Shown here piece after piece: positions 1-64,000 of a stretch of DNA of 64,000 nucleotides (position 1 is its first letter; each line of letters starts with the position of its first letter). The notes under the pieces were generated by a model. The model made no database searches. It had not been told where the DNA came from and saw only the letters and a list, made by a program, of their open reading frames with translations. The position numbers and the translations under genes are program-made. The DNA is from Flavobacterium sp. YJ01 (lineage in GTDB: Bacteria > Bacteroidota > Bacteroidia > Flavobacteriales > Flavobacteriaceae). The DNA is taken from assembly GCF_029320955.1 (NCBI RefSeq), contig NZ_CP119757.1, forward strand, positions 5,270,001 to 5,334,000, written 5' to 3'.

Positions 1-62
1 CATTAAGGAAATGCACCTATCGCGCAAGATCGCTGTCGTGATCAGTTTAAATAAGCAGGACA

Positions 63-434
63 TTATTTTTTTAATTTTATTTTTAGATTTCCGTCAGTAT
101 TATCATAACTTTCAACTCTTCCATCCTTAAATCTAATATAACTTAATCCGTAATAATATGTTTTAAATGGACCAACCTTGTCTAATGATTTAGGATCACC
201 CATAGCTTCAAGAACCTCATCTTCTGTTGATCCTATAGAAAAATAGCTTTCATTGTCAGCTTTGTTCTTTTTTGTTTCATCATTTGGATTTTCGCGTATT
301 TGCTGTAATTCTTTCTCTAATTCAGCATTTTTCTTTTCTAAATTTTCGATGTAATCTTTCTCGGTTTGTGATGGGCTTTGATTACATGCAGAAAAAAATA
401 AAGTGAAAAATATAGTGTAAAATAGATTTTTCAT
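63..434 (-). CDS. Small lipoprotein, SmpA/BamE-like fold
   Basis: Predicted 123-residue lipoprotein. The N-terminus is a short lipoprotein signal with a lipobox ending FFSAC, so Cys17 would be lipidated. Residues 25-60 are charged and probably coiled coil (repeated EKKNAELEKEL-type pattern). The C-terminal half has FSIGSTEDEVLEAMGDP followed by a short beta-rich stretch with YYYGLSYIRF and FKDGRV, which resembles the SmpA/OmlA/BamE-like 'G-s-t-eeV-...-G-P' pattern of small envelope lipoproteins. No specific partner can be named. It lies on the same strand as the two following leftward genes but 182 bp downstream of the nearest, so co-transcription is not certain. Confidence 0.7.
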   Translation of the reverse strand: MKNLFYTIFFTLFFSACNQSPSQTEKDYIENLEKKNAELEKELQQIRENPNDETKKNKADNESYFSIGSTEDEVLEAMGDPKSLDKVGPFKTYYYGLSYIRFKDGRVESYDNTDGNLKIKLKK

Positions 435-616
435 AATTTTCTGTTTTTAATTTCAAATTAAAAGATTATCGTCTGATAAACTGCGTAAAACTTTCTGTGG
501 CTTTACGCTATAATGTAGCCAGTGAAATAATTATATTCTGTTTAAAAAAAATCGCGAAGAAAGATTTCCTTTTAATAAAAACCATTTATTACTTCAAACC
601 GTTGTAATAAACAATT

Positions 617-1420
617 TTATCTTAACTTATTCATCAACTTAGGAGTCATTTTTGGCCTAACAACTCTAAACCAATCATGAAGAAATTTGTGGGCTACTTT
701 TTCTACTTCTGGAATTTTGTTCATTATTGTTTGAATAGAATCAATTTCTATTGGAATTATTCCATGAGCAATGTTTTTTCTGATCTTATTTCCTTCATCG
801 ATCCAATGGGTTTGACCTCCTATAAATTCCCAATCCGCGCATTCGCCCCAAATATGCTTAAAACTTTCCCAAATGTGGCATATTGTTCCTTTGCCTTCGC
901 AAGCTTTTTTATTAGGATTGTAATAACTAGCAACGGCTTCAATTGAATTCCAAAATGCCAAGAACTTATCAAAGGGATCTTGAGTATATTTTCCCTTTCT
1001 ATACCAACTTAGAGCTCTAGAATAAACAGTCTCTTCAATACTGAAAATTCTTGATTCCCTAAATGCGTACCTAAAATCATCAACATCTATTTTTCTTTTT
1101 ACTCTATGAAAATTTTTTTGAACTAAAAAATTTTCAGTTAAATCTAATTGTAATGGCAAATCCAGCTTTAAGGTAAGAAAATCAAGCATACGCCCAAACC
1201 AGAGAACTGCGGCACTTTCTGCTAATTCTGAATTGGGTGCAAACGCTGTTACTATTGCATCAAAACCATTTTCGCTATGTTGCACTCTTACATTACTATA
1301 AAAAGCTTCCGGGTGCTCTAAATCCTTCCGTACATTTAGCTCAAATGTTTGTTCTATGGAAACTGGTCCAAAAACTGAAATTTGTACATCCCAAACAGGG
1401 ATATTGTCGTGATGTTTCAT
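617..1420 (-). CDS. HEPN-like (Apea-type) protein with Rx4H motif
   Basis: 267-residue soluble protein with no signal peptide or membrane segment. The C-terminal region (about residues 130-250) looks helical and contains DPFDKFLAFWNSIEAVA and later IRKNIAHG. The latter is an Rx4H motif (R-KNIA-H), the catalytic signature of HEPN ribonuclease domains, in the 'RNxIAHG' form common in Apea-like HEPN proteins. HEPN proteins are often RNases in toxin-antitoxin or anti-phage systems; that role is inferred here. It lies 157 bp downstream of the RES-domain gene on the same strand, so the two may be one unit. It could instead be an uncharacterised HEPN protein without nuclease activity. Confidence 0.6.
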   Translation of the reverse strand: MKHHDNIPVWDVQISVFGPVSIEQTFELNVRKDLEHPEAFYSNVRVQHSENGFDAIVTAFAPNSELAESAAVLWFGRMLDFLTLKLDLPLQLDLTENFLVQKNFHRVKRKIDVDDFRYAFRESRIFSIEETVYSRALSWYRKGKYTQDPFDKFLAFWNSIEAVASYYNPNKKACEGKGTICHIWESFKHIWGECADWEFIGGQTHWIDEGNKIRKNIAHGIIPIEIDSIQTIMNKIPEVEKVAHKFLHDWFRVVRPKMTPKLMNKLR

Positions 1421-1577
1421 TTATCAATCTTTATAATTTGTAGATAACTTCTTAGCGCTACAAGAGGTTTGATATTAAAGAGACGATTTTTTTCATTATT
1501 AAAAATTTCAAATACAATCCATCTTTCAATCTAGTCTTTTTCTCAATCCCTTGAAAAGATTGTTAGCAGATGTTTTT

Positions 1578-2615
1578 TTACCATTGAATATTACCATCAT
1601 TATCAATTTTAGTTGTAATGAAAACTTTAGTAATATCGGCCAATGTAATTTCTTCAGCTTCGTCAGCTACAGATGGTTCATCATAAAAGGCCTCCGTAAT
1701 TTCAAACTCAATTATTTTCTCAAGATAAAAGTTGTTCTCAAACACATCAGTGCGCATTGCTATATTGTCCGTTTTAAAATTATTACCAACACTCGGGTAG
1801 ATAATACATTCAAAACTTTCTGAATCATCACTTTTTTTACCGTGAAGTATTTGTTCAGCTAAAATAGAGCTGGTTAGATATTCCAAATGGTTTAAAACAC
1901 TTTTGGAGAATTCACGACCAAGTAAATTTAAAAAATTTTCAACGTATTCGATAAAAAGAGGTGAGTTGTATGGTTTAATTTCTTCAAATGCTTTAGTTGC
2001 TTTGGCAGCTCCAAGGTTATTTATAATAGCTTCTTTTCCGTGCGAAATTGCATATGAACGAAATTTGCGATTAGTTTTTGGACGCCAGACTCCAACAGTT
2101 ACTCGTTTATTAACTGGAGGCTTTAATTCTTTAAGATTTGTATCAATTGATTCAGAAGAATAAAAAACATTGGTTTTTGTTGAATTTGCTCTATTATAAC
2201 GGCCTATTTTTTGAATAATTTCAAACGGAGGGTGCTTTAGGTATTTTATGTTATTAATTCTTTCATTTTTACCTAAAACAGATTCATTTATAACCATCCG
2301 ATAAGTTGTGAAAATTGCTAAATTATTAGAAACAGTCGGTAGATAGTTAAATGCATATAGAATATATCCTTTAAATAATTCTCTTTCACTTTCAGATAAT
2401 GATGTGTAATCAAAATCTTTTAATTTTTGATCTAACACTTTATAAAATTCTAGGATTTCTTTGAAAGTATCTTCTTCATCTTGAGAAACTGGTTCTTGTT
2501 TTACATATTTTAATGCAATTTCTTGTTCTAAAGACGTCAACGAATCCTTTTTCCATCTTTTTTTTAATGGAATTTCAGGAAAATCTTTGAATGTAGTTTG
2601 CCAATTTGGTGTCAT
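1578..2615 (-). CDS. RES-domain protein (NAD-targeting toxin-like)
   Basis: 345-residue cytosolic protein. Residues 1-125 are helical and charged, of unknown function. From about residue 130 the pattern fits a RES domain: IGRYNRANSTKTNVFYSS (conserved Arg with FYSS), then LKELKPP (Glu), then ECIIYPSVGNNFKTDNIAM (late conserved Ser with a beta strand and NIAM). RES domains are named for conserved Arg, Glu and Ser residues and include toxins that break down NAD+. The family match is made by eye from these motifs; activity here is inference. The extra N-terminal domain, and the HEPN-like gene directly downstream, make a defence or toxin role worth considering. ATG start at 2615. Confidence 0.62.
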   Translation of the reverse strand: MTPNWQTTFKDFPEIPLKKRWKKDSLTSLEQEIALKYVKQEPVSQDEEDTFKEILEFYKVLDQKLKDFDYTSLSESERELFKGYILYAFNYLPTVSNNLAIFTTYRMVINESVLGKNERINNIKYLKHPPFEIIQKIGRYNRANSTKTNVFYSSESIDTNLKELKPPVNKRVTVGVWRPKTNRKFRSYAISHGKEAIINNLGAAKATKAFEEIKPYNSPLFIEYVENFLNLLGREFSKSVLNHLEYLTSSILAEQILHGKKSDDSESFECIIYPSVGNNFKTDNIAMRTDVFENNFYLEKIIEFEITEAFYDEPSVADEAEEITLADITKVFITTKIDNDGNIQW

Positions 2616-2945
2616 TGTAATTAGATCTAATTAATATATGCAAACCATTAAATGGCACCAATGCTACCTTTTTTAAACATTCTTTGTGTCATTCGATTGC
2701 TTTTTAAGCGAATATAATAATAAATACCAAATCTTTTTCGCTGTGCTGCAGTAGTTTCACTAATTAATTCTACTGGTTGATTTCCACCTTGCTATAAGGT
2801 TTGGATGATTATTTTTCAAATTCACCCTCAACTGCCTGCTTTTCTTCCTGACTGCTAATTTATTCCTCTGATCCAGATTGCTTCCCATTTAGTTTTTATC
2901 AAAGTCCCCGTATGCATCTGTTTTTTGTTTCAGGAGCAAAGGTAG

Positions 2946-3046
2946 TCCGTGCCCTTTTCCAAAAGCAAGGCCGGGCCTTTGGTCTGCCTTGAAAATCTCC
3001 ATCCCTGCGGGTAGTATTTTCAGGCAGAGCCGTGCTTTTGGCGGAC
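2946..3046. repeat. ~100-nt imperfect inverted repeat (structured DNA/RNA)
   Basis: The outer arms GTCCG (2946-2950) and CGGAC (3042-3046) pair. Inside them CCAAAAGCA (2959-2967) pairs perfectly with TGCTTTTGG (3033-3041). An inner stem joins about 2981-2996 (CTGCCTTGAAAAT) and 3015-3031 (ATTTTCAGGCAG) with one bulge. The loop is about 18 nt. It could be a transfer or replication origin, or a structured non-coding RNA. There is no open frame to explain it. Confidence 0.55.
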
Positions 3047-3552
3047 ACTCACCTTTTTATGCTCATGAAACAAAACACAGCATACTGCGGCTCTTTAGAC
3101 GAATAAAAAAAATGTCAGAAATAAGGATTGAAATATTGGAAAACAGAAGTTGTGAAACAAAACAAGCGCCTGCTCTCATTGCCGAATAAAATTTCTGAAA
3201 AAAAAAATAAGTAAAAAAATAAAAATAAGAGGTGCAGACCAATTCGGGCGGGGATGCAGGGGGGAGCAAAAGCGAAAAGGAAATGCGGGGATGGCAAAAG
3301 AAAGCTAAAATGCGGGCGGGGCGAAGCTATTAAATGCGGGAAGGAATAAATTTAAAGGAGAGACGGGTAAAGCAGGGGCGTGCGGGAAGATGAAAAGGCG
3401 GTTAGTGGCGGGGTTTTGGGTTTGGCGTTGCAGTTTGCGGAGTCCTATTTTTTTCTATAGGTCATTTTAGGCGTGGAAATTTTGAGCGAGGCTTTTGCGG
3501 GGTGCAGGGCTTTAATAGGAAGATTAAAATGTACAGCAGAAGATTATCACAG

Positions 3553-3629
3553 TATAAAAGAATAAAAGAATAAAAGAATAAAAGTATAAAAGTATAAAAG
3601 TATAAAAGTATAAAAGCATATAAATGAAT
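3553..3629. repeat. 9-bp tandem repeat array (TATAAAAGA/T type)
   Basis: About eight head-to-tail copies of a 9-nt unit, first as ATAAAAGAA then as ATAAAAGTA, decaying at the right end to CATATAAATG. It ends about 60 bp before the ssb start. It may be a slippage-prone spacer or part of a promoter region. The unit is too short for a CRISPR array and there are no spacers. Confidence 0.75.
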
Positions 3630-3689
3630 AAATGAAACTATTAAGTAATAGAATAATTAAGTGGGTATAAATATTTAAAAATCAGAATC

Positions 3690-4100
3690 ATGAACATTAC
3701 AGGAAGATTGACAAGGGATGCGCAGGTGCGCACATTGTCGGACAGCAGACAGGTGGTAAATTTTTCAGTAGCCATCAACGAGAGCTACAAAAACAGAAAA
3801 GGCGACAGGGTGGAGCAGACCACCTTTTTCGACTGCGCCTACTGGATAAGCCCAAGGGTTGCCGAGTGGCTTACAAAGGGCACAGTGGTGGAGCTCACAG
3901 GAATGGTAAGTGCAAGGGCGTGGAAGAACAGTGACGGAGAACCGCGAGCGGGGCTGAACTTCAATGCATCGAATATCAAACTGCACGGAGGAGGCAGAAA
4001 AGCGGGAACAGCGCAGGAAGCGCAGAGCGGAAAAGATTCGGTGCAGGCAGAGAACAGCAAGCCCGATTTGAAAGAGCCTGAAGAAGACCTGCCGTTTTAA
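3690..4100 (+). CDS. ssb: Single-stranded DNA-binding protein
   Basis: 136-residue SSB. It starts MNITGRLTRDAQVRTL and has the OB-fold pattern typical of SSBs (VVNFSVAINESYKNRKG, then TTFFDCAYW and GTVVELTGMVSARAW). It ends in a disordered acidic tail with DLPF, the Bacteroidota version of the tip that recruits partner proteins. At 136 residues it is shorter than chromosomal SSBs and typical of ICE- or plasmid-encoded copies. As first gene of a rightward run (ssb, DUF932, PRTRC), it probably coats single-stranded DNA during transfer or establishment of the element. Confidence 0.92.
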   Translation: MNITGRLTRDAQVRTLSDSRQVVNFSVAINESYKNRKGDRVEQTTFFDCAYWISPRVAEWLTKGTVVELTGMVSARAWKNSDGEPRAGLNFNASNIKLHGGGRKAGTAQEAQSGKDSVQAENSKPDLKEPEEDLPF

Positions 4101-4150
4101 GTGACGGCGGTAAAAACAGAACATAGTTATAAATCTAAAATAGATGCATC

Positions 4151-5224
4151 ATGGCACACAATATCAACTATAACAGCAAAACAGGAAAGTATTCTTTTTT
4201 CAGCGTGAAGGAAAAAGCGTGGCACGGGCTTGGACAGACAGTAGAACAGTACCCGACAAGCGCGGAAGCCATCAAATATGCAGGGCTTGACTATCAGGTG
4301 GCTAAAAGTCCGCTTTACACCAAAGGCTCTGAAATCTTAGTCACCCGTGAGGGCATTGAAGTGGGAAGCTCCGAACTGGCAGTCCCTGACTGCTTTGCCA
4401 CCATACGCACCGACAGCAATGCCGTTTTGGGCGTGGTAGGAAAGGACTACCATATCGTGCAGAACCGCGAGGCGTTCAGCTTCTTTGATGCCATTGTGGG
4501 CGGGGGCGACGGGATACTCTACGAAACGGCAGGAGCGCTCGGGCAGGGGGAACGCATATTTATTACAGCAAAGCTCCCTGATTATATCCGTGTTGGAAAA
4601 GGGGATGACGTGTGCGAAAAATACATTTTTCTTACCACCTCGCATGACGGAAGCGGTAGCATCACGGCGGCATTCACGCCCATCCGCATCGTATGCCAGA
4701 ACACCCTTAACGCTTCGATTCGCTCAATGAGCAACGTGGTGCGCATCCGCCATACATCAGGGGCTAAACAGCGACTTGAGGATGCCCATAAAGTGATGGG
4801 GCTTGCCGACAGGCTAAGCGCACAGCTTGAAGGCATCTTCAATAATTGGTCTCAAGTAAAGATTGCGGACAGGGAAGTCAAAAAGCTTATACAGTTGGCT
4901 TTATGCCCAAATAAGGAAACCTTGGAACTAATCAGAAAAGGTGCGGAGAACGAGGCATCCGCCATCTTCAAAAATACCGTAGAGGATGCTTTCGCCTACG
5001 CTATGGCAAGCGAGGCACAGCAGATGCAGACCACTAAAGGCACGCTTTTCGGGGCTTACAACGCCGTGACGGGCTACTATCAGAATGTGCGAAGATACAG
5101 GGACGGAGAGGCAAAACTTCAGTCGATTGTCATGGGAGGCACAGCTCAGGAAAAAGCGCAGAAGGCGTTTGATTTATGCATGGCTTTCAAGACGGACGGA
5201 GCGGAAATCCTAAATCTTAACTAG
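4151..5224 (+). CDS. DUF932 (phage/plasmid-like) protein
   Basis: 357-residue soluble protein that matches the DUF932 / phage-plasmid-like (TIGR03299-type) family: an early KAWHGLGQ, central DGSGSITAAFTPIRIVCQNT and a C-terminal AYNAVTGYYQN segment. Family members are common on phages, plasmids and ICEs next to ssb and PRTRC genes; their biochemical function is not established. It starts 50 bp after ssb and is followed by a 118-bp gap containing a small hairpin (AAGGCTGT at 5240-5247 pairing with ACAGCCTT at 5259-5266), which may stabilise the message or partly attenuate expression of the PRTRC genes. Confidence 0.85.
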   Translation: MAHNINYNSKTGKYSFFSVKEKAWHGLGQTVEQYPTSAEAIKYAGLDYQVAKSPLYTKGSEILVTREGIEVGSSELAVPDCFATIRTDSNAVLGVVGKDYHIVQNREAFSFFDAIVGGGDGILYETAGALGQGERIFITAKLPDYIRVGKGDDVCEKYIFLTTSHDGSGSITAAFTPIRIVCQNTLNASIRSMSNVVRIRHTSGAKQRLEDAHKVMGLADRLSAQLEGIFNNWSQVKIADREVKKLIQLALCPNKETLELIRKGAENEASAIFKNTVEDAFAYAMASEAQQMQTTKGTLFGAYNAVTGYYQNVRRYRDGEAKLQSIVMGGTAQEKAQKAFDLCMAFKTDGAEILNLN

Positions 5225-5342
5225 GCAGGCGAAAGACCAAAGGCTGTTGCCAAATGGGACAGCCTTAGAAATCTATTCCCATCGGGATTAAAAAGCAGAT
5301 AAATGCAGAAACAACACAAGAAACAATTAAAATTTAAACGAA

Positions 5343-6008
5343 ATGAACACTAATTTTTTCAATCAGATAGCGCAGATGGACATTATAGGGGATCTGCACA
5401 TTACCGTTGCCAAAGCGACAGAGGACAGGCTTGTAGTGCTTGTGATGCTACAGAACGATGTTTGCGGGGACAGCGCAAAGCACAACATCCCGCCACTGAG
5501 CCTGCGCGGTACGGCAGAGGAACTCGACCAAGGCTTTTTTGAGAATATCACCACGCCCATGCAGAGCGCATCGGGTCTTATGGTGGATATGGAAGGCTAT
5601 ATGAAACAGCTTGAAAATACCAAAAAGCAGTCTGCCATGGAGAAGCAGAAAGCAGAAAACCAAAAGAAGGAAGCCGAAGCCAAGGACAAAAAGTTCAATG
5701 ATGCCATGGCAAAGGCGGACGAGCTTGAAAAGGAAGGGAAATTCCGCGAGGCATGGATGAAAGTGCCCGAAATCCACGAGTTCCCTTTAAAAGCAGAGCA
5801 GTTGCGCAGAAGAAAAGCTGAACTGTCTGCGAAATTTGCACCAGACCTTTTCGGCAGTGCATCAGAGAAGACATCGCCTGAACCGCAACGGGAAGCGCTT
5901 TTCCCCGAGCATGGCTATACTGGGGAAGATGAGCAGACTGACGAAGAGGAAACAGAAAACGAGGAGGCGGATTATTGGGAAGAAGACCCCGAAGAGCAGC
6001 AATATTAA
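5343..6008 (+). CDS. PRTRC system protein E
   Basis: 221-residue protein. It opens MNTNFFNQIAQMDIIGDLH and contains PPLSLRGTAEELDQGFFENI, both typical of PRTRC protein E (ParB-Related, ThiF-Related Cassette). Residues 80-160 are Lys/Glu-rich and predicted coiled coil (KQKAENQKKEAEAKDKKF). The C-terminal 40 residues are strongly acidic (DEQTDEEETENEEAD). No catalytic motif is visible. It is the first gene of a tight rightward set E-C-F-B-ThiF. The molecular function of E is unknown; a structural or adaptor role is only a guess. Confidence 0.85.
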   Translation: MNTNFFNQIAQMDIIGDLHITVAKATEDRLVVLVMLQNDVCGDSAKHNIPPLSLRGTAEELDQGFFENITTPMQSASGLMVDMEGYMKQLENTKKQSAMEKQKAENQKKEAEAKDKKFNDAMAKADELEKEGKFREAWMKVPEIHEFPLKAEQLRRRKAELSAKFAPDLFGSASEKTSPEPQREALFPEHGYTGEDEQTDEEETENEEADYWEEDPEEQQY

Positions 6009-6024
6009 CTAAAATACAGCAGTC

Positions 6025-6243
6025 ATGATACTATCGACACAATTGCAGAGGGTATTTATACTCAAAGACAAGGGGCAGGAAATCAGACTTTCCGACCCCG
6101 AACCGCGATGGAGCACCGAGGCGGTGCTGAATTTCTATGCGTCGACTTACCCCATACTGACCACAGCCAAAATATCCGCACCTGCCATCAGGGACGATGC
6201 GGTAGAGTACCGATTTGAAACGGTAATGGGAACAAAGGGCTAA
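6025..6243 (+). CDS. PRTRC system protein C (ubiquitin-like)
   Basis: 72-residue protein starting 16 bp after gene E. LSTQLQRVFILKDKGQEIRL and SDPEPRWSTEAVLNFYA are typical of PRTRC protein C, a family I recall being grouped with prokaryotic ubiquitin-like (beta-grasp) proteins. The tail is ETVMGTKG, ending in a single Gly rather than a clear GG. Its neighbours are an E2-like protein B and an E1-like ThiF protein, so it may be a modifier that is activated by adenylation. No conjugation target can be inferred from the sequence. Confidence 0.85.
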   Translation: MILSTQLQRVFILKDKGQEIRLSDPEPRWSTEAVLNFYASTYPILTTAKISAPAIRDDAVEYRFETVMGTKG

Positions 6244-6259
6244 CCAAATATCTAAAGCC

Positions 6260-7444
6260 ATGAATTATGCAAAAATACATAATATCGGGAACAGTGAAAC
6301 TGCCCGAGGGAAAAAGGCAAAAACAGCTTCACGCACAGCTCGCAGGGTTCATGCATTGGATGCAGAGACCCAAAGACGCTGGCGAGGTGCAGAAGGACAA
6401 ATCAAGGTCAGTTCCTGCGGGGATGCTCCCAATGGTTTTCTAAAGGTTTCTTTCCTGCCTGTACTGCAACAAAATAAAGCGGTACAGGCTGGCAAGGAAT
6501 CTGCAAAAATGCAGAAAGATTTTTATATATCCCTTAACAGTCTTGCAGAGCATTACGGCATTAAGCCGATGCCGACACGACATTTAGGCTTCCCATACAA
6601 TACGGCAGTCGCTTTATGGGATTTGCAGGAAAAGCTCAAAAAAAGCGTAGGGAATTTTTCCGAACTGCGGGTTTTGCAGGACAAAGAGAAAACATATCTG
6701 ACATGTGAGGAAAAATACCATACAGGCACAACGCTTTATTATATCCCGATACAGCCGATATATCAGATGCTCAAAGCCCCAAAACGAAAGAAGAATGCGC
6801 AACTGCTTTTATCGGTCTGCGCTTATCTATACCATGTGGCAGGGATTCCATATTACAGGGAACAGGGAAGCTACCTGTACTGGCTCTATGAAATGCATAG
6901 GGAATGGACGGAGCAGGAAGAGGACAGGGAGGAAAACGAAAGGTACATCGGTGAGTTTGACAAGGCGGAATTTATTGGAGACTGCATACAGCAGAAGATT
7001 TTCAGCGTGATGAACCTGACTTTTTTTGAAAAACGGCTGAATGCTTTCAAATGCCGTAATGCCTTTGACAAAGAGTGTTTGGATATCGCCCAAAGCGCTT
7101 TTGCCTTGTTCAGCGAATATCCCAACGAGAGCATTTTTCGAAATGCACCCATTAATGGCGGAGATGAAGACGCAGAAACGGAAGAGGAGGGCATAAGCAT
7201 GGAAAAGTATATATCCTTTATCTCGCATACCCGAGGATGGCTGTATGAAAGCATTGAGGAGAGCATCAACAATGAATTCAACGAGTATGTCGCAATGGAC
7301 GAGCCGACAATTATAAAATGTTTTGACGGAAATGAGCTGACAGAGGACAGCCTTGATTTTGAAAGCCGACTTTTTGCCCTTTTGGATGATATGTGCCCTT
7401 TGCTGTATAACTATAAAAACAACGAAAATGAATACTTTAACTGA
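6260..7444 (+). CDS. PRTRC system protein F (start uncertain)
   Basis: Frame of 394 residues in the position of PRTRC protein F, the most divergent member of the cassette. The reliable part starts near LKVSFLPVLQQNKAVQAG and continues through FYISLNSLAEHYGI and PIQPIYQMLKAPKRKKNAQL to an acidic C-terminus. The first ~60 residues have unusual Arg-rich composition and overlap a better-looking 58-residue frame, so translation may begin later (for example at the ATG of MQKDFYISL, codon 84) or at a non-ATG codon near 6440. The stop lies 17 nt inside gene B, so translational coupling is likely. Function unknown. Confidence 0.75.
   Translation: MNYAKIHNIGNSETARGKKAKTASRTARRVHALDAETQRRWRGAEGQIKVSSCGDAPNGFLKVSFLPVLQQNKAVQAGKESAKMQKDFYISLNSLAEHYGIKPMPTRHLGFPYNTAVALWDLQEKLKKSVGNFSELRVLQDKEKTYLTCEEKYHTGTTLYYIPIQPIYQMLKAPKRKKNAQLLLSVCAYLYHVAGIPYYREQGSYLYWLYEMHREWTEQEEDREENERYIGEFDKAEFIGDCIQQKIFSVMNLTFFEKRLNAFKCRNAFDKECLDIAQSAFALFSEYPNESIFRNAPINGGDEDAETEEEGISMEKYISFISHTRGWLYESIEESINNEFNEYVAMDEPTIIKCFDGNELTEDSLDFESRLFALLDDMCPLLYNYKNNENEYFN
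6267..6443 (+). CDS. 58-residue ORF overlapping the start of PRTRC F
   Basis: An open frame (ATG 6267, TAA 6441-6443) in a different frame from the F gene. It encodes MQKYIISGTVKLPEG..., a plausible soluble beta strand followed by a helical, basic region ending AGMLPMVF. It looks more protein-like than the overlapping N-terminal 60 residues of F, which are Arg/Ala-rich. It may be a genuine small PRTRC-associated gene, or F may have its true start further in. No homolog is recognised. Confidence 0.45.
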   Translation: MQKYIISGTVKLPEGKRQKQLHAQLAGFMHWMQRPKDAGEVQKDKSRSVPAGMLPMVF

Positions 7445-8156
7445 TATAACCCGAAACTTTGGAACGCTCTACCGCCCGAAATCAGCCCTTGTTTTTTATG
7501 AAAGCAATACTTTAGATAAAGAGGTGTATGTCGAGCATTTTGATATGGATAAAAACGGCATGCCTATTAATGCCCATCCGCTTACGGAGCGTGAAGCTGA
7601 GGGGCTTGCCAAGGCGCTCAGCACTGAAAAGCAGAAGCAGACCACCTTTCTGCAATCTAGCGGAATTCTGCCGACAAACATTCTGCATATCAATCCAAGC
7701 AGGGAAAAAAGTTTCGTGATATGGCATACCAAATCACAAAAAAGACCGCTGTATTTCATAGAAGGCTTGGGCATTCCCTGCGGTGAGGCTTTTGTACCCG
7801 CCATGGTCTGGCAGGCGGACAAAAGAAGCCTGCGTGTTTTTGCACTTACGGGCAATCGCAGACCAACGGAAAAAACACCGCTTTATCATGCGCCGTTTTT
7901 AAACATCTACGATGACGGTAGGGTGTGCATGGGGTCAGTAAGCATTGATATAAAAGAATCTTCCTGCGTTGAGCATTTTACAAAGGCGTGGGAGCATTAT
8001 TTCTTCAAAAGCTATTTCAGCCACCTTATGGGTGAGAACAGCCCTGTAAAAGGCAATTGCGTGAGCCTTTGGAAAGACCTTGTCGCATCGGGCAGAACTT
8101 TTCCCATAGTGATTTTGAAAAGAAGCCACATAACACTTAAAAACTTATTGCCATGA
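7428..8156 (+). CDS. PRTRC system protein B (E2-like)
   Basis: 242 residues from the ATG of MNTLTDITRNFGTLYRP, which overlaps the end of F by 17 nt; an upstream in-frame ATG would only add hydrophobic sequence from the F region. TSF-type regions INAHPLTEREAEGLAKAL and KRPLYFIEGLGIPCG fit PRTRC protein B. I recall this family being placed among prokaryotic E2-like proteins; NIYDDGRVCMGSV would then carry the active-site Cys. The stop overlaps the ThiF start by four bases (ATGA-type coupling). A conjugation role is inference from family and neighbours. Confidence 0.85.
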   Translation: MNTLTDITRNFGTLYRPKSALVFYESNTLDKEVYVEHFDMDKNGMPINAHPLTEREAEGLAKALSTEKQKQTTFLQSSGILPTNILHINPSREKSFVIWHTKSQKRPLYFIEGLGIPCGEAFVPAMVWQADKRSLRVFALTGNRRPTEKTPLYHAPFLNIYDDGRVCMGSVSIDIKESSCVEHFTKAWEHYFFKSYFSHLMGENSPVKGNCVSLWKDLVASGRTFPIVILKRSHITLKNLLP

Positions 8157-8956
8157 GAACAGATAAAACCAAAATCCATTTTATAGACCCGTACCTGATT
8201 AGCCCGACCAATCCCATTACCGTGAACCTGATAGGGGCGGGCGGTACGGGGTCAAAAGTGCTTACCGCACTTATGGAAATGAACCACAGCCTCACGGCTC
8301 TTGGGCATGCGGGGCTCTTGGTGCGACTATGGGATGATGATATTATCACAAATGCCAACCTCGGCAGACAGCGCTTTGCGCACAGCGAGGTCGGGCTTTA
8401 CAAATCCGTGGCGCTTATCAACCGAGCCAACCGCTTTACGGGCACAAACTGGAAAGCGGAAACGGTTAAATTTGAAAAGGACAGCTATGGGAAACTGCCC
8501 GAAAATGCGAAAGCCAGTATTTATATCACTTGTACCGACAGCGCAAAGTCCCGTTTTGAAATTGCCGATATTTTAAAGGACAGCAACCGCGCGCATCACA
8601 GGGACGCCCCGAGGTACTGGATGGATTTTGGCAACAGCCAGTATACGGGGCAGGTCATACTCTCCACGGTGGGGGAGATACAACAGCCAAAGTCAGAAAA
8701 GTTTGAAGCCGTGGGATGCCTGCCGTTTGTGACAGAGGAATTTGGCGAACTCTTAAATCAGTCCGAACAGCAGGATGATGCGCCAAGCTGTTCGCTTGCC
8801 GAGGCGCTCGAAAAACAGGATCTGTTTATAAATTCGGCTTTGGCGCAGATGGGATGCTCGCTTTTATGGAATCTCTTTCGAGAGGGCATGACTGCAAACA
8901 GGGGATTTTTTCTTAATCTGAAAGATTTCCGCTCTCAGCCCATTGCGGTTGGATAA
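8153..8956 (+). CDS. PRTRC system ThiF-family (E1-like) protein
   Basis: 267 residues with an adenylation-type Rossmann fold: VNLIGAGGTGSKVLTAL is the nucleotide-binding loop near residue 30, followed by LWDDDIITNANLGRQRF (the D-x-x-x-N-L-x-R-Q motif of ThiF/MoeB/E1 enzymes) and YITCTDSAKSRFEI. Family members activate a ubiquitin-like or sulphur-carrier C-terminus with ATP. Cys residues in GCLPFVTEEFGEL and DAPSCSLAEAL are candidates for a thioester site. It is the last gene of the cassette and is followed by a strong terminator. The PRTRC ParB-like member was not found in this window. Confidence 0.9.
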   Translation: MRTDKTKIHFIDPYLISPTNPITVNLIGAGGTGSKVLTALMEMNHSLTALGHAGLLVRLWDDDIITNANLGRQRFAHSEVGLYKSVALINRANRFTGTNWKAETVKFEKDSYGKLPENAKASIYITCTDSAKSRFEIADILKDSNRAHHRDAPRYWMDFGNSQYTGQVILSTVGEIQQPKSEKFEAVGCLPFVTEEFGELLNQSEQQDDAPSCSLAEALEKQDLFINSALAQMGCSLLWNLFREGMTANRGFFLNLKDFRSQPIAVG

Positions 8957-8973
8957 GCCCGAAATCGGGCGGC

Positions 8974-9011
8974 AAAAAGACACTCCTTCCTTTCGGGCGG
9001 AGCGTCTTTTT
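8974..9011 (+). terminator. Intrinsic terminator after PRTRC thiF
   Basis: A 13-bp stem with one mismatch: AAAAAGACACTCC (8974-8986) pairs with GGAGCGTCTTTTT (8999-9011), with a 12-nt loop. The T-run is part of the stem, so it could work in both directions. Confidence 0.85.
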
Positions 9012-9084
9012 GCGTTTAAAGCGGTGGAGCGCCTTTGCCAAAATGCAGTTCCCGCTATTTTACCAAACCCGCTGCGTTTTTTTT

Positions 9085-9105
9085 AAGGGATGCCCAATCC
9101 CTTTT
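9085..9105 (+). terminator. Second hairpin, terminator-like
   Basis: AAGGGAT (9085-9091) pairs with ATCCCTT (9097-9103) over a 5-nt loop, followed by TT and preceded by a run of eight T. It is probably a weak or bidirectional terminator. Confidence 0.5.
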
Positions 9106-9238
9106 GCTGTATTGGCGGGCTTCTTTTCTTTCCGGGGCGGCCAAAGAAAAGATTCTGTGTTATAAACCAAATATTTTAATTTAAGTTTTAAAATTTTCTA
9201 CAATAAAAAAATAGGCATTATTTGATTACTTTAATTTA

Positions 9239-9258
9239 ATATCGTAATATTGCGATAT
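9239..9258 (+). promoter_or_regulatory. ArsR operator candidate
   Basis: Perfect inverted repeat ATATCG-N8-CGATAT located 12 bp before the arsR start. It has the position and symmetry of ArsR/SmtB-type operators, so ArsR probably represses its own operon here until arsenite binds. Confidence 0.65.
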
Positions 9259-9270
9259 AATTGAGATAAA

Positions 9271-9600
9271 ATGGGCCTAACAAAAACTGAAATATTTACA
9301 GAGGAGCAAAACAGCTTAGCCACTTCTTTAAAAGCGTTGGCACATCCTGCCCGCATAGCTATTCTACAATACATAATTAAGCAGAATGCTTGTATTTGTA
9401 ATGATTTAATAGAGGAATTGGGACTGGCACAGGCTACAATTTCGCAGCATTTGAAAGAATTAAAAAACATTGGCATAATTAAGGGAAGAATAGAAGGGAC
9501 AAGCGTTTGTTATTGTATTGATGAGAACGTTTGGCAGCAGCTTAAAAAGGAACTCAATATTTTCTTTGTAGATAATGTAGGATTTGATAAATGCTGTTGA
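9271..9600 (+). CDS. arsR: ArsR-family arsenite-responsive repressor
   Basis: 109-residue winged-helix protein. SLATSLKALAHPARIAILQYI starts the ArsR fold, and ACICNDLIEELGLAQATISQHLKEL contains both the metalloid-binding Cys pair (CIC) and the recognition helix (AQATISQHL). The C-terminus ends KCC, which may add thiol ligands. A palindrome in the promoter (9239-9258) is a likely own operator. It leads an arsenic unit of five genes on the same strand. Arsenite as inducer follows from family and neighbours. Confidence 0.92.
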   Translation: MGLTKTEIFTEEQNSLATSLKALAHPARIAILQYIIKQNACICNDLIEELGLAQATISQHLKELKNIGIIKGRIEGTSVCYCIDENVWQQLKKELNIFFVDNVGFDKCC

Positions 9601-9656
9601 GTATTTTTTTGAATATATTTATCGCAATAAAGCAATATGACAATTAAATAAAAACT

Positions 9657-10130
9657 ATGAAACTATCAGAAATCAAAGAAATCCTTCCAACATTGGATAA
9701 TGTTGAATTCCAATTAGAAAATGGAACTTTTGTACCCGAACATTTCCACGTTACCGAAGTGGGGCAAATAACTAAAAATTTTATTGACTGCGGTGGCGTA
9801 GTTCGCACCGAAAAAGTTATCAATTTTCAATTATGGGATGCTAACGATTTTGAACATCGCTTAAAACCCACCAAACTTTTAAACATCATAAAACTTTCGG
9901 AAGAGAAGTTAGGTATGGAAGATGCCGAAATTGAAGTGGAATACCAAAGCAATACCATTGGAAAATATGATTTAGAGTTCATCGGAAAAACATTTGTGCT
10001 GAAAAACAAAACTACAGCTTGTTTGGCAGAAGATGCTTGCGGTATTCCATCTGAAAAACAAAAGAAAAATTTAATAGGATTGAACGTAAATCAAACCAAT
10101 ACTTGCACGCCAGGTGGTGGATGTTGTTAA
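9657..10130 (+). CDS. DUF6428-type protein of the ars operon
   Basis: 157-residue soluble protein. MKLSEIKEILPTLDNVEFQL and FHVTEVGQITKNFIDCGG match a Bacteroidota family (DUF6428, by recollection) that is regularly found between arsR and arsC. Its C-terminus is Cys-rich (CLAEDACGIPS and CTPGGGCC at the very end). That suggests metalloid or thiol chemistry, but the function is not established. It is followed after 13 bp by the methyltransferase start. Confidence 0.75.
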   Translation: MKLSEIKEILPTLDNVEFQLENGTFVPEHFHVTEVGQITKNFIDCGGVVRTEKVINFQLWDANDFEHRLKPTKLLNIIKLSEEKLGMEDAEIEVEYQSNTIGKYDLEFIGKTFVLKNKTTACLAEDACGIPSEKQKKNLIGLNVNQTNTCTPGGGCC

Positions 10131-10143
10131 TCATAAAATAAAT

Positions 10144-10764
10144 ATGGAACATTTCAATCGAAAATCCCATTGGGAAAATATTTACGAGAGTAAACCTTTA
10201 GAAACAGTGAGTTGGTATCAGCCCAATCCAGAAACTTCATTAAATTTTGTTCATCAATTCAACTTACCGAAGAGTGCAAAAATTATTGATATTGGCGGTG
10301 GAGACAGCTTTTTGGTTGACTACCTACTTGATTTAGGTTATGTCGATATTACCGTATTGGATATTTCCAATGCCGCTATCCAACGGGCAAAGGAAAGATT
10401 AGGCAGTAAAGCCAACAAGGTACACTGGATTATTTCAGATATTTCAGATTTTGTACCCACGCAGCAATACGATTTTTGGCACGACAGGGCAGCGTTTCAT
10501 TTCCTAATGGAGAACCACGAAATAGAAAATTATATACATACTACGACCAAAGCAATTGCCCCGGATGGCATTTTAGTGATGGGAACCTTTTCTGAACAAG
10601 GTCCCACAAAATGTAGTGGCATAGACATCAAGCAATATTCGGATAGTAGCTTGTCGGAATTATTTGAAAACGCCTTTGAGAAAATCAATTGTATAACCGT
10701 TGACCACAAGACACCATTTGATACCAATCAGAATTTCGTGTTCTGTAGTTTCCGTAAAAATTAA
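10144..10764 (+). CDS. SAM-dependent methyltransferase, ars-linked
   Basis: 206 residues starting MEHFNRKSHWENIYESKP; an ATG further upstream lies inside the previous gene. AKIIDIGGGDSFLVDYLLD is the SAM-binding motif I; ITVLDISNAAIQRAKERL holds the acidic residue for the ribose; HWIISDISDF is motif III. It is a class I methyltransferase of the general type seen beside arsenic genes. It lacks the conserved Cys set expected for the arsenite methyltransferase ArsM, so arsenic as substrate is unproven. It overlaps nothing and ends 10 bp before the phosphatase-like gene. Confidence 0.85.
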   Translation: MEHFNRKSHWENIYESKPLETVSWYQPNPETSLNFVHQFNLPKSAKIIDIGGGDSFLVDYLLDLGYVDITVLDISNAAIQRAKERLGSKANKVHWIISDISDFVPTQQYDFWHDRAAFHFLMENHEIENYIHTTTKAIAPDGILVMGTFSEQGPTKCSGIDIKQYSDSSLSELFENAFEKINCITVDHKTPFDTNQNFVFCSFRKN

Positions 10765-10774
10765 ATCCCCCATT

Positions 10775-11386
10775 ATGTATTCAGCATTATCAAAAACAAT
10801 CGAACAAGTACAAAAGCGAAACATTAGCGAAGAACGTAAAACTATATTACAGCCGCTGATCGATTTTGTACAGCAAAAAACAGCTCATAAGCAGCAAATA
10901 AATATCAACTTCATTTGCACCCATAATTCCCGCAGAAGCCATTTGTCCCAGGTTTGGGCACAGGTCGCAAGTGCGTACTTCGATATTGCCAATGTACATT
11001 GCTTTTCCGGCGGAACGGAAGAAACAGCACTATTTCCGAAAGTGGCAGAAACATTGACTAATCAGGGTTTTAATATCTTCAAAATTGCAGACACTCATAA
11101 TCCTGTATATGCTATAAAGTACAGTGAAAATGCTTTACCAATAATCGGTTTTTCCAAAAAATACGATAGCCCTTTTAATCCAGTTTCAGCGTTCGCAGCT
11201 ATTATGACCTGTTCTCAGGCAGACGGTGGTTGCCCTTTTATAGCAGGAGCGGAAAAAAGAATACCCATCACTTTTGAAGATCCTAAAATTTCAGATAATA
11301 CACCGGAGCAATCAATGGTATATGCAGAAAGGAGTTTACACATAGCAAGCGAAATGTTTTATGTCTTTTCAAAAATCAGTCGATAA
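10775..11386 (+). CDS. arsC: Arsenate reductase, low-MW phosphatase type
   Basis: 203 residues from the ATG of MYSALSKTIEQVQKRNI. NFICTHNSRRSHLSQVW carries the CX5R loop (CTHNSRR) of low-molecular-weight tyrosine phosphatases and thioredoxin-type arsenate reductases. FSGGTEETA and ADGGCPFIAGAEKRIPI are typical of the longer Bacteroidota version. It would reduce arsenate to arsenite for export by the next gene, 3 bp downstream. The fold alone does not exclude protein-phosphatase activity, but its position between arsR and acr3 supports the arsenic role. Confidence 0.87.
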   Translation: MYSALSKTIEQVQKRNISEERKTILQPLIDFVQQKTAHKQQININFICTHNSRRSHLSQVWAQVASAYFDIANVHCFSGGTEETALFPKVAETLTNQGFNIFKIADTHNPVYAIKYSENALPIIGFSKKYDSPFNPVSAFAAIMTCSQADGGCPFIAGAEKRIPITFEDPKISDNTPEQSMVYAERSLHIASEMFYVFSKISR

Positions 11387-11389
11387 CCT

Positions 11390-12421
11390 ATGCAACCAAA
11401 ACTAAAATTCTTAGACAGATACCTGACCTTATGGATATTTCTTGCCATGGCATTAGGTGTAGGATTGGGTTATTTCCTTCCTACAATTTCCAATGTTACA
11501 AACAGTTTGTCAGTAGGTACTACTAATATTCCTTTAGCAATAGGATTAATACTGATGATGTATCCACCATTGGCAAAAGTGGATTATTCCTTACTACCAA
11601 AAGCCTTTAAGGACAAAAAAGTAATCGGCATATCCTTATTGTTGAATTGGCTAATCGGTACAGTATTAATGTTCGGATTAGCTGTTTTGTTTTTACGCAA
11701 CGAACCAGATTATATGACAGGCTTAATACTGATAGGCTTAGCAAGGTGTATCGCCATGGTTATTGTATGGAGTGATTTGGCAAAAGCCAACAGAGAATAT
11801 ACCGCTATGTTGGTTGCTTTAAATAGTATCTTTCAGATATTGAGTTACAGTGTTTTGGTTTGGCTTTTCATCAATGTATTACCGAGTAAATTAGGTTTAG
11901 CTAATTTCAACGTAAATGTATCTATGAAAGACGTAACAGAAAGCGTATTGATATACTTAGGAATTCCGTTTTTGGCAGGTTTTTTAAGTCGTTATTTTTT
12001 AGTCAAAACCCAAGGAATTGAATGGTATAACAGAACATTCATACCCAAAATATCGCCTATTACTTTGTATGCTTTACTCTTTACTATCGTATTGATGTTT
12101 AGCTTGAAAGGCGACAAAATAGTAGCGTTACCAATGGATGTGATAAAAGTAGCCTTACCCTTAATCATCTATTTTGTATTGATGTTTTTCGTGAGCTTCT
12201 TTATCAATAAATTATTGAAACTGCCTTACGACAAGAACGCATCAATCGCTTTTACTGCTACAGGTAATAATTTTGAATTGGCAATCGCCGTATCTATAGC
12301 GGTTTTCGGTATTCATTCGCCACAGGCATTTGTTGGCGTTATCGGCCCACTGGTTGAGGTTCCTGTTCTGATACTTTTGGTTAGGGCAAGTTTGTGGTTA
12401 AAGAAGAGGTATTATAATTAA
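11390..12421 (+). CDS. acr3: ACR3-family arsenite efflux permease
   Basis: 343-residue membrane protein with about ten transmembrane helices. It starts [20 protein letters not shown] and contains [20 protein letters not shown], where the conserved Cys of ACR3 transporters sits in GLARCIAMV. It also has the late [18 protein letters not shown] motif. ACR3 exports arsenite using the proton gradient. It is the last structural gene of the ars unit and is 3 bp from arsC. Confidence 0.93.
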
Positions 12422-12453
12422 TTTTATAAAGACAATATAGAAGCTCCAGCAAA

Positions 12454-13254
12454 TTGAAAAATTCTATTTTCATAAAAACCAAAATTGAAGCGGCAGCATT
12501 ATTAAAAGCTGCACCGTTCCGGAAAGAAATTCGCAAGACCGAACCGCACAAACACAACAGCTATTTTGAAATTATTTATTTAAGAGAAGGAAGCGGTTTC
12601 CACACCATCGACCATACTTCATTTTCAATTAAGCCACCCACCGTATTTTTTGTTCGTAAAGAACAGGTACATCATTGGGATATGACAGATACACCTGACG
12701 GCTTTGTTCTGCTTTTAAAGAAGGGATTTCTCGACCAATCGATGGACAGTGAGCTGAAAAGTCTTTTATCCAAACTCAGCGAATTAAGTTGCATCTATCT
12801 GAAAGAAACAGAAAGTATAGATACTATATTTCAGCTGCTCACTACAGAAAAAGACTTTACCGTCACCGAAGGATTACTAAAAGCACTATTTGCTAAAATA
12901 TTGATTTCAGCAAAACCTTTGACTAATAAAACGAGTAAAACCGATGATGTAATTACAGTTTTCAGGGAATTGCTCAACCAAACAAACGACCTTCGAAACA
13001 ATGTTGCTCACTATGCAGAAAAACTCCATACGACACCACAAAATCTAAATGCTATTTGTCGTAAAACACTAAGCCAATCAGCAGCAGAAGTAATTGCTGA
13101 GCATATCATCAGTGAGGCAAAAAGGCAATTGATTTATACAGAAGGTAGTGTTTCTGAAATAGCGTACAGTCTGAATTTTAATGACACTTCCCATTTTGTA
13201 AAGTATTTCAAACGGTACACAGGTCTTACGCCACAAACCTTCCGGAATACCTAA
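12454..13254 (+). CDS. AraC-family regulator (TTG start)
   Basis: 266 residues. N-terminal cupin-like sensor (HKHNSYFEIIYLREGSG and later VHHWDMTDTPDGF) and C-terminal pair of helix-turn-helix motifs (HTTPQNLNAICRKTL; VSEIAYSLNFNDTSHFVKYF, ending TGLTPQTFRNT). No ATG lies near the conserved N-terminus, so the TTG at 12454 is taken as the start. It sits between the ars genes and the cytochrome/PAP2/DoxX/phosphatase/chrA run and may control that downstream operon. Its ligand is unknown. Confidence 0.85.
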   Translation: MKNSIFIKTKIEAAALLKAAPFRKEIRKTEPHKHNSYFEIIYLREGSGFHTIDHTSFSIKPPTVFFVRKEQVHHWDMTDTPDGFVLLLKKGFLDQSMDSELKSLLSKLSELSCIYLKETESIDTIFQLLTTEKDFTVTEGLLKALFAKILISAKPLTNKTSKTDDVITVFRELLNQTNDLRNNVAHYAEKLHTTPQNLNAICRKTLSQSAAEVIAEHIISEAKRQLIYTEGSVSEIAYSLNFNDTSHFVKYFKRYTGLTPQTFRNT

Positions 13255-13333
13255 ATCATACCGTTTTATTTTCAAATATACCGTATGTGATAATTTGTAT
13301 TGTACGAAATTTGTATAGCGTAAAATACAGGTT

Positions 13334-13807
13334 ATGAAATATTTGACTTTTTTATTTATACTTTCTTTTTTTTCAGCTTGTAATCAAAAACACGAAGCTG
13401 TTCAAGGACAGTGGATAAAAGGAAACGAGCAGGAGAAACTTGAAACGATAGAAAATCAATTTCGTGGATTTGACATGGCAATGGTTGAAACCGGATATCG
13501 TTATCAGGAATTATATTGGGCAGGACAAGACGAAAACTGGGAGTATGCTGATTATCAATTGGAAAAAATCCAAAAGGCGTTAGAAAATGGATTGGAAAGA
13601 AGACCAAAACGGAAATCTTCCGCACAACATTTTTTAACCGTTACACTCCCTCAAATGAATGAGGCTCTAAAAAAAAGAGATACAGTTGTTTTTAATAAGA
13701 ACTTCCAAATGCTTACCAATAGTTGCGTTAGCTGTCATGCAATGGAAAAAGTACCTTTTTTTACTGTAAAAACTCCTGTAGAAAGACAATCACCCATCAG
13801 AAAATAA
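13334..13807 (+). CDS. Lipoprotein with one c-type heme motif
   Basis: 157 residues. Signal peptide with lipobox FFSAC (Cys16). A long helical region (residues 30-110) is followed by NSCVSCHAMEKVPFF, a single CXXCH c-type heme-binding motif. It is probably an envelope-anchored cytochrome-like protein with a helical-bundle shape. No electron partner is obvious. Its stop codon overlaps the start of the PAP2 gene, so it is likely the first gene of a polycistronic unit. Confidence 0.75.
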   Translation: MKYLTFLFILSFFSACNQKHEAVQGQWIKGNEQEKLETIENQFRGFDMAMVETGYRYQELYWAGQDENWEYADYQLEKIQKALENGLERRPKRKSSAQHFLTVTLPQMNEALKKRDTVVFNKNFQMLTNSCVSCHAMEKVPFFTVKTPVERQSPIRK

Positions 13808-14406
13808 TGCTTGAAGATATCAAACAGATAGATACAAATATTCTATTATGGGTAAATGGAAGCCATAATGAATTTTGGGACGAAGTAATGTGGTTTGCCA
13901 GCGGCAAATACACTTGGCTTCCTTTTTATGTTGCACTAATAATTTTGCTTGTCTGGAAGTATAAAAAGGATGCTATCCTGATGATCTTACTAATCGCCTT
14001 GCTCATCACAATGAGTGATCAGCTGGCTTCCGGCATATTTAAACCTCTATTTGAAAGGCTGCGTCCAAGTCATAATGCAGCATTGGAAGGTGAGCTACAT
14101 ATAGTAAACAATTATCGTGGCGGCAAGTTCGGTTTTATTTCTTCTCATGCTGCCAATGTCTTTGCTTTGGCATTTTATTTAACCATATTAACTAAACAAA
14201 ATCTGAAATGGCTCCCAATTATTCTCATCCCATGGGCAATTTTTGTCAGTTTGAGCAGGGTTTATTTAGGCGTACACTATCCAACTGACATTTTAGTTCC
14301 AGCTATTTTAAGTATGCTTTTTGCGGGGGTGGTAGCCCATCTATATAAAACATTCAATCCAAAATTCATAAAACTATTTAATCATTATGTTTCAAAAAAT
14401 AACTAA
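13807..14406 (+). CDS. PAP2-family membrane phosphatase
   Basis: 199-residue integral membrane protein with about five helices. It has the three PAP2 signatures: KPLFERLRP (KX6RP), ISSHAAN (SSHA) and SRVYLGVHYPTD (SRX5HX3D). The family removes phosphate from lipid phosphates such as undecaprenyl pyrophosphate or phosphatidate at the outer face of the inner membrane. It starts at the preceding gene's stop and overlaps the DoxX gene by 20 bp. Confidence 0.88.
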   Translation: MLEDIKQIDTNILLWVNGSHNEFWDEVMWFASGKYTWLPFYVALIILLVWKYKKDAILMILLIALLITMSDQLASGIFKPLFERLRPSHNAALEGELHIVNNYRGGKFGFISSHAANVFALAFYLTILTKQNLKWLPIILIPWAIFVSLSRVYLGVHYPTDILVPAILSMLFAGVVAHLYKTFNPKFIKLFNHYVSKNN

Positions 14407-14815
14407 GACAGACCAATCAAAAACTACCATACTTATTCGACTGATGGTAGGTGCCGTATTTCTTTCGGAAGGAATACAGAAGTTTTTATTTGCAGACACC
14501 TTAGGTGCAGGACGTTTTGCAAAAATAGGTCTGCCTAATCCTGAGTTTTTGGGCAGTTTCGTTGGCAGCTTTGAAATTGTTTGTGGATTTTTAATTCTTA
14601 TTGGACTTCTGACAAGATTGGCGAGCATTCCTCTTATCATTATTATGTTCGTTGCTATTGCAACAACTAAATCAGAGGTTTTAGCAGAAAAAGGATTTTG
14701 GGAAATGATGCATGGAAGCCGTACAGACTGGGCGATGCTTTTGGGGAGTATCTTTCTATTGATAAAAGGTGGAGGTCGTTGGTCTATAGATAGTTTGACA
14801 AATACTCCTAAATAA
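14387..14815 (+). CDS. DoxX-family membrane protein
   Basis: 142 residues with four predicted membrane helices. RLMVGAVFLSEGIQKFLF, GRFAKIGLPNPEFLGSFVG and CGFLILIGLLTRLASIPL are typical of the DoxX/DoxD family. Such proteins often take part in envelope redox or stress functions; the substrate is not known. It overlaps the PAP2 gene and is followed 51 bp later by a secreted metallophosphatase. Confidence 0.87.
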   Translation: MFQKITKTDQSKTTILIRLMVGAVFLSEGIQKFLFADTLGAGRFAKIGLPNPEFLGSFVGSFEIVCGFLILIGLLTRLASIPLIIIMFVAIATTKSEVLAEKGFWEMMHGSRTDWAMLLGSIFLLIKGGGRWSIDSLTNTPK

Positions 14816-14866
14816 ATAGGACAATTTCAATCACTTAAATATAACATATCATTTTAGACAATTTAT

Positions 14867-16741
14867 ATGAATAAGATACTATTTTCTGCTATTGCGTTGG
14901 TGTTTGCTACAACAGCAATGGCGCAACTTCCTAAAATTCCTGCGGCATACAGTAACCTGGGCTATGATACTAATGGAAGGTTATATTTTAAAGATAAGGA
15001 TGAAAAATACTTTGCAGAAGAATTTAAAAATCCGCTAACGACCGAACAACTTCTTGGTAAACCGAAAGGTACTGAAAATGGAGTTCAGATGGATTTTGGG
15101 ACTTTAAAAGGAACGGTAACCTATGGCTTAATCCCTTACGGAAAAGTTCCGCATCCCCTTCCCGTATATCGAAAAACCGTCAAAATTGAAGACGGTAAAA
15201 TAGAGCTCAATATAAAAGAGGATTTCAAGTATCCGTATGATTTTGTAGACTGGAAGAAAAATGGGTACCTGAACCTTGGCTACCGAATTGCTGATGAGCA
15301 AGGTATGCTTTTGTTTGATGGCATAATTGCTTTAAAAGGTGAAGGACCATTTGAAGTCATACCGGCAATTTATGAAGGACCTTTTGTAAATATGCTTACT
15401 GATAACTCTGCTGTAATCTGGTGCAAAACCACACATCCCGTAAAGGCCGAAATTGAAATCAATGGCAAAGTTTATAAAGATGAGCACGAAACAACGCTGC
15501 ATCGCTGGAATATAGCAGGACTTACCCCAAATACAAAGCACAACTATAAGGTAAAATATGGGATACAATCGCAATCGTATCATCTTAAAACTGCACCATC
15601 TAAAGGCAGCAGAGAAGCGTTCGTATTTGGTTATGCAAGCGACAGCCGCCATGCTACAGGTGGAGGTGAACGGAAAATCCTTGGAGCCAACGCCTATATA
15701 ATGAAAAAAATGGCTGCACTTGCTCACATGAAGGACGTGAGCTTTATGCAATTCACCGGTGATATGATTAACGGCTATTTGAGCAGCAAAGAACAGCAGA
15801 GACTGGAATATTCTAACTGGAAAAAATCCATTGAACCATTTTGGCACTACATGCCCTTTTATATAGGTATGGGTAATCATGAAGCATTAGGTCTTATTTT
15901 TAAAGATGAAAACGGCAAGCAACAGGCATTTATTGATGCTTTTCCTTATGAGACCCAATCAGCAGAAGCACTTTTTGCAGAGGAATTTGTAAATCCAGAA
16001 AATGGTCCAGATAGCGAGGATGATAACAAGTATGACCCTGACCCTAAAAATATAGACTTCCCTTCCTATAAGGAAAATGTGTTTTATTATACCTACGGAA
16101 ACGTGGCGATGATTGTCCTTAATAGCAATTACTGGTATGCACCTTCCATTGCTAATCAAACGGCTTCCAGCGGAGGGTTGCATGGGTATTTAATGGATAA
16201 CCAACTTCAATGGCTTCGTGAAACGATCTCAAAGTTGGAAAGAGACAAGAATATTGACCATATTTTTCTTACACAACATACTCCTGCATTTCCTAATGGA
16301 GGACACAGTAAAGATGTGATGTGGTACAGCGGTAACAACGAAAAAAGACCCTACATTGGAGGAAAGCCCGTTGATAAAGGAATTATAGAACGCAGAGATG
16401 AATATTTAGATATTTTGATTAATGAAAGTAAGAAAGTGGTGGGGATGCTTACAGGAGATGAACATAACTATAACTGGTTAAAACTTACCGCTGATATGCC
16501 AATTTACCCCGAGAATTATCCGCATAAAAAACTTAACGTATCGCGCCCAATCTATCAAATCAATAATGGTGCAGCAGGAGCTCCTTATTATGGTCAGGAA
16601 GTATTGCCATGGAGTAAGCATACCCAGTCATTTAGCGTGGAAAATGCACTGTGCCTGTTTTATGTGGAGGGAAAAAAAATAACAATGAAAGTATTTAATC
16701 CGGACACATTAAATCAAATAGATGAAGTCGAATTAAGATAG
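14867..16741 (+). CDS. Secreted metallophosphoesterase (purple-acid-phosphatase-like)
   Basis: 624 residues with a clear Sec signal (ending TAMAQ). An N-terminal domain is followed by a fibronectin-III-like part (ALIWCKTT-type strand, GLTPNTKHNYKVKYG). The calcineurin-like phosphoesterase domain shows metal ligands in order: GYASDSRH, FTGDMI, GMGNHEA, LTQHTPAF and LTGDEHNYN. It would hydrolyse phosphate esters in the periplasm or outside the cell. It ends 5 bp before chrA, so both are probably on one transcript. Confidence 0.88.
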   Translation: MNKILFSAIALVFATTAMAQLPKIPAAYSNLGYDTNGRLYFKDKDEKYFAEEFKNPLTTEQLLGKPKGTENGVQMDFGTLKGTVTYGLIPYGKVPHPLPVYRKTVKIEDGKIELNIKEDFKYPYDFVDWKKNGYLNLGYRIADEQGMLLFDGIIALKGEGPFEVIPAIYEGPFVNMLTDNSAVIWCKTTHPVKAEIEINGKVYKDEHETTLHRWNIAGLTPNTKHNYKVKYGIQSQSYHLKTAPSKGSREAFVFGYASDSRHATGGGERKILGANAYIMKKMAALAHMKDVSFMQFTGDMINGYLSSKEQQRLEYSNWKKSIEPFWHYMPFYIGMGNHEALGLIFKDENGKQQAFIDAFPYETQSAEALFAEEFVNPENGPDSEDDNKYDPDPKNIDFPSYKENVFYYTYGNVAMIVLNSNYWYAPSIANQTASSGGLHGYLMDNQLQWLRETISKLERDKNIDHIFLTQHTPAFPNGGHSKDVMWYSGNNEKRPYIGGKPVDKGIIERRDEYLDILINESKKVVGMLTGDEHNYNWLKLTADMPIYPENYPHKKLNVSRPIYQINNGAAGAPYYGQEVLPWSKHTQSFSVENALCLFYVEGKKITMKVFNPDTLNQIDEVELR

Positions 16742-16746
16742 TTTAA

Positions 16747-17877
16747 ATGGAAGAGAATGTAACCTTAAAAGAAATAGCAAAAGTTTTCAGTAAGTTGGGG
16801 ATTATAGGGTTTGGAGGTCCAGCAGCACATATTGCCATGATGCGGGATGAAGTGGTGGTTAAACGAAAATGGATGAGTGAACAGCACTTTTTGGATTTAC
16901 TAGGTGCTACCAACCTTATTCCGGGACCTAACAGCACGGAAATGGCTATTCATATTGGCTATGATAAAGGTGGTTGGAAAGGCTTATTGACAGCCGGTTT
17001 ATGCTTTATTCTGCCTGCCGTTTTAATAACAGGAATTTTAGCGTATTTGTATAGCCTTTACGGACAGCTACCCGAAGTACAACCTTTTATCTATGGTATC
17101 AAACCTGCTATAATAGCCATTATTCTGGCTGCAATTTATCCATTGGCAAAACAATCTGTCAAATCCATAAATTTAGGTCTTATTGGTATTACTGTTTTAT
17201 TAGCGGCGGTGTTTGGAGTTAATGAAATTTATTTAATGTTTGGTGCAGGTTTGTTAGCATTTGGATGGCACACAGTTCAGAACAGGCAAAATGATACTTT
17301 GCAAAGTATTGTTCCGTTTAACTTACTTCAAATTACACAGACAACTTTTTGGACAGCGACAAATGCCAAACTGTTTTGGACATTTCTTAAAATTGGCTCC
17401 ATACTTTATGGGAGCGGATATGTGCTATTTGCCTTTTTAGATACAGAATTGGTAGCAACAGGTCTGCTCACAAGACAGCAATTGATGGATGCCATTGCGG
17501 TAGGTCAGTTCACACCTGGTCCTGTTTTTTCGTCGGTAACGTTTATTGGCTTTCAAATCAATGGGCTTTCAGGTGCTTTTATTTCAACTGTTGCTATTTT
17601 TCTTCCCTCATTTGTTTTTGTAGCACTGCTTAATCCCTTAATGAAAAAGCTACGAAATTCTAAAGGATTATCATCCTTTTTAGATGCTGTAAATGTTGCA
17701 TCGGTAGCCATAATTATGGCTGTGTGCTATGAAATGGGTAAAGAAACCATTACCGATTGGAGGACGATGTTAATTGCAGTTTTAAGCATTGCAATAACTT
17801 TTGGATACAAAAAATTAAATAGTGCTGTTGTAGTTTTGGGCGGTTCCTTATTAGGATATGTGTTATTTCAAATTTAA
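16747..17877 (+). CDS. chrA: Chromate efflux protein ChrA
   Basis: 376-residue membrane protein of the CHR family. Two homologous halves are visible: FSKLGIIGFGGPAAHIAMM with LGATNLIPGPNSTEMAIHIG, and FLKIGSILYGSGYVLFAFL with AIAVGQFTPGPVFSSVTFIG. The paired GP motifs (LIPGPNS, FTPGPVF) are diagnostic. It exports chromate. It is the last gene of a run of five closely spaced genes from 13334. That run could also serve general envelope stress, but ChrA itself is a confident call. Confidence 0.93.
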   Translation: MEENVTLKEIAKVFSKLGIIGFGGPAAHIAMMRDEVVVKRKWMSEQHFLDLLGATNLIPGPNSTEMAIHIGYDKGGWKGLLTAGLCFILPAVLITGILAYLYSLYGQLPEVQPFIYGIKPAIIAIILAAIYPLAKQSVKSINLGLIGITVLLAAVFGVNEIYLMFGAGLLAFGWHTVQNRQNDTLQSIVPFNLLQITQTTFWTATNAKLFWTFLKIGSILYGSGYVLFAFLDTELVATGLLTRQQLMDAIAVGQFTPGPVFSSVTFIGFQINGLSGAFISTVAIFLPSFVFVALLNPLMKKLRNSKGLSSFLDAVNVASVAIIMAVCYEMGKETITDWRTMLIAVLSIAITFGYKKLNSAVVVLGGSLLGYVLFQI

Positions 17878-17959
17878 ATACGTTACTGCTAATGCAGGCC
17901 ATAACTTTTTCCAATAGTAAGTAGTGCAAATCTGAATATATTTTATACATTTGCATCAA

Positions 17960-18049
17960 CAAAAGGAAATGGTGTTCTTCCTTACCCAACCGCTTTTAAA
18001 AAAGCTGATGACGCCTGATTAAATTAAATGTAATCCATTTTAATCAGGT
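17960..18049 (+). promoter_or_regulatory. Fluoride riboswitch (crcB motif) with expression hairpin
   Basis: The conserved crcB-motif elements appear in order: GGAAATGGTGTTC (17965-17977), CCCAACCGC (17985-17993) and GCTGATGACGCC (18004-18015). This matches the GG-GATGG ... AACCGC ... GCTGATGACGCC pattern of fluoride aptamers. Next comes a perfect 10-bp stem, CCTGATTAAA (18014-18023) with TTTAATCAGG (18039-18048), which shares bases with the aptamer and ends only 6 nt before the ATG. Without fluoride this hairpin probably hides the ribosome entry site or stops transcription; with fluoride the aptamer should prevent it. Confidence 0.85.
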
Positions 18050-18054
18050 ATTTT

Positions 18055-19362
18055 ATGTCAAAAAATCAGCGTTCCTTTTCTAAAACAGCCTCACTTCAAT
18101 TCACAGTATTTTTCAGAAATTATCCGGCACTCCCGTATGTATTCAAATGGCTTTGTATTAGTTTGGTCATAGGGCTTGCCGTCGGTTCAGCATCGGCAGG
18201 TTTTCTGATTTCACTGGATTGGACTACCAATTTCAGGGAAAGCCACCAATGGCTCATTGCGCTGCTTCCTATTGGTGGTCTGCTTATCGGTCTTTTGTAC
18301 TATTATTACGGCAGGGATGCCGAAGCAGGAAATAACCTTTTGATAGACACCATACACGAGCCTCAGAAAGTAATCCCGTTCCGTATGGCTCCGTTTGTTT
18401 ACCTCGGAACGATGGTCACACATTTTTTCGGCGGTTCAGCAGGACGTGAAGGGACAGCACTGCAGATGGCAGGTGCCATTGCAGACCAGTTCAGCAAACC
18501 TTTTAGGCTTTCTTCTTCAGAGCGTACGATACTTATCATCTCTGCTATTGCCGCAGGTTTCGGATCTGTTTTCGGAACACCGTTAGCCGGAGCAGTCTTT
18601 GGGCTGGAAGTTTTTCTTATTGGTCGTATCCGTTATAATGCAATATTCCCAGCTTTTGCTTCAGCCATTTTTGCAGATTGGACTACCCATCTATGGCAGG
18701 CGAAGCATACTCATTATCATATCAGCATTGTGCCTGAACTCGACTTTTTGCCCGTTCTATACAGCATTATAGCTGGTGTCTTATTCGGTCTCTGTGCGGC
18801 CTGTTTCAGCAAAATCATTCACTGGACAGCAAATCAATTTAAAAAACACATAACCTTCCCGCCGATGCGTCCTTTTGCGGGCGGTATTATTGTCGCATTG
18901 GCTGTGCTGGCTATTGGTACTACTAAATATATTGGATTAGGCATTCCTGTCATTGTGCAGTCTTTCGAAGTGCAGTTACCTCCGTATGAATTTGCTCTTA
19001 AAATGGCTTTTACGATTGTCACACTTGCGGCAGGCTTTAAGGGAGGCGAGGTTACACCCTTGTTCTTTATCGGTGCAGCACTGGGCAGTGCCCTGTCTTT
19101 AGTCATTCCACTGCCGGTAGGGCTATTGGCGGGTATGGGTTTTGTTGCCGTGTTTGCCGGGGCTATTAATACGCCGTTGGCCTGTATGCTCATGGGAATT
19201 GAGCTGTTTGGCGCAGACTGCGGTATTTATGTGGCTATTGCCTGCGTGGTGTCTTACCTGTTTTCAGGACATAACAGCATTTACGGCAGACAGAAAATAG
19301 GCGAGCCCAAGCACAGCCGTTTTAGCAATTATTCGGATAAGACCATTTCCAGCCTAAAATAA
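18055..19362 (+). CDS. CLC-F-type fluoride/proton antiporter
   Basis: 435-residue CLC-family membrane protein. The fluoride-selective branch is suggested by AGNNLLIDTIHE at the position of the usual GSGIP loop and GGSAGREGTALQMAGAI in place of GREGP. FGTPLAGAVFGLEVFLIG and GAINTPLACMLMGIELFG are further CLC motifs. It should export fluoride. The fluoride riboswitch directly upstream strongly supports this substrate. It is followed 14 bp later by a DUF190 gene. Confidence 0.92.
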   Translation: MSKNQRSFSKTASLQFTVFFRNYPALPYVFKWLCISLVIGLAVGSASAGFLISLDWTTNFRESHQWLIALLPIGGLLIGLLYYYYGRDAEAGNNLLIDTIHEPQKVIPFRMAPFVYLGTMVTHFFGGSAGREGTALQMAGAIADQFSKPFRLSSSERTILIISAIAAGFGSVFGTPLAGAVFGLEVFLIGRIRYNAIFPAFASAIFADWTTHLWQAKHTHYHISIVPELDFLPVLYSIIAGVLFGLCAACFSKIIHWTANQFKKHITFPPMRPFAGGIIVALAVLAIGTTKYIGLGIPVIVQSFEVQLPPYEFALKMAFTIVTLAAGFKGGEVTPLFFIGAALGSALSLVIPLPVGLLAGMGFVAVFAGAINTPLACMLMGIELFGADCGIYVAIACVVSYLFSGHNSIYGRQKIGEPKHSRFSNYSDKTISSLK

Positions 19363-19376
19363 AAATTCAAAGCGAT

Positions 19377-19721
19377 ATGCAACAGTACCAATTATTAAGG
19401 ATCTATTTCAAATACGGTCAGAAGTCCAACAAATTGTCCTTCTGGCAAAAGCTGTGGAATAATAATTTAAGCAGTCAATTGCTCAAAGCTGCTAAAGAAC
19501 AAAAAATACATCAGGCAAATATTTTTAATGCCAGTGCAGGTTATCTGGGGAAGGGGAATATAGTATATAATGTATCTGAATTGCCGCCATCCAAAAATAC
19601 GGTATGCCTTGAACTAATTGATGAAGAGCTAAAATTACAAACCTTTCTGAAAACTAATGAAGCGGAGCTTCAAGAGGCTATAAACATTTTGCTGCATCCC
19701 ATAGAGCAAGTCATATCATAA
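19377..19721 (+). CDS. DUF190 protein, fluoride-linked
   Basis: 114 residues, soluble. LLRIYFKYGQKSN at the start and later HQANIFNASAGYLGKG and LPPSKNTVCLELID fit the DUF190 (UPF0166) family: a ferredoxin-like/PII-like fold often next to CrcB or CLC-F exporters. It lies 14 bp after the antiporter, so it is in the riboswitch-controlled unit. A role in regulating the exporter is inference. Confidence 0.75.
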   Translation: MQQYQLLRIYFKYGQKSNKLSFWQKLWNNNLSSQLLKAAKEQKIHQANIFNASAGYLGKGNIVYNVSELPPSKNTVCLELIDEELKLQTFLKTNEAELQEAINILLHPIEQVIS

Positions 19722-19762
19722 TAAAGATTTAACCCCATTTAATCTAACAAGAAAGCTGAAAT

Positions 19763-20950
19763 CTACCTTTCAGTCTTCCAACTTTTTCTTTTGCCTGAGA
19801 AGTTTAAAATTACATATCCTAAAATACCTGCAATTAATGAGGTAATCAGAACAGATAATTTTGCCTCCTCAATGAAAATGTGATTATCAAATGATAGTAT
19901 CGATATAAAAATAGACATCGTAAAGCCTATTCCTGCCAGCAATCCCAATCCCACCATATGTAACATTTTGCTGTTTTCAGGTAATTGGCCGATACCCAAT
20001 TTAGAACAGATAAAAGAAGTTGTCACAATGCCGATTGGTTTACCGAAAATCAGTCCCAAAGAAATCCCTAATCCTAAAGGAGAAGTCAATCCTTCAATCA
20101 TTTCCCTCTGAATAGTGATATTGGTATTGGCAAATGCAAAAATGGGAATAATAAGAAAATTGACAGGTTTTACAAGAGCGTGTTCCAGTCTTTCTAAAGG
20201 TGATTCTGCTTCAGTATCATTTGTAGGCAAAGTCATCGCTACCAATACTCCAGCAATAGTGGCGTGAATACCGGAATGATGTACAAAGTACCATATAAAC
20301 ACACCAGGAATTAGGTACGGGTAAGGATTTTTCACATTAAAGCGATTCATAACTATCAGGATTATCATTCCTATTCCAGCCAGTCCAAGGTAAGCAAATT
20401 CAATTCCTTCTGAATAAAATATCGCAATGACTAAAATAGCAATGAGGTCGTCTACGATTGCCAATGCGGCCAGGAATATTTTCAAACTGCTTGGCACCCG
20501 TTTATCCAATAGAGAAATAACAGCCAATGCAAAAGCGATATCGGTGGCCATTGGAATACCCCATCCGCCACCAGTCTCACTTCCCGAATTAAAACCTAAA
20601 TATATTAAAGCGGGTACAACAGCTCCACCAATAGCTGCAATGATCGGCAGAACAGCTTTTTTTGGCGAGGAAAGTTCACCTTCGACTATTTCTCTTTTTA
20701 TTTCCAATCCCACCAAGAGGAAAAAGATGGCCATCAATCCATCGTTGACCCACATACTGATAGAGTAATTGAGATGAATGGTTTTATTTTCAAAACCAAG
20801 TTTTGTGTCCAATAAATTTTGTAATGGAACTGCTAGTGATGTATTTGCAATTATCAATGAAATTATAACGCATAAAAAAAGGAGAAAACCTCCAAAATTG
20901 CTCGATTGTACAAAGTCTTTGAAAATTCTAAAATTGATTTTATCCTGCAT
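19763..20950 (-). CDS. nhaA: Na+/H+ antiporter NhaA
   Basis: 395 residues with about twelve membrane helices. It has WVNDGLMAIFFLLVGLEIKRE, MATDIAFALAVISLL and, in helix V, AIVDDLIAILVIAIF, the paired Asp residues that bind Na+/H+. It ends convergently with the fluoride unit; nhaA genes are also known to be linked with fluoride riboswitches, but no such element is seen upstream of this one. A half-site ATATCG-like sequence lies about 17-24 bp upstream of the ATG. Confidence 0.93.
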   Translation of the reverse strand: MQDKINFRIFKDFVQSSNFGGFLLFLCVIISLIIANTSLAVPLQNLLDTKLGFENKTIHLNYSISMWVNDGLMAIFFLLVGLEIKREIVEGELSSPKKAVLPIIAAIGGAVVPALIYLGFNSGSETGGGWGIPMATDIAFALAVISLLDKRVPSSLKIFLAALAIVDDLIAILVIAIFYSEGIEFAYLGLAGIGMIILIVMNRFNVKNPYPYLIPGVFIWYFVHHSGIHATIAGVLVAMTLPTNDTEAESPLERLEHALVKPVNFLIIPIFAFANTNITIQREMIEGLTSPLGLGISLGLIFGKPIGIVTTSFICSKLGIGQLPENSKMLHMVGLGLLAGIGFTMSIFISILSFDNHIFIEEAKLSVLITSLIAGILGYVILNFSGKRKSWKTER

Positions 20951-21163
20951 ATTAAGATGAAAAAATTAAATATCGCAATATACCAATAATAACTAACCTA
21001 GCCTAATAAATTGAGTGTTATAAGTCCGTCAAATTAACTGGTTTTTTTTGGATAAATCTATGTATTTGAAAGAATATTTCTTTAAATTCAGCATATAGAA
21101 TCCTTGGATATTAGCAAATAAGCCAATACCCTTTTAATTAAAAAAAATAGTTTTAATACTTTT
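20951..21163. other. Gap between nhaA and IS110 transposase
   Basis: 213 bp, AT-rich, with nhaA promoter sequence at its left and probably one IS110 end at its right. No gene or clear hairpin was recognised. The exact insertion-sequence end could not be fixed because IS110 elements lack obvious terminal inverted repeats. Confidence 0.35.
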
Positions 21164-22440
21164 TTATACTGTTATTGCTACTGATGGACCAAGACAGTAA
21201 TCAAAACATGGATCGTAATAGGCATTATTTTTCCATAGTATGTATGTTAATTCCAGTAATTTCCTTTGAATGGCTACAATTGCCTTCATTTTAATGCCGT
21301 GCTTTGAAACTATTCTTAGGAAAATATTTCTGAACCGTTCATCCGTCCTTATTGCAGCCAATGCAGGAAAGTGCATTACTTTCCTTAAATTCCTGTTACC
21401 GCGTTTGGATATTCGGGGTTTGGATTTCACAGAAGTTCCCGATGTCTTCTCCCTGAGATCTAATCCAGCATAACTGACCAACTGTCTTTTATTCTTTATT
21501 AACTCAAATCCATTAGTTTCGGCAATAATTGTTACAGCGGTTAGGCTTCCGATTCCAGGAATAGAAGATACTATCTTCATCTTTTCCACTAGTGCTTTGT
21601 CAGTTTTAATAAGTACTGCGATTTCTTCTCTTATCTCTTTTTCCTGCAAATCAATAAAAGCTATTCTTCTTTTAGTTCGTTTGACTGAGCTTTCACTTGA
21701 AGTTGCAGAAGTACGTTCTGCATGCAATTGATTTTTTAACATTGTACGCTCATGTACCAGCTGCTCTCGTTCCCGACAAAGCTGTTTCAAATCATTGAAT
21801 ATTTTTAAAGGAGGTTGCCAAACTTCCAACTGCCTTTCTAAACCAAATCTCGAAATGGCTTGTGAAGCGCTTTTGTCAGTTATGGTTTTTATGTCAAGTG
21901 TTCTGACATAATTACTAATCTTATTTGGCAGAACAATACTTACTTGTTTTTTAATACTGCAAAGATAATAGGCCAAGGATTCGTGGTAAACTCCTGTAGC
22001 TTCCATTATGTACCGTACATCCGTTGTAGTAGATGTCTGTTTATTTACCCACGATACAAGACTTGAAAAACCTTTTTTATGGTTAGGAAATACTTTATAG
22101 TCATAAATTTCAATGCTCATCTGTTCATCCATTCTACCAAGTGATACAACTAATTCATTTTGAGCAACATCAATCCCTACTGTCTGCTTTAATGATACCT
22201 TCATCTTATCTGGTTTAGGTAAGTGATAACCTTTCTTCATCTTTTCTCCTGACTGGATATACTGGCTATAAGACTCATACAAATGAGCAAATTCCTTACA
22301 TTCTGTTCAGATTCTAAAAGGTTAAAGAAGAGGAGGCAGTCTCTTTTCTTGAATATACCATAAGGCTATTTAAAGCAAAATCTGCTCTCGCCCTTCTTCA
22401 CTTAGATTATATTATGCAAACATAGGAGAAGCAAAAGAAG
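21000..22440 (-). mobile_element. IS110-family insertion sequence (ends approximate)
   Basis: Built around the DEDD transposase at 21164-22282. IS110 elements usually have no terminal inverted repeats and make no target duplication, so the ends given are rough. The non-coding part on the 5' side of the transposase (22283-22440) contains a hairpin-prone segment (AGAAGAG ... CTCTTTTCT near 22326-22348) and could contain a bridge RNA, as known for IS110 relatives. Confidence 0.45.
21164..22282 (-). CDS. IS110-family DEDD transposase
   Basis: 372 residues; the real start may be codon 15 (MKKGYHL) or codon 27 (MKVSLKQ). N-terminal RuvC-like domain: TVGIDVAQNELVVSL (first Asp), IMEATGVYHESLAYYL (Glu), KTITDKSASQAISRFG (Asp). 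C-terminal Tnp_20 region: VSSIPGIGSLTAVTIIAE, LVSYAGLDLREKTSGTS and RISKRGNRNLRKVMHFPAL, with the catalytic Ser expected in the SGTS region. Length and motif order are complete, so the copy may be active. It sits between cargo and conjugation modules. Confidence 0.93.
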   Translation of the reverse strand: MYESYSQYIQSGEKMKKGYHLPKPDKMKVSLKQTVGIDVAQNELVVSLGRMDEQMSIEIYDYKVFPNHKKGFSSLVSWVNKQTSTTTDVRYIMEATGVYHESLAYYLCSIKKQVSIVLPNKISNYVRTLDIKTITDKSASQAISRFGLERQLEVWQPPLKIFNDLKQLCREREQLVHERTMLKNQLHAERTSATSSESSVKRTKRRIAFIDLQEKEIREEIAVLIKTDKALVEKMKIVSSIPGIGSLTAVTIIAETNGFELIKNKRQLVSYAGLDLREKTSGTSVKSKPRISKRGNRNLRKVMHFPALAAIRTDERFRNIFLRIVSKHGIKMKAIVAIQRKLLELTYILWKNNAYYDPCFDYCLGPSVAITV

Positions 22441-22461
22441 GCCGCTTTGTTGTGCCGGCTT
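22283..22461. other. Transposase 5' flank and regulator terminator region
   Basis: 179 bp. Its right edge holds a GC-rich weak stem on the minus strand (AAGCCGG near 22455 with CGGCCTT near 22440, followed by TCTTTT), which may end the RpoA-CTD-like gene. The rest is a candidate for the IS110 bridge-RNA segment. Confidence 0.35.
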
Positions 22462-23013
22462 TCATTTAAATTGAGGTATAGGCTCTTTTTTCCAGCGCGG
22501 AAATCCTTTGAAGAGATACTGCATCTTTTCAAATTCGATAAGGGCTATGAGCTCTTCTTTGCACTTGGCTCTAAATCCCCGAATACGCAGGAAGTCCTTA
22601 AGGGGGAAATCAGCCATCTGCCCGAAGGTTTCGATATCCATTGCATCGAGTACCGACAGCAGTCTTCTGCTTAACGGATACTGGCTTTCAGTCACGCGTT
22701 TTTCCCTGTCTTTTTTAGTTTTTTCTTTTCTGATTTGGGCGGGACTGGGGTTTAGTTCGCGTTTTAGCTCCTGCAGCTTCTCAATATACCCGTTGATTTC
22801 TGAAAGCAGTTCGGCCACTGCCTTTGCTTTACTCAATGTTCTCTCATAAAGCGTCTCCACATATTGGGATGTAACACCATATTGTGCTGCCGCCTCTTTA
22901 ATGGGGGGCTTTTTTAACAGAAGTTTATGAAGCAGACGATATTCCTTTTCAGGAAGAGCTTTTTTTGACATTTCGATATAAAAGCTGTTTGAGCAGTCAA
23001 TTTCATTTTGCAT
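22462..23013 (-). CDS. RNA polymerase alpha-CTD-like regulator
   Basis: 183 residues. The N-terminal half has KEYRLLHKLLLKKPPIKEAA and AAQYGVTSQYVETLYERTLSKAK, a helix-turn-helix of sigma region-4 type. A coiled coil follows (about residues 70-105). The C-terminal part YPLSRRLLSVLDAMDIETFG and FLRIRGFRAKCKEELIALIE reads like the helix-hairpin-helix of the RNA polymerase alpha C-terminal domain. It may recruit polymerase to conjugation promoters. It is downstream of the tra operon's terminator on the same strand, so it probably has its own promoter. Confidence 0.65.
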   Translation of the reverse strand: MQNEIDCSNSFYIEMSKKALPEKEYRLLHKLLLKKPPIKEAAAQYGVTSQYVETLYERTLSKAKAVAELLSEINGYIEKLQELKRELNPSPAQIRKEKTKKDREKRVTESQYPLSRRLLSVLDAMDIETFGQMADFPLKDFLRIRGFRAKCKEELIALIEFEKMQYLFKGFPRWKKEPIPQFK

Positions 23014-23142
23014 AACGATAGAAGTTAAGTCCCTATTGCCAAAATATGTATTTGGCTCTTGCGGTTCAGTGCTAATATGCTAATGCTGATTGAGTTATGC
23101 AATGCAATTGCAGTAAAGGATTAAGAAGGGCAGCAAACAAAA

Positions 23143-23167
23143 CAGCCCAAAGCAATGCTTTGGACTG
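23143..23167 (-). terminator. Intrinsic terminator of the tra operon
   Basis: On the minus strand CAGTCCAAAGC pairs with GCTTTGGGCTG (one G-T pair) with a 3-nt loop, followed by TTTTGTTT. It lies 34 bp after the traN stop. Confidence 0.85.
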
Positions 23168-23200
23168 TAATATATTTCATTTCAATACTTTTAGCAAGTA

Positions 23201-24094
23201 CTAAAATTTAAGGTGCATATCGCTTATCAGCCTGGCTTTTACCAGATCTGAATTTTTGATCTTGAGTGTCTGGTGTCTGCCTCCGTTTTTCTCAAAAATC
23301 TCAATCAGCAGCAGCTTGTCATCCGCTATTGTAAACTGGTACAAGAGAAACACATTCTGGTCTGCGGTTTTTCCTGGAACCTCATCCATCATTTTATAAG
23401 TGCGCAGCGGGATAAGCGGCCTTTGCTGGATGGCAGTGCGTCTGGCTGTTTTTTTATCGACAACCTTGAAGCTCATAAAATCAATGCCAAAGGGGACATT
23501 GGTGCTGTTTTCAAGCTGGGTGTGGAAATAATACTTGCCGTTGTGGATATAGATTCCCTTTAGGCTGAACTGTATCCCGAAACTCTCCGATGAGATGTGT
23601 TTTAAGACTCGTTTATTGTTTTTGTAAATAGTTTCCAGGATCAAGGCAGCGAGCGAAGGCGGTGTTTTTCCTAGCTCTTCAAAAAGGACACCGCCGGCTG
23701 TTGCTTTCTCAGCGCTATTGTGCATCTGTTGCAGATCATAGCTCAGAGTCGTTGGTGCGGAGCTGTACTGAACATTAAAACTGTAAAAGCGCCCCTCATC
23801 GGTAATGACCGAAAAGTTGGTTTCTTGCTCGAAAGCCCTGACGGCTGCCTTGACGCGAAGGACGTTTTCTGCATCCTCAGCTTTTCCGGCCGTTAGAAAG
23901 TCACTTCCCAAATCCACGTATCTTATAGCGGAGGGGAAAATAAGATGGGAAGTTTTATCGTAAGTGACCTGCATATCGTATGGCTCTATTGTTCCCAAAT
24001 CCAGGTTTGAAATATGATTTTCCTGCGCTGATGCAAATACTGCGCGGGTTATTAAAATGGCAATAGCCAAAAATGTCTTTAAATGAGTTTTCAT
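23201..24094 (-). CDS. traN: Conjugative transposon protein TraN
   Basis: 297 residues with a Sec signal (ending FASAQ). DMQVTYDKTSHLIFPSAIRY and VDLGSDFLTAGKAEDAENVL are typical of Bacteroidota TraN (VirB9-like). The later region GIYIHNGKYYFHTQLENSTN is the conserved beta-rich core. It would form part of the outer-membrane core of the type IV secretion machine. It is last in the operon, 23 bp after traM, and followed by a terminator. Confidence 0.93.
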   Translation of the reverse strand: MKTHLKTFLAIAILITRAVFASAQENHISNLDLGTIEPYDMQVTYDKTSHLIFPSAIRYVDLGSDFLTAGKAEDAENVLRVKAAVRAFEQETNFSVITDEGRFYSFNVQYSSAPTTLSYDLQQMHNSAEKATAGGVLFEELGKTPPSLAALILETIYKNNKRVLKHISSESFGIQFSLKGIYIHNGKYYFHTQLENSTNVPFGIDFMSFKVVDKKTARRTAIQQRPLIPLRTYKMMDEVPGKTADQNVFLLYQFTIADDKLLLIEIFEKNGGRHQTLKIKNSDLVKARLISDMHLKF

Positions 24095-24117
24095 AATTAA
24101 TTTATTTGAGATTGCTA

Positions 24118-25398
24118 TTATTTTTTGGAAACCAGAAAGACCTGATGCCCTGCTTTAAGGGTAACTTTGGGCGACCTTATTTTCTTGGCGAAATAGCCCG
24201 AGATGCCCTGGACCACCCCGCGGCTCAGGTCGGCGGCCATCTGCTGTCCTGCTGACTGGGTCATCATAAGGCTGCTACCGGACTGCTGGCTCATATTGCC
24301 CGCCATTTCGGTCAGGGCGCTTCTTTCGGCAGAATACGGAACAGGCACTCCCTGCTGGCCGTCAAGATCGTAAATGTTGATATCCGCCGCAATAATGGAT
24401 CCGTCAAGTTCGATCGAAGTGATTTTCAACTGAAGGCGTCCTGCCTGAATCCTGGCATGCGCAGTGACTATTGCACCTGCGGCTATGATACGGCCTGAAA
24501 CCTTTGCAGGTTCAAGTAATCGAAGCGATACGCCTGCCTCTCCGATGATGGTCTGGGTTTGGTGCACGCAGGCTCTGACGCTGTTTTTTGTATTAAGTGT
24601 TTCCTGCACTGAAGCTGCAGAATTAAACCCTCTGCCTGTGTTCCATTTTGCATTCAAAGTGCTGTCGGAAGGAGCACGATACAGCGCGGAAACCTTGCTT
24701 TTTATTGCAGGAACAAGCGCCGAAAAACTCTTTGCTTCCGATTGCCCTATTTCCACTGTAGTGTTCTGGCCTGCAACAGTGACAGGATCGGAGCTTGAAG
24801 GAAGGTATTTGGCCGCCATCTGATATGATTTTTCCATAAGGGCGAGCTGATCATCAACGGTGGCAGGCGGGGGAATTTCCTTTTGCGAAAGCTCCTTCTT
24901 CATCTCCTCGAGCTGCCTGCGGAGTTCCTTTGTTTCGCTGTCATCCTCTTGATAGAATGAGCCGAGTGTGCTTTGGGCACTGCGGTAGGTGTTCAGCGCT
25001 GGATTTTTAGGATCTTCTGTGCCATCGGGCGGTGATTGTTCCTGACCAGCGCTGGCCTCATTCCAGTAATCGGACAGCGCCGTTAATGCATTCTTTTTCT
25101 GCTCTTCTTTGTCTTCGAGTATTTTCTGCTCATACGCTTTCTGTTTGTCTGCCTGCAGCACAGATCCGCTTGCCTGCGGCACGCTGTCGTTCAGACCAAT
25201 ATCTTGAATCTGTTTTTTATCCTTCGAAGGCTTAAAGATTAAGTACATGCAGCCGATGCAGACAATTCCCATCAGGGCGAAAATTAGCGGTTTTTTAAAA
25301 CGCTCGACAGCCGTCTTCTTTTCATCAGGCACAAATGAGCTGCTGCTCTGGCCAGCCTCTTCTGAGAGAAGACGGACCTTTTTTTGGGTTTCTTTCAT
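24118..25398 (-). CDS. traM: Conjugative transposon protein TraM
   Basis: 426 residues with one membrane helix near residue 35 (PLIFALMGIVCIGCMYLIF). A Gln/Ser/Glu-rich periplasmic linker follows, then a conserved C-terminal domain (LLEPAKVSGRIIAAGAIVTA; IYDLDGQQGVPVPYSAERSA; MTQSAGQQMAADLSRGVVQG). This is the Bacteroidota TraM, equivalent to VirB10, linking inner and outer membranes of the transfer channel. Its stop is 23 bp from traN, and it starts 4 bp after the TraL-like gene. Confidence 0.93.
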   Translation of the reverse strand: MKETQKKVRLLSEEAGQSSSSFVPDEKKTAVERFKKPLIFALMGIVCIGCMYLIFKPSKDKKQIQDIGLNDSVPQASGSVLQADKQKAYEQKILEDKEEQKKNALTALSDYWNEASAGQEQSPPDGTEDPKNPALNTYRSAQSTLGSFYQEDDSETKELRRQLEEMKKELSQKEIPPPATVDDQLALMEKSYQMAAKYLPSSSDPVTVAGQNTTVEIGQSEAKSFSALVPAIKSKVSALYRAPSDSTLNAKWNTGRGFNSAASVQETLNTKNSVRACVHQTQTIIGEAGVSLRLLEPAKVSGRIIAAGAIVTAHARIQAGRLQLKITSIELDGSIIAADINIYDLDGQQGVPVPYSAERSALTEMAGNMSQQSGSSLMMTQSAGQQMAADLSRGVVQGISGYFAKKIRSPKVTLKAGHQVFLVSKK

Positions 25399-25402
25399 AT
25401 TG

Positions 25403-25672
25403 CTATTTTTTTAAAATTGGCTTTAGGGTGTCCTTTACAGATGCCTGATTTTCTTTTTCCGGCTGTGCCGGGCTTTGGATATGCTCGACAGCCATATTAT
25501 TTTTCGCGTGTTCCGTATCAAGGCATACGTTGAAAATGACAACTGCCGTCAGCAGCACGTAAGCTGCAAAAAAGCACAGTATCACCTGGTGCTGCCTTTT
25601 TATCGGCATTGCGTCCCAGTTCCTGTCAAGCCCTTCCAGACAGTGGTCTATATTTGCTCTTAATTTTTTCAT
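25403..25672 (-). CDS. traL: TraL-like small membrane protein (DUF3989 type)
   Basis: 89 residues with a single helix (QVILCFFAAYVLLTAVVIFN) between a basic N-terminus and a short periplasmic tail. Size, topology and position directly before traM fit TraL of CTnDOT-type elements. Sequence similarity is weak by eye, so the name rests mainly on gene order. Confidence 0.65.
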   Translation of the reverse strand: MKKLRANIDHCLEGLDRNWDAMPIKRQHQVILCFFAAYVLLTAVVIFNVCLDTEHAKNNMAVEHIQSPAQPEKENQASVKDTLKPILKK

Positions 25673-25692
25673 AACCTTTACTGTTTGTGTTA

Positions 25693-26121
25693 TCAGAGTT
25701 TAAAACCTTTGGAGGGTTTATCTACTTGCTGCTGCTGTTCGTCATTGACCAGGGCGACTGTCTGCGAGGCGGTAGGCGCAGAAAGCACGGACAGGTTTGT
25801 CAATTCCGATTTTTTCAGAAGCTGCCCAAATTGATCTTTCCTTGCAACCTCCATTCTGTTGAGGGAAAACTTGCCGTTCAGATATTCTACCCACATAATG
25901 CATTGCACACTTGGATTGTCATCACCCGACCATTGCAGGTAGCCTGTCAGCAGCAAGTCTGCTTTAGGCAGACTATCTGTCCCTTTTTGGCAGTTTTCAA
26001 GGTATTCGCTGATGCTGTCTTTTAACTTTCCTGCGTATGCACCCTGCGTATGAAAGTAGCCGTTGTAGCCTTTGCCAGTCAGGATTCCCGTAAATGTTTC
26101 TAAATCATATGATGCTTCCAT
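25693..26121 (-). CDS. Unnamed protein between traK and traL
   Basis: 142 residues, no signal peptide. ETFTGILTGKGYNGYFHTQG and LPKADLLLTGYLQWSGDDNP suggest a small mixed alpha/beta protein; the tail VNDEQQQQVDKPSKGFKL is low complexity. Not recognised as a named Tra protein. The tight spacing (10 bp after traK, 20 bp before the TraL-like gene) shows it belongs to the transfer operon. Confidence 0.7.
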   Translation of the reverse strand: MEASYDLETFTGILTGKGYNGYFHTQGAYAGKLKDSISEYLENCQKGTDSLPKADLLLTGYLQWSGDDNPSVQCIMWVEYLNGKFSLNRMEVARKDQFGQLLKKSELTNLSVLSAPTASQTVALVNDEQQQQVDKPSKGFKL

Positions 26122-26131
26122 AAGATTTTTT

Positions 26132-26755
26132 TTAGCGTTGGATGACTTCTATATCCCGGTTTTCAACCACGGCAAATTTTTCAATATTAAAGCCCTGCGG
26201 ATTATTGTCCGAGCGTACCGAGTTGACCAGAAGGCATGATGTCACCAGGCTGCGTTTGGTAACATTGCTAGAGCGTATGATAATCTGCCTTGCATAGCTG
26301 CGAACTGCGTAAGGGTATGTCTCAAAATTGCAGACCACGCTGTCTATTTCAATGCGCTGCTGGACATTGCCAGATATAATCCGGTTGTAATAGCCTTTCT
26401 CCAAAAGATCCTTGTAATAATCAAAGGCACTTTTATCGGCAAGATTGAATGCCCTTTTCATATTGCTTTCGATGGCATTCTTGTCAGGGGCAAGGGTAAA
26501 GAATAGCTCGTGAAAACGCCTTACGTGCTCGCGGGCTTCCACGGGACGGTTGATCGAGGCATCTTGGGCAAGTGCAAGCATGAGTGATTTGCCATTGTCC
26601 AGCACATAAATTTTCTGGCGCTGCTGCTCAGCAAAACGGTGAGATCTCCAAAGCGCGTAGCCGGTCACAAATGCACAGAGCACGGCAAACACGATGGCGT
26701 AGAGCCTGATCTGGCGAAAACTGTTTTCTATATTTCTAAGTGTTTTAAATTCCAT
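26132..26755 (-). CDS. traK: Conjugative transposon protein TraK
   Basis: 207 residues. MEFKTLRNIENSFRQIRLYA precedes one membrane helix (IVFAVLCAFVTGYALWRS). IYVLDNGKSLMLALAQDASI and REHVRRFHELFFTLAPDKNA are the TraK (VirB8-like) hallmarks. It is an inner-membrane assembly factor of the transfer channel. It is 20 bp downstream of traJ. Confidence 0.94.
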   Translation of the reverse strand: MEFKTLRNIENSFRQIRLYAIVFAVLCAFVTGYALWRSHRFAEQQRQKIYVLDNGKSLMLALAQDASINRPVEAREHVRRFHELFFTLAPDKNAIESNMKRAFNLADKSAFDYYKDLLEKGYYNRIISGNVQQRIEIDSVVCNFETYPYAVRSYARQIIIRSSNVTKRSLVTSCLLVNSVRSDNNPQGFNIEKFAVVENRDIEVIQR

Positions 26756-26774
26756 CTTATCGATTTTTTAATAG

Positions 26775-27770
26775 TTATTTATTGATGAGCCTTCCAGCAA
26801 TGTTGCCTGCGGCGGAACCTGCTCCGGCGCCTGCGATATTTCCGGATTTCATGGCAGTCTGATGGATGTTGCGTGAAAAGTTTCCTGCGCCGCCTGCCTG
26901 GATTATCCAGCCTGTCACAGTCGGAATGGTAAAATAGCCTACAATGCCTATAATCATAAAAATGATGTACACGGTGTTTGATTTGTCAGGAATGAAAGCG
27001 GGATCGGCAAGCATTTCAATGTCCCTTTCAATAATCAGGGACTGGATCCTGGCCAGCATTGAGCTGAACAGATCCGCTACGGGAAGCCAGAGATAGACGC
27101 TTACATACCTTGTAATCCACTGGGTGAGTGTCGACTCAAAGCCGTCCCAGACTGATATGGCAAATGCGATGGGTCCAAGGATGGACAGTACGATAAGAAA
27201 GAAAGTCCGGATGGTGTCTATCACGAGCGCTGCCGCTTGAAACAGTATTTCCAGCATGTTGCGAAACCACTCCTTTATTATTTTCTCTATCTGATAGGTC
27301 TGCCTGTCCATATACATTGAGGCCATAGTACCGATGTCTGAGGGCGACCAGCCCAGTTCGTCGAGCTTCTTGTCGAACTCAGCGTCTGATACCATGTAAG
27401 CGGTCTCGGGATTACGTATCATCGCTTCATGCTCAAGTAGGTCTTTTTTTGCCTGAAGATCGTTCAGATCCAATACCTGATCTTCCAGAATGCCATGTGT
27501 TCCCTGAACTATCGGGCTTAATACGGCATTGATTGAGCCCAGTACTATGGTCGGGAAAAACATAATGCAGAGACCCAGCGCAAAAGGGCGCAGAAGTGGG
27601 TAGACATCAATGGGCGCGGCGCGGCTTAACGCCTGCCAGACTTTCAGGGCCACATAAAACAGTGCTCCGAGCCCTGCCAGTCCTTTTGCCACTGCCGCCA
27701 TATCGGCGGACAGTGGCAGCATCTCATCATACAGAGAGCGAAGGACCTCATGAAGATTATTGAATTCCAT
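26775..27770 (-). CDS. traJ: Conjugative transposon protein TraJ
   Basis: 331 residues from MEFNNLHEVLRSLYDEM, one base after the traI stop; an upstream ATG inside traI is unlikely. Polytopic membrane protein with GLCIMFFPTIVLGSINAVLS, FFLIVLSILGPIAFAISVWD and a C-terminal Gly/Ala-rich segment (NIAGAGAGSAAGNIAGR). TraJ is VirB6-like and forms part of the inner-membrane channel. Confidence 0.93.
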   Translation of the reverse strand: MEFNNLHEVLRSLYDEMLPLSADMAAVAKGLAGLGALFYVALKVWQALSRAAPIDVYPLLRPFALGLCIMFFPTIVLGSINAVLSPIVQGTHGILEDQVLDLNDLQAKKDLLEHEAMIRNPETAYMVSDAEFDKKLDELGWSPSDIGTMASMYMDRQTYQIEKIIKEWFRNMLEILFQAAALVIDTIRTFFLIVLSILGPIAFAISVWDGFESTLTQWITRYVSVYLWLPVADLFSSMLARIQSLIIERDIEMLADPAFIPDKSNTVYIIFMIIGIVGYFTIPTVTGWIIQAGGAGNFSRNIHQTAMKSGNIAGAGAGSAAGNIAGRLINK

Positions 27771-27771
27771 A

Positions 27772-28404
27772 TTACCAGTATTTTTGGTTCGGGCTGCCGT
27801 AGAGATCAAGAACCCTTTTGGTGCTGTTCTGCTTTTTAGCCCGTAGGATGCTGACTGAAATATTTTTATTGGTATAATAGCGCACCAGGCTGTGGTATTC
27901 TTTTACCTCTTTGTATACTCGGTCAACAACATCCATTCGTTCCTTGTCACTGAGTGACAGGCTGGACGAGGTGACAATCTGCTTGAGTTCTTTTAAAAGC
28001 TCGGTGCTCTCTCCCAGCAGCGCCGAATATCCTTTGGCAATGGCGGTGAGTTCCCTTGCCGAAAAGTTCGGGTCATTGAGCATCCTGCCGAAATTCTGTA
28101 CGTACATTTCCGATACATCGCCTACCAGAAGCACTGTCTGCTGTACTTTGCGTGCGTCTTTTACCAGATTGTTGATGGCCTGCAGTTTGTCATAGTATTC
28201 CTTGCCCTGCTTGTAGACCTTTTCGACTTCCTTGAAATTCTTGACAACGTTGCTTACCGTCGAGGAGGTCTGTATGATTTCATTGGCACTGTTGAGGATC
28301 CCTGAGGCAAGATTGGCCGGGTCGGTCACTACAAACTGCGCTTTTGCTGATGGCGCGCCGGAAAGCATAATTGCGGCACACGCCATGAATAGTATTCTTT
28401 TCAT
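27772..28404 (-). CDS. traI: Conjugative transposon protein TraI (DUF4141)
   Basis: 210 residues with a Sec signal (ending SAKAQF). FVVTDPANLASGILNSANEI and the helical segment with VEKVYKQGKEYYDKLQAINN are DUF4141/TraI features; the family is VirB5-like. Likely a periplasmic component at the transfer tip. It is 25 bp after traG and directly joined to traJ. Confidence 0.92.
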   Translation of the reverse strand: MKRILFMACAAIMLSGAPSAKAQFVVTDPANLASGILNSANEIIQTSSTVSNVVKNFKEVEKVYKQGKEYYDKLQAINNLVKDARKVQQTVLLVGDVSEMYVQNFGRMLNDPNFSARELTAIAKGYSALLGESTELLKELKQIVTSSSLSLSDKERMDVVDRVYKEVKEYHSLVRYYTNKNISVSILRAKKQNSTKRVLDLYGSPNQKYW

Positions 28405-28429
28405 TGTTTTGATTTTTAAGTGTTTTAGA

Positions 28430-30934
28430 TTATTGATTTTCCTGCTCGCGCCGCTTTATGGCTATCCGCTTGATGGCGAGCTCGACATCGCCGCCAAGTT
28501 CAGAGGCTAGCTGCATCACTTCCATTTTTTCGGTCTCTTCGGTGGTGTAGGCGTAATACTCTTCTAGGCTGACTTCTGTGGCATATACTGCAGAATGCGT
28601 TCCTCCAAGCCCGATCCAAACTTCCTTATACAGGCGCGATGCGTCGTTGTTCATGTTGATGGAAAGCACCTGCGATTTTTCCTTGTCGGTCAGTCCCAGC
28701 ATTGCCTGTATGTCATCAAACTTGTTCATGTATTTGCGCTGGTCCAGAAGGATTTTGCAGTCGGAATTGTTGATGATGCTTTCCTTGACGATGGGCGACT
28801 GGATAATGTCGTCCACTTCCTGGGTGACTACTATGGCCTCTCCATAGAATTTTCTAACAGTCTTGAACAAATACTTGATATAATTTGCCATTCCTTCCTT
28901 GGCAATTGCTTTCCATGCCTCCTCAATCAGGATAAGCTTGCGGATTCCTTTAAGCCTTCGCATCTTGTTGATGAACACTTCCATAATAATGATCGTCACA
29001 ATTGGGAAGAGAATCTTGTGCTCCTTGATGGCGTCAATCTCAAATACGATAAAGCGCTTGGTAAGAAGGTCCAGCTGCTTGTCGGAATTCAGCAGGTAGT
29101 CATACTCGCCGCCTTTGTAATAAGGCTCAAGGACATTCAGGAAATTGGCTATGTCAAAATCTTTTTCCCTTACCTGTTTTTCATTCAATACGCTTCGGTA
29201 ATCCCCACGGACATACTCGTAGAAGCCGTTGAAAGAAGGATACGCATCATCGTGCTTGATCTTTTCGATATAGCCGCTAACGGCATTGGAGAGTGCGACT
29301 TCTTCAGAGCGGGTAGGAGGCTCATCATCACGTTTCCATAAGGTGAGGATCAGCGTTTTGACACTTTCCCTTTTTTCGATGTCGAAAATCCCGTCATCGG
29401 TATAGAATGGGTTGAATGCAATGGGATTGTCCTCGGTATAGGTAAAATACACTCCGTCTTCGCCTTTGGTTTTCCCTTTGATGAGCTCGCACAAACCTTG
29501 GTAAGAGTTGCCGGTATCAACCAGAAGGACATGAGACCCCTGCTCATAATACTGCCTTACCATATGGTTGGTGAAAAAAGACTTGCCGCTTCCCGAGGGG
29601 CCGAGTATGAATTTGTTGCGGTTGGTAATGATGCCGCGTTTCATGGGGAGGTCCGAAATATCCAGATGAATGGGTTTGCCAGTGAGCCTGTCGGCCATCT
29701 TGATGCCGAAAGGTGATGGCGAATCGTGGTAATTGGTTTCCTGGGTGAAAAAGCACAAAGCCGGTCCTATAAACGTGTAAAAGCTTTCCTCGCTGGGGAA
29801 GTCTCCTGCATTTCCGGGCATCCCCGCCCAATAGAGCGTTGCTGCATCGGTCGTATTGTGTCTTGGCTTGCATTCCATAAGGGCCAGCGCGCTCCCGCAG
29901 TCGTTTTTGAGCTGTTTGAGTTCGGACGGCTCTTCAGACCATGCCATGACATTAAAGTGCGCCCTTATAGATGAGAGCCCAAAAGAGTGCGCCTCATTGA
30001 GATAGCGTTCAATCCATTCCTTGTTGATCTGGTTGGCGCGGCTGTAGCGTGCCAAGGAGTGCATATTTCGGGCGGACTTTTCAAATTTCTGAAGGTTCTC
30101 CTCGCTACTGTCCACAAACAGGTACTGGTTGTAGATGTGGCTGCAGTCAAGCAGCAGCCCTACGGGCGCTGCAAATGACAGGCGGCAGTCGCTGCGGTCG
30201 GTCGAGAGCTTCTCATATCTTGTATCTGCCGATACCGATGGGGGCAGATCGTCAGTATCGGAAAGCGTATGCAGGCACAGCCTTTTGTTTCCCACACGAA
30301 CCTCTTCGCTGCCCAAGGCGATATCCTGGAGGGGCGTTCCTGTTTCCCGTGAAAGGGTCAGGTACTGTTCCAAGAGTCCCTGCCGGTCTTCTGATCCAAT
30401 AATGTCCTCTTCGCTCATGCGGCTGATTTTGACAAGTCCGCAGTCGTTTATAATGCGCTCAAACTGCGCGACGGCTTCCATGAAACGGTGGACTGTTTCC
30501 TTGTCCCTGATTTCTTTCGGTATCAGGACACCTTTGCAAAGAGAAGAGAAGTTGCTCTGCATCCGCATGCGCTCTTTGGTGGTCTTTGTCAGAAACAGAT
30601 AACAGGAATGGTTCAGGAATGGACGTTCATTAAAATGGCGCTGATAGGATCTGGATAGAAAACCCTGCTGATCCATGTCCAGACGAGGATCGTAATTCTC
30701 CCTGATATACCAGTCCTGTTTATGGACGACCGTGAAGTCAGGCAGCGTCTTAACAGCCTTATGCCATGCAGAGTGTATGGCTTCATACTCAGGGGAAGCT
30801 ACGGTGTAGAGTTCAGGCAGATGCACTTCAAAGCAGGCAGTGATGTCCGCATCCTTGGAAAGGATGCAGTTGTTTTCTACCGCCAGCAGCGGAAATCTGC
30901 TTTCCAGTGTCGTGGTTTTGGCTGTGCTTCTCAT
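28430..30934 (-). CDS. traG: TraG conjugation ATPase (VirB4-like)
   Basis: 834 residues, full length. An N-terminal VirB4-type domain is followed by the ATPase core: Walker A at ILGPSGSGKSFFTNHMV (about residue 440), HVLLVDTGNSYQGLCELI, the Walker B region RKLILIEEAWKAIAKEGMAN, then TQEVDDIIQSPIVKES. It powers assembly and substrate transport in the type IV secretion system. It overlaps the traF stop by four bases, so translation is coupled. Confidence 0.96.
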   Translation of the reverse strand: MRSTAKTTTLESRFPLLAVENNCILSKDADITACFEVHLPELYTVASPEYEAIHSAWHKAVKTLPDFTVVHKQDWYIRENYDPRLDMDQQGFLSRSYQRHFNERPFLNHSCYLFLTKTTKERMRMQSNFSSLCKGVLIPKEIRDKETVHRFMEAVAQFERIINDCGLVKISRMSEEDIIGSEDRQGLLEQYLTLSRETGTPLQDIALGSEEVRVGNKRLCLHTLSDTDDLPPSVSADTRYEKLSTDRSDCRLSFAAPVGLLLDCSHIYNQYLFVDSSEENLQKFEKSARNMHSLARYSRANQINKEWIERYLNEAHSFGLSSIRAHFNVMAWSEEPSELKQLKNDCGSALALMECKPRHNTTDAATLYWAGMPGNAGDFPSEESFYTFIGPALCFFTQETNYHDSPSPFGIKMADRLTGKPIHLDISDLPMKRGIITNRNKFILGPSGSGKSFFTNHMVRQYYEQGSHVLLVDTGNSYQGLCELIKGKTKGEDGVYFTYTEDNPIAFNPFYTDDGIFDIEKRESVKTLILTLWKRDDEPPTRSEEVALSNAVSGYIEKIKHDDAYPSFNGFYEYVRGDYRSVLNEKQVREKDFDIANFLNVLEPYYKGGEYDYLLNSDKQLDLLTKRFIVFEIDAIKEHKILFPIVTIIIMEVFINKMRRLKGIRKLILIEEAWKAIAKEGMANYIKYLFKTVRKFYGEAIVVTQEVDDIIQSPIVKESIINNSDCKILLDQRKYMNKFDDIQAMLGLTDKEKSQVLSINMNNDASRLYKEVWIGLGGTHSAVYATEVSLEEYYAYTTEETEKMEVMQLASELGGDVELAIKRIAIKRREQENQ

Positions 30935-31263
30935 AGGGAGTGTGGTTTAGGAGCTGACCTTAAGCCGCGTCTTACAGGCTTGCGGCAGATGATGTAGCGG
31001 GGATGCCTTTTTTTGGCGCCCATCTTCATCAGCCCGTGCTCTCCGTACTTTCTGTTTAGCGAAAAGGTCTGCCAGACAATCAGCGAAGCGCCGCCTGCCC
31101 CAAGAAAAATACAGATATACGAACTGGTCCCGGCCATATATAGGATCATGACCAGTATAAGCATTCCCAGAAGTCCGCCTGCGAAAATAAAAAGGTACTG
31201 CGCCTTGAGCCCTCTGAACTCGACGGTCCTTCCGATGCCTTTGTTGATGCTGTAATTATCCAT
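30931..31263 (-). CDS. traF: Conjugative transposon protein TraF (DUF4133)
   Basis: 110 residues. YSINKGIGRTVEFRGLKAQY precedes two membrane helices (YLFIFAGGLLGMLILVMILY; YICIFLGAGGASLIVWQTF), the VirB3-like layout of TraF. The tail GAKKRHPRYIICRKP is also typical. It overlaps traG and lies 9 bp after traE. Confidence 0.93.
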   Translation of the reverse strand: MDNYSINKGIGRTVEFRGLKAQYLFIFAGGLLGMLILVMILYMAGTSSYICIFLGAGGASLIVWQTFSLNRKYGEHGLMKMGAKKRHPRYIICRKPVRRGLRSAPKPHSL

Positions 31264-31272
31264 ATCGCAGCG

Positions 31273-31578
31273 TTAAAGGAAAAAGGAGCGCAGGATGGTA
31301 GCGGCGACAATAAGGAAGATACAGGCACCGAACCAGCTTGCGGCAGTTTTTGAGGTATCAGGATCACCGCTGCTGAATTTGTTGTACACTTTAACCCCGC
31401 CAATCAGGCCTACCACGGCGCCTATGGCATAGATGAGCTGTGTGGCGGGATCGAAATAGGAAGTCACCATCTGGGTGGCTTCTGTGATGCCGGTAGTGCC
31501 GTTCCCTTGTGCAGATAACTTTAAGGATGACAGCACAATGATTGCTGCCAGCTGGATTTTTTTTCTTTGTTTTTCCAT
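31273..31578 (-). CDS. traE: Conjugative transposon protein TraE (DUF4134)
   Basis: 101 residues: signal-like N-terminus, then GITEATQMVTSYFDPATQLI and IYAIGAVVGLIGGVKVYNKF, GDPDTSKTAASWFGACIFLI. This is the VirB2-like pilin subunit family of Bacteroidota ICEs. It is followed by traF. Confidence 0.94.
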   Translation of the reverse strand: MEKQRKKIQLAAIIVLSSLKLSAQGNGTTGITEATQMVTSYFDPATQLIYAIGAVVGLIGGVKVYNKFSSGDPDTSKTAASWFGACIFLIVAATILRSFFL

Positions 31579-31782
31579 GACTAAACACTTTAATTTGTTG
31601 CTTTATCCGCACTATGCGGACTGTTGCGACAAAGGTGTTTTGGAAATCGAAAGCCTGCCGTAAAGCTGCATTCGATGGAATTACTTGGCACTCAGAAGCG
31701 TCAAGCCTAATTTGCTGGGTATTAAAAGCGCCGAGACTGAGCGTATCGGCGTTATAATTTTTTATTCGAAAGGCATGAGGGT

Positions 31783-32631
31783 CTAGAGTTTTCTTCTCCT
31801 TTTCTTTTGCAAAGGTTCAGGAGGCGGCTTTTTACGGGGATGTGCATTCTCCTGATGCATTTGTTTTTGCGCAAGGTTCAGCTTGATGCTGGTGGGAATG
31901 TTGGTTTGGGCCCAAGGCAGTGTTTGGGCTTTAAACTGCATCTGAAATTCCTTTTCCCTAATGCAGTAGAAAGGAGCAAAGCCATATTTAACATTCCAGC
32001 CAACCCTGTCCAGCAGCTGAAGGTGAGGAAACTTTACCACTATGATATCTTTAGGAAGCTCCGTAATTGACAGATGGTCTATTTCCTGAAATTCATGCGT
32101 TTTTGGATTATAGGGAAAAATATAGGCATGAGCAAGCCGGTCGTAATAGCCGTTTATCTGGTCAAGACTGATGCCTTTGGATTTGAAGTCGTCTTTTGGG
32201 CGAAGCCTGTTGGCCGCTATATCTACAAAAAAGGGATGTCCGGCAATTTTTAAAATTGGCAGTTTTCTTTGGTTCCATCGCAGATCAAGAAGGCTTCCAG
32301 GCTGTATCGTGAGCTCAAAATCTGTTTTTTCCTTGATGTTTTCCACAGTTGTCCTATACCTTTCGGCCATACCGGAAGGATCCAGCTGGGTCAGGTTGGG
32401 TATAGTGATCTTTTTGACTGTGCCGTCTTCCTTGAAGCTGAGGCCTGATTCCAGCCCCGCTAAATTCTTAGCGGCGGTATCGTAATGAAATTGATAGCCG
32501 TGGCCTAGATAAAACATGTCTTTGAAAGCTATGATATTTTTAGGGTCACCTTTTTCCGATAGTTCCTCTCATGCCGCGTTAATGATGAATTCAGTTCCTT
32601 CGATGTTTATTGTAGAGGGTATTTTTTTCAT
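31783..32631 (-). pseudogene. tra-operon gene broken by an in-frame TGA
   Basis: The frame starts MKKIPSTINIEGTEFIINAA at ATG 32631-32629, meets TGA at 32571-32569, then continues EELSEKGDPKNIIAFKDMFY and on for about 260 more codons. A late ATG at 32517 would give a 244-residue protein. The product is a soluble, mixed alpha/beta protein with a Lys/Arg/Pro-rich tail (RKKPPPEPLQKKRRRKL). I do not recognise the family. It lies between traD and traE. A C-to-T change of a CGA codon would explain the stop; restart at 32517 or a sequencing error are alternatives. Confidence 0.75.
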
Positions 32632-32670
32632 ATTGAATAGTTTGTTAAAATGACAAAGGGGCTTTCATCC

Positions 32671-33303
32671 TCAGACAAAATCCCCAATATCAAATTCATT
32701 CAAATCATTTTTCCGCAGATAGGAAGAGCTGGATTCTTTTTCAGAAGAAAGGCTCCCGTCCAGCAGCTCGGCTATTTTCCGGGAGGCGCTTTCTATGGAA
32801 TTCTCCAGCAGGCTGAATAGTTCGGTTCCCTGTATTTTTTGAACCAATGCAATGACTGTTTCCTTTTGGGAATGCTCCAGATTCTCTTTTTCCAGCAGCA
32901 TCCCTACAGCGCTCAGTTCCTCAAAGGTAACCCCTTGGGCAAAACCGTCATTCCCTGCCAGCATTCCATAACCGCTCCATTCTTCCTCCTCCTGCAGAAG
33001 ATCGGGCTGGTATCTGAAAACGTCATCCTGCTCTTCCTGCGGAATTTCTATATCGACATGCTGATGGTCGATTTCTGTGTCAAAATTATTTATTTCCTGT
33101 CCCAGCTTTCTGTCTTGGCTGGCGGTGGCGTTTATTGGCATTAGAAGGCTTCTTGCCGTTTTGGGCTGTCCCATAAAATCCGGCAGTTCAGGATGGGTTT
33201 CTTTTGCGGCATGTTTGCCCTTTTTCGTGATTTGAATGGTAATTTTATCCTGCAGCAAAAGGATTATTACAATCAGCAGGCAGATTAATATCAGCGTTTC
33301 CAT
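32671..33303 (-). CDS. traD: Conjugal transfer protein TraD
   Basis: 210 residues with one N-terminal helix (LILICLLIVIILLLQDKITI) and an acidic cytosolic region. GVTFEELSAVGMLLEKENL and LFSLLENSIESASRKIAELL match the Bacteroidota TraD family; the C-terminus DLNEFDIGDFV is typical. Its function is unclear. It is 2 bp after traB. Confidence 0.8.
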   Translation of the reverse strand: METLILICLLIVIILLLQDKITIQITKKGKHAAKETHPELPDFMGQPKTARSLLMPINATASQDRKLGQEINNFDTEIDHQHVDIEIPQEEQDDVFRYQPDLLQEEEEWSGYGMLAGNDGFAQGVTFEELSAVGMLLEKENLEHSQKETVIALVQKIQGTELFSLLENSIESASRKIAELLDGSLSSEKESSSSYLRKNDLNEFDIGDFV

Positions 33304-33305
33304 AA

Positions 33306-33722
33306 TTAAAATATCGGTTTGTATTTATCATTGAAGCTTTTGATGATCCTCTCGCCGAACTCCTGGAAATGATAGTCGAGAAGATTGTCCAGATAAGCGT
33401 AAATGCTTATTTTGTCTTCTCCGATAACCTGAACAATCCTGGTTAGTTTCTCATGAAAATCCGGACGGATATATACCGTTTTACCGTCGCGGGCATTGGA
33501 GGCGGGCTTTTTGAAAAATAGGCTTTCGTAATCCTGATTTCCTTCCTTCTTTATTTTGCCGCGCTCTTTTGCTGTCTGGTGTTCCTTTGATGGCTTCACT
33601 TCCTCTGGTTCCTCTTCAGGCTGTATGTGAAGTCCTTCTTTGCGGACCCCGTCTACCATAAGGTTCATCATCATCTCTTCGTTTATCTCAGGTATGTTTT
33701 TTTTCTTGATGTTTTTTTCCAT
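33306..33722 (-). CDS. traB: DUF3408 transfer protein TraB/TraC type
   Basis: 138 residues. The N-terminal half is charged and disordered. The C-terminal DUF3408 domain starts VYIRPDFHEKLTRIVQVIGE and continues ISIYAYLDNLLDYHFQEFGE, a ribbon-helix-helix-like fold. CTnDOT has two such genes (traB and traC); here only one is present. It is 4 bp after traA. Confidence 0.85.
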   Translation of the reverse strand: MEKNIKKKNIPEINEEMMMNLMVDGVRKEGLHIQPEEEPEEVKPSKEHQTAKERGKIKKEGNQDYESLFFKKPASNARDGKTVYIRPDFHEKLTRIVQVIGEDKISIYAYLDNLLDYHFQEFGERIIKSFNDKYKPIF

Positions 33723-33726
33723 GATC

Positions 33727-34494
33727 CTATGATTTGGTTATTCTTAAAAATTCATTTATGAAGCGGTCCATACCGCATGAGTTCATCAGCCGCTGGTCGG
33801 GAGGCATCAAAGTGCAGCGGAAAATAGTTCGGGCATCCGCTTCGCTTTCTTTGCGGAAACGGGTGCTGTTCATGATCTGGCAGTCCATCAGGCTGAGTCC
33901 GAGCTCAGAAATAAGCTTGTTATAGACCTCATAGAGAGGGGAGCGTTCGCGGCCGTCCACCTGATTCCAAAAAAGGTTGATGGTTTTAATTGATGTTGCT
34001 CCTTTTTTCATAATAACATCTTTCATGAGCTGGGTGAAGACAAGTGTGCTTTCCATAACCACGCGGTCTGCTGTTATGGGTGTGAAGATATGATGCATCC
34101 CTGCCAAGGCCTTTAATATGCCGGGTGTGTTTACAGTTCCCGGAAGGTCAAAAAAGATATAGTCAACAGGAACCGGTGAAGATTCTAAGAAATCTTGTGC
34201 GGCCTGAAGCACGCCTTCCGCTTTGTGCTGCAAGATAGTATAGGCCTTCTTGTTGATGGCGGTAAACTGCCTAAAGGCGGCCTTTTTTAAAAAATCATTT
34301 TCCATTACCATAGATAGATCGCGGGTTTTCATCTTCATCAGGCTGTGCTGCGGGAAGTCTGCATCGAATACCGCTACATTATACCCTAGACGGTAATGCA
34401 GTGTACTGGCGGCAAGTGCGGTAAAGGTGCTTTTGCCTACGCCTCCCTTCTGGGAGGAAAAGGCGACAAATACTGTTTTGTGGTTTGTTTTCAT
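33727..34494 (-). CDS. traA: ParA-family ATPase TraA
   Basis: 255 residues. Deviant Walker A SSQKGGVGKSTFTALAAS at the N-terminus, VAVFDADFPQHSLMKMK, Walker B region VDYIFFDLPGTVN and KTINLFWNQVDGRERSPL. This is the ParA/Soj-like protein that opens Bacteroidota tra operons. It is the first gene of the leftward transfer operon and lies across a 657-bp control region from mobA. Confidence 0.94.
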   Translation of the reverse strand: MKTNHKTVFVAFSSQKGGVGKSTFTALAASTLHYRLGYNVAVFDADFPQHSLMKMKTRDLSMVMENDFLKKAAFRQFTAINKKAYTILQHKAEGVLQAAQDFLESSPVPVDYIFFDLPGTVNTPGILKALAGMHHIFTPITADRVVMESTLVFTQLMKDVIMKKGATSIKTINLFWNQVDGRERSPLYEVYNKLISELGLSLMDCQIMNSTRFRKESEADARTIFRCTLMPPDQRLMNSCGMDRFINEFLRITKS

Positions 34495-34590
34495 TTTTAA
34501 TGTATTTAGTTATTGACTCATATATGTGCGCAAGCATGCTGTTATCTGCAGCAGCCTCTCAGTAAGCAGATGCGCAGAAATCGGTGCAGC

Positions 34591-34620
34591 TATGCAGATA
34601 GTTAATATTTTATCTGCATA
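34591..34620. promoter_or_regulatory. Inverted operator candidate upstream of traA
   Basis: TATGCAGATA (34591-34600) and TATCTGCATA (34611-34620) form a perfect inverted repeat with a 10-bp gap. Additional single copies lie at 34542-34550 (TTATCTGCA) and 34699-34707 (TATGCAGAT). They may bind a transfer regulator. Confidence 0.5.
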
Positions 34621-34956
34621 CTTGCATAAACCAAAGGGTCTACAGGCGCGTATTTAAATAGGCCAGTACCAGCGGATTTCTTTATATCTTTCTTTAGATA
34701 TGCAGATCTTGAGCTATTCGGTTATGTGCATAATTGCGTAACTATATCATGGCATAATCACCTGCGTACACCTTGTTGCACGTACAAAGGAATGCCGATA
34801 AATAGGTATTTATTTTGGCAGGAGCCAATTGGCGCTCGGAGGCATTTTTAGGCATTGTGGCCACTTGCAATGCTTAGATCGAGAGTGCTTTATTTTGCAA
34901 TGTGAATATTATTAACAGGCAAATGCAGAAACTGCTCGAAATATCCGGTAAAAGAG

Positions 34957-35087
34957 AGACAGCTTCAGGCTGTCTTTCCCTGCTACCTTCAATCCGTCCC
35001 GAAGGGCGGATTTTTGTGTTCGCCAGAACACGGCAAGTTGTGTTTTGAGGCACTCGAAACTGAGTTCGTGCCTCAAAACAACTTGCC
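34957..35087 (+). other. Candidate oriT: three hairpins before mobA
   Basis: Hairpin 1: AGACAGC (34957-34963) with GCTGTCT (34969-34975). Hairpin 2: AATCCGTCC with GGGCGGATT (34991-35012), followed by TTTTTG, which may also act as a terminator. Hairpin 3: arms at 35032-35053 and 35068-35087, about 20 paired bases with a 2-nt bulge and a 14-nt loop. A long inverted repeat directly before mobA/mobB fits an oriT, with the nick probably beside a stem. Confidence 0.55.
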
Positions 35088-35151
35088 CTGCCGGGGGCTG
35101 GAAAAACCTTCCAAAGTCAGGTTTTTTTGCAGAAGTCAAAATGGATTTGTT

Positions 35152-35589
35152 ATGAAACAGGAAAATAATGGTAAAGCAAACAGAGGCGGCAGGAATCCTA
35201 AAATCGATCCCAGCATACACAGGCATGTTTTTCGTCTGACTGAAAACGAAAATGCTGAGTTTTTATCGATGTATGAATCGTCAGGAATGAATAATAAGGC
35301 GAAATTTATCATATCGATTTTGTTTGGAAAGGAAGTGAAGACTATTAAATTAGACAAAGGAACAATTGATTTTTACATGCGGCTGACCACATTCTACAGC
35401 CAGTTCCGGTCGGCTGGGGCGAACTATAATCAGATTGTAAAACTGCTGTACCGCAATTTTTCGGAGAAAAAAGCGTCAGCCTATCTGTACAAACTCGAAA
35501 AACAGACCGCTGAACTTGCTGCCTTATGCCAAAAAATTATTCTTATTGCAGAAGAATTTGAAGAAAAATACCTTAAAAAACTGCCTTGA
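35152..35589 (+). CDS. mobA: Mobilisation accessory protein MobA
   Basis: 145 residues from MKQENNGKANRGGRNPKIDP; a further upstream frame runs through the oriT hairpins and is not believable. HRHVFRLTENENAEFLSMYE is a ribbon-helix-helix-like start, and FRSAGANYNQIVKLLYRNF is the hallmark MobC/BfmA-type motif ('G-NyNQi'). Such proteins bind oriT and help the relaxase. It ends one base before the relaxase start. Confidence 0.9.
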   Translation: MKQENNGKANRGGRNPKIDPSIHRHVFRLTENENAEFLSMYESSGMNNKAKFIISILFGKEVKTIKLDKGTIDFYMRLTTFYSQFRSAGANYNQIVKLLYRNFSEKKASAYLYKLEKQTAELAALCQKIILIAEEFEEKYLKKLP

Positions 35590-35590
35590 A

Positions 35591-36877
35591 ATGATAGCAA
35601 AAATTGGAAGAAGCAGCAATCTTTATGGTGCCTTGGCTTACAACCAGATGAAAGTTCAAAAAGAAAAAGGCCAGATACTCTTTACCAGTAGGATGATCGA
35701 AACACCAAACGGCATATATTCAACTGCAGATTTGGCACGATCCTTTGAGCCTTTTCTGCTGGCCAACAGAAATACGGAAAAGCCCGCACTGCATATTTCA
35801 CTTAATCCTGACCCACATGATAATGTAAGCGATGATAAATTTATAGCAATGGCACAGCAGTATATGCAGGGGATGGGATATGCAGAGCAGCCTTTTGCAG
35901 TATTTAAACACACCGATATTGACCGTACCCATGTCCATATAGTGACAGTCTGCGTGGATGAAGCAGGCAGGAAGATTTCGGACAAGTTTGAGAAGAGAAA
36001 ATCGATGGCTGTCTGCCGTGAGCTTGAAAGAAAGTACGTCTTAGTTCCTGCAACAGAAAAAGGGCATAATCGGGATAATAAAATTTGCACTCCGGTTGAT
36101 TTTAGGAAAGCTGATATCAAAAGCCAGATTGCTTCTGTTGTGCGCAGTCTGCCACACTATTACCAATTCCAGACCTTAGGCGAATATAATGCCCTTCTTT
36201 CCCTGTTTAATATTACTGCTGAAAAAACAGAAAGCCATCTGCATGGAAAAACCAGGCAGGGATTGCTGTATATTCCTTTAGATGAAAATGGACAAAGGGC
36301 GGGACATCCTTTGAAGGCGTCTTTATTTGGCAGGGGAGCCTGCCTGCCTGCTTTGGATCTGCATTTTGCAACATGCAAAGAGGCCTTAAAGCATAGTGAT
36401 GCAAAATCGGCACTCAAGGAAGCTGTTATCCTTGTCCTCCAGTCAGCAGTTGATCAAAAAGATTTTAAAATGCAGCTGGCCAAAAATGGAATCAATACAG
36501 TTGTGAGGGCAAATGACGCCGGCCGTATTTACGGAATCACTTTTATAGACCACAATTCCAGAACCGTTTGGAACGGTTCGCGTCTTGGCAAAGAATTTTC
36601 TGCCAACGGCTTTAACGACAGATGGGCTAATTGTATGAAAGCAGAATTAGCAACCTCTAGGCAGCCAAAATCCACTGTGCCGAGATTCGATGAAATGGAA
36701 GATTTATTTGCCGAAAAGCCGCATCGATTATTCGATTTCCCAAATATTGACAAACAGCAGGGTGAGATGTTTGAGGCATGGGCAGGAATTTTGCCTGATG
36801 CCCTAGGCGATGATTTTGACGAACTTGCATTGAATTTCAAAATGAAGAAGAGAAGAAGGGCTAAAAAATATAAATAG
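35591..36877 (+). CDS. mobB: MobB relaxase (MOBP type)
   Basis: 428 residues starting MIAKIGRSSNLYGALAYNQ. ALHISLNPDPHDNVSDDKF and the metal-binding HTDIDRTHVHIVTV (H-x-D-x2-H-x-H) mark the relaxase domain; the catalytic Tyr is probably in the N-terminal LYGALAYNQ region. A basic C-terminus ends KKRRRAKKYK. It nicks DNA at oriT and pilots the strand to the recipient. It is co-translated with mobA. Confidence 0.93.
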   Translation: MIAKIGRSSNLYGALAYNQMKVQKEKGQILFTSRMIETPNGIYSTADLARSFEPFLLANRNTEKPALHISLNPDPHDNVSDDKFIAMAQQYMQGMGYAEQPFAVFKHTDIDRTHVHIVTVCVDEAGRKISDKFEKRKSMAVCRELERKYVLVPATEKGHNRDNKICTPVDFRKADIKSQIASVVRSLPHYYQFQTLGEYNALLSLFNITAEKTESHLHGKTRQGLLYIPLDENGQRAGHPLKASLFGRGACLPALDLHFATCKEALKHSDAKSALKEAVILVLQSAVDQKDFKMQLAKNGINTVVRANDAGRIYGITFIDHNSRTVWNGSRLGKEFSANGFNDRWANCMKAELATSRQPKSTVPRFDEMEDLFAEKPHRLFDFPNIDKQQGEMFEAWAGILPDALGDDFDELALNFKMKKRRRAKKYK

Positions 36878-36953
36878 CGTTGCTTTGTTTACTTATGTTT
36901 TCTAGTCGGATTTAACAAACCAATACCAATCCTGTATTATATGATTAAAAACC

Positions 36954-36987
36954 TTGTTCCGCCACTAGGCCCTTTTTGCTATATTTG
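36954..36987 (+). promoter_or_regulatory. Bacteroidota-type promoter for the DUF1016 gene
   Basis: TTG at 36954-36956 and TATATTTG at 36980-36987, with 23 nt between. This fits the TTG / TAnnTTTG consensus of Flavobacterium and Bacteroides promoters. The ATG follows 25 bp later. Confidence 0.65.
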
Positions 36988-37012
36988 TCCATATCCTAAC
37001 TGTTCCTTTGCT

Positions 37013-38047
37013 ATGAATGATGAAATTATAAAAAGCAGTGACTACATAAACTGGTCGGCCTTTATTTTCAATAAAATAAAGCATGCCCAAACCCAGGCTG
37101 CTCTTAAAGTCAATGCCGAAATGCTTGCACTATATTGGGAAATTGGAAGTTCCATAATTGAGAAACAACAGCAGAATAGCTGGGGCAGCAAGGTAATTGA
37201 CCTTTTGGCAGCTGATTTAGTCCGCAATTTCCCTGACAGCAGAGGTTTTTCTGTGCGCAACCTTAAGTATATGAGGGCTTTTTCCGAGGCATACCCTGAT
37301 TTTCCAATCGTGCAAGTTCCGCTTGCACAATCGGAAAACCAATTTGTGCAAGTCCCACTTGCACAAATTACCTGGTATCACCATATAAGCCTTTTGGCAA
37401 AAGTAAAAGATGTGGCGGAACGGGCATTTTATATAGCTGAAACGTCTAAAAATGAATGGAGCAGGGACGTAATGCTTTTACAGGTGCAAAGCAATCTGTA
37501 TTCCAGAAGCGGAAAAGCATTGCATAATTTTGAGCAGACACTGCCCGAATATCAATCGGATTTGGCGAAAAGCATTTTTAAAGACCCTTATAATTTTGAT
37601 TTTTTAATGCTTTCCGCAAAAGTCAAGGAACTTGAAATTGAAAAACTTTTGATAGAAAAGATCGCAGACTTTTTATTGGAGCTTGGAAAAGGATTTGCAT
37701 TTGTGGGAAGGCAATACGCAATCGAGGTTGATAATACCAGCTACAAAATTGATTTACTTTTTTACCATACCATCCTGCACGCATATGTCGTAATAGAGCT
37801 CAAGGCAGGTGAATTTATGCCCGAGTACGTTTCCAAGCTTAACTTTTACATTAGCGCTATAGACGATTCACTCAAAACTTCGGCAGATGAGCGCACTATC
37901 GGCCTGCTGCTTTGCGCATCGAAAAGCAACATTAAAGTCGAATATGCAATGCGCGGTCTAGATAAGCCTTTAGGAGTCGCCACTTATCAATTGGAGCAGT
38001 TTGTAAAGGAAAATATTGACAAATTAGATAATGCCGGACAGGAATAA
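37013..38047 (+). CDS. DUF1016 / YhcG-type PDDEXK nuclease-like protein
   Basis: 344 residues from MNDEIIKSSDYINWSAF. An N-terminal DUF1016 helical domain (ALYWEIGSSIIEKQQQNSWG, SVRNLKYMRAFSEAYPD) is followed by the PDDEXK core: FAFVGRQYAIEVDNTSYKID, then FYHTILHAYVVIELKAGEF. Asp and E-x-K (IELKAGEF) give the catalytic pattern. YhcG relatives are associated with mobile elements and restriction-like loci; the function is not settled. Two palindromes inside the gene code for duplicated VQVPLAQ. It has its own promoter and a downstream terminator, so it is an independent cargo gene set between mobB and mobC. Confidence 0.9.
   Translation: MNDEIIKSSDYINWSAFIFNKIKHAQTQAALKVNAEMLALYWEIGSSIIEKQQQNSWGSKVIDLLAADLVRNFPDSRGFSVRNLKYMRAFSEAYPDFPIVQVPLAQSENQFVQVPLAQITWYHHISLLAKVKDVAERAFYIAETSKNEWSRDVMLLQVQSNLYSRSGKALHNFEQTLPEYQSDLAKSIFKDPYNFDFLMLSAKVKELEIEKLLIEKIADFLLELGKGFAFVGRQYAIEVDNTSYKIDLLFYHTILHAYVVIELKAGEFMPEYVSKLNFYISAIDDSLKTSADERTIGLLLCASKSNIKVEYAMRGLDKPLGVATYQLEQFVKENIDKLDNAGQE
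37300..37369. repeat. Two palindromic units inside the DUF1016 gene
   Basis: Unit 2 is perfect: 13-bp arms at 37341-37353 and 37357-37369 around CCC. Unit 1 (37300-37338) is an imperfect palindrome with the same core GTGCAAGT ... CTTGCAC. Both read as VQVPLAQ in the protein, so the coding frame is kept through the repeat. Confidence 0.8.
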
Positions 38048-38080
38048 TCGATTTAGCAAGTGTCTGCAATAATGTTTAAG

Positions 38081-38114
38081 CCTTCAAATTCATTTGATTT
38101 TGAAGGTTTTTTTA
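38081..38114 (+). terminator. Intrinsic terminator after the DUF1016 gene
   Basis: CCTTCAAA (38081-38088) pairs with TTTTGAAGG (38098-38106), followed by TTTTTTT. The remaining bases to 38294 show no gene. Confidence 0.8.
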
Positions 38115-38294
38115 TTGTGGAGCGAAGGATCGTCACGCTATAAATATACGCCAGCACTATATTGAGAAAAAAAAGTTAAAAAACAAAATCCGATTATCGA
38201 GCCAAAGACGGCGAGCTGCTGCCAAATTCCGATATATTCTAATAGTCGGCATGTACAGCATTTAAATTAACGCTCGGACATAAACATTTTTAAA

Positions 38295-40304
38295 ATGCAG
38301 GGAGATGATGATTTAAGAGGGCTTGCCAAGATAATGGCATTTATGAGGGCAGTAAGCGTATTGATAGTACTGATGCATTTGTACTGGTACTGCTATGGCT
38401 TCTTTGTGGACAGGGGTTGGACATTACAAGCCGTCAATAAAATATTAAGGGGATTTGACCGCACGGCAGGATTGTTTTCCAACACGCTTTACACGAAAAT
38501 TTTTGCATTACTGCTATTGGCTTTAAGCTGTCTTGGAACAAAGGGAGTAAAGAACCAGAAAATTACCTGGACTAAAATCTTTAGCTCTTTTGGCGCCGGT
38601 TTTGTTCTTTACTTTTTAAATACGCCATTATTAGCTCTGCCAAAGCAAACAGCCGCGTTCTTCTATATTCTAACATTGGGACTGGGTTATACTGCCTTGA
38701 TGATGACAGGGGTGTGGAGCAGCCGCCTTTTACGGACTAATCTGATGTCAGATGTATTCAATAACGAGAATGAGAGTTTTCATCAGGAGACCAGACTCAT
38801 GCAAAATGAGTTTTCTGTCAATCTTCCTACTAGATTTTATTATAAAAACAAATGGAACAAGGGCTGGATTAATATCGTAAATCCATTTAGGGCGACAATT
38901 GTTCTAGGTACTCCCGGATCTGGCAAATCATATGCAATAGTCAACAATTACATCAAGCAGCAGATCGAAAAAGGCTTTTCGATGTATATCTATGATTTCA
39001 AGTTCGACGACCTTTCCACAGTTGCCTACAATCATCTATTGAAGCATCATAACAATTACATAGTCAAACCGAAATTCTACGTGATCAACTTCGACGATCC
39101 AAGGAAAAGCCACCGCTGCAATCCGCTTAATCCTGATTTTATGACGGATATTTCGGATGCCTACGAAGCGGCATATACCATAATGCTTAATCTGAATAGG
39201 AGCTGGATACAGAAGCAGGGCGATTTCTTTGTAGAAAGCCCTATTATTCTATTGGCGGCCATTATATGGTTTCTGAAAATCTATGAAAATGGAAGGTACT
39301 GCACTTTTCCGCATGCCATTGAGCTGTTGAATAAAAAATATGCCGACGTGTTTACTATCCTTACCTCTTATCCAGAGCTGGAAAACTACTTGTCACCGTT
39401 TATGGATGCATGGCAGGGGGGGGCCCAAGACCAGCTGCAGGGGCAGATTGCGTCGGCGAAAATTCCTCTATCCCGTATGATTTCTCCAAGCCTTTACTGG
39501 GTTATGACAGGCGATGATTTTTCCTTGGACATCAACAATCCGAAAGAACCTAAGATACTATGTGTTGGAAACAATCCCGACCGCCAGAATATTTATTCGG
39601 CTGCACTGGGATTATACAATTCACGCATTGTAAAGCTGATCAATAAAAAGGGTCAATTGAAAAGCTCGGTCATTATAGACGAGCTGCCTACCATTTATTT
39701 TCGCGGACTTGATAATCTGATTGCCACTGCCCGAAGCAATAAAGTGGCTGTGTGTCTAGGCTTTCAGGATTTTTCGCAATTGAACCGTGATTACGGAGAC
39801 AAAGAGAGCAAGGTTATTCAGAATACTGTGGGCAATATTTTCAGCGGGCAGGTGGTCGGAGAAACGGCAAAAAGCCTTTCGGAGCGATTCGGTAAAGTAT
39901 TGCAGAAAAGGCAGAGCATGAGCATCAACCGCAATGATACATCGACTTCAATATCCACGCAATTGGACAGCCTGATACCGGCATCAAAAATATCTACATT
40001 AACGCAAGGTTTTTTTGTTGGTGCCGTATCGGATAATTTTGAGGAGCGAATAGAGCAGAAAATTTTCCATGCTGAAATTGTTGTTGATAATGCAAAGATT
40101 GCTGCTGAATCCAGAACCTATCAAAAGATACCGCAGATCTTATCTTTTGCAGCTGAAAATGGAGACGATAATATGAAAACAGAGATTGATGCCAATTATA
40201 GGAAGATAAAAAGAGATATAATTCGGGTTATTGAACTGGAACTGAAACGTATTAAAAACGATCCGGACTTGCAGCATTTAGTGCAAAAAGAGCAAAAAAA
40301 ATGA
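38295..40304 (+). CDS. mobC: VirD4-type coupling protein (MobC/TraG-like)
   Basis: 669 residues. Three or four membrane helices at the N-terminus (MAFMRAVSVLIVLMHLYWY; FALLLLALSCLGTKG; FYILTLGLGYTALMM). Walker A near residue 205: IVLGTPGSGKSYAIVNN. SVIIDELPTIYFRGLDNLIA contains the Walker B region and CLGFQDFSQLNRDYG follows. It docks relaxosome DNA to the secretion channel. It is placed 247 bp after the DUF1016 gene and is convergent with topB. Confidence 0.92.
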   Translation: MQGDDDLRGLAKIMAFMRAVSVLIVLMHLYWYCYGFFVDRGWTLQAVNKILRGFDRTAGLFSNTLYTKIFALLLLALSCLGTKGVKNQKITWTKIFSSFGAGFVLYFLNTPLLALPKQTAAFFYILTLGLGYTALMMTGVWSSRLLRTNLMSDVFNNENESFHQETRLMQNEFSVNLPTRFYYKNKWNKGWINIVNPFRATIVLGTPGSGKSYAIVNNYIKQQIEKGFSMYIYDFKFDDLSTVAYNHLLKHHNNYIVKPKFYVINFDDPRKSHRCNPLNPDFMTDISDAYEAAYTIMLNLNRSWIQKQGDFFVESPIILLAAIIWFLKIYENGRYCTFPHAIELLNKKYADVFTILTSYPELENYLSPFMDAWQGGAQDQLQGQIASAKIPLSRMISPSLYWVMTGDDFSLDINNPKEPKILCVGNNPDRQNIYSAALGLYNSRIVKLINKKGQLKSSVIIDELPTIYFRGLDNLIATARSNKVAVCLGFQDFSQLNRDYGDKESKVIQNTVGNIFSGQVVGETAKSLSERFGKVLQKRQSMSINRNDTSTSISTQLDSLIPASKISTLTQGFFVGAVSDNFEERIEQKIFHAEIVVDNAKIAAESRTYQKIPQILSFAAENGDDNMKTEIDANYRKIKRDIIRVIELELKRIKNDPDLQHLVQKEQKK

Positions 40305-40324
40305 CCATCAATGATTAATGGCCA
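40302..40324. terminator. Convergent hairpin between mobC and topB
   Basis: TGACCAT (40302-40308) pairs with ATGGCCA (40318-40324, one G-T pair), forming a hairpin in the 52-bp gap where both genes end. Confidence 0.5.
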
Positions 40325-40356
40325 TTCTTGCTTTACTGTTCATGTTTTAAGCAGAA

Positions 40357-42435
40357 TCATTTTGAATGTTTTCCTTCACAGAATTCAAAATAGCTTCCTG
40401 CTTGTTCGTTTAATGCAATGAAGGCATTGAACGTCTTTCCTGATTTGCTTTTCATTCCTTTGATCAATGAAGTTCTTCCATCACTGACAAGATTTTCGAT
40501 GTCAGATAAACTTAAATGTATACCGCAAATATTACGGAACTGTATCCAACAGCATATTTCATCTCTGCATTTTACAATTTTATCACTAATAATAAGATGC
40601 TGGGTTTTGCACTTTGGGCATAAGAGTTCCGGCATTTTGTTTTGGGCAATTGCAGTCTGGAACAATTCATCTGTGATACTTGAAGTGTAAGTTTCCATTT
40701 CTTTTAGGAACCCTGCAGCATCTGCTTTGTTGGTTTCGATTTTCTGCAAGGCAAGCTCCCATTGGGCAGTCATTGCCACATCTGCAATCTTTTTGTCTTT
40801 TACAAATTCATAAACCTGCAGCCCTTTTCCAGTTGGGATTAAGGATTTCATTTCGCGTTGGATATAATTGCGGGTAAATAGAGTTTCGATGACGGCCGCT
40901 CTAGTTGCCGGGGTACCGATGCCGATATGCTGTAAAGCCTTCCGTTCGTCTTCATTTTCGATATCATTTCCGGCACTTTCCATAGCAGACAAAAGGCCTG
41001 CCTCCGTGTAAAGCAAAGGCGGTTTTGTTTTCTTATCCAAAACGCAAGCCTCTTTTAATTTAATATAATCGCCTGTTTTCAACTCAGGCAGGTCCTGTAA
41101 CGGTTCAGTATCATCAGAGAAACTGCCTTTAATGGCACGCCATCCTGGCTCAATAATCCTAGAGCCTTTTGCAGTAAAATCATAATGCAGTATTTGTAGG
41201 CCTACATCGGTCAATTCTTTGATGCAGGGCTCGGAAATGGCTTCAAGCAATCGAAACGCAATCATATTATAAACCGCATTTTCCTTTGCATTAAGGGCTG
41301 ACGGAATCTTATCGGTAATCAATAATCCATGATGGTCCGTTACTCGAAGATCGTTCACGATGCGCTTATTGAATCTGCCCCATTTTGTTTGGGAAATTGT
41401 TTGCTTGAAATTTTCCCCCTTTTGTAAAACTCTTACAAGGCTGGGAATTTCGGACCAAAGATCTTCAGGAATGTATTTGCTTCCTGTCCGAGGATATGTG
41501 ATGAACTTCTTTTCGTAAAGGCTCTGAGAAATGTTGAGGGTTTCCTCGGCAGAAAGGTTCAGTTTTTTATTGGCTTCTTTCTGAAGGCCGGTAAGGTCGA
41601 ACAGTAAAGGAGGCTGCTCTGTTTCAATTTTGCCGTCTGCCGATGTGACCATTGCCATTGGGCTTCGCTCAATAGCTTTCAGTACATTGCCGGCTAGTTT
41701 TCTGTCGTCCCATTTGATTTTTGAGATGCTTTTAAAATTTATCAGATCTTTGCTATGGGATAACTGTATCTGCGAATAATTTTTTACTGGGAAATCCCTG
41801 TTTGCCAGATAGCGTCTGCATATTAATGCCAGTGTAGGAGTCTGAACTCTTCCAAGTGAATATACTCCATTATCGGCAGCTATGGAAAGGGCCTGTGAAG
41901 CATTAATGCCCACCAGCCAGTCGGCACGGCTTCTGCCTTGCGCAGCCTGATATAATCCGTCAAATTCTTTTCCGTCTTTCAGGTTATCAAAACCATGTTT
42001 GATGGCTTTTTCGGTAAGCGAGCTTATCCAGAGTCTGTTAAAGGGTTTGCTGCATTTCAGGTATTGGTAAATGTACCTGAAAATAAGTTCGCCTTCGCGT
42101 CCTGCATCTGTTGCCGCGATAATGCTCTCGCTTTGATTAAATAGGTCTTCAATGATTTTAAGCTGTTTTATTGCGCCTGTATCAGCAGTGCAGCCTTTAT
42201 CTTTTTTGACCTTTCTGACAGTCAGTAAAAAAGGGTTTGGGAGGATCGGCAGTGATGCTTTTTCAAATCCCGTGATTCCGTAATCTTCAGGCATTCCTAA
42301 TCCTACAAGATGGCCTAGTGCCCATGTAACAAAATAGCCGTTACCTGTCAGATAGCCATCCTTTTTTTCTGTGGCTTTGATTATAACGGCTATTTCTCTT
42401 GCTACGCTCGGTTTTTCTGCAATAACTGTGATCAT
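40357..42435 (-). CDS. topB: DNA topoisomerase III (ICE copy)
   Basis: 692 residues from MITVIAEKPSVAREIA, which begins the TOPRIM domain; an ATG upstream lies in the preceding gene. AATDAGREGELIFRYIY (TOPRIM acidic residues), FITYPRTGSKYIPEDL with the active-site Tyr, and C-terminal LCPKCKTQHLIISDKIVKC zinc-finger remnants. Type IA topoisomerases are standard cargo of Bacteroidota ICEs, where they may resolve transfer or replication intermediates. It starts 4 bp after the DUF3945 stop. Confidence 0.94.
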   Translation of the reverse strand: MITVIAEKPSVAREIAVIIKATEKKDGYLTGNGYFVTWALGHLVGLGMPEDYGITGFEKASLPILPNPFLLTVRKVKKDKGCTADTGAIKQLKIIEDLFNQSESIIAATDAGREGELIFRYIYQYLKCSKPFNRLWISSLTEKAIKHGFDNLKDGKEFDGLYQAAQGRSRADWLVGINASQALSIAADNGVYSLGRVQTPTLALICRRYLANRDFPVKNYSQIQLSHSKDLINFKSISKIKWDDRKLAGNVLKAIERSPMAMVTSADGKIETEQPPLLFDLTGLQKEANKKLNLSAEETLNISQSLYEKKFITYPRTGSKYIPEDLWSEIPSLVRVLQKGENFKQTISQTKWGRFNKRIVNDLRVTDHHGLLITDKIPSALNAKENAVYNMIAFRLLEAISEPCIKELTDVGLQILHYDFTAKGSRIIEPGWRAIKGSFSDDTEPLQDLPELKTGDYIKLKEACVLDKKTKPPLLYTEAGLLSAMESAGNDIENEDERKALQHIGIGTPATRAAVIETLFTRNYIQREMKSLIPTGKGLQVYEFVKDKKIADVAMTAQWELALQKIETNKADAAGFLKEMETYTSSITDELFQTAIAQNKMPELLCPKCKTQHLIISDKIVKCRDEICCWIQFRNICGIHLSLSDIENLVSDGRTSLIKGMKSKSGKTFNAFIALNEQAGSYFEFCEGKHSK

Positions 42436-42439
42436 ATCA

Positions 42440-43876
42440 TTACATTTTACGCCCTTTTGATTTGGCAGGAGATTGAGAATCTTCTTGCAGTTCCTGCTGT
42501 TTTCTGTCATGAGGATTTGTCTGCCCTGATTTTAAGGGCTCATTTATGTTTTTAGTAGCTTCATTAGTTTTTCCTTCTGAATTTACGGCTGTCTGGGTTT
42601 TATGCGCTTCTGATGGTTTTATCTGTTCTTTGATCTTGTCTGGATTTTGGAATGAAAAATCTGTTCTATCGGTCTCCTTATTGTAGGTGATGTATCCGTT
42701 ATATTCTTTTCCTTTCTTATCCACGAGACCGCTGATGTAGACCGTCTGGCCATCTTGGAGCTTTTGATGCTGCTCATTGTTGAGTTCTTTGTCCCTAAAA
42801 GTCTTTTGTGCGCCCTGAGTCTGGTTCTGCTGGTTGCCTTGTGCCTGCTTATTTGGGTCATTTCTGTCAAAGAGAAATTCTACAAAACGTTTGTCGGCAT
42901 TGAACTGGACAGTTGCGTCAAAGGCGGTTCCTTTTTTGGAAACCATACCTTCCAAAGGAAGCGGTTTTCCTTCCAAGAGAGTCTGCTTTTGCTCTTCACT
43001 CAGCTTTATTCCTTTAATTTCATCTGGAATTTTAATGAAGTCAGTACGCAAAGCCACCACTTCATTGGTAAGCCTGTCTATGCTAATTATCGAGGGCAAT
43101 ATTTCATTGTTTTTCGGATTGGTAAGATTAACTACTCGGCCCATATTGCCTGTCCCGAGAAGATTCTCTTTGTCTTCCTTACTGAACTCGTGGCCGAAAA
43201 AAGAGAAATTCAGATTAGGTTCTTTTCGGATGCCATGGATGGCCACCACAACCTGTCCTTCATCGTTTTGTTTCAATGATAAACGGGCATCCATTCTGGT
43301 AACGGCTGTGCCTAGGTTGAGGCTTACAGGTACGAGTTCATTTGTTTTGTATCCTTTTAGAAGCGGGTCCAGAAGGTTCATTTTTTCCAGTTTTTCTTTG
43401 CTTAAACCAAGATGGTTTAATGTTTCCCAATCAATCTGTTCCGGTTTGTATTTGTATTCGCTTGTTTCCGGATTTGTCTGTGCTGTTTCCATATTAATAT
43501 TAGTTTTTTGTTCATATTCTTTTACTTCGTGCTGTTTCATTAATTGGTCGCCTTCAGGAGTCGGGCAATCTATCTGTTTCTGCATGTCTTTAGAAATATC
43601 GACAGCCAGCAGTGCGGGGATTTTGAAGAACGAAAAATTAGTTGGGTTCTTCAGCTGGCTGAAAAAATTGGAAAAAAAATTCGAGAATAAATCTCCCTGC
43701 TTATCTACCCGCATAAACTGATTCTGATTTTTCCGGATGGGTTCAGTGGTCTGCAGATTGCCATTCTGGTCAATGCCTTTTACCGCCAGGATTTTCTTTT
43801 TTTCTTTATCGAAGACCAGCAGAATATCCGAGAGCTCTTCTGTGATTTTGGGTTTATCATTAATTTTTTCGTCCAT
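42440..43876 (-). CDS. DUF3945-type ICE protein
   Basis: 478 residues from MDEKINDKPKITEELSDILL (an ATG seven codons earlier is possible). DILLVFDKEKKKILAVKGID and DWETLNHLGLSKEKLEKMNL resemble the DUF4099 part, and repeated LSEEQKQTLLEGKPLPLEGM and LNNEQHQKLQDGQTVYISGL are DUF3945 repeats. Long Gln/Asn-rich linkers. The family is regularly found beside topB in Bacteroidota ICEs; function unknown. Confidence 0.85.
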   Translation of the reverse strand: MDEKINDKPKITEELSDILLVFDKEKKKILAVKGIDQNGNLQTTEPIRKNQNQFMRVDKQGDLFSNFFSNFFSQLKNPTNFSFFKIPALLAVDISKDMQKQIDCPTPEGDQLMKQHEVKEYEQKTNINMETAQTNPETSEYKYKPEQIDWETLNHLGLSKEKLEKMNLLDPLLKGYKTNELVPVSLNLGTAVTRMDARLSLKQNDEGQVVVAIHGIRKEPNLNFSFFGHEFSKEDKENLLGTGNMGRVVNLTNPKNNEILPSIISIDRLTNEVVALRTDFIKIPDEIKGIKLSEEQKQTLLEGKPLPLEGMVSKKGTAFDATVQFNADKRFVEFLFDRNDPNKQAQGNQQNQTQGAQKTFRDKELNNEQHQKLQDGQTVYISGLVDKKGKEYNGYITYNKETDRTDFSFQNPDKIKEQIKPSEAHKTQTAVNSEGKTNEATKNINEPLKSGQTNPHDRKQQELQEDSQSPAKSKGRKM

Positions 43877-43957
43877 AATTTTAAATTTTATATTCATATG
43901 CGAAATTAAAAACGGTGAATGTGCCTATAAAAAGCTGGAGTGTTCTGGCATCCTTTT

Positions 43958-44266
43958 TCATCCGTTGGCATGAGATTTTGGCATTCGGACATTAAAGCTT
44001 TCTCTGATGAACTGGTGCACATCAGAGAGCTTATAATATATTTTTCCGCTGATAGTATAATAGGGAAGCCTTCGTGAAGAGCGGTAGCGCTGCAGAGACC
44101 TTGAGCTTATTTTGAGCATCTGCAATATATCCTGATTGTCCAAAAGCTCTTCACCATCGATGCTGCCGCGTTTTTTTTCAAGTTCTCTGATGTGCGCTCC
44201 CATAAGATCGAAACGTTCCATTATCCTTTCCATCCAAGAGATGAATTCCATTCTGTCTATGTTCAT
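43958..44266 (-). CDS. Excisionase-like helix-turn-helix protein
   Basis: 102 residues from MNIDRMEFISWMERIMERF. ELLDNQDILQMLKISSRSLQ is a MerR/excisionase-type helix-turn-helix, and RRLPYYTISGKIYYKLSDV the wing. Such proteins in CTnDOT-type ICEs act in excision or transfer regulation. It is 81 bp upstream of the DUF3945 gene on the same strand. Confidence 0.83.
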   Translation of the reverse strand: MNIDRMEFISWMERIMERFDLMGAHIRELEKKRGSIDGEELLDNQDILQMLKISSRSLQRYRSSRRLPYYTISGKIYYKLSDVHQFIRESFNVRMPKSHANG

Positions 44267-44488
44267 GGCGTTTTGTTTTGCATTAATGGTGCAAAATTGC
44301 CAAAAGCATAAGCCTTTCACTGCCAATGCATGCCAATGTAGAATGCTGTTTTGGGAAAATTTTAACGATTATATAAATTGTCCTGAATGCTTGATTTGAT
44401 AGGGCAGGGCCGTGGAAATAATGATGCTGTATGCAGTCGGTATTTAGATGCCAATTGCATCATATTGGCAAGAGGAAAGTATAAGAGC

Positions 44489-45340
44489 CTACAGTTCTTT
44501 TTCCATATGCTGTTTAAGGGAAGTCTTCAGCTGATCCAGAAATATGCTTTTACTGTCGGTCCTGTCTTTCATTCGATGGAAGGCATGATGGACATCGCCG
44601 AGCTGCACTCTGAACAGAAGCTGGAATACCGTGCTTATTTTACGGATTCCGGCTTTTCCATGAGAAATGCTGCCAGAGGCATGTAGGGCATAAATTAATT
44701 CGATCAGGGCATTTTTTGAATCTGTCCAGAAAAAATCCCTGTTTGCCGAATTGTTTTCCGATAATATGCTGATTTGTTCGGTTTCGGGTTCAATTTTGGA
44801 GCTCAGGTAGCTGTATAGCAGTTCGTTTGCTATGATGCGCGCCACTTTATAATCATAGTAGGTAGAAAATTCCGGATCAATTTCAAAAACAAAACTATTT
44901 ACTCCCTCATGCAGGTCTATTTTTCCAAGACAAAAAAAATGGTGGTCCCATTCAGTTCTTCCTGTGCGATAGTATCGGTAAAAATCATTGTTGTAAAAAT
45001 GCTCTTTATATTCCTGCTTGAGGAGATTGAGCTCATTGGAAAAATATTTGTAGTGCATTTTGCCGCTTATCACCGGACAGGCTGCCTCAATGCGGAAAAC
45101 TTTATTGTAGAATATCAGCTTCCCCAGTATCTGGGGTTTAACGCTTTTAAAAAAATTAATCTCTTCATTTTCATCAGAGAATCCTTTTTCTAAAACATTT
45201 TTCTTTACCGTACAAAGCAAATTTCGAAGTACGGTGGTCATCTGGTAGGATTTTTCAATTATATCTTCAGGATCTAAGCTGAATTGCTGTTCTGCTTTTC
45301 GAATAACCTGAAGTGCGTTCTCACATGTAGATCTTATCAT
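44489..45340 (-). CDS. rteC: RteC-type transfer regulator
   Basis: 283 residues. EINFFKSVKPQILGKLIFYN and FYRYYRTGRTEWDHHFFCLG are RteC landmarks; the C-terminal part (NALIELIYALHASGSISHGK; VQLGDVHHAFHRMKDR) is the DNA-binding winged helix. In CTnDOT, RteC activates excision genes. A similar role is expected here, although no intact integrase is in the window. Confidence 0.9.
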   Translation of the reverse strand: MIRSTCENALQVIRKAEQQFSLDPEDIIEKSYQMTTVLRNLLCTVKKNVLEKGFSDENEEINFFKSVKPQILGKLIFYNKVFRIEAACPVISGKMHYKYFSNELNLLKQEYKEHFYNNDFYRYYRTGRTEWDHHFFCLGKIDLHEGVNSFVFEIDPEFSTYYDYKVARIIANELLYSYLSSKIEPETEQISILSENNSANRDFFWTDSKNALIELIYALHASGSISHGKAGIRKISTVFQLLFRVQLGDVHHAFHRMKDRTDSKSIFLDQLKTSLKQHMEKEL

Positions 45341-45437
45341 GACAACAGATTTTAGATTTATTTGAACAAGGAAAAGCTATGGGCATCACTGCCCAGAAAT
45401 TTATTGTTTTTTTTTGTGGAAATATATTTTGGCTGGA

Positions 45438-47864
45438 TCAGCGCGCGGTAATGGTTTCGTTCTGCAGGGTCTGCATGAGTTCCATCGCATAATTGTCCCT
45501 TGCCTGCACGTACGCTACTTTAGGTATGACGGAAGCGCCAAGTTTCTTCTTCTCAAAGGTTGCCGATATGCCAAAGTCGATCCTTTCAATTTTAAGCTCT
45601 CGCGCTCTTTTGATGGTTTGGTATAAAAGCTGTCTGTAGAGATTGAGTCCTTCTGAGGCGACATAGTCCATTCCGATAAGTTCGGGCACATAGACCGCTG
45701 ATGAATTTTTGTAGCAGAACATTATTCCACAGAAATTCCGTTGGACCGAATCTCTAAGGGAGAGGATTATGAATTCCCAGTTTGAGCAGCTGTTCATGTT
45801 TTGAAATACTTCTCTGCTATAGGTGAAATTATTTATAGCCAAATTTCGCTCCTTGACATTGCAGTATAGTTCGTAGGCCCACTTTAGCTCTTCTTCATTT
45901 AGAGTGTTTTTTATCTCCACATCATAGTATTTTTCAAAAGGAAGTATTTCTTTACTGAAATGTCTGCGGGAACGCGGTGATAGCAAATCGCCATAACTAT
46001 TAAATGCATCCAAATGCTTACTTTCGAGAACACATGATTCTGGCATATCAATCCTAAAATAGCCTTGATTTCTCACTATTTCATCCCATTGGAATCCGTG
46101 ATCAAAATCGCGCAGAACTAGCATATCGGCATCAAGGTAATTGTATTTTTCTTCCAGTCTGTTCAAGAGCATTCGTAATGAATGCTCTGCCAGTGGATGG
46201 GTCTCGTCAATATAGCAATGTAGACCTTCGGTAAACAATGATCCGGTACTCAGTACTTTGGATGTCATATGCATATGGTTAGTTTTTCGGAGATCTTCAA
46301 GATGTCTTGATACTGATTCCGTGGCGAGCATATCATCTTTCCAGATGCCGCAGGTGCAGAATGTCATTAAAACCACCTGCTTGTTCTGGTCACGGATAAT
46401 GTAATAGAAGAAGTCCCACTTATTGCCCGCTTGCTTGCTATCTGCAAAAGTAAGCTCAAGATACCGCACGCCATCCCAATCTAGGATATTATGGATGCCT
46501 AGATATTTGTTCCATTCCTGCCTGCTGATGTCCGCTATAGTAGTTCGCTCTTCAATTTGAAGCAATTCTGTCTGCTGTTTTTTTGCCGGCAGTCTTTTGC
46601 TTATGTCCATTCTGAATGCCTGGCGTATCTTTTCTTCGCTGCTTCCGGTTCCTTCTAGGGCTTTCTGGAAATGATGATCCATTGCATGGACCAGTTCAGA
46701 TATGTCTTTGATCTGATTATGCGCAGATATCGTGATGCGGATGCCAGTATTTTTTATTGGTACGGCCGGATAGATTCCTAGATTCAGGTAAAATCCTTCG
46801 TTAAAGAGGCGTTTGGTAAAATTATAAGCTGTTGCTGGTGTTCCCATTCCAATATAGAAAACAGGAGAGTCGTTATCAGAGACTAGGGGCAGACTTGTAT
46901 TTGAAAGCAGATTTCCGAAATAAGCTGTTTTTTTAGCAAGCTCAGACTGATGCTTCTTGATTTCATCGGAGAGGTGTATGTCACAAGATGCGATCGCGGC
47001 TCCTACGGACGCTGGTTCAAGCTGTGCAGAAAATGTGAGAGGGCCGCCAAAAGTTTTGATCTTTTCACGTAATTTATCATCGGTGCAGAAAAATGTGGCA
47101 CCGCTTGCGCCAAAAGTTTTGCTGAGCGTACTGACCACAACAATATTGTCTTGAAGCGTTCCAATAGAATCAAAGATAAAGCCCGTGCCGTTTTTTCCTT
47201 TCCAGCTCATACCGTGCACATCATCAAAATAGAGGTGGAGCTGCTGATACTTATGGGTAAGGCGGATAAGGTCCTGTACTGGTGCATAGTCGCCGTACAT
47301 CGAATAGACGCCGTCGGCCATGTACCATATTTTGCCGGGTCTGCTGCTCAGTGCACGTATCTTGTCTTCAAGCATCTCCAGGTTATTGTGGCGTATCATC
47401 TCCACCGGTATTCCCCTTAGTTTTAGCACCTGGCAGGCATTCTGGACGCTCCAATGTGCCTGATGGTCAATAATAACTGCATCTTCATCACGTATAAGTG
47501 TAGGGATGATCGCCATATGGCCTAAAGTGCTGTTCTTAGTTATAATCGGCTCTATGCCATACATTTTGCATATCTTGCTTTCAAGCTCGGCATATAAAGG
47601 ATGGGATAGATAAGTTTTAGAAAGTGGAAACTGAGTTCCATAATTTCTTATTGCGGAAACTGCAGCTTTTTTCAGCCTTTTGTCCTGTTCAAGGCCTAGA
47701 TAGCCTGTTGTGCCGAAATGCAGCATTTCACTGCCGTGTATCTTTATAGTTCTGCCATTAAGATATTCGCCTTCTGCGCGCAGGTGTAAAATGCCCTCGT
47801 CTTTTGCGCTTGAAAAAACAGTATCGACTGTATCGATAAAATTGTTATGCTTGATTTTTGCCAT
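45438..47864 (-). CDS. Alpha-oxoamine-synthase-type PLP enzyme fused to GNAT-like domain
   Basis: 808 residues. Residues 1-400 are a fold-type-I PLP enzyme of the AONS/KBL/serine palmitoyltransferase family: TTGYLGLEQDKRLKKAA, DHQAHWSVQNAC, FDDVHGMSWKGKNGTGF and VSTLSKTFGASGATFF, where Lys249 should bind PLP. Such enzymes condense an amino acid with an acyl thioester. Residues about 420-808 resemble the BioF2/CelD-type GNAT superfamily (EILPFEKYYDVEIKN; LLYQTIKRARELKIERIDFG). AONS-family enzymes are usually near 400 residues, so the fusion is unusual. Candidate products are a lipid base or a signal ketone; neither is shown. It is divergent from a STAS-like gene. Confidence 0.85.
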   Translation of the reverse strand: MAKIKHNNFIDTVDTVFSSAKDEGILHLRAEGEYLNGRTIKIHGSEMLHFGTTGYLGLEQDKRLKKAAVSAIRNYGTQFPLSKTYLSHPLYAELESKICKMYGIEPIITKNSTLGHMAIIPTLIRDEDAVIIDHQAHWSVQNACQVLKLRGIPVEMIRHNNLEMLEDKIRALSSRPGKIWYMADGVYSMYGDYAPVQDLIRLTHKYQQLHLYFDDVHGMSWKGKNGTGFIFDSIGTLQDNIVVVSTLSKTFGASGATFFCTDDKLREKIKTFGGPLTFSAQLEPASVGAAIASCDIHLSDEIKKHQSELAKKTAYFGNLLSNTSLPLVSDNDSPVFYIGMGTPATAYNFTKRLFNEGFYLNLGIYPAVPIKNTGIRITISAHNQIKDISELVHAMDHHFQKALEGTGSSEEKIRQAFRMDISKRLPAKKQQTELLQIEERTTIADISRQEWNKYLGIHNILDWDGVRYLELTFADSKQAGNKWDFFYYIIRDQNKQVVLMTFCTCGIWKDDMLATESVSRHLEDLRKTNHMHMTSKVLSTGSLFTEGLHCYIDETHPLAEHSLRMLLNRLEEKYNYLDADMLVLRDFDHGFQWDEIVRNQGYFRIDMPESCVLESKHLDAFNSYGDLLSPRSRRHFSKEILPFEKYYDVEIKNTLNEEELKWAYELYCNVKERNLAINNFTYSREVFQNMNSCSNWEFIILSLRDSVQRNFCGIMFCYKNSSAVYVPELIGMDYVASEGLNLYRQLLYQTIKRARELKIERIDFGISATFEKKKLGASVIPKVAYVQARDNYAMELMQTLQNETITAR

Positions 47865-48110
47865 TTTTTTATAAGATTATTTTGGATTTTTTTACTTGAT
47901 TTTTTTAACACTGAGTGAACTGATAGTTAAAATTCATTATAAAAATTGAAAGTATTTTTGTTTGTATATATTTTACTCCCAATATAGCAACGGTAATTCC
48001 CGATTTGACAACAACTAACCATGTTTTGCAAGAAATAATCCACATTTGACAATTAAAATGTTTCTAAATCTTTATATTTTTGTTAAATTTCAGTTTTTAA
48101 ATTATAGGTC
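47865..48110. promoter_or_regulatory. Divergent promoter region of the accessory cluster
   Basis: TATTTTTG at 48075-48082 fits the Bacteroidota -7 element (TAnnTTTG). ATTTGACAA occurs twice (48004-48012 and 48045-48053), a possible operator for the AraC-type regulator two genes away. Confidence 0.45.
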
Positions 48111-48494
48111 ATGATCCCCACACATGAATCTTTTGAGAATCAAAATGCAAGGTTCTGGATTGAAAAAGGAATCCTCTTTTTTGAATACAAACCCAATTCA
48201 GCAGTAGATCTGCAGGTAGCCATGCGTGTGGTTGCGGACCGGATTGCGTTTCAAAATGAAAGGGAGCTTCCCATATTTTGCGATACTAGAGGAATCGCTT
48301 CTATTGACAAGGCGGCCCGAGACTATCTAGCCAAGTCTGGATCACTTCTTGCAAAAGCAGTAGCTCTGATAGGCAGTGAGAATGTTTCCATGACCATGAG
48401 CACTTTTTATGTAGAAATCAACAAGCCGTCCGTGCCTACCCGAATTTTTACTGTGGAGCAGGAGGCACTGGACTATCTAATGGACTTCGCTTAG
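48111..48494 (+). CDS. Small STAS-like (DUF7793-type) protein
   Basis: 127 residues, soluble. FWIEKGILFFEYKPNSAVDL, RELPIFCDTRGIASIDKAAR and LAKAVALIGSENVSMTMSTF give an alternating beta/alpha pattern close to SpoIIAA/STAS-type proteins. The family is recalled as DUF7793 from Bacteroidota. No function is known; such folds often act as switch partners. It lies 43 bp before the PAS-AraC regulator and may pair with it. Confidence 0.75.
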   Translation: MIPTHESFENQNARFWIEKGILFFEYKPNSAVDLQVAMRVVADRIAFQNERELPIFCDTRGIASIDKAARDYLAKSGSLLAKAVALIGSENVSMTMSTFYVEINKPSVPTRIFTVEQEALDYLMDFA

Positions 48495-48537
48495 GACAGA
48501 CGCAAAGATTCAGTCAAAGAATATAAAATCATTACAA

Positions 48538-49482
48538 ATGAAAAATCCTCACAACCGCCAACGGATGGTATCGATGCACAAGATGTTGTTTGAAATGGCA
48601 AGAGGCAATTTCAATAACCAGATTCCTTTGAGCAGCTTCGATGACGAAATTGAAACATTGGTTGTCCTGGTCAATATGGTTGCGGAAGAACTCAAAGAGT
48701 CTGCCTTCCACTCGGGTTTTGTCAACCCCTACATTACTCATAGAATGGTGACGCCCGCTACTTTTATTTTAGACGAAAATCATTCGATAAAAGATGTGAA
48801 TCAAGGAGCATTGAAAATTTTGGGATATGATTCGGCAGAAATGCTCAACAGGCCAATTAAGGAATTCCTTCTGGATGATTTCTCGGATATGTCAGATATC
48901 GAGAAAAGAGAGCTCGAAGAAATGCTTTTATCTGGCGAAATAATTACACTGAATTTTTTAACATACAAAAAGCTGATAGTAAGTGCCGAGTGTTCGGTAT
49001 CTAGATTATCGGACGGTAAATTTACGGTTCTCAGTTTCATAACGCCTTTTCTCCAGCTTGATGAAGATGTTACGGAGGTCCACGAAATAGCAGAGCAGAG
49101 GCATCATAATTTTAGAAAAGCCGATGCGCGCCTGATCCAGCGTGTTTATGATTATGTATTGGATAATTTGGCAGAGCCACTGCCGTCAGTAAAGGAACTT
49201 GCAAGACTTTTTGGAACAAATGATTTTAAGCTTAAAGACGGGTTCAGGTATTTTTTCCATACAAGCATTTATAAGTTTTATACAGAGGAAAGGCTCAAAA
49301 GAGCACACCTAATGATTGAGCAGACCGATATTCCCTTGAAGAATATTTCTTTTATGAATGGCTTTAACAGCTATCCCAACTTTTCCAAATCATTCAAAAA
49401 ACGATTTGGAACCTCTCCTAACGAGGTAAGCCGAAACAATACTGGGAATCTTTTTTATGAAAGGGACATTAATCCCTCTTAA
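48538..49482 (+). CDS. PAS-domain AraC-type regulator
   Basis: 314 residues. N-terminal HAMP-like helices (MHKMLFEMARGNFNNQIPL, IETLVVLVNMVAEELKESA), then a PAS domain (TPATFILDENHSIKDVNQGA, ILGYDSAEMLNRPIKEFL). The C-terminal AraC pair of helix-turn-helix motifs is at LPSVKELARLFGTNDFKLK and IPLKNISFMNGFNSYPNFSK, ending FGTSPNEVSRNN. It probably senses a small molecule and controls the local cluster. Confidence 0.87.
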   Translation: MKNPHNRQRMVSMHKMLFEMARGNFNNQIPLSSFDDEIETLVVLVNMVAEELKESAFHSGFVNPYITHRMVTPATFILDENHSIKDVNQGALKILGYDSAEMLNRPIKEFLLDDFSDMSDIEKRELEEMLLSGEIITLNFLTYKKLIVSAECSVSRLSDGKFTVLSFITPFLQLDEDVTEVHEIAEQRHHNFRKADARLIQRVYDYVLDNLAEPLPSVKELARLFGTNDFKLKDGFRYFFHTSIYKFYTEERLKRAHLMIEQTDIPLKNISFMNGFNSYPNFSKSFKKRFGTSPNEVSRNNTGNLFYERDINPS

Positions 49483-49561
49483 GTAATTATCGCTCCCGAT
49501 ACTACAAGTGATATAAGGTTTTAATTCAGAATTTTACAATCTGAATTTAATTAAAAAAATT

Positions 49562-51052
49562 ATGAAGCTTAGTTTAGGGACAACTTTTAAAAAGTATTTT
49601 GTAGAGCTAGTCTGCTTTTTATTTATTCTGCTTTTTATATATGCCGCAGTAAGCAAAGCGATGGACTTTGAGAATTTCCGCGCCCAAATAGGACAGTCTC
49701 CGCTCTTAAGCCCATTTGCAAATTTTATATCAGTGGGCGTTATCGTGGCCGAAGTAATGATTTCAATTCTGCTGGCTGTCCCAAAAGCCAAATATCTTGC
49801 ACTCTGGCTAGCTGCCGCATTAATGGCAATGTTTACGGCATACATCATCATCATACTTAATTTCAGTTCATTCATACCTTGCTCATGTGGGGGTATTTTG
49901 GAGAAGATGGGATGGGGACAGCATCTTGTTTTTAATATCGCATTCCTTTTTATGGCAATGGCAGCTGTTAAGTTGAGCACTAAAGACAATGGAGTTTTAT
50001 TAAAACTTTGTGGAGTTGCAATCGCCAGTGCGGGCATGGTGGTTATTTTATTTGTTTTTTCTGAGGATATAATGGAAAGGGAAAATCCCTTTATAAGACG
50101 TTTTCCCAAAGCTTCTGCTGCAAAGACCAATATGCTTGATCTTCGAAATTATTCGTATTATATTGCAGGTGCTCATGGTAATAAAATTTATCTTGGCAAT
50201 TGGAAAGCTCCTCTTGAGATACTTGAAACAGACTCGAATTTCAAATATACCGTTAAGCATACCATTATCTTGAATAGGGAAAACTATAGCTATAAAGCCG
50301 TGGAGGTTAGAATCCATTATCCTTATTTTTATGTTATGGATGGTACCGTGCCAGTCATTTATAGAGGACTGGTTTCAAACTGGAAGGCATCGGTACTTAC
50401 AGAGGGAAAGTTCCATTTTTCCAGTATTGTTTTCCTTGATCCAAATCAGTTTGCCTTCCGCACTCAAAAGCCTCCATCAGGCGAGAATATCATGGGTTAT
50501 GGCATAGGTTATCCAGCACCACATATTCAGTATAGTGATGAGGTATTTCAAAAGCAAAAGGATGGAATTTTTGACACAGACGGAACACTGCAGTACAGCG
50601 ATAAAATGCAGAATATAATATTCACCTATTATTACAGGAACCAGTATATCATTGCTGAGAATAATCTCAAAGTTAAGGCTAGACCGCGCACCATAGACAC
50701 TACTGTCCACGCAAAGTTAAAAGTGGTAAAATTAGAAAAGTCTGGAGATATAAAATTAAGCGCGCCTCCCTATACCGTCAACAGAAACACTTCTGTAATC
50801 GGAAAATTGCTTTTTGTCAATTCAATGCTTAGAGGAAGATACGAAGATGAGAAGGTATGGAAAAATGCAACCGTAATTGATGTCTACGATATTGCGAAAC
50901 AGACTTACGTGCTTAGTTTTTATGTCTATGATCAGACGCAGAATATCAAAATGGGAAGCTTTTTTGCGGCAGACTCTGCGCTATATGCCATTTCAGGACA
51001 TTATCTGCTTAAGTATGAATATGGCAAAAGAATCAATTCAATAATCTATTAG
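49562..51052 (+). CDS. MauE/DoxX-type redox membrane protein with beta-propeller-like tail
   Basis: 496 residues. Residues 1-165 form four membrane helices with IYAAVSKAMDFENFRAQIG and FSSFIPCSCGGILEKMGWGQ, the CxCGG motif of MauE-like redox-associated proteins. Residues 180-496 form a secreted or periplasmic beta-rich domain (YIAGAHGNKIYLGNWKAPLE; VIDVYDIAKQTYVLSFYVY) that looks like a six-blade-type propeller. It is followed by a DUF6520-type Cys peptide, a pairing also seen in other Flavobacteriia from memory. It may reduce or oxidise thiols of the small peptide; this is inference. Confidence 0.82.
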   Translation: MKLSLGTTFKKYFVELVCFLFILLFIYAAVSKAMDFENFRAQIGQSPLLSPFANFISVGVIVAEVMISILLAVPKAKYLALWLAAALMAMFTAYIIIILNFSSFIPCSCGGILEKMGWGQHLVFNIAFLFMAMAAVKLSTKDNGVLLKLCGVAIASAGMVVILFVFSEDIMERENPFIRRFPKASAAKTNMLDLRNYSYYIAGAHGNKIYLGNWKAPLEILETDSNFKYTVKHTIILNRENYSYKAVEVRIHYPYFYVMDGTVPVIYRGLVSNWKASVLTEGKFHFSSIVFLDPNQFAFRTQKPPSGENIMGYGIGYPAPHIQYSDEVFQKQKDGIFDTDGTLQYSDKMQNIIFTYYYRNQYIIAENNLKVKARPRTIDTTVHAKLKVVKLEKSGDIKLSAPPYTVNRNTSVIGKLLFVNSMLRGRYEDEKVWKNATVIDVYDIAKQTYVLSFYVYDQTQNIKMGSFFAADSALYAISGHYLLKYEYGKRINSIIY

Positions 51053-51150
51053 TAAGAAAATATAAAGAATATACCGGCCGGTAGCAGGATCTTGACCGAA
51101 AACCTGTAGAAAAGAGTAGGTCTCTAATAAATAATTAAATTTTAGATATT

Positions 51151-51420
51151 ATGAAATCAACAATTTTAAAAGCATTTGCTCTGCCATTGGCAGCATTTGC
51201 TCTAGCAAGCGCTGGCGCAGCCAGCACTGCTGATGCGGAAAAAAGTAAAACATCTGCAGTGATTCAAGCTTACATCCACAATCCTGCAGAGGATGATTGT
51301 GAGCCTGTAACTGTAAATTGTGAGCCAGGAAACGGGCAATTATGTACCAGCGGTTCTTTTGAGGCCTATGGAAAAGATAATGAAAACAGTGATTGTAATG
51401 TCCAATTGCGCCGCCTTTAG
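51151..51420 (+). CDS. Short secreted Cys-containing peptide (DUF6520 type)
   Basis: 89 residues with a Sec signal (LPLAAFALASAGAASTADAE, cut near residue 28). The mature part is about 60 residues with four Cys: DDCEPVTVNCEPGNGQLCTS and NSDCNVQL. The pattern fits the DUF6520 family. It is 98 bp after the MauE-type gene and followed by a perfect terminator, so the two are probably co-expressed. Role unknown: a disulphide-bonded secreted peptide is all the sequence shows. Confidence 0.8.
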   Translation: MKSTILKAFALPLAAFALASAGAASTADAEKSKTSAVIQAYIHNPAEDDCEPVTVNCEPGNGQLCTSGSFEAYGKDNENSDCNVQLRRL

Positions 51421-51446
51421 ATGAATCAAATTATTAACAAAAGATA

Positions 51447-51479
51447 ATGCAGTTTCAAATTGAAACTGCATTTTTTTTC
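51447..51479 (+). terminator. Strong intrinsic terminator after the DUF6520 gene
   Basis: AATGCAGTTTCAAATTGAAACTGCATT is split as two 12-13-bp arms (51447-51459 and 51460-51472) forming a perfect palindrome, followed by eight T. It can act for both the rightward peptide gene and the leftward S9 fragment. Confidence 0.9.
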
Positions 51480-51482
51480 CGG

Positions 51483-51985
51483 CTAGTCATTGGAAGTTCC
51501 GTAAGAAATCCATTCGGCCGTTTTTTTACCTTTTAAAAAATAGTCAAACCACTCCATAATCCTCCTGCTAAGGTCTTCCTGATTTGAAGCTTTTTTAAGG
51601 TTATGGTCTTCTGTAGGGTAGATCAGCATTACACTTGGCTTTTTAAGCTTTCTAAGCGCGAGGTAGTAAGCCACACTTTGGGTGTAGGGGACAACGCGGT
51701 CTTCCTTCCCTGACCAAAGAAGTAGAGGAGTATTTATTTTATCGGCATTTAAAAGCGGATTATTTTTTAGATAGTTTTCCTTTTTTTCAAAAAGTGAGTT
51801 TCCTATTCGATACTGCTGGCTTTCAAATCGCCACATCTCTGACTGTGCAATTCCATTTCTGCTGATGTTGAAATAGTACCCTATAATGTTGCTGATCCCG
51901 GCACCGGATGCCGCTGCGGAAAATAGCCCTGTCTGCGAAATAATGAAATTAGCCTCATATCCTCCGAAGGAATGACCATAAAGTC
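51483..51985 (-). pseudogene. S9 family peptidase, C-terminal fragment
   Basis: The frame is open from 51977 to the stop at 51483-51485 and encodes the catalytic alpha/beta-hydrolase part of a prolyl-oligopeptidase-type enzyme: GLYGHSFGGYEANFIISQTG (Ser nucleophile), LLLWSGKEDRVVPYTQ (Asp) and LIYPTEDHNLKKA (His). The N-terminal propeller and start are missing; a stop (TGA) lies just upstream of the conserved PGLYGHS. The break is at about 51983-51987, where it meets the serine recombinase fragment. Presumed inactive. Confidence 0.85.
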
Positions 51986-52694
51986 CGGGTCAGTGGACAG
52001 CATGAGGCAATTATCAGCGAGGGATTGTTTTATCGGGTGCAGGATGTTCTTGACAGTAAAGCGCGGACATACAGGCCGAAAATTAAGACTATTGAGAATT
52101 TTCCATTGCGGGGCTTTTTTCTTTGCCCAAAGTGCGGCCAGAAGTTAACTGGAAGTAAATGCAAAGGAAGAAGCAAATATTATTACTATTATCACTGCGA
52201 TAAAGATTGCAGATGGAGAATAAATTCAGAGGTAGTTAATAAAATATTTAAAGAACATTTAAATAAATTAAAACCTTTAGCGGAAGTAAAGAAATTATAC
52301 ACGGCAGTTCTGCTTGAAGCTTACAGAGAGCATACAGGTGTGGTCGCCAATGAAAAGAAGAAATCCCTTGAGCAGATTGCAGTTTATGAAAAGAAATTAT
52401 CAGTTGCCAGAAATTTGCTGGTTACAGAGAAAATAGATCCTGAAGATTATAATCTCATGAAAGCGGAGTACAATGCTGTTATAAGCAAGCTGGAAAAAGA
52501 GATTGGAAATGTAGAAGATGATAGGGCTAATATAGAGCAGTTAACGAACTCAGGACTGGAAAACCTTATAAAACTCGGGGAGACCTTTGAAAATGGGACT
52601 TTAGCTGATTCCAGGGAGATGATTGGTTTAATTTTTCCTGAAAATTTCACATTTGAAGAAAAGAAAATCCGCACCGCCCGGATCAATGAATTCT
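51985..52694 (+). pseudogene. Large serine recombinase, C-terminal fragment
   Basis: The recombinase frame is open from the junction: VSGQHEAIISEGLFYRVQDV is the usual start of the recombinase domain's second half, then FFLCPKCGQKLTGSKCKGRS with a later C-DKDCRW (zinc ribbon), and a coiled coil of about 60 residues. It ends near RTARINEFF, the usual end of Flavobacteriia recombinases. The catalytic N-terminal resolvase domain with the Ser nucleophile is missing. It is joined in frame to the pectate lyase (next entry). Confidence 0.88.
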
Positions 52695-55600
52695 TTAATG
52701 GCGAAGGAAAAATCGAAGTGAAGAAAGAAGCTACTAATGGTAATAATGATCCAGTTCCTGCATTTCCAGGTGCAGAAGGCTACGGTAAATATGTTACAGG
52801 CGGACGCGGCGGAAAGTTGATTTATGTTACTAATTTAAATGATTCTGGTGCAGGATCGCTTCGTGATGCAATCGGTCAGGCTGGTCCAAGAATTGTTGTT
52901 TTTAAAGTGTCTGGAAATATTGAATTGAAAAGTGAGTTAAACATAACAGATAATATCACAATTGCTGGACAAACAGCGCCAGGTGGTGGAATTACCTTGA
53001 AAGATTACAATGTAAAAGTAAGAGGGAATAACGTCATTCTTCGTTATTTGCGTTTTAGAATGGGAGATACTCATGATGTTGAAAATGATGCTTTAGGCGG
53101 ACGTTTTCAAAAGAATATCATTGTAGATCACTGTTCTATGAGCTGGTCAACGGATGAATGCGTTTCTTTCTATCAAAATGAAAATTTCACTATGCAATGG
53201 TGTATTATTTCTGAAAGTCTTAGAAATTCGGTTCATGCAAAAGGTGCGCACGGATATGGAGGTGTTTGGGGAGGTAAAAATGCTTCATTCCATCATAATT
53301 TATTAGCGCATCATGATAGCCGTAATCCGAGATTAGGAGAATACGCAAATGATATTTTTGCTAAAACAGATTTAGTTGATATTCGTAACAACGTAATTTA
53401 CAATTGGGGAGGAAATAGCTGTTACGGCGGAGATGCCATGAATGTAAATCTGGTAAATAATTATTGGAAACCAGGACCTGGGACATCTAATTCGACAAAA
53501 GAACGTATTTTATCAACAGGAAGAAGTTTAGATACGACTTCGCCATTGTATGGAATTTGGGGTAAATATTTCGTTGATGGAAATTATGTTGTAGGATCAG
53601 AAAGAGCAACTCAAGACAACTGGACGTATGGAGTTTATAGTCAGTTTCATGGAAGCCAGCTTCCTGTAAGTGATGCTGATAAAGCTGCATTAAAAATTAG
53701 CGCGCCACATGCATTTGGTGAAATTACAACGCACAGCGCTACAAAAGCCTACGAATTAGTTTTAGAAAATGCGGGTTCAAATTTATACCGAGATGCTGTA
53801 GACAAAAGAGCCGTAGACGATACTCGTTCTGGTACAGCTAGTATTATGAATGGCGGTAACGGAAGTACTAATGGTTATATAGACACACCTTCAGCAACAG
53901 GCGGATGGCCAGTATTACCTTCTGGAGAAGCTCCTGTTGATACAGATGGTGATGGTATGCCTGATAAATGGGAAACAGAAAAGGGATTAAACCCCGCAAG
54001 TTCTGCCGACGGTAATTTAAAAACAATTGATGGAAAGTATACAAATGTTGAGGTATATATTAATAGTATTGTAGATAATCTTGTTTCAAACCAAAATGGA
54101 AGTTTAGATGTATATGTAAATCCGCAAAACTTTGTAGAAAAATATAATGCTGCTGAAAATGGTTCAAAATTTATTATGGCAAGCGGAACTTATACTGCAA
54201 CAACCGATTTAGCGGTTAAAAATCATAAATATACTTTTGTTCCTGATGCTGGAGCAAAACCCATTTTTGCTGGATCTTTCTACTCAGAAAATCCTGAAAT
54301 CTTCTCAGGAAGCTTCAGTTTTGACGGTGTTGATTTTGATTTGACAAATGCTGGAGCAAATGTATTGCAACTGAAAAAAGGTGCTTCAATAGCTGGTTTC
54401 GAAATCAAAAATGCTTCTATCAAAGGAATCAAACAAAGTTTATTGCTGACAGAAGGAACTAGCGAAAAACCTATTTCAAAAGTTGTTTTAGAAAACTGTA
54501 TTATTGACGGAAGTGCAGCTACAGGCAGCAGTTTTATTCTAGCAGATTCTCGAATTGTCAATTCAGTTTCGGTTAAGAAATCCACTATTTTTAATTATGA
54601 AAAGGGAAATAATTTTATAACGCTGCAAAATAAAAATACAGCAAACGAAACTATAAATATAACTTTTGAAAGTAATACGATTTATAATTCAGGCAATCAG
54701 GCTGGAAATGGTTTTGTGTTTGTAGATAATCAATATAATAGTGCTTCGACGTATTCTTTCAAAAATATCATTATGCAAGATGAACGTGATAATCCTAAAC
54801 CGATTTATCTGTTCAATTCTAATAATGTAAACGGAGCAGGAAAATTAGTTTTAGAGAATAATCTTCTAGTTGGTGTTTCTTCTCAAATAGTTAAAGGAAC
54901 GGTTACAGTTACAGAAACAAATGCTAAGACATTAAATGGTTTAGGAATGACAGTACTTGTGTTTCCAAACCCAGCGCAAGGAAATTTTAGTTTCTCTAAA
55001 GATTCTCCATTAGCCAAAGCTTCTTCAGAGGGAAATGCTTTAGGAGATCCAAGATGGTTAAAAGCAGATGCGAAGTTTTCTAAAATAAGTTATATCAATG
55101 CTATTGACGGAAAAGCCATAACACTTTCTCCAGCAGAATATATGGAAGGAGCTTTGACAAATTTAAAATCGCCAAAATTAGAAAGTTATACCTTCTTTGG
55201 TTGGTCTGCTTCTGCAACAACTCCAGGATTAATTAAAACAATTGCTGCAACAGCAACGGGAGATCAAACTTTTTATGCTTTTTGGGGAGAAGGCGGAAAT
55301 AATAAACCTGATCCAAAACCTATTGTAAAATCAGGTGTTTCATATTTAAATTCTATTGATGGAAAAGTTATTTCAGGATTAAATCCTGTAGAATATACAG
55401 AAGGAACGGTATTGGCATTGCCAACTCCAACCTTAAAGGATTATACTTTCTACGGATGGTCTGCTTCTTCAACAACACCAAATACAATTAAAGAAATTGC
55501 TGCTTCTTCAACAGGAAATCAAACATTTTATGCTTTCTGGGGCGTTGGCGGTAATAATAAACCTGATGAGGTAATTCAGCCGACTTTTTATACCATTTCG

Positions 55601-56023
55601 TATTTAAATATGCCATCTGGAGCGACCAATCCAAATAAAACAAGCGTGCAGACCGGAACTGCTTTTACATTAGAAATGGCGCAATGTACAGGTTATCGTT
55701 TTCTAGGTTGGTATGCTGATTCCTTATACGCAAAAGAAATAACAGGTTTTACAAATAAGCAGACAGAGAATTTTACACTTTACGGACGTTGGAAGAAATT
55801 GGGCGAATTTTTAGCATTTCCAACTATTACAACAGGAAAACTAACATTGCAATCAAGTACAGAATTTGATCGTCTGGCTATTTTCAGCATGAGCGGGCTC
55901 TTGGTAAAACAAGTGGAACTTATTGGTTCTGAAATGGAAATTTCTGTTTCTGATTTGGCTTCTGGAAGCTATTTCATTAAAAGCTTAAAAACAGGAAATT
56001 CAACAAGAATAATTGTAAAATAA
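52025..56023 (+). CDS. In-frame fusion: recombinase fragment + pectate lyase
   Basis: One open frame of 1332 codons. Residues 1-223 come from the recombinase; from about 224, and clearly from PAFPGAEGYGKYVTGGRGGK (about residue 245), it is a PL1-type pectate lyase. The catalytic region includes NVILRYLRFRMGDTHDVEN, IIVDHCSMSWSTDECVSFY and HHNLLAHHDSRNPRLG. A Ca-binding DTDGDGMPDKWETEKGLNPA lies near residue 640. A DUF4957/DUF5123-type region follows, then three Listeria-Bacteroides-type repeats (TFYGWSASSTTPN-like) and a T9SS-type sorting domain (residues about 1258-1332, FPTITTGKLTLQ). No signal peptide remains and the start is a TTG. Export and activity are therefore doubtful. Confidence 0.9.
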   Translation: MFYRVQDVLDSKARTYRPKIKTIENFPLRGFFLCPKCGQKLTGSKCKGRSKYYYYYHCDKDCRWRINSEVVNKIFKEHLNKLKPLAEVKKLYTAVLLEAYREHTGVVANEKKKSLEQIAVYEKKLSVARNLLVTEKIDPEDYNLMKAEYNAVISKLEKEIGNVEDDRANIEQLTNSGLENLIKLGETFENGTLADSREMIGLIFPENFTFEEKKIRTARINEFFNGEGKIEVKKEATNGNNDPVPAFPGAEGYGKYVTGGRGGKLIYVTNLNDSGAGSLRDAIGQAGPRIVVFKVSGNIELKSELNITDNITIAGQTAPGGGITLKDYNVKVRGNNVILRYLRFRMGDTHDVENDALGGRFQKNIIVDHCSMSWSTDECVSFYQNENFTMQWCIISESLRNSVHAKGAHGYGGVWGGKNASFHHNLLAHHDSRNPRLGEYANDIFAKTDLVDIRNNVIYNWGGNSCYGGDAMNVNLVNNYWKPGPGTSNSTKERILSTGRSLDTTSPLYGIWGKYFVDGNYVVGSERATQDNWTYGVYSQFHGSQLPVSDADKAALKISAPHAFGEITTHSATKAYELVLENAGSNLYRDAVDKRAVDDTRSGTASIMNGGNGSTNGYIDTPSATGGWPVLPSGEAPVDTDGDGMPDKWETEKGLNPASSADGNLKTIDGKYTNVEVYINSIVDNLVSNQNGSLDVYVNPQNFVEKYNAAENGSKFIMASGTYTATTDLAVKNHKYTFVPDAGAKPIFAGSFYSENPEIFSGSFSFDGVDFDLTNAGANVLQLKKGASIAGFEIKNASIKGIKQSLLLTEGTSEKPISKVVLENCIIDGSAATGSSFILADSRIVNSVSVKKSTIFNYEKGNNFITLQNKNTANETINITFESNTIYNSGNQAGNGFVFVDNQYNSASTYSFKNIIMQDERDNPKPIYLFNSNNVNGAGKLVLENNLLVGVSSQIVKGTVTVTETNAKTLNGLGMTVLVFPNPAQGNFSFSKDSPLAKASSEGNALGDPRWLKADAKFSKISYINAIDGKAITLSPAEYMEGALTNLKSPKLESYTFFGWSASATTPGLIKTIAATATGDQTFYAFWGEGGNNKPDPKPIVKSGVSYLNSIDGKVISGLNPVEYTEGTVLALPTPTLKDYTFYGWSASSTTPNTIKEIAASSTGNQTFYAFWGVGGNNKPDEVIQPTFYTISYLNMPSGATNPNKTSVQTGTAFTLEMAQCTGYRFLGWYADSLYAKEITGFTNKQTENFTLYGRWKKLGEFLAFPTITTGKLTLQSSTEFDRLAIFSMSGLLVKQVELIGSEMEISVSDLASGSYFIKSLKTGNSTRIIVK

Positions 56024-56100
56024 ATTCAAAATTCGGAAGGAGTTTTTATTCGTTCCGAATTTTAAAAATTGATCAGTTTAAAAATTAAATCATCATAGAT

Positions 56101-56751
56101 ATGAATAATAGTATAAAATTATTAGTGCTTTTTTTCATTACTTTATTGTCATCTTGTTCAAGTGATGATGAAAGTAATCAAGATACTAATTCAAATAAAG
56201 GATTTTTAAAAATTGGCAATCAGACGGTAGAATTATCGCAAGGATATCTTGAAAATTATGGTATTCGAGGAAATGCTTACAATATTGATTTTTCGTTACG
56301 ATCTAAATCAATTTCTGAAAAAGAAGATGGAGCAGTTGTATATTTTGAATTGTTTTCTTCGCTTCAAAATAATTTAGCAAAAGGCGATTATAGTTTTGCA
56401 GGATATTCGGAAGCAACTGCGTATACTTTTACAAAATGGGGACAATCCATTCTGGGTAAAAATATTAATCCAGGAAAAGGAGATTTGTCTGTTTCAAATG
56501 GAGTAAGCATAAGACCTTTGAGCGGCACTTTTAAAGTTGCAGAAAATGGTCAGAAGTATAAAGTTAGTTTTACAGGAAAAGGTACAGCAAGTATTTATAA
56601 AGACGGAGTTCTTGCTTCAACTCAAAATGATGTTGCTTTCAGCATGCAATATTATGGGGATGTAAAAAAATCCGAAGGCAAAAATTTTACTGCCAAAAAA
56701 CTTAATTCATCCGAATTAATTCAAAAAGATCATTCTATTCTATTTAATTGA
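56101..56751 (+). CDS. Hypothetical lipoprotein of the PUL
   Basis: 216 residues. Lipobox LLSSC (Cys19) with the acidic SSDDES that follows, suggesting surface export in Bacteroidota. The rest is beta-rich with FLKIGNQTVELSQGYLENYG and KYKVSFTGKGTASIYKDG. No known family is recognised. It is 77 bp after the pectate lyase and before a terminator, so it is probably co-transcribed with it. Confidence 0.7.
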   Translation: MNNSIKLLVLFFITLLSSCSSDDESNQDTNSNKGFLKIGNQTVELSQGYLENYGIRGNAYNIDFSLRSKSISEKEDGAVVYFELFSSLQNNLAKGDYSFAGYSEATAYTFTKWGQSILGKNINPGKGDLSVSNGVSIRPLSGTFKVAENGQKYKVSFTGKGTASIYKDGVLASTQNDVAFSMQYYGDVKKSEGKNFTAKKLNSSELIQKDHSILFN

Positions 56752-56778
56752 TCTTTAAATAATAGATTTTAATAGCAA

Positions 56779-56808
56779 AGAGCCTGATTTTTTCAGGCTC
56801 TTTTTTTT
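56779..56808 (+). terminator. Intrinsic terminator after the lipoprotein gene
   Basis: GAGCCTGA (56780-56787) pairs with TCAGGCTC (56793-56800), followed by eight T. Confidence 0.9.
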
Positions 56809-56910
56809 GTTTTTGTGCAAAAGTAAGCTTCAAATAATAAATAAAAACAAATAAAGTCCAGATAAATCTGAAGTTGAGCCATCATGTTTAATATGTCTAT
56901 TTTTTTGATT

Positions 56911-56948
56911 AATCTGTCCATCTTTAAAATATGCATTAGCAGTAATTT
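56911..56948 (+). promoter_or_regulatory. Shared upstream motif, copy 1 (before GH89)
   Basis: A 38-nt segment containing TGTCCAT and, 23 nt further on, CAGTAATTT. By eye 26 of 38 positions agree with the copy before the SusC gene at the same spacing. It may bind the PUL regulator. Confidence 0.5.
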
Positions 56949-57166
56949 TATTTTCGATCCAAACACGGTTTACTTTTATTGCATTTTGCTCTAATTAAAT
57001 ATGGAGAGATATTTTTTGAAAGTAGGTAATAAAAACAAAAAGTAAAAGGTTGTTGATTAGTAAATATTTTGTTAGTTTTTATTAGTTCGGGAGATTAATT
57101 CATCATTTAATCTCCCTTATTTTTTTGTTTACAAATGCAATGTTATAATTTATTAAATCCGAGAAT

Positions 57167-59341
57167 ATGAAAAGAATGAATTTTAAAATCAAAAACTATA
57201 ATTGCCTCAGATTGGCTATGCTTTTTCTGTCGTTGTTATTTTTCGGTTCCTTAAAAGGATACTCTAAGAATGACGAAAAAACAAAAAATGCGGCTGCTGT
57301 ATTAGAAAGACTTATTGGTAATCGTGTTAATGAATTTGAATTGACTATTGTTGAAAATAAATCAGAACATAAAGATTGGTTTGAAGTAGAAACAACCGCA
57401 AATCTTGTAAAAATTAAAGGTTCAAACAACACGGCAATCTGTTATGCGGCTTATAATTTTCTTCGAGATATTGGAGCTGTGTTAGTAAGCTGGGAAGGAA
57501 ACAAAGTCAATTTGCCTAAAACTTGGCCAAAATATTCCAAAAAAGGAAATACGCCTTTTGAATATAGAGAATATTTAAATGCTTGTACTTTTGGCTACAC
57601 AACTCCTTGGTGGGATTGGAATCGTTGGGAACAAGAAATCGATTGGATGGCCATGCACGGTATCAATCTTCCAACAGCTATGGAAGGTCAGGAAGCAGCA
57701 TGGCAGGAATTATGGAAAGAATACGGCTTAACAGATAGCCAGTTAGAAGCACATTTTGCTGGGCCAGCTTATTTGCCTTGGCAGCGTATGGGAAATATTA
57801 ATAGTTTAGAAGGACCTTTGCCAAAAGAATGGTTTACTAAAAAACAGGAACTTCAAAAGAAAATTTTAGAAAGAATGCGAGCTTTAGACATGCATCCGGT
57901 TGTGCCTGCTTTTAGCGGTTATGTTCCTAAGGCTTTCGCCGAAAAACATCCTGAAGCCAAAATAACAGAATTAAAATCTTGGTCAGGCGGAGGTTTTGCA
58001 AGTACTTTTCTGGTAGATTCAAAAGATCCGTTATTTAAAAAAATCGGAAAACGCTTTATTGAAATTTACACTAAAATGTATGGAAAATCTAATTTCTACT
58101 TGGCAGATTCTTTTAATGAAATTGAACCTCCAGTTTCTGAACATAATAAATATGAAGAACTGGCAAATTACGGAAGCGCTATTTATGAAACCATTAATGA
58201 AGCAGCTCCCGGTGCAGTTTGGGTAATGCAAGGTTGGCTTTTTGGCGATAATAAAGAATTTTGGACAAAAGAAGCGACAAGTGCATTTCTTAGCAAAGTG
58301 CCAAACGACCGCTTAATGGTTCAGGATTATGCAAATGACCGTTACAAAGTATGGGAAAATCAGGAAGCTTTTTACGGAAAGCAATGGACTTACGGGTATG
58401 TACATAATTATGGAGGATCTAATCCAGTTTATGGAGATTTGAATTTCTATAAAAACGAATTAACGAGTTTATTGAAAAATCCGAATAAAGGAAATGTTGT
58501 CGGTTACGGCGCAATGCCAGAAGGCTTGAATAATAATTCTATTGTTTACGAATATATTTATGATCTTCCGTGGAGCAAAGGAGAACAGCCTGTAAAAGAT
58601 TGGCTAACAAAATATTTAAATGCTAGATATGAACAGCATACCGTTTCTAAACCAATTTTTCAAGCTTGGCAATTATTATTAGAATCTGTTTATAATGTCA
58701 AATATTGGGAAACGCGTTGGTGGAATGATAGAGCTGGAGCGTACTTGTTTTTTAAACGTCCAACCGCAACTATTACAGAATTTAAAGTAAATCCTGGAGA
58801 CAAGAAAAAACTCAAAGAAGCTTTGGATATTTTAACTAAAGAAGCGAAGAAATACAATCAGAACAATTTTATTCAATACGATTTAATCGATGTTTCGAGA
58901 CATTATTACTCTTTAATTATTGATGAAGAATTGATGGAATGTGTAGCATCTTATCAGAAAAAAGATATTGCAAAAGGAAATCAATTATTTAAAAAAATAG
59001 AAAAACAAGCTTTGGATATTGATAATATAATGTCGGCACAGCCATTAAATAGTTTAGATCAATGGGTAAAATCTGCTTCAGATTATGGAAGTTTACCAGC
59101 AGTTTCTAAATTGTATGCAAAAAATGCTAAAACATTAATTACACTTTGGGGCGGAGAAGGTCATTTGAATGATTATGCGTCTAGATCTTGGCACGGAATG
59201 TATAAAGGTTTTTACTGGCCAAGATGGAAAATGTTTTTAGAAGCTTTAAAAAAATCAGCAGAAAATAATACTCCATTTGATGAAACAAAAGAAAGAGAAT
59301 TAATTAAAAATTGGGAAATTAATTGGATAGAAAATAATTAA
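57167..59341 (+). CDS. GH89 alpha-N-acetylglucosaminidase
   Basis: 724 residues with a Sec signal (LRLAMLFLSLLFFGSLKGYS). NAGLU layout: an N-terminal alpha/beta domain (NNTAICYAAYNFLRDIGAVL), the TIM-barrel with WEQEIDWMAMHGINLPTAM, the acid/base region SNFYLADSFNEIEPP, and QPVKDWLTKYLNARYEQH in the C-terminal helical part. It releases terminal alpha-linked N-acetylglucosamine from glycans. Upstream motif and terminator suggest its own promoter. A start three codons later is possible. Confidence 0.93.
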   Translation: MKRMNFKIKNYNCLRLAMLFLSLLFFGSLKGYSKNDEKTKNAAAVLERLIGNRVNEFELTIVENKSEHKDWFEVETTANLVKIKGSNNTAICYAAYNFLRDIGAVLVSWEGNKVNLPKTWPKYSKKGNTPFEYREYLNACTFGYTTPWWDWNRWEQEIDWMAMHGINLPTAMEGQEAAWQELWKEYGLTDSQLEAHFAGPAYLPWQRMGNINSLEGPLPKEWFTKKQELQKKILERMRALDMHPVVPAFSGYVPKAFAEKHPEAKITELKSWSGGGFASTFLVDSKDPLFKKIGKRFIEIYTKMYGKSNFYLADSFNEIEPPVSEHNKYEELANYGSAIYETINEAAPGAVWVMQGWLFGDNKEFWTKEATSAFLSKVPNDRLMVQDYANDRYKVWENQEAFYGKQWTYGYVHNYGGSNPVYGDLNFYKNELTSLLKNPNKGNVVGYGAMPEGLNNNSIVYEYIYDLPWSKGEQPVKDWLTKYLNARYEQHTVSKPIFQAWQLLLESVYNVKYWETRWWNDRAGAYLFFKRPTATITEFKVNPGDKKKLKEALDILTKEAKKYNQNNFIQYDLIDVSRHYYSLIIDEELMECVASYQKKDIAKGNQLFKKIEKQALDIDNIMSAQPLNSLDQWVKSASDYGSLPAVSKLYAKNAKTLITLWGGEGHLNDYASRSWHGMYKGFYWPRWKMFLEALKKSAENNTPFDETKERELIKNWEINWIENN

Positions 59342-59545
59342 AAAAAGACTTTCTTGATAATTAATCCGTATATAAACAAAATTTAACTTAATACTTAAAC
59401 CATAACCTTAAACTACACCAAAAATATGAAATGAAAAACTACGAAATCGATTAATTAATAGGTATTTAATTATAGAAAATTATAAAAATAACTTTGAAAA
59501 GCCTTGCTGTCATTGACTTTATTGAAATTATCCATGTTTATGAAT

Positions 59546-59583
59546 AACTTGTCCATTTGCTAACATTTCTTTAACAGTAATTT
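59546..59583 (+). promoter_or_regulatory. Shared upstream motif, copy 2 (before susC)
   Basis: TGTCCAT and CAGTAATTT at the same spacing as the copy at 56911-56948. It ends 43 bp before the SusC ATG. Confidence 0.5.
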
Positions 59584-59626
59584 CGTCAATACTATTTAAC
59601 CAATTAACCAATTAACCAATATCAAA

Positions 59627-62600
59627 ATGGAAAAACTTAAACTTTTATTATTAGCCTTTTTCTTTGGCTTCTCAATTAATACTTGGGCACAAAAAACAGA
59701 AGTGTCCGGTGTAGTTTTAGATGACAAAGGTATTCCTCTGCCAGCCGCGAACATACTCGAAAAGGGTACAACAAATACTGTAACAACAGATTTTGATGGA
59801 AAATTTAGATTTTCAGTTTCAAACAAAAATGCAGTATTAGTCATTTCTTTTATTGGATTTGATGATCAAACTTTAAAATTAGACGGAACAAAATCCAATT
59901 ATTCAATTAAATTACAATCTACTACAAACAATCTAGAACAAGTTGTTGTAGTTGGATACGGAAAAGGAAATCGTAAAAACCTTACCACTTCTGTAACTTC
60001 CATAAAAGCAGAAGAACTGAACAAAGGAGCAATTAGTGATGTTGGACAGCTTTTACAAGGTAAAGTTTCTGGTTTGAATATTTCTTCAAGCGGTGATCCA
60101 ACAAAAACAGCTTCTGTAGTGATGCGTGGAGTTTCGACATTAAATAGTTCTCAAGGACCATTTTATGTAATCGATGGTATTCCTGGAGTTGATATTTCGG
60201 TAATTTCACCAGACGATATCGCTTCAATTGACGTCTTAAAAGATGCTGCTGCAACGGCAATTTACGGTAACCGTGCTGCAAATGGAGTTATCATGGTAAC
60301 TACTAAAAAAGGTAGTAAAGGAAGAACACAAGTTGCTTACAATGGATATGTTGGTTTTGAAGAAGTTTCTAATAATCTGGATATGATGAATGCAGATCAG
60401 TTGAGAGCTTTTACAACTAAAAACAATTTGAACTTTACTCCAGAAAATGACAAAGGAGCAAACACAAACTGGTTAAAAGAAATTATGAGACCAAATCGTG
60501 CAGTATCTACAAGTCATAATTTATCTATGAGCGGAGGTGGAGATCACGGAAGTTATACGGCAAGTATTACATCTCTTAATAGAGAAGGGGTAATGCAGAA
60601 AAGTGATTTTTCTCGTATCATTGCTCGTTTGTCTGTAGAACAATTTGCTTTTGATGATAAAGTGAAATTCGGATTAAACGTTACCAATTCAAAAACAGAT
60701 TACCAAAACGTACCACAGCGTAATACGGTACTTCTGCAAGCAGCAAGTTATTTACCAGTTTCTCCAGTTAGAAATGCAGACGGAAGTTTTTACGAAAACT
60801 TTATTAGCCCAGGATATTTTAATCCAGTTGCTTTGATTGAACATGGAACAGATGAAACAACTACAAATAACCTTGTTGGTAATCTTACTGCTGAAGTAAA
60901 ACTTCCATTTGGAATTACTTACAATTTAAATTTAGCTCACCAAAGATTAACATCTTCTCACGGAGAATTTTATGACAGCTATTATTCACAATATAATAGT
61001 GCGAACTTTTACAACAACCCAGATCCACCTTTGACAAAATCGTTGGTTAACTTTGGTGTAAATGGTTCTGCTTTAAGAAATTCTTACGAAACTAGAAATA
61101 ACATTATCGAGAGTTTCTTTACTTGGGATAGAACTTTTGGATCTCATAAAGTAAAAGCTGTTTTAGGTTATTCTTGGCAAGAAAATACATTAGGAGACGG
61201 GTTTCAAGCAACTACAACAAATTTCCCTGTAGATAATGTAGGTTATAATAACCTTGCTTTAAGTAACTATACTTCTGTTAATGGTTATGTAGTGAATTTT
61301 GGTGATAGTAAAGCATATCAAAAAACACGTTTAATTGCTTACTTCGCACGTTTAAACTACAATTATAAAGATAAATATCTTTTACAAGGATCTATCAGAC
61401 GAGATGGTGGATCAATGTTTGGAGCTAACAACCAATGGGGATATTTCCCATCTGTGGGTGGTGCTTGGAGAATTGACAAAGAAAGCTTCATGCAAAATCA
61501 AGAATTTTTTAGTGACTTGAAATTGAGAGGAAGCTGGGGAGTTACAGGAAACTCTTCTGGATTTAATGCTTACACAGCGCAATTTATTTCTGGTAGTTTA
61601 GGAACTTTCTATTACAACGGACAACAAATTGGTGCTTACGGACCAAATCAGGCAGCGAATCCGGATTTGAAATGGGAAAAAACAGCTACTGCAAACATTG
61701 GACTTGATTTCTCAATCTTAAAAGGAAAAGTAACAGGTTCTGTTGACGTGTACGACAAGAAAACAACAGATATGATCTTCAACTACAATGTTAACCCAGT
61801 ACTTGTACCAGTTGGAACAATTGTAGCAAACGGTGGAACAATGTCTAACAAAGGTATCGAACTTAGCTTGAGCACAACTCCAGTTAAAACCGCAGATTTC
61901 AGCTGGACAACAAATTTAAACTTAGCTCATAACAAAAACGAAATTGTAAAATTAACAAGCCCATTCTTTGTTGGTGGAGATTCTATTCGTAGAGTTCAGC
62001 CTGATGGAGGGGGACAAACAGGAAGCACACTTCAGATTTTTAAAGAAGGAAAACCTTTAGGACAATTCTTTACTTTGAAATATGCGGGAAAAAATGCTGA
62101 TGGAGTTTCTCAGTATTATGACAAAAACGGTAATTTGACAACTACACCTCAAATCGGAGTAGATTATCATTATGCAGGAAGTGCACAGCCAAAATTATTG
62201 CTTGGATGGGGAAATAACTTTCAATACAAAAAATTTGATTTAAGCATTTTCTTCAGAGGAGTATTTGGAAACAAAATTTTCAATGCCACTCGTGCTGATT
62301 TGTTCAGACCAAGTACAGCAATGACCAATAATATTTTAGTTGACGCAGGAAACGAGTCACCAAACGACCTTAACTCTTATAAATACTCTGATCGTTTTAT
62401 TGAAGACGGTAGTTATTTAAGATTAGACAACATGACTTTAGGATATAATTTTGGTAAAGTTGGAAGGTATATCAGCAGTGTACGTATTTACCAAACGATT
62501 AACAATGTGTTTGTTATTACGAAGTACACAGGTATTGATCCAGAGGTTGAACAAGGAGGAACAGCTCCAGGTGTAGATTCTAATAACTTCTATCCAAAAA

Positions 62601-62638
62601 CTAGAACTTATATGTTCGGTTTAAACGTTAGCTTCTAA
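59627..62638 (+). CDS. SusC-type TonB-dependent receptor
   Basis: 1003 residues. Sec signal (FGFSINTWAQ), then a carboxypeptidase-like domain (VSGVVLDDKGIPLPAANILE; VLVISFIGFDDQTLKLDG), the TonB-box-like NNLEQVVVVGYG, the plug domain (VGQLLQGKVSGLNISSSGDP; DIASIDVLKDAAATAIYGNR) and a long beta-barrel ending YMFGLNVSF. SusC-type receptors import glycan fragments across the outer membrane with a SusD partner, which is the next gene. The sugar cannot be told from this sequence. Confidence 0.96.
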   Translation: MEKLKLLLLAFFFGFSINTWAQKTEVSGVVLDDKGIPLPAANILEKGTTNTVTTDFDGKFRFSVSNKNAVLVISFIGFDDQTLKLDGTKSNYSIKLQSTTNNLEQVVVVGYGKGNRKNLTTSVTSIKAEELNKGAISDVGQLLQGKVSGLNISSSGDPTKTASVVMRGVSTLNSSQGPFYVIDGIPGVDISVISPDDIASIDVLKDAAATAIYGNRAANGVIMVTTKKGSKGRTQVAYNGYVGFEEVSNNLDMMNADQLRAFTTKNNLNFTPENDKGANTNWLKEIMRPNRAVSTSHNLSMSGGGDHGSYTASITSLNREGVMQKSDFSRIIARLSVEQFAFDDKVKFGLNVTNSKTDYQNVPQRNTVLLQAASYLPVSPVRNADGSFYENFISPGYFNPVALIEHGTDETTTNNLVGNLTAEVKLPFGITYNLNLAHQRLTSSHGEFYDSYYSQYNSANFYNNPDPPLTKSLVNFGVNGSALRNSYETRNNIIESFFTWDRTFGSHKVKAVLGYSWQENTLGDGFQATTTNFPVDNVGYNNLALSNYTSVNGYVVNFGDSKAYQKTRLIAYFARLNYNYKDKYLLQGSIRRDGGSMFGANNQWGYFPSVGGAWRIDKESFMQNQEFFSDLKLRGSWGVTGNSSGFNAYTAQFISGSLGTFYYNGQQIGAYGPNQAANPDLKWEKTATANIGLDFSILKGKVTGSVDVYDKKTTDMIFNYNVNPVLVPVGTIVANGGTMSNKGIELSLSTTPVKTADFSWTTNLNLAHNKNEIVKLTSPFFVGGDSIRRVQPDGGGQTGSTLQIFKEGKPLGQFFTLKYAGKNADGVSQYYDKNGNLTTTPQIGVDYHYAGSAQPKLLLGWGNNFQYKKFDLSIFFRGVFGNKIFNATRADLFRPSTAMTNNILVDAGNESPNDLNSYKYSDRFIEDGSYLRLDNMTLGYNFGKVGRYISSVRIYQTINNVFVITKYTGIDPEVEQGGTAPGVDSNNFYPKTRTYMFGLNVSF

Positions 62639-62656
62639 AAATTAAATTCAAAAATT

Positions 62657-64000
62657 ATGAAAAAGATATTAAAATATTTAGGTCTTCCAGTGCTTTTGGC
62701 TGGTTTAGTATGGTCTTGCGACGATCTTGAAGTGCCTATTACAACGCAATTAACACCAGAAGTATTTCCTCAGAATTCGACACAATATATTCAGACAACA
62801 GGTCCAGTTTACGCAGCCTTTCGTGGTGAGTTCTCATTTGCTTGGTGGTGGTCGCAGTCTTTGTCTACAGACGAAGCTATTTTGCCTGCAAGAGGAGGAA
62901 ACTGGTTTGATAACAGAAACTATATTTCCATGCATTATCATGACTGGAATGCAGATAACGGAATCATCGGAAGTCTTTGGGATTGGTCATCTAAAGTAAT
63001 TGGAACAAGCAATCAAGCAATTTCTATTTTAAGACAAACAATGCCAGAAGGTGCAGACAAAAAAACGTTGATTTCAGAATTGAAGACAATGCGTGCCATT
63101 TCTTACTTCATGTTAATGGATAGTTACGGTGATGTGCCTTTGGATACTTTGTACGGAGATTTTACTTCTCACGCTAAAACACCAAGAGCAGAAGTTTTCA
63201 ATTTTATTGAAAAAGAATTAAAAAGCGCAGTTCCTAATTTAAATCCAGCATCTGGTGTTACCACTTACGGAAGACCAAACAAACAAACAGCTAATGCAAT
63301 GTTGGCTAAATTGTATTTGAATGCAAACATTTATACAGGAAGTGCACGTTACAACGAATGTATTGCAGCTTGTGATGAAGTTATTAATTCTGGTTTATAT
63401 GCTGTTGAACCAAGAGCGACTTATCTACAGATGTTTTATCCAACAAACGGACCAGCAATGAAAGAGTTTATTTTTGCTGTTCCTTACGATCCAGCGGCGG
63501 TAACAGTTGGTTTCAATGGCCAGATGTATCACGCACGTTATGATGTGCCTCGTTCAGAAAGAGCTAAATTCGGTCTTCCGTATACGCCTAGTGCACCAAG
63601 AAGTACCCTTCCAGAATTTTACGCTTACTTTAATGATGTAAATGATATTCGTAACAGACAATGGCTTACAGGTCTTCAGTACATGAATGATGGTGTTACG
63701 CCAGTAATGGTTACCACAACTAAAAAAGGATACGATCAGTTTTATACAGGTGCTGATGGTGGTGCTACTTACACATATCAAGTAAATTTAACACCAGATA
63801 TTATACTTCGTCAAAGCGTTGCTTTAATGGATCTTGGAAACGATGAAATTGCTTGGAATATGGGTTATAGAAATATTAAATTCTATCCAGATGCGACTTC
63901 TACAAACCGTAACCAAAAGAACGACGTTCCTTTCTTACGTTATTCAGATATTCTTTTAATGAAAGCAGAATCAATCCTTCGTGGAGGAGGTGCAACATTA
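62657..64000 (+). CDS. SusD-type glycan-binding lipoprotein, cut by window end
   Basis: The first 448 codons of a SusD/RagB protein; the frame is still open at the last base. Lipobox LVWSC (Cys21) with DD after it. MRAISYFMLMDSYGDVPLDT and TANAMLAKLYLNANIYTGSA are TPR-like SusD segments; FLRYSDILLMKAESILRGGG is the late conserved motif. It forms the surface lid over the SusC partner, 18 bp upstream. Confidence 0.95.
   Translation, partial: MKKILKYLGLPVLLAGLVWSCDDLEVPITTQLTPEVFPQNSTQYIQTTGPVYAAFRGEFSFAWWWSQSLSTDEAILPARGGNWFDNRNYISMHYHDWNADNGIIGSLWDWSSKVIGTSNQAISILRQTMPEGADKKTLISELKTMRAISYFMLMDSYGDVPLDTLYGDFTSHAKTPRAEVFNFIEKELKSAVPNLNPASGVTTYGRPNKQTANAMLAKLYLNANIYTGSARYNECIAACDEVINSGLYAVEPRATYLQMFYPTNGPAMKEFIFAVPYDPAAVTVGFNGQMYHARYDVPRSERAKFGLPYTPSAPRSTLPEFYAYFNDVNDIRNRQWLTGLQYMNDGVTPVMVTTTKKGYDQFYTGADGGATYTYQVNLTPDIILRQSVALMDLGNDEIAWNMGYRNIKFYPDATSTNRNQKNDVPFLRYSDILLMKAESILRGGGATL

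Follow-up and report, generated by a model that had tools for sequence, protein, structure and literature searches.

A recombinase–pectate lyase fusion in a Flavobacterium genome as the probable scar left by two rearrangements at one end of a decayed ICE

The open frame in which a serine recombinase remnant runs into a pectate lyase in Flavobacterium sp. YJ01 is probably a scar that two separate rearrangements left at one end of a decayed ICE, the younger being an illegitimate joining to the middle of the lyase gene that left the two parts in frame by accident. The window, that is the whole stretch of 64,000 nucleotides analysed here, comprises bases 5,270,001–5,334,000 of a single-contig genome of 5.48 Mb. 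It was compared with relatives from the genus Flavobacterium, whose genomes are designated by G-numbers. As biology the fusion is ordinary, and the scar explains why the pectin genes of the window lack their first part. The presumably older of the two breakpoints, which lies in an S9 peptidase gene and recurs in several Flavobacterium genomes, matters more than the fusion and deserves follow-up.

The fusion ORF (52025–56023, + strand; 1,332 aa, TTG start) consists of the recombinase remnant and the 3′ half of the lyase. It contains no stop anywhere and its frame is already open from 51992. Near its start, Pfam gives Zn_ribbon_recom with 24.1 bits, just below the cut-off of 25.3, and farther down List_Bact_rpt, DUF5123, DUF4957 and the C-terminal sorting domain Por_Secre_tail, the last with 26.7 bits against a cut-off of 27. 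Three broken genes actually stand side by side here: a 3′ fragment of an S9 peptidase (51483–51986, − strand), a middle piece of the recombinase (51987–52690, + strand) and the lyase 3′ half (52691–56023, + strand). Similarity switches from recombinase to lyase at about 52686–52692 on the + strand, where GAA at 52688–52690 fits both sides in alignments with G243, G060 and G015. The original prediction, a mobile element's recombinase remnant running without a stop into a pectate lyase, was therefore right in its sequence observation; its switch point at residue 224–245 is only slightly displaced, the actual one being residue 221–222. That recombinase and lyase share one frame is chance, an event of about one in three, and is by itself no evidence of function.

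The recombinase piece derives from a large serine recombinase and has neither the Resolvase domain nor the C-terminal tail. Matches were obtained in 62 of 150 relatives, the closest being G060 (87%), G015 (85%), G052 (84%), G007 (77%) and G122 (77%), followed by G031 (58%). The homologues of G060, G052, G007 and G122, 77–87% identical in open frames of 505–518 aa, run on past the position of the lyase join. The intact recombinase of G060 (505 aa) carries Resolvase and Recombinase domains and a zinc ribbon just below cut-off. In the window Resolvase is absent, the Recombinase domain is mostly or wholly absent, and the sequence ends before the last 28–40 residues present in G060, G122 and G031; what remains is the zinc-ribbon/coiled-coil C-terminal part, 77–87% identical to the five closest relatives. 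Neither of the two Resolvase domains of the genome fits as the missing N-terminal half, one having no similarity to the N-terminus and the other belonging to a different recombinase (29% identity).

Profile matches place the ICE transfer region (TraG, CtnDOT_TraJ, TraM, relaxase and coupling protein) at 22462–40304. TraG matches TIGR03783 with 1647 bits, and the marks of a Bacteroidota conjugative element, TraG, TraJ, relaxase and coupling protein, are all present. Beside the transfer genes lies what we take to be an IS110-type transposase gene (21164–22282), and the element carries presumed arsenic-type resistance genes (9271–12421). Collinearity of the window with the related G007 ICE begins at about 2,923; in that ICE a recombinase adjoins DUF932 at the end matching the window's left. 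No recombinase was found at this position at the DUF932 end of the window. The ICE has therefore lost its integrase end, and we read the lyase join as a later rearrangement.

The other end of the element carries a cargo module. A PAS-AraC regulator (48538–49482, + strand; same order in G030) lies upstream of it, followed by a MauE-type membrane protein (49562–51052, + strand; PF07291, 109 bits), a DUF6520-like small peptide (51151–51420, + strand; PF20130, 22.9 bits against a cut-off of 25.4) and the S9 fragment (PF00326), which starts with PGLYGHSFGG right after a stop codon and has no usual start codon before 51836. In related genomes, the full module contains MauE, the DUF6520-like peptide and then convergent S9 (~880 aa), SusD and SusC; in G042 it sits between mobilisation and transfer genes. 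As the S9 protein weakly resembles lasso-peptide isopeptidases (93 bits against a cut-off of 400), it is conceivable that MauE and the DUF6520-like peptide beside S9-SusD-SusC form a module for peptide processing or uptake. G114 contains five consecutive DUF6520-like genes.

The natural end of the recombinase can be seen in the relatives. In four of the six closest (G060, G052, G122 and G031), and also in G243, tRNA-Arg(ACG) adjoins the recombinase end, and no tRNA was found beside it at the other two, G007 and the G015 copy at 214 kb. An attachment site in the lyase is therefore not what one would expect. G243 has the same ICE with its whole recombinase end, followed by tRNA-Arg and a gene presumed to be apt. 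The genome of the window has apt and tRNA-Arg at 183.4–184.1 kb on the other strand, and the recombinase tail is absent beside this locus (183–184 kb).

The lyase part corresponds to about residues 1,320–2,431 of the intact protein and is 94% identical to G015 C5:31361–34642. Lyase matches were found in 27 of the 100 relatives searched, the best being that of G015, whose open frame spans 2,438 codons. The comparison with uninterrupted copies is available in G015 (2,431 aa) and G042 (2,428 aa), and it bears out that the host gene is broken and lacks its start. The first half of the G015 lyase has CBM6 and pectinesterase domains, and the NCBIfam model PelZ (pectate lyase) matches residues 1341–1717 of the intact homologue, under its curated cut-off. 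In G015, G042, G051 and G060 the lyase is preceded, in conserved order, by two similar genes, which we take to be GH105- and GH28-like. The genes after the lyase (56101–62638, + strand) are collinear with G015, with 91% DNA identity in the 17 kb that follow the join, and further pieces collinear at 80–92% reach 5,369,734. With a dN/dS of 0.069 and zero stops, no decay is visible in the lyase part, so that recent loss and retained function are indistinguishable. As the lyase part is preceded by recombinase sequence, a signal peptide is not expected in the fusion; the product is unlikely to be exported, and secretion would thus have been lost.

The DNA before the lyase join was sought elsewhere in the genome. 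For G015 C5:25468–31309 and the lyase 5′ half, whole-genome searches by DNA and protein, in which 40 of 164 and all 14 candidates were scored, gave nothing but repeats and short paralogous matches. From G015 C5:1–20000, bases 1–579 alone match well (91% at 1.64 Mb), the next-best matches being 75% over 495 bases and 68% over 638, with 40 of 292 candidates scored; G015 C5:20001–25467 was compared with 4.99–5.48 Mb of the genome. We consider it unlikely that a single deletion, starting from an element at tRNA-Arg near the pectin genes, took the recombinase tail, the tRNA and the lyase 5′ half in one step. Such a deletion agrees with the present co-directional arrangement of recombinase and lyase and with the contiguity of the missing DNA in G015, but a tRNA-Arg/apt locus persists elsewhere in the genome, and the counterpart of bases 1–579 of the G015 contig is found at 1.64 Mb. 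Therefore, a translocation or inversion would also be needed, unless the tRNA was duplicated.

Much less probable is the integration originally proposed, in which the ICE inserted site-specifically in the 5′ part of the lyase, making the fusion attR and leaving the lyase 5′ half at attL. A recombinase that runs into a broken host gene does look like such a junction. Nevertheless, the break falls at about residue 1,320 of 2,431 rather than in the 5′ part; the recombinase is cut short of its own end, and the tRNA-Arg(ACG) at that end in most of its closest relatives argues against an attachment site inside the coding region. The lyase 5′ part, predicted at the other end of the ICE, was not found in the genome as far as the searches see, which is one of the outcomes named in advance as refuting the proposal. 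A site-specific integration scar was rejected, since these searches did not find the other half of the target at the opposite end of the element and the element's end is incomplete by comparison with relatives. A selected chimeric protein is the least credible reading: all 1,332 aa are open and dN/dS of the lyase part is low, but this ratio mostly records the time before the break, the Resolvase domain is absent, an export signal is not expected and the best relatives have the lyase in frames of ~2,430 codons instead.

The reading as a rearrangement scar would involve the following steps, the order of which we infer. In the older event, the S9 gene at the cargo end of the ICE would have been broken at GL-x-GHSFGG and what remained of it linked outward to the recombinase C-terminal part; both genes now lack their N-termini, and comparison with G030 shows that SusD and SusC are missing too. 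The related ICE of G243 has the same S9|recombinase join and is still located at tRNA-Arg. In the younger event, within the strain of the window, the recombinase tail and the tRNA flank would have been lost and the remnant joined to the middle of the lyase by illegitimate recombination. The sequence shared at this join is only ~3 nt, an overlap inferred from relatives; illegitimate joining at so few shared bases likely suffices. Deletion, inversion and translocation are candidate forms of this younger rearrangement, after which the lyase 5′ half and the preceding genes are missing.

The other edge of the recombinase piece, ~0.7 kb from the lyase join, abuts the S9 3′ fragment at 51986–51988, reading CCCGG in the S9 direction. 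The same S9 breakpoint, in GL-x-GHSFGG, was found in 14 copies joined at nine partner sites in tra genes, the recombinase gene and the chromosome. The partners are the recombinase (window and G243), the middle of TraG (G008:C6, G122:C37 and G277), the end of TraG (G008:C1), a TraK-like gene (own genome, 1,415,278), TraJ (own genome, 711,878 and 1,478,119; G242), a TraN-like gene (G057) and chromosomal DNA (G244, G397 and G030:C9). The names TraI, TraK and TraN are presumptive and follow similarity to the window's genes. Two ICE copies of the own genome (708–719 kb and 1474–1485 kb) have the same S9|TraJ join as G242 and are ~95% identical to each other in the 440 bases surrounding it. No description of S9 joins was found in the literature at the level of titles and abstract openings.

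Directly before the S9 part, CC is found in all 14 copies, in 12 at the identical two bases and in two (own 711,878 and G397) one base off. The YGG that follows is intact in 11 of the 14; its GG is altered in G122:C37, own 1,415,278 and own 711,878. Among 20 distinct full-length S9 sequences, the bases at the CC position are AT in 18 and GT in two, and none has CC within one base. Five copies (G243, G277, G244, G397 and G242) came from a CC-containing pattern and cannot test CC, but the nine obtained by a CC-blind protein search (the window, three more in the own genome, G008 twice, G122:C37, G057 and G030:C9) all have it. This protein-search count leaves out short-frame matches at contig edges (G092:C56, G020:C144 and G056:C25) and distant S9 families, and pattern matches that were full-length or lacked the S9 motif were dropped (G018, G011, G195, G243:C39, G323, G305 and G451). 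Kept outside the 14 is G122:C11:1403484–1403708: the TraG site is the usual one, but S9 begins at an internal CGG, perhaps through an internal deletion that came later. The intact homologues of the recombinase, TraG middle and TraG end partners carry the CC; it is therefore the partner's, with no obvious overlap between the two sides. CC was not present at that place in the aligned homologues of the TraK-like, TraJ and TraN-like partners. A scan of an 84,980-species collection for the CC form returned eight stretches, five in Flavobacterium and three in unrelated groups.

The number of events is smaller than the number of copies. The window and G243 share the S9|recombinase join with 82.7% DNA identity over 769 bases. 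For window positions 49710–51930 no DNA similarity with G243 was reported between flanks that are 80–83% identical, and the MauE proteins are only 43% identical. The module has likely been replaced through recombination in its conserved ends, to judge from this pattern, and since homologous replacement thus occurs within the module, the 14 copies cannot be counted as 14 separate events. The truncation of G244 looks young: its DNA diverges from the full-length G060 copy at this breakpoint, yet beyond it the two are 93.8% identical over 1,020 bases. A single old truncation was rejected because truncated copies are scattered among full-length ones in both the S9 and MauE trees. In the S9-C tree, where 11 of 31 rows are truncated, the starred branches force at least five changes, and in the MauE tree (8 of 22 rows) at least three; these changes may include losses, and the truncation label is hardly more clustered than when shuffled (43 of 500 S9-C and 198 of 500 MauE shuffles are as low).

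Reciprocal products were sought in 150 genomes. All 51 S9 N-terminal matches listed above 300 bits lie in frames of 853–972 aa, and none of these 51 is an S9 N-terminus alone; conservative inversion at the S9 joins is thus unsupported. Neither S9-N nor TraG-N was found around G008:C6 in the stretches examined. Mobility of the module with two fixed ends was also dismissed, since by eye there is no common boundary upstream of MauE.

Random decay would not be expected to repeat a breakpoint to about one base in 14 copies joined to nine partner sites, and the comparison of these sequences suggests an unrecognised fixed-end joining process. We tentatively propose, as a possibility short of an even chance, that the S9 gene in the cargo modules of Flavobacterium ICEs contains a defined DNA end (YGG of GL-x-GHSFGG), which an enzyme, perhaps the element's relaxase or a transposase-like recombinase, joins to CC-ending partner sites in tra genes, the recombinase gene and the chromosome without visible core homology or reciprocal product. 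Such joins could arise if a relaxase nicked S9 and transferred the strand, if a transposase recognised the end, or through an uncharacterised recombinase. The first fits in part: it agrees with joins in tra genes divergent to S9 and does not simply fit the recombinase join. If the joins are made by an enzyme, they would represent an uncharacterised way for ICEs to shed transfer genes while parts of their cargo stay behind in chromosomes.

Among known processes, IS-adjacent deletions and relaxase-mediated strand transfer resemble the S9 joins in combining a fixed end with many partner sites and in that no reciprocal product is found. They differ in that no IS is seen at the S9 joins and that S9 is an ordinary gene, in which a nic site is only putative. 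Large serine recombinases of integrative elements have Resolvase, Recombinase and zinc-ribbon domains; the window copy retains their C-terminal part and, unlike intact ones, is devoid of catalytic domain and C-terminal tail. The ICE itself shares TraG, CtnDOT_TraJ, TraM, relaxase and coupling protein with the CTnDOT-like ICEs of Bacteroidota, whereas its relatives are distinguished from these by a serine recombinase near the DUF932 end (G007, G122 and G052) and by the cargo module with S9-SusD-SusC.
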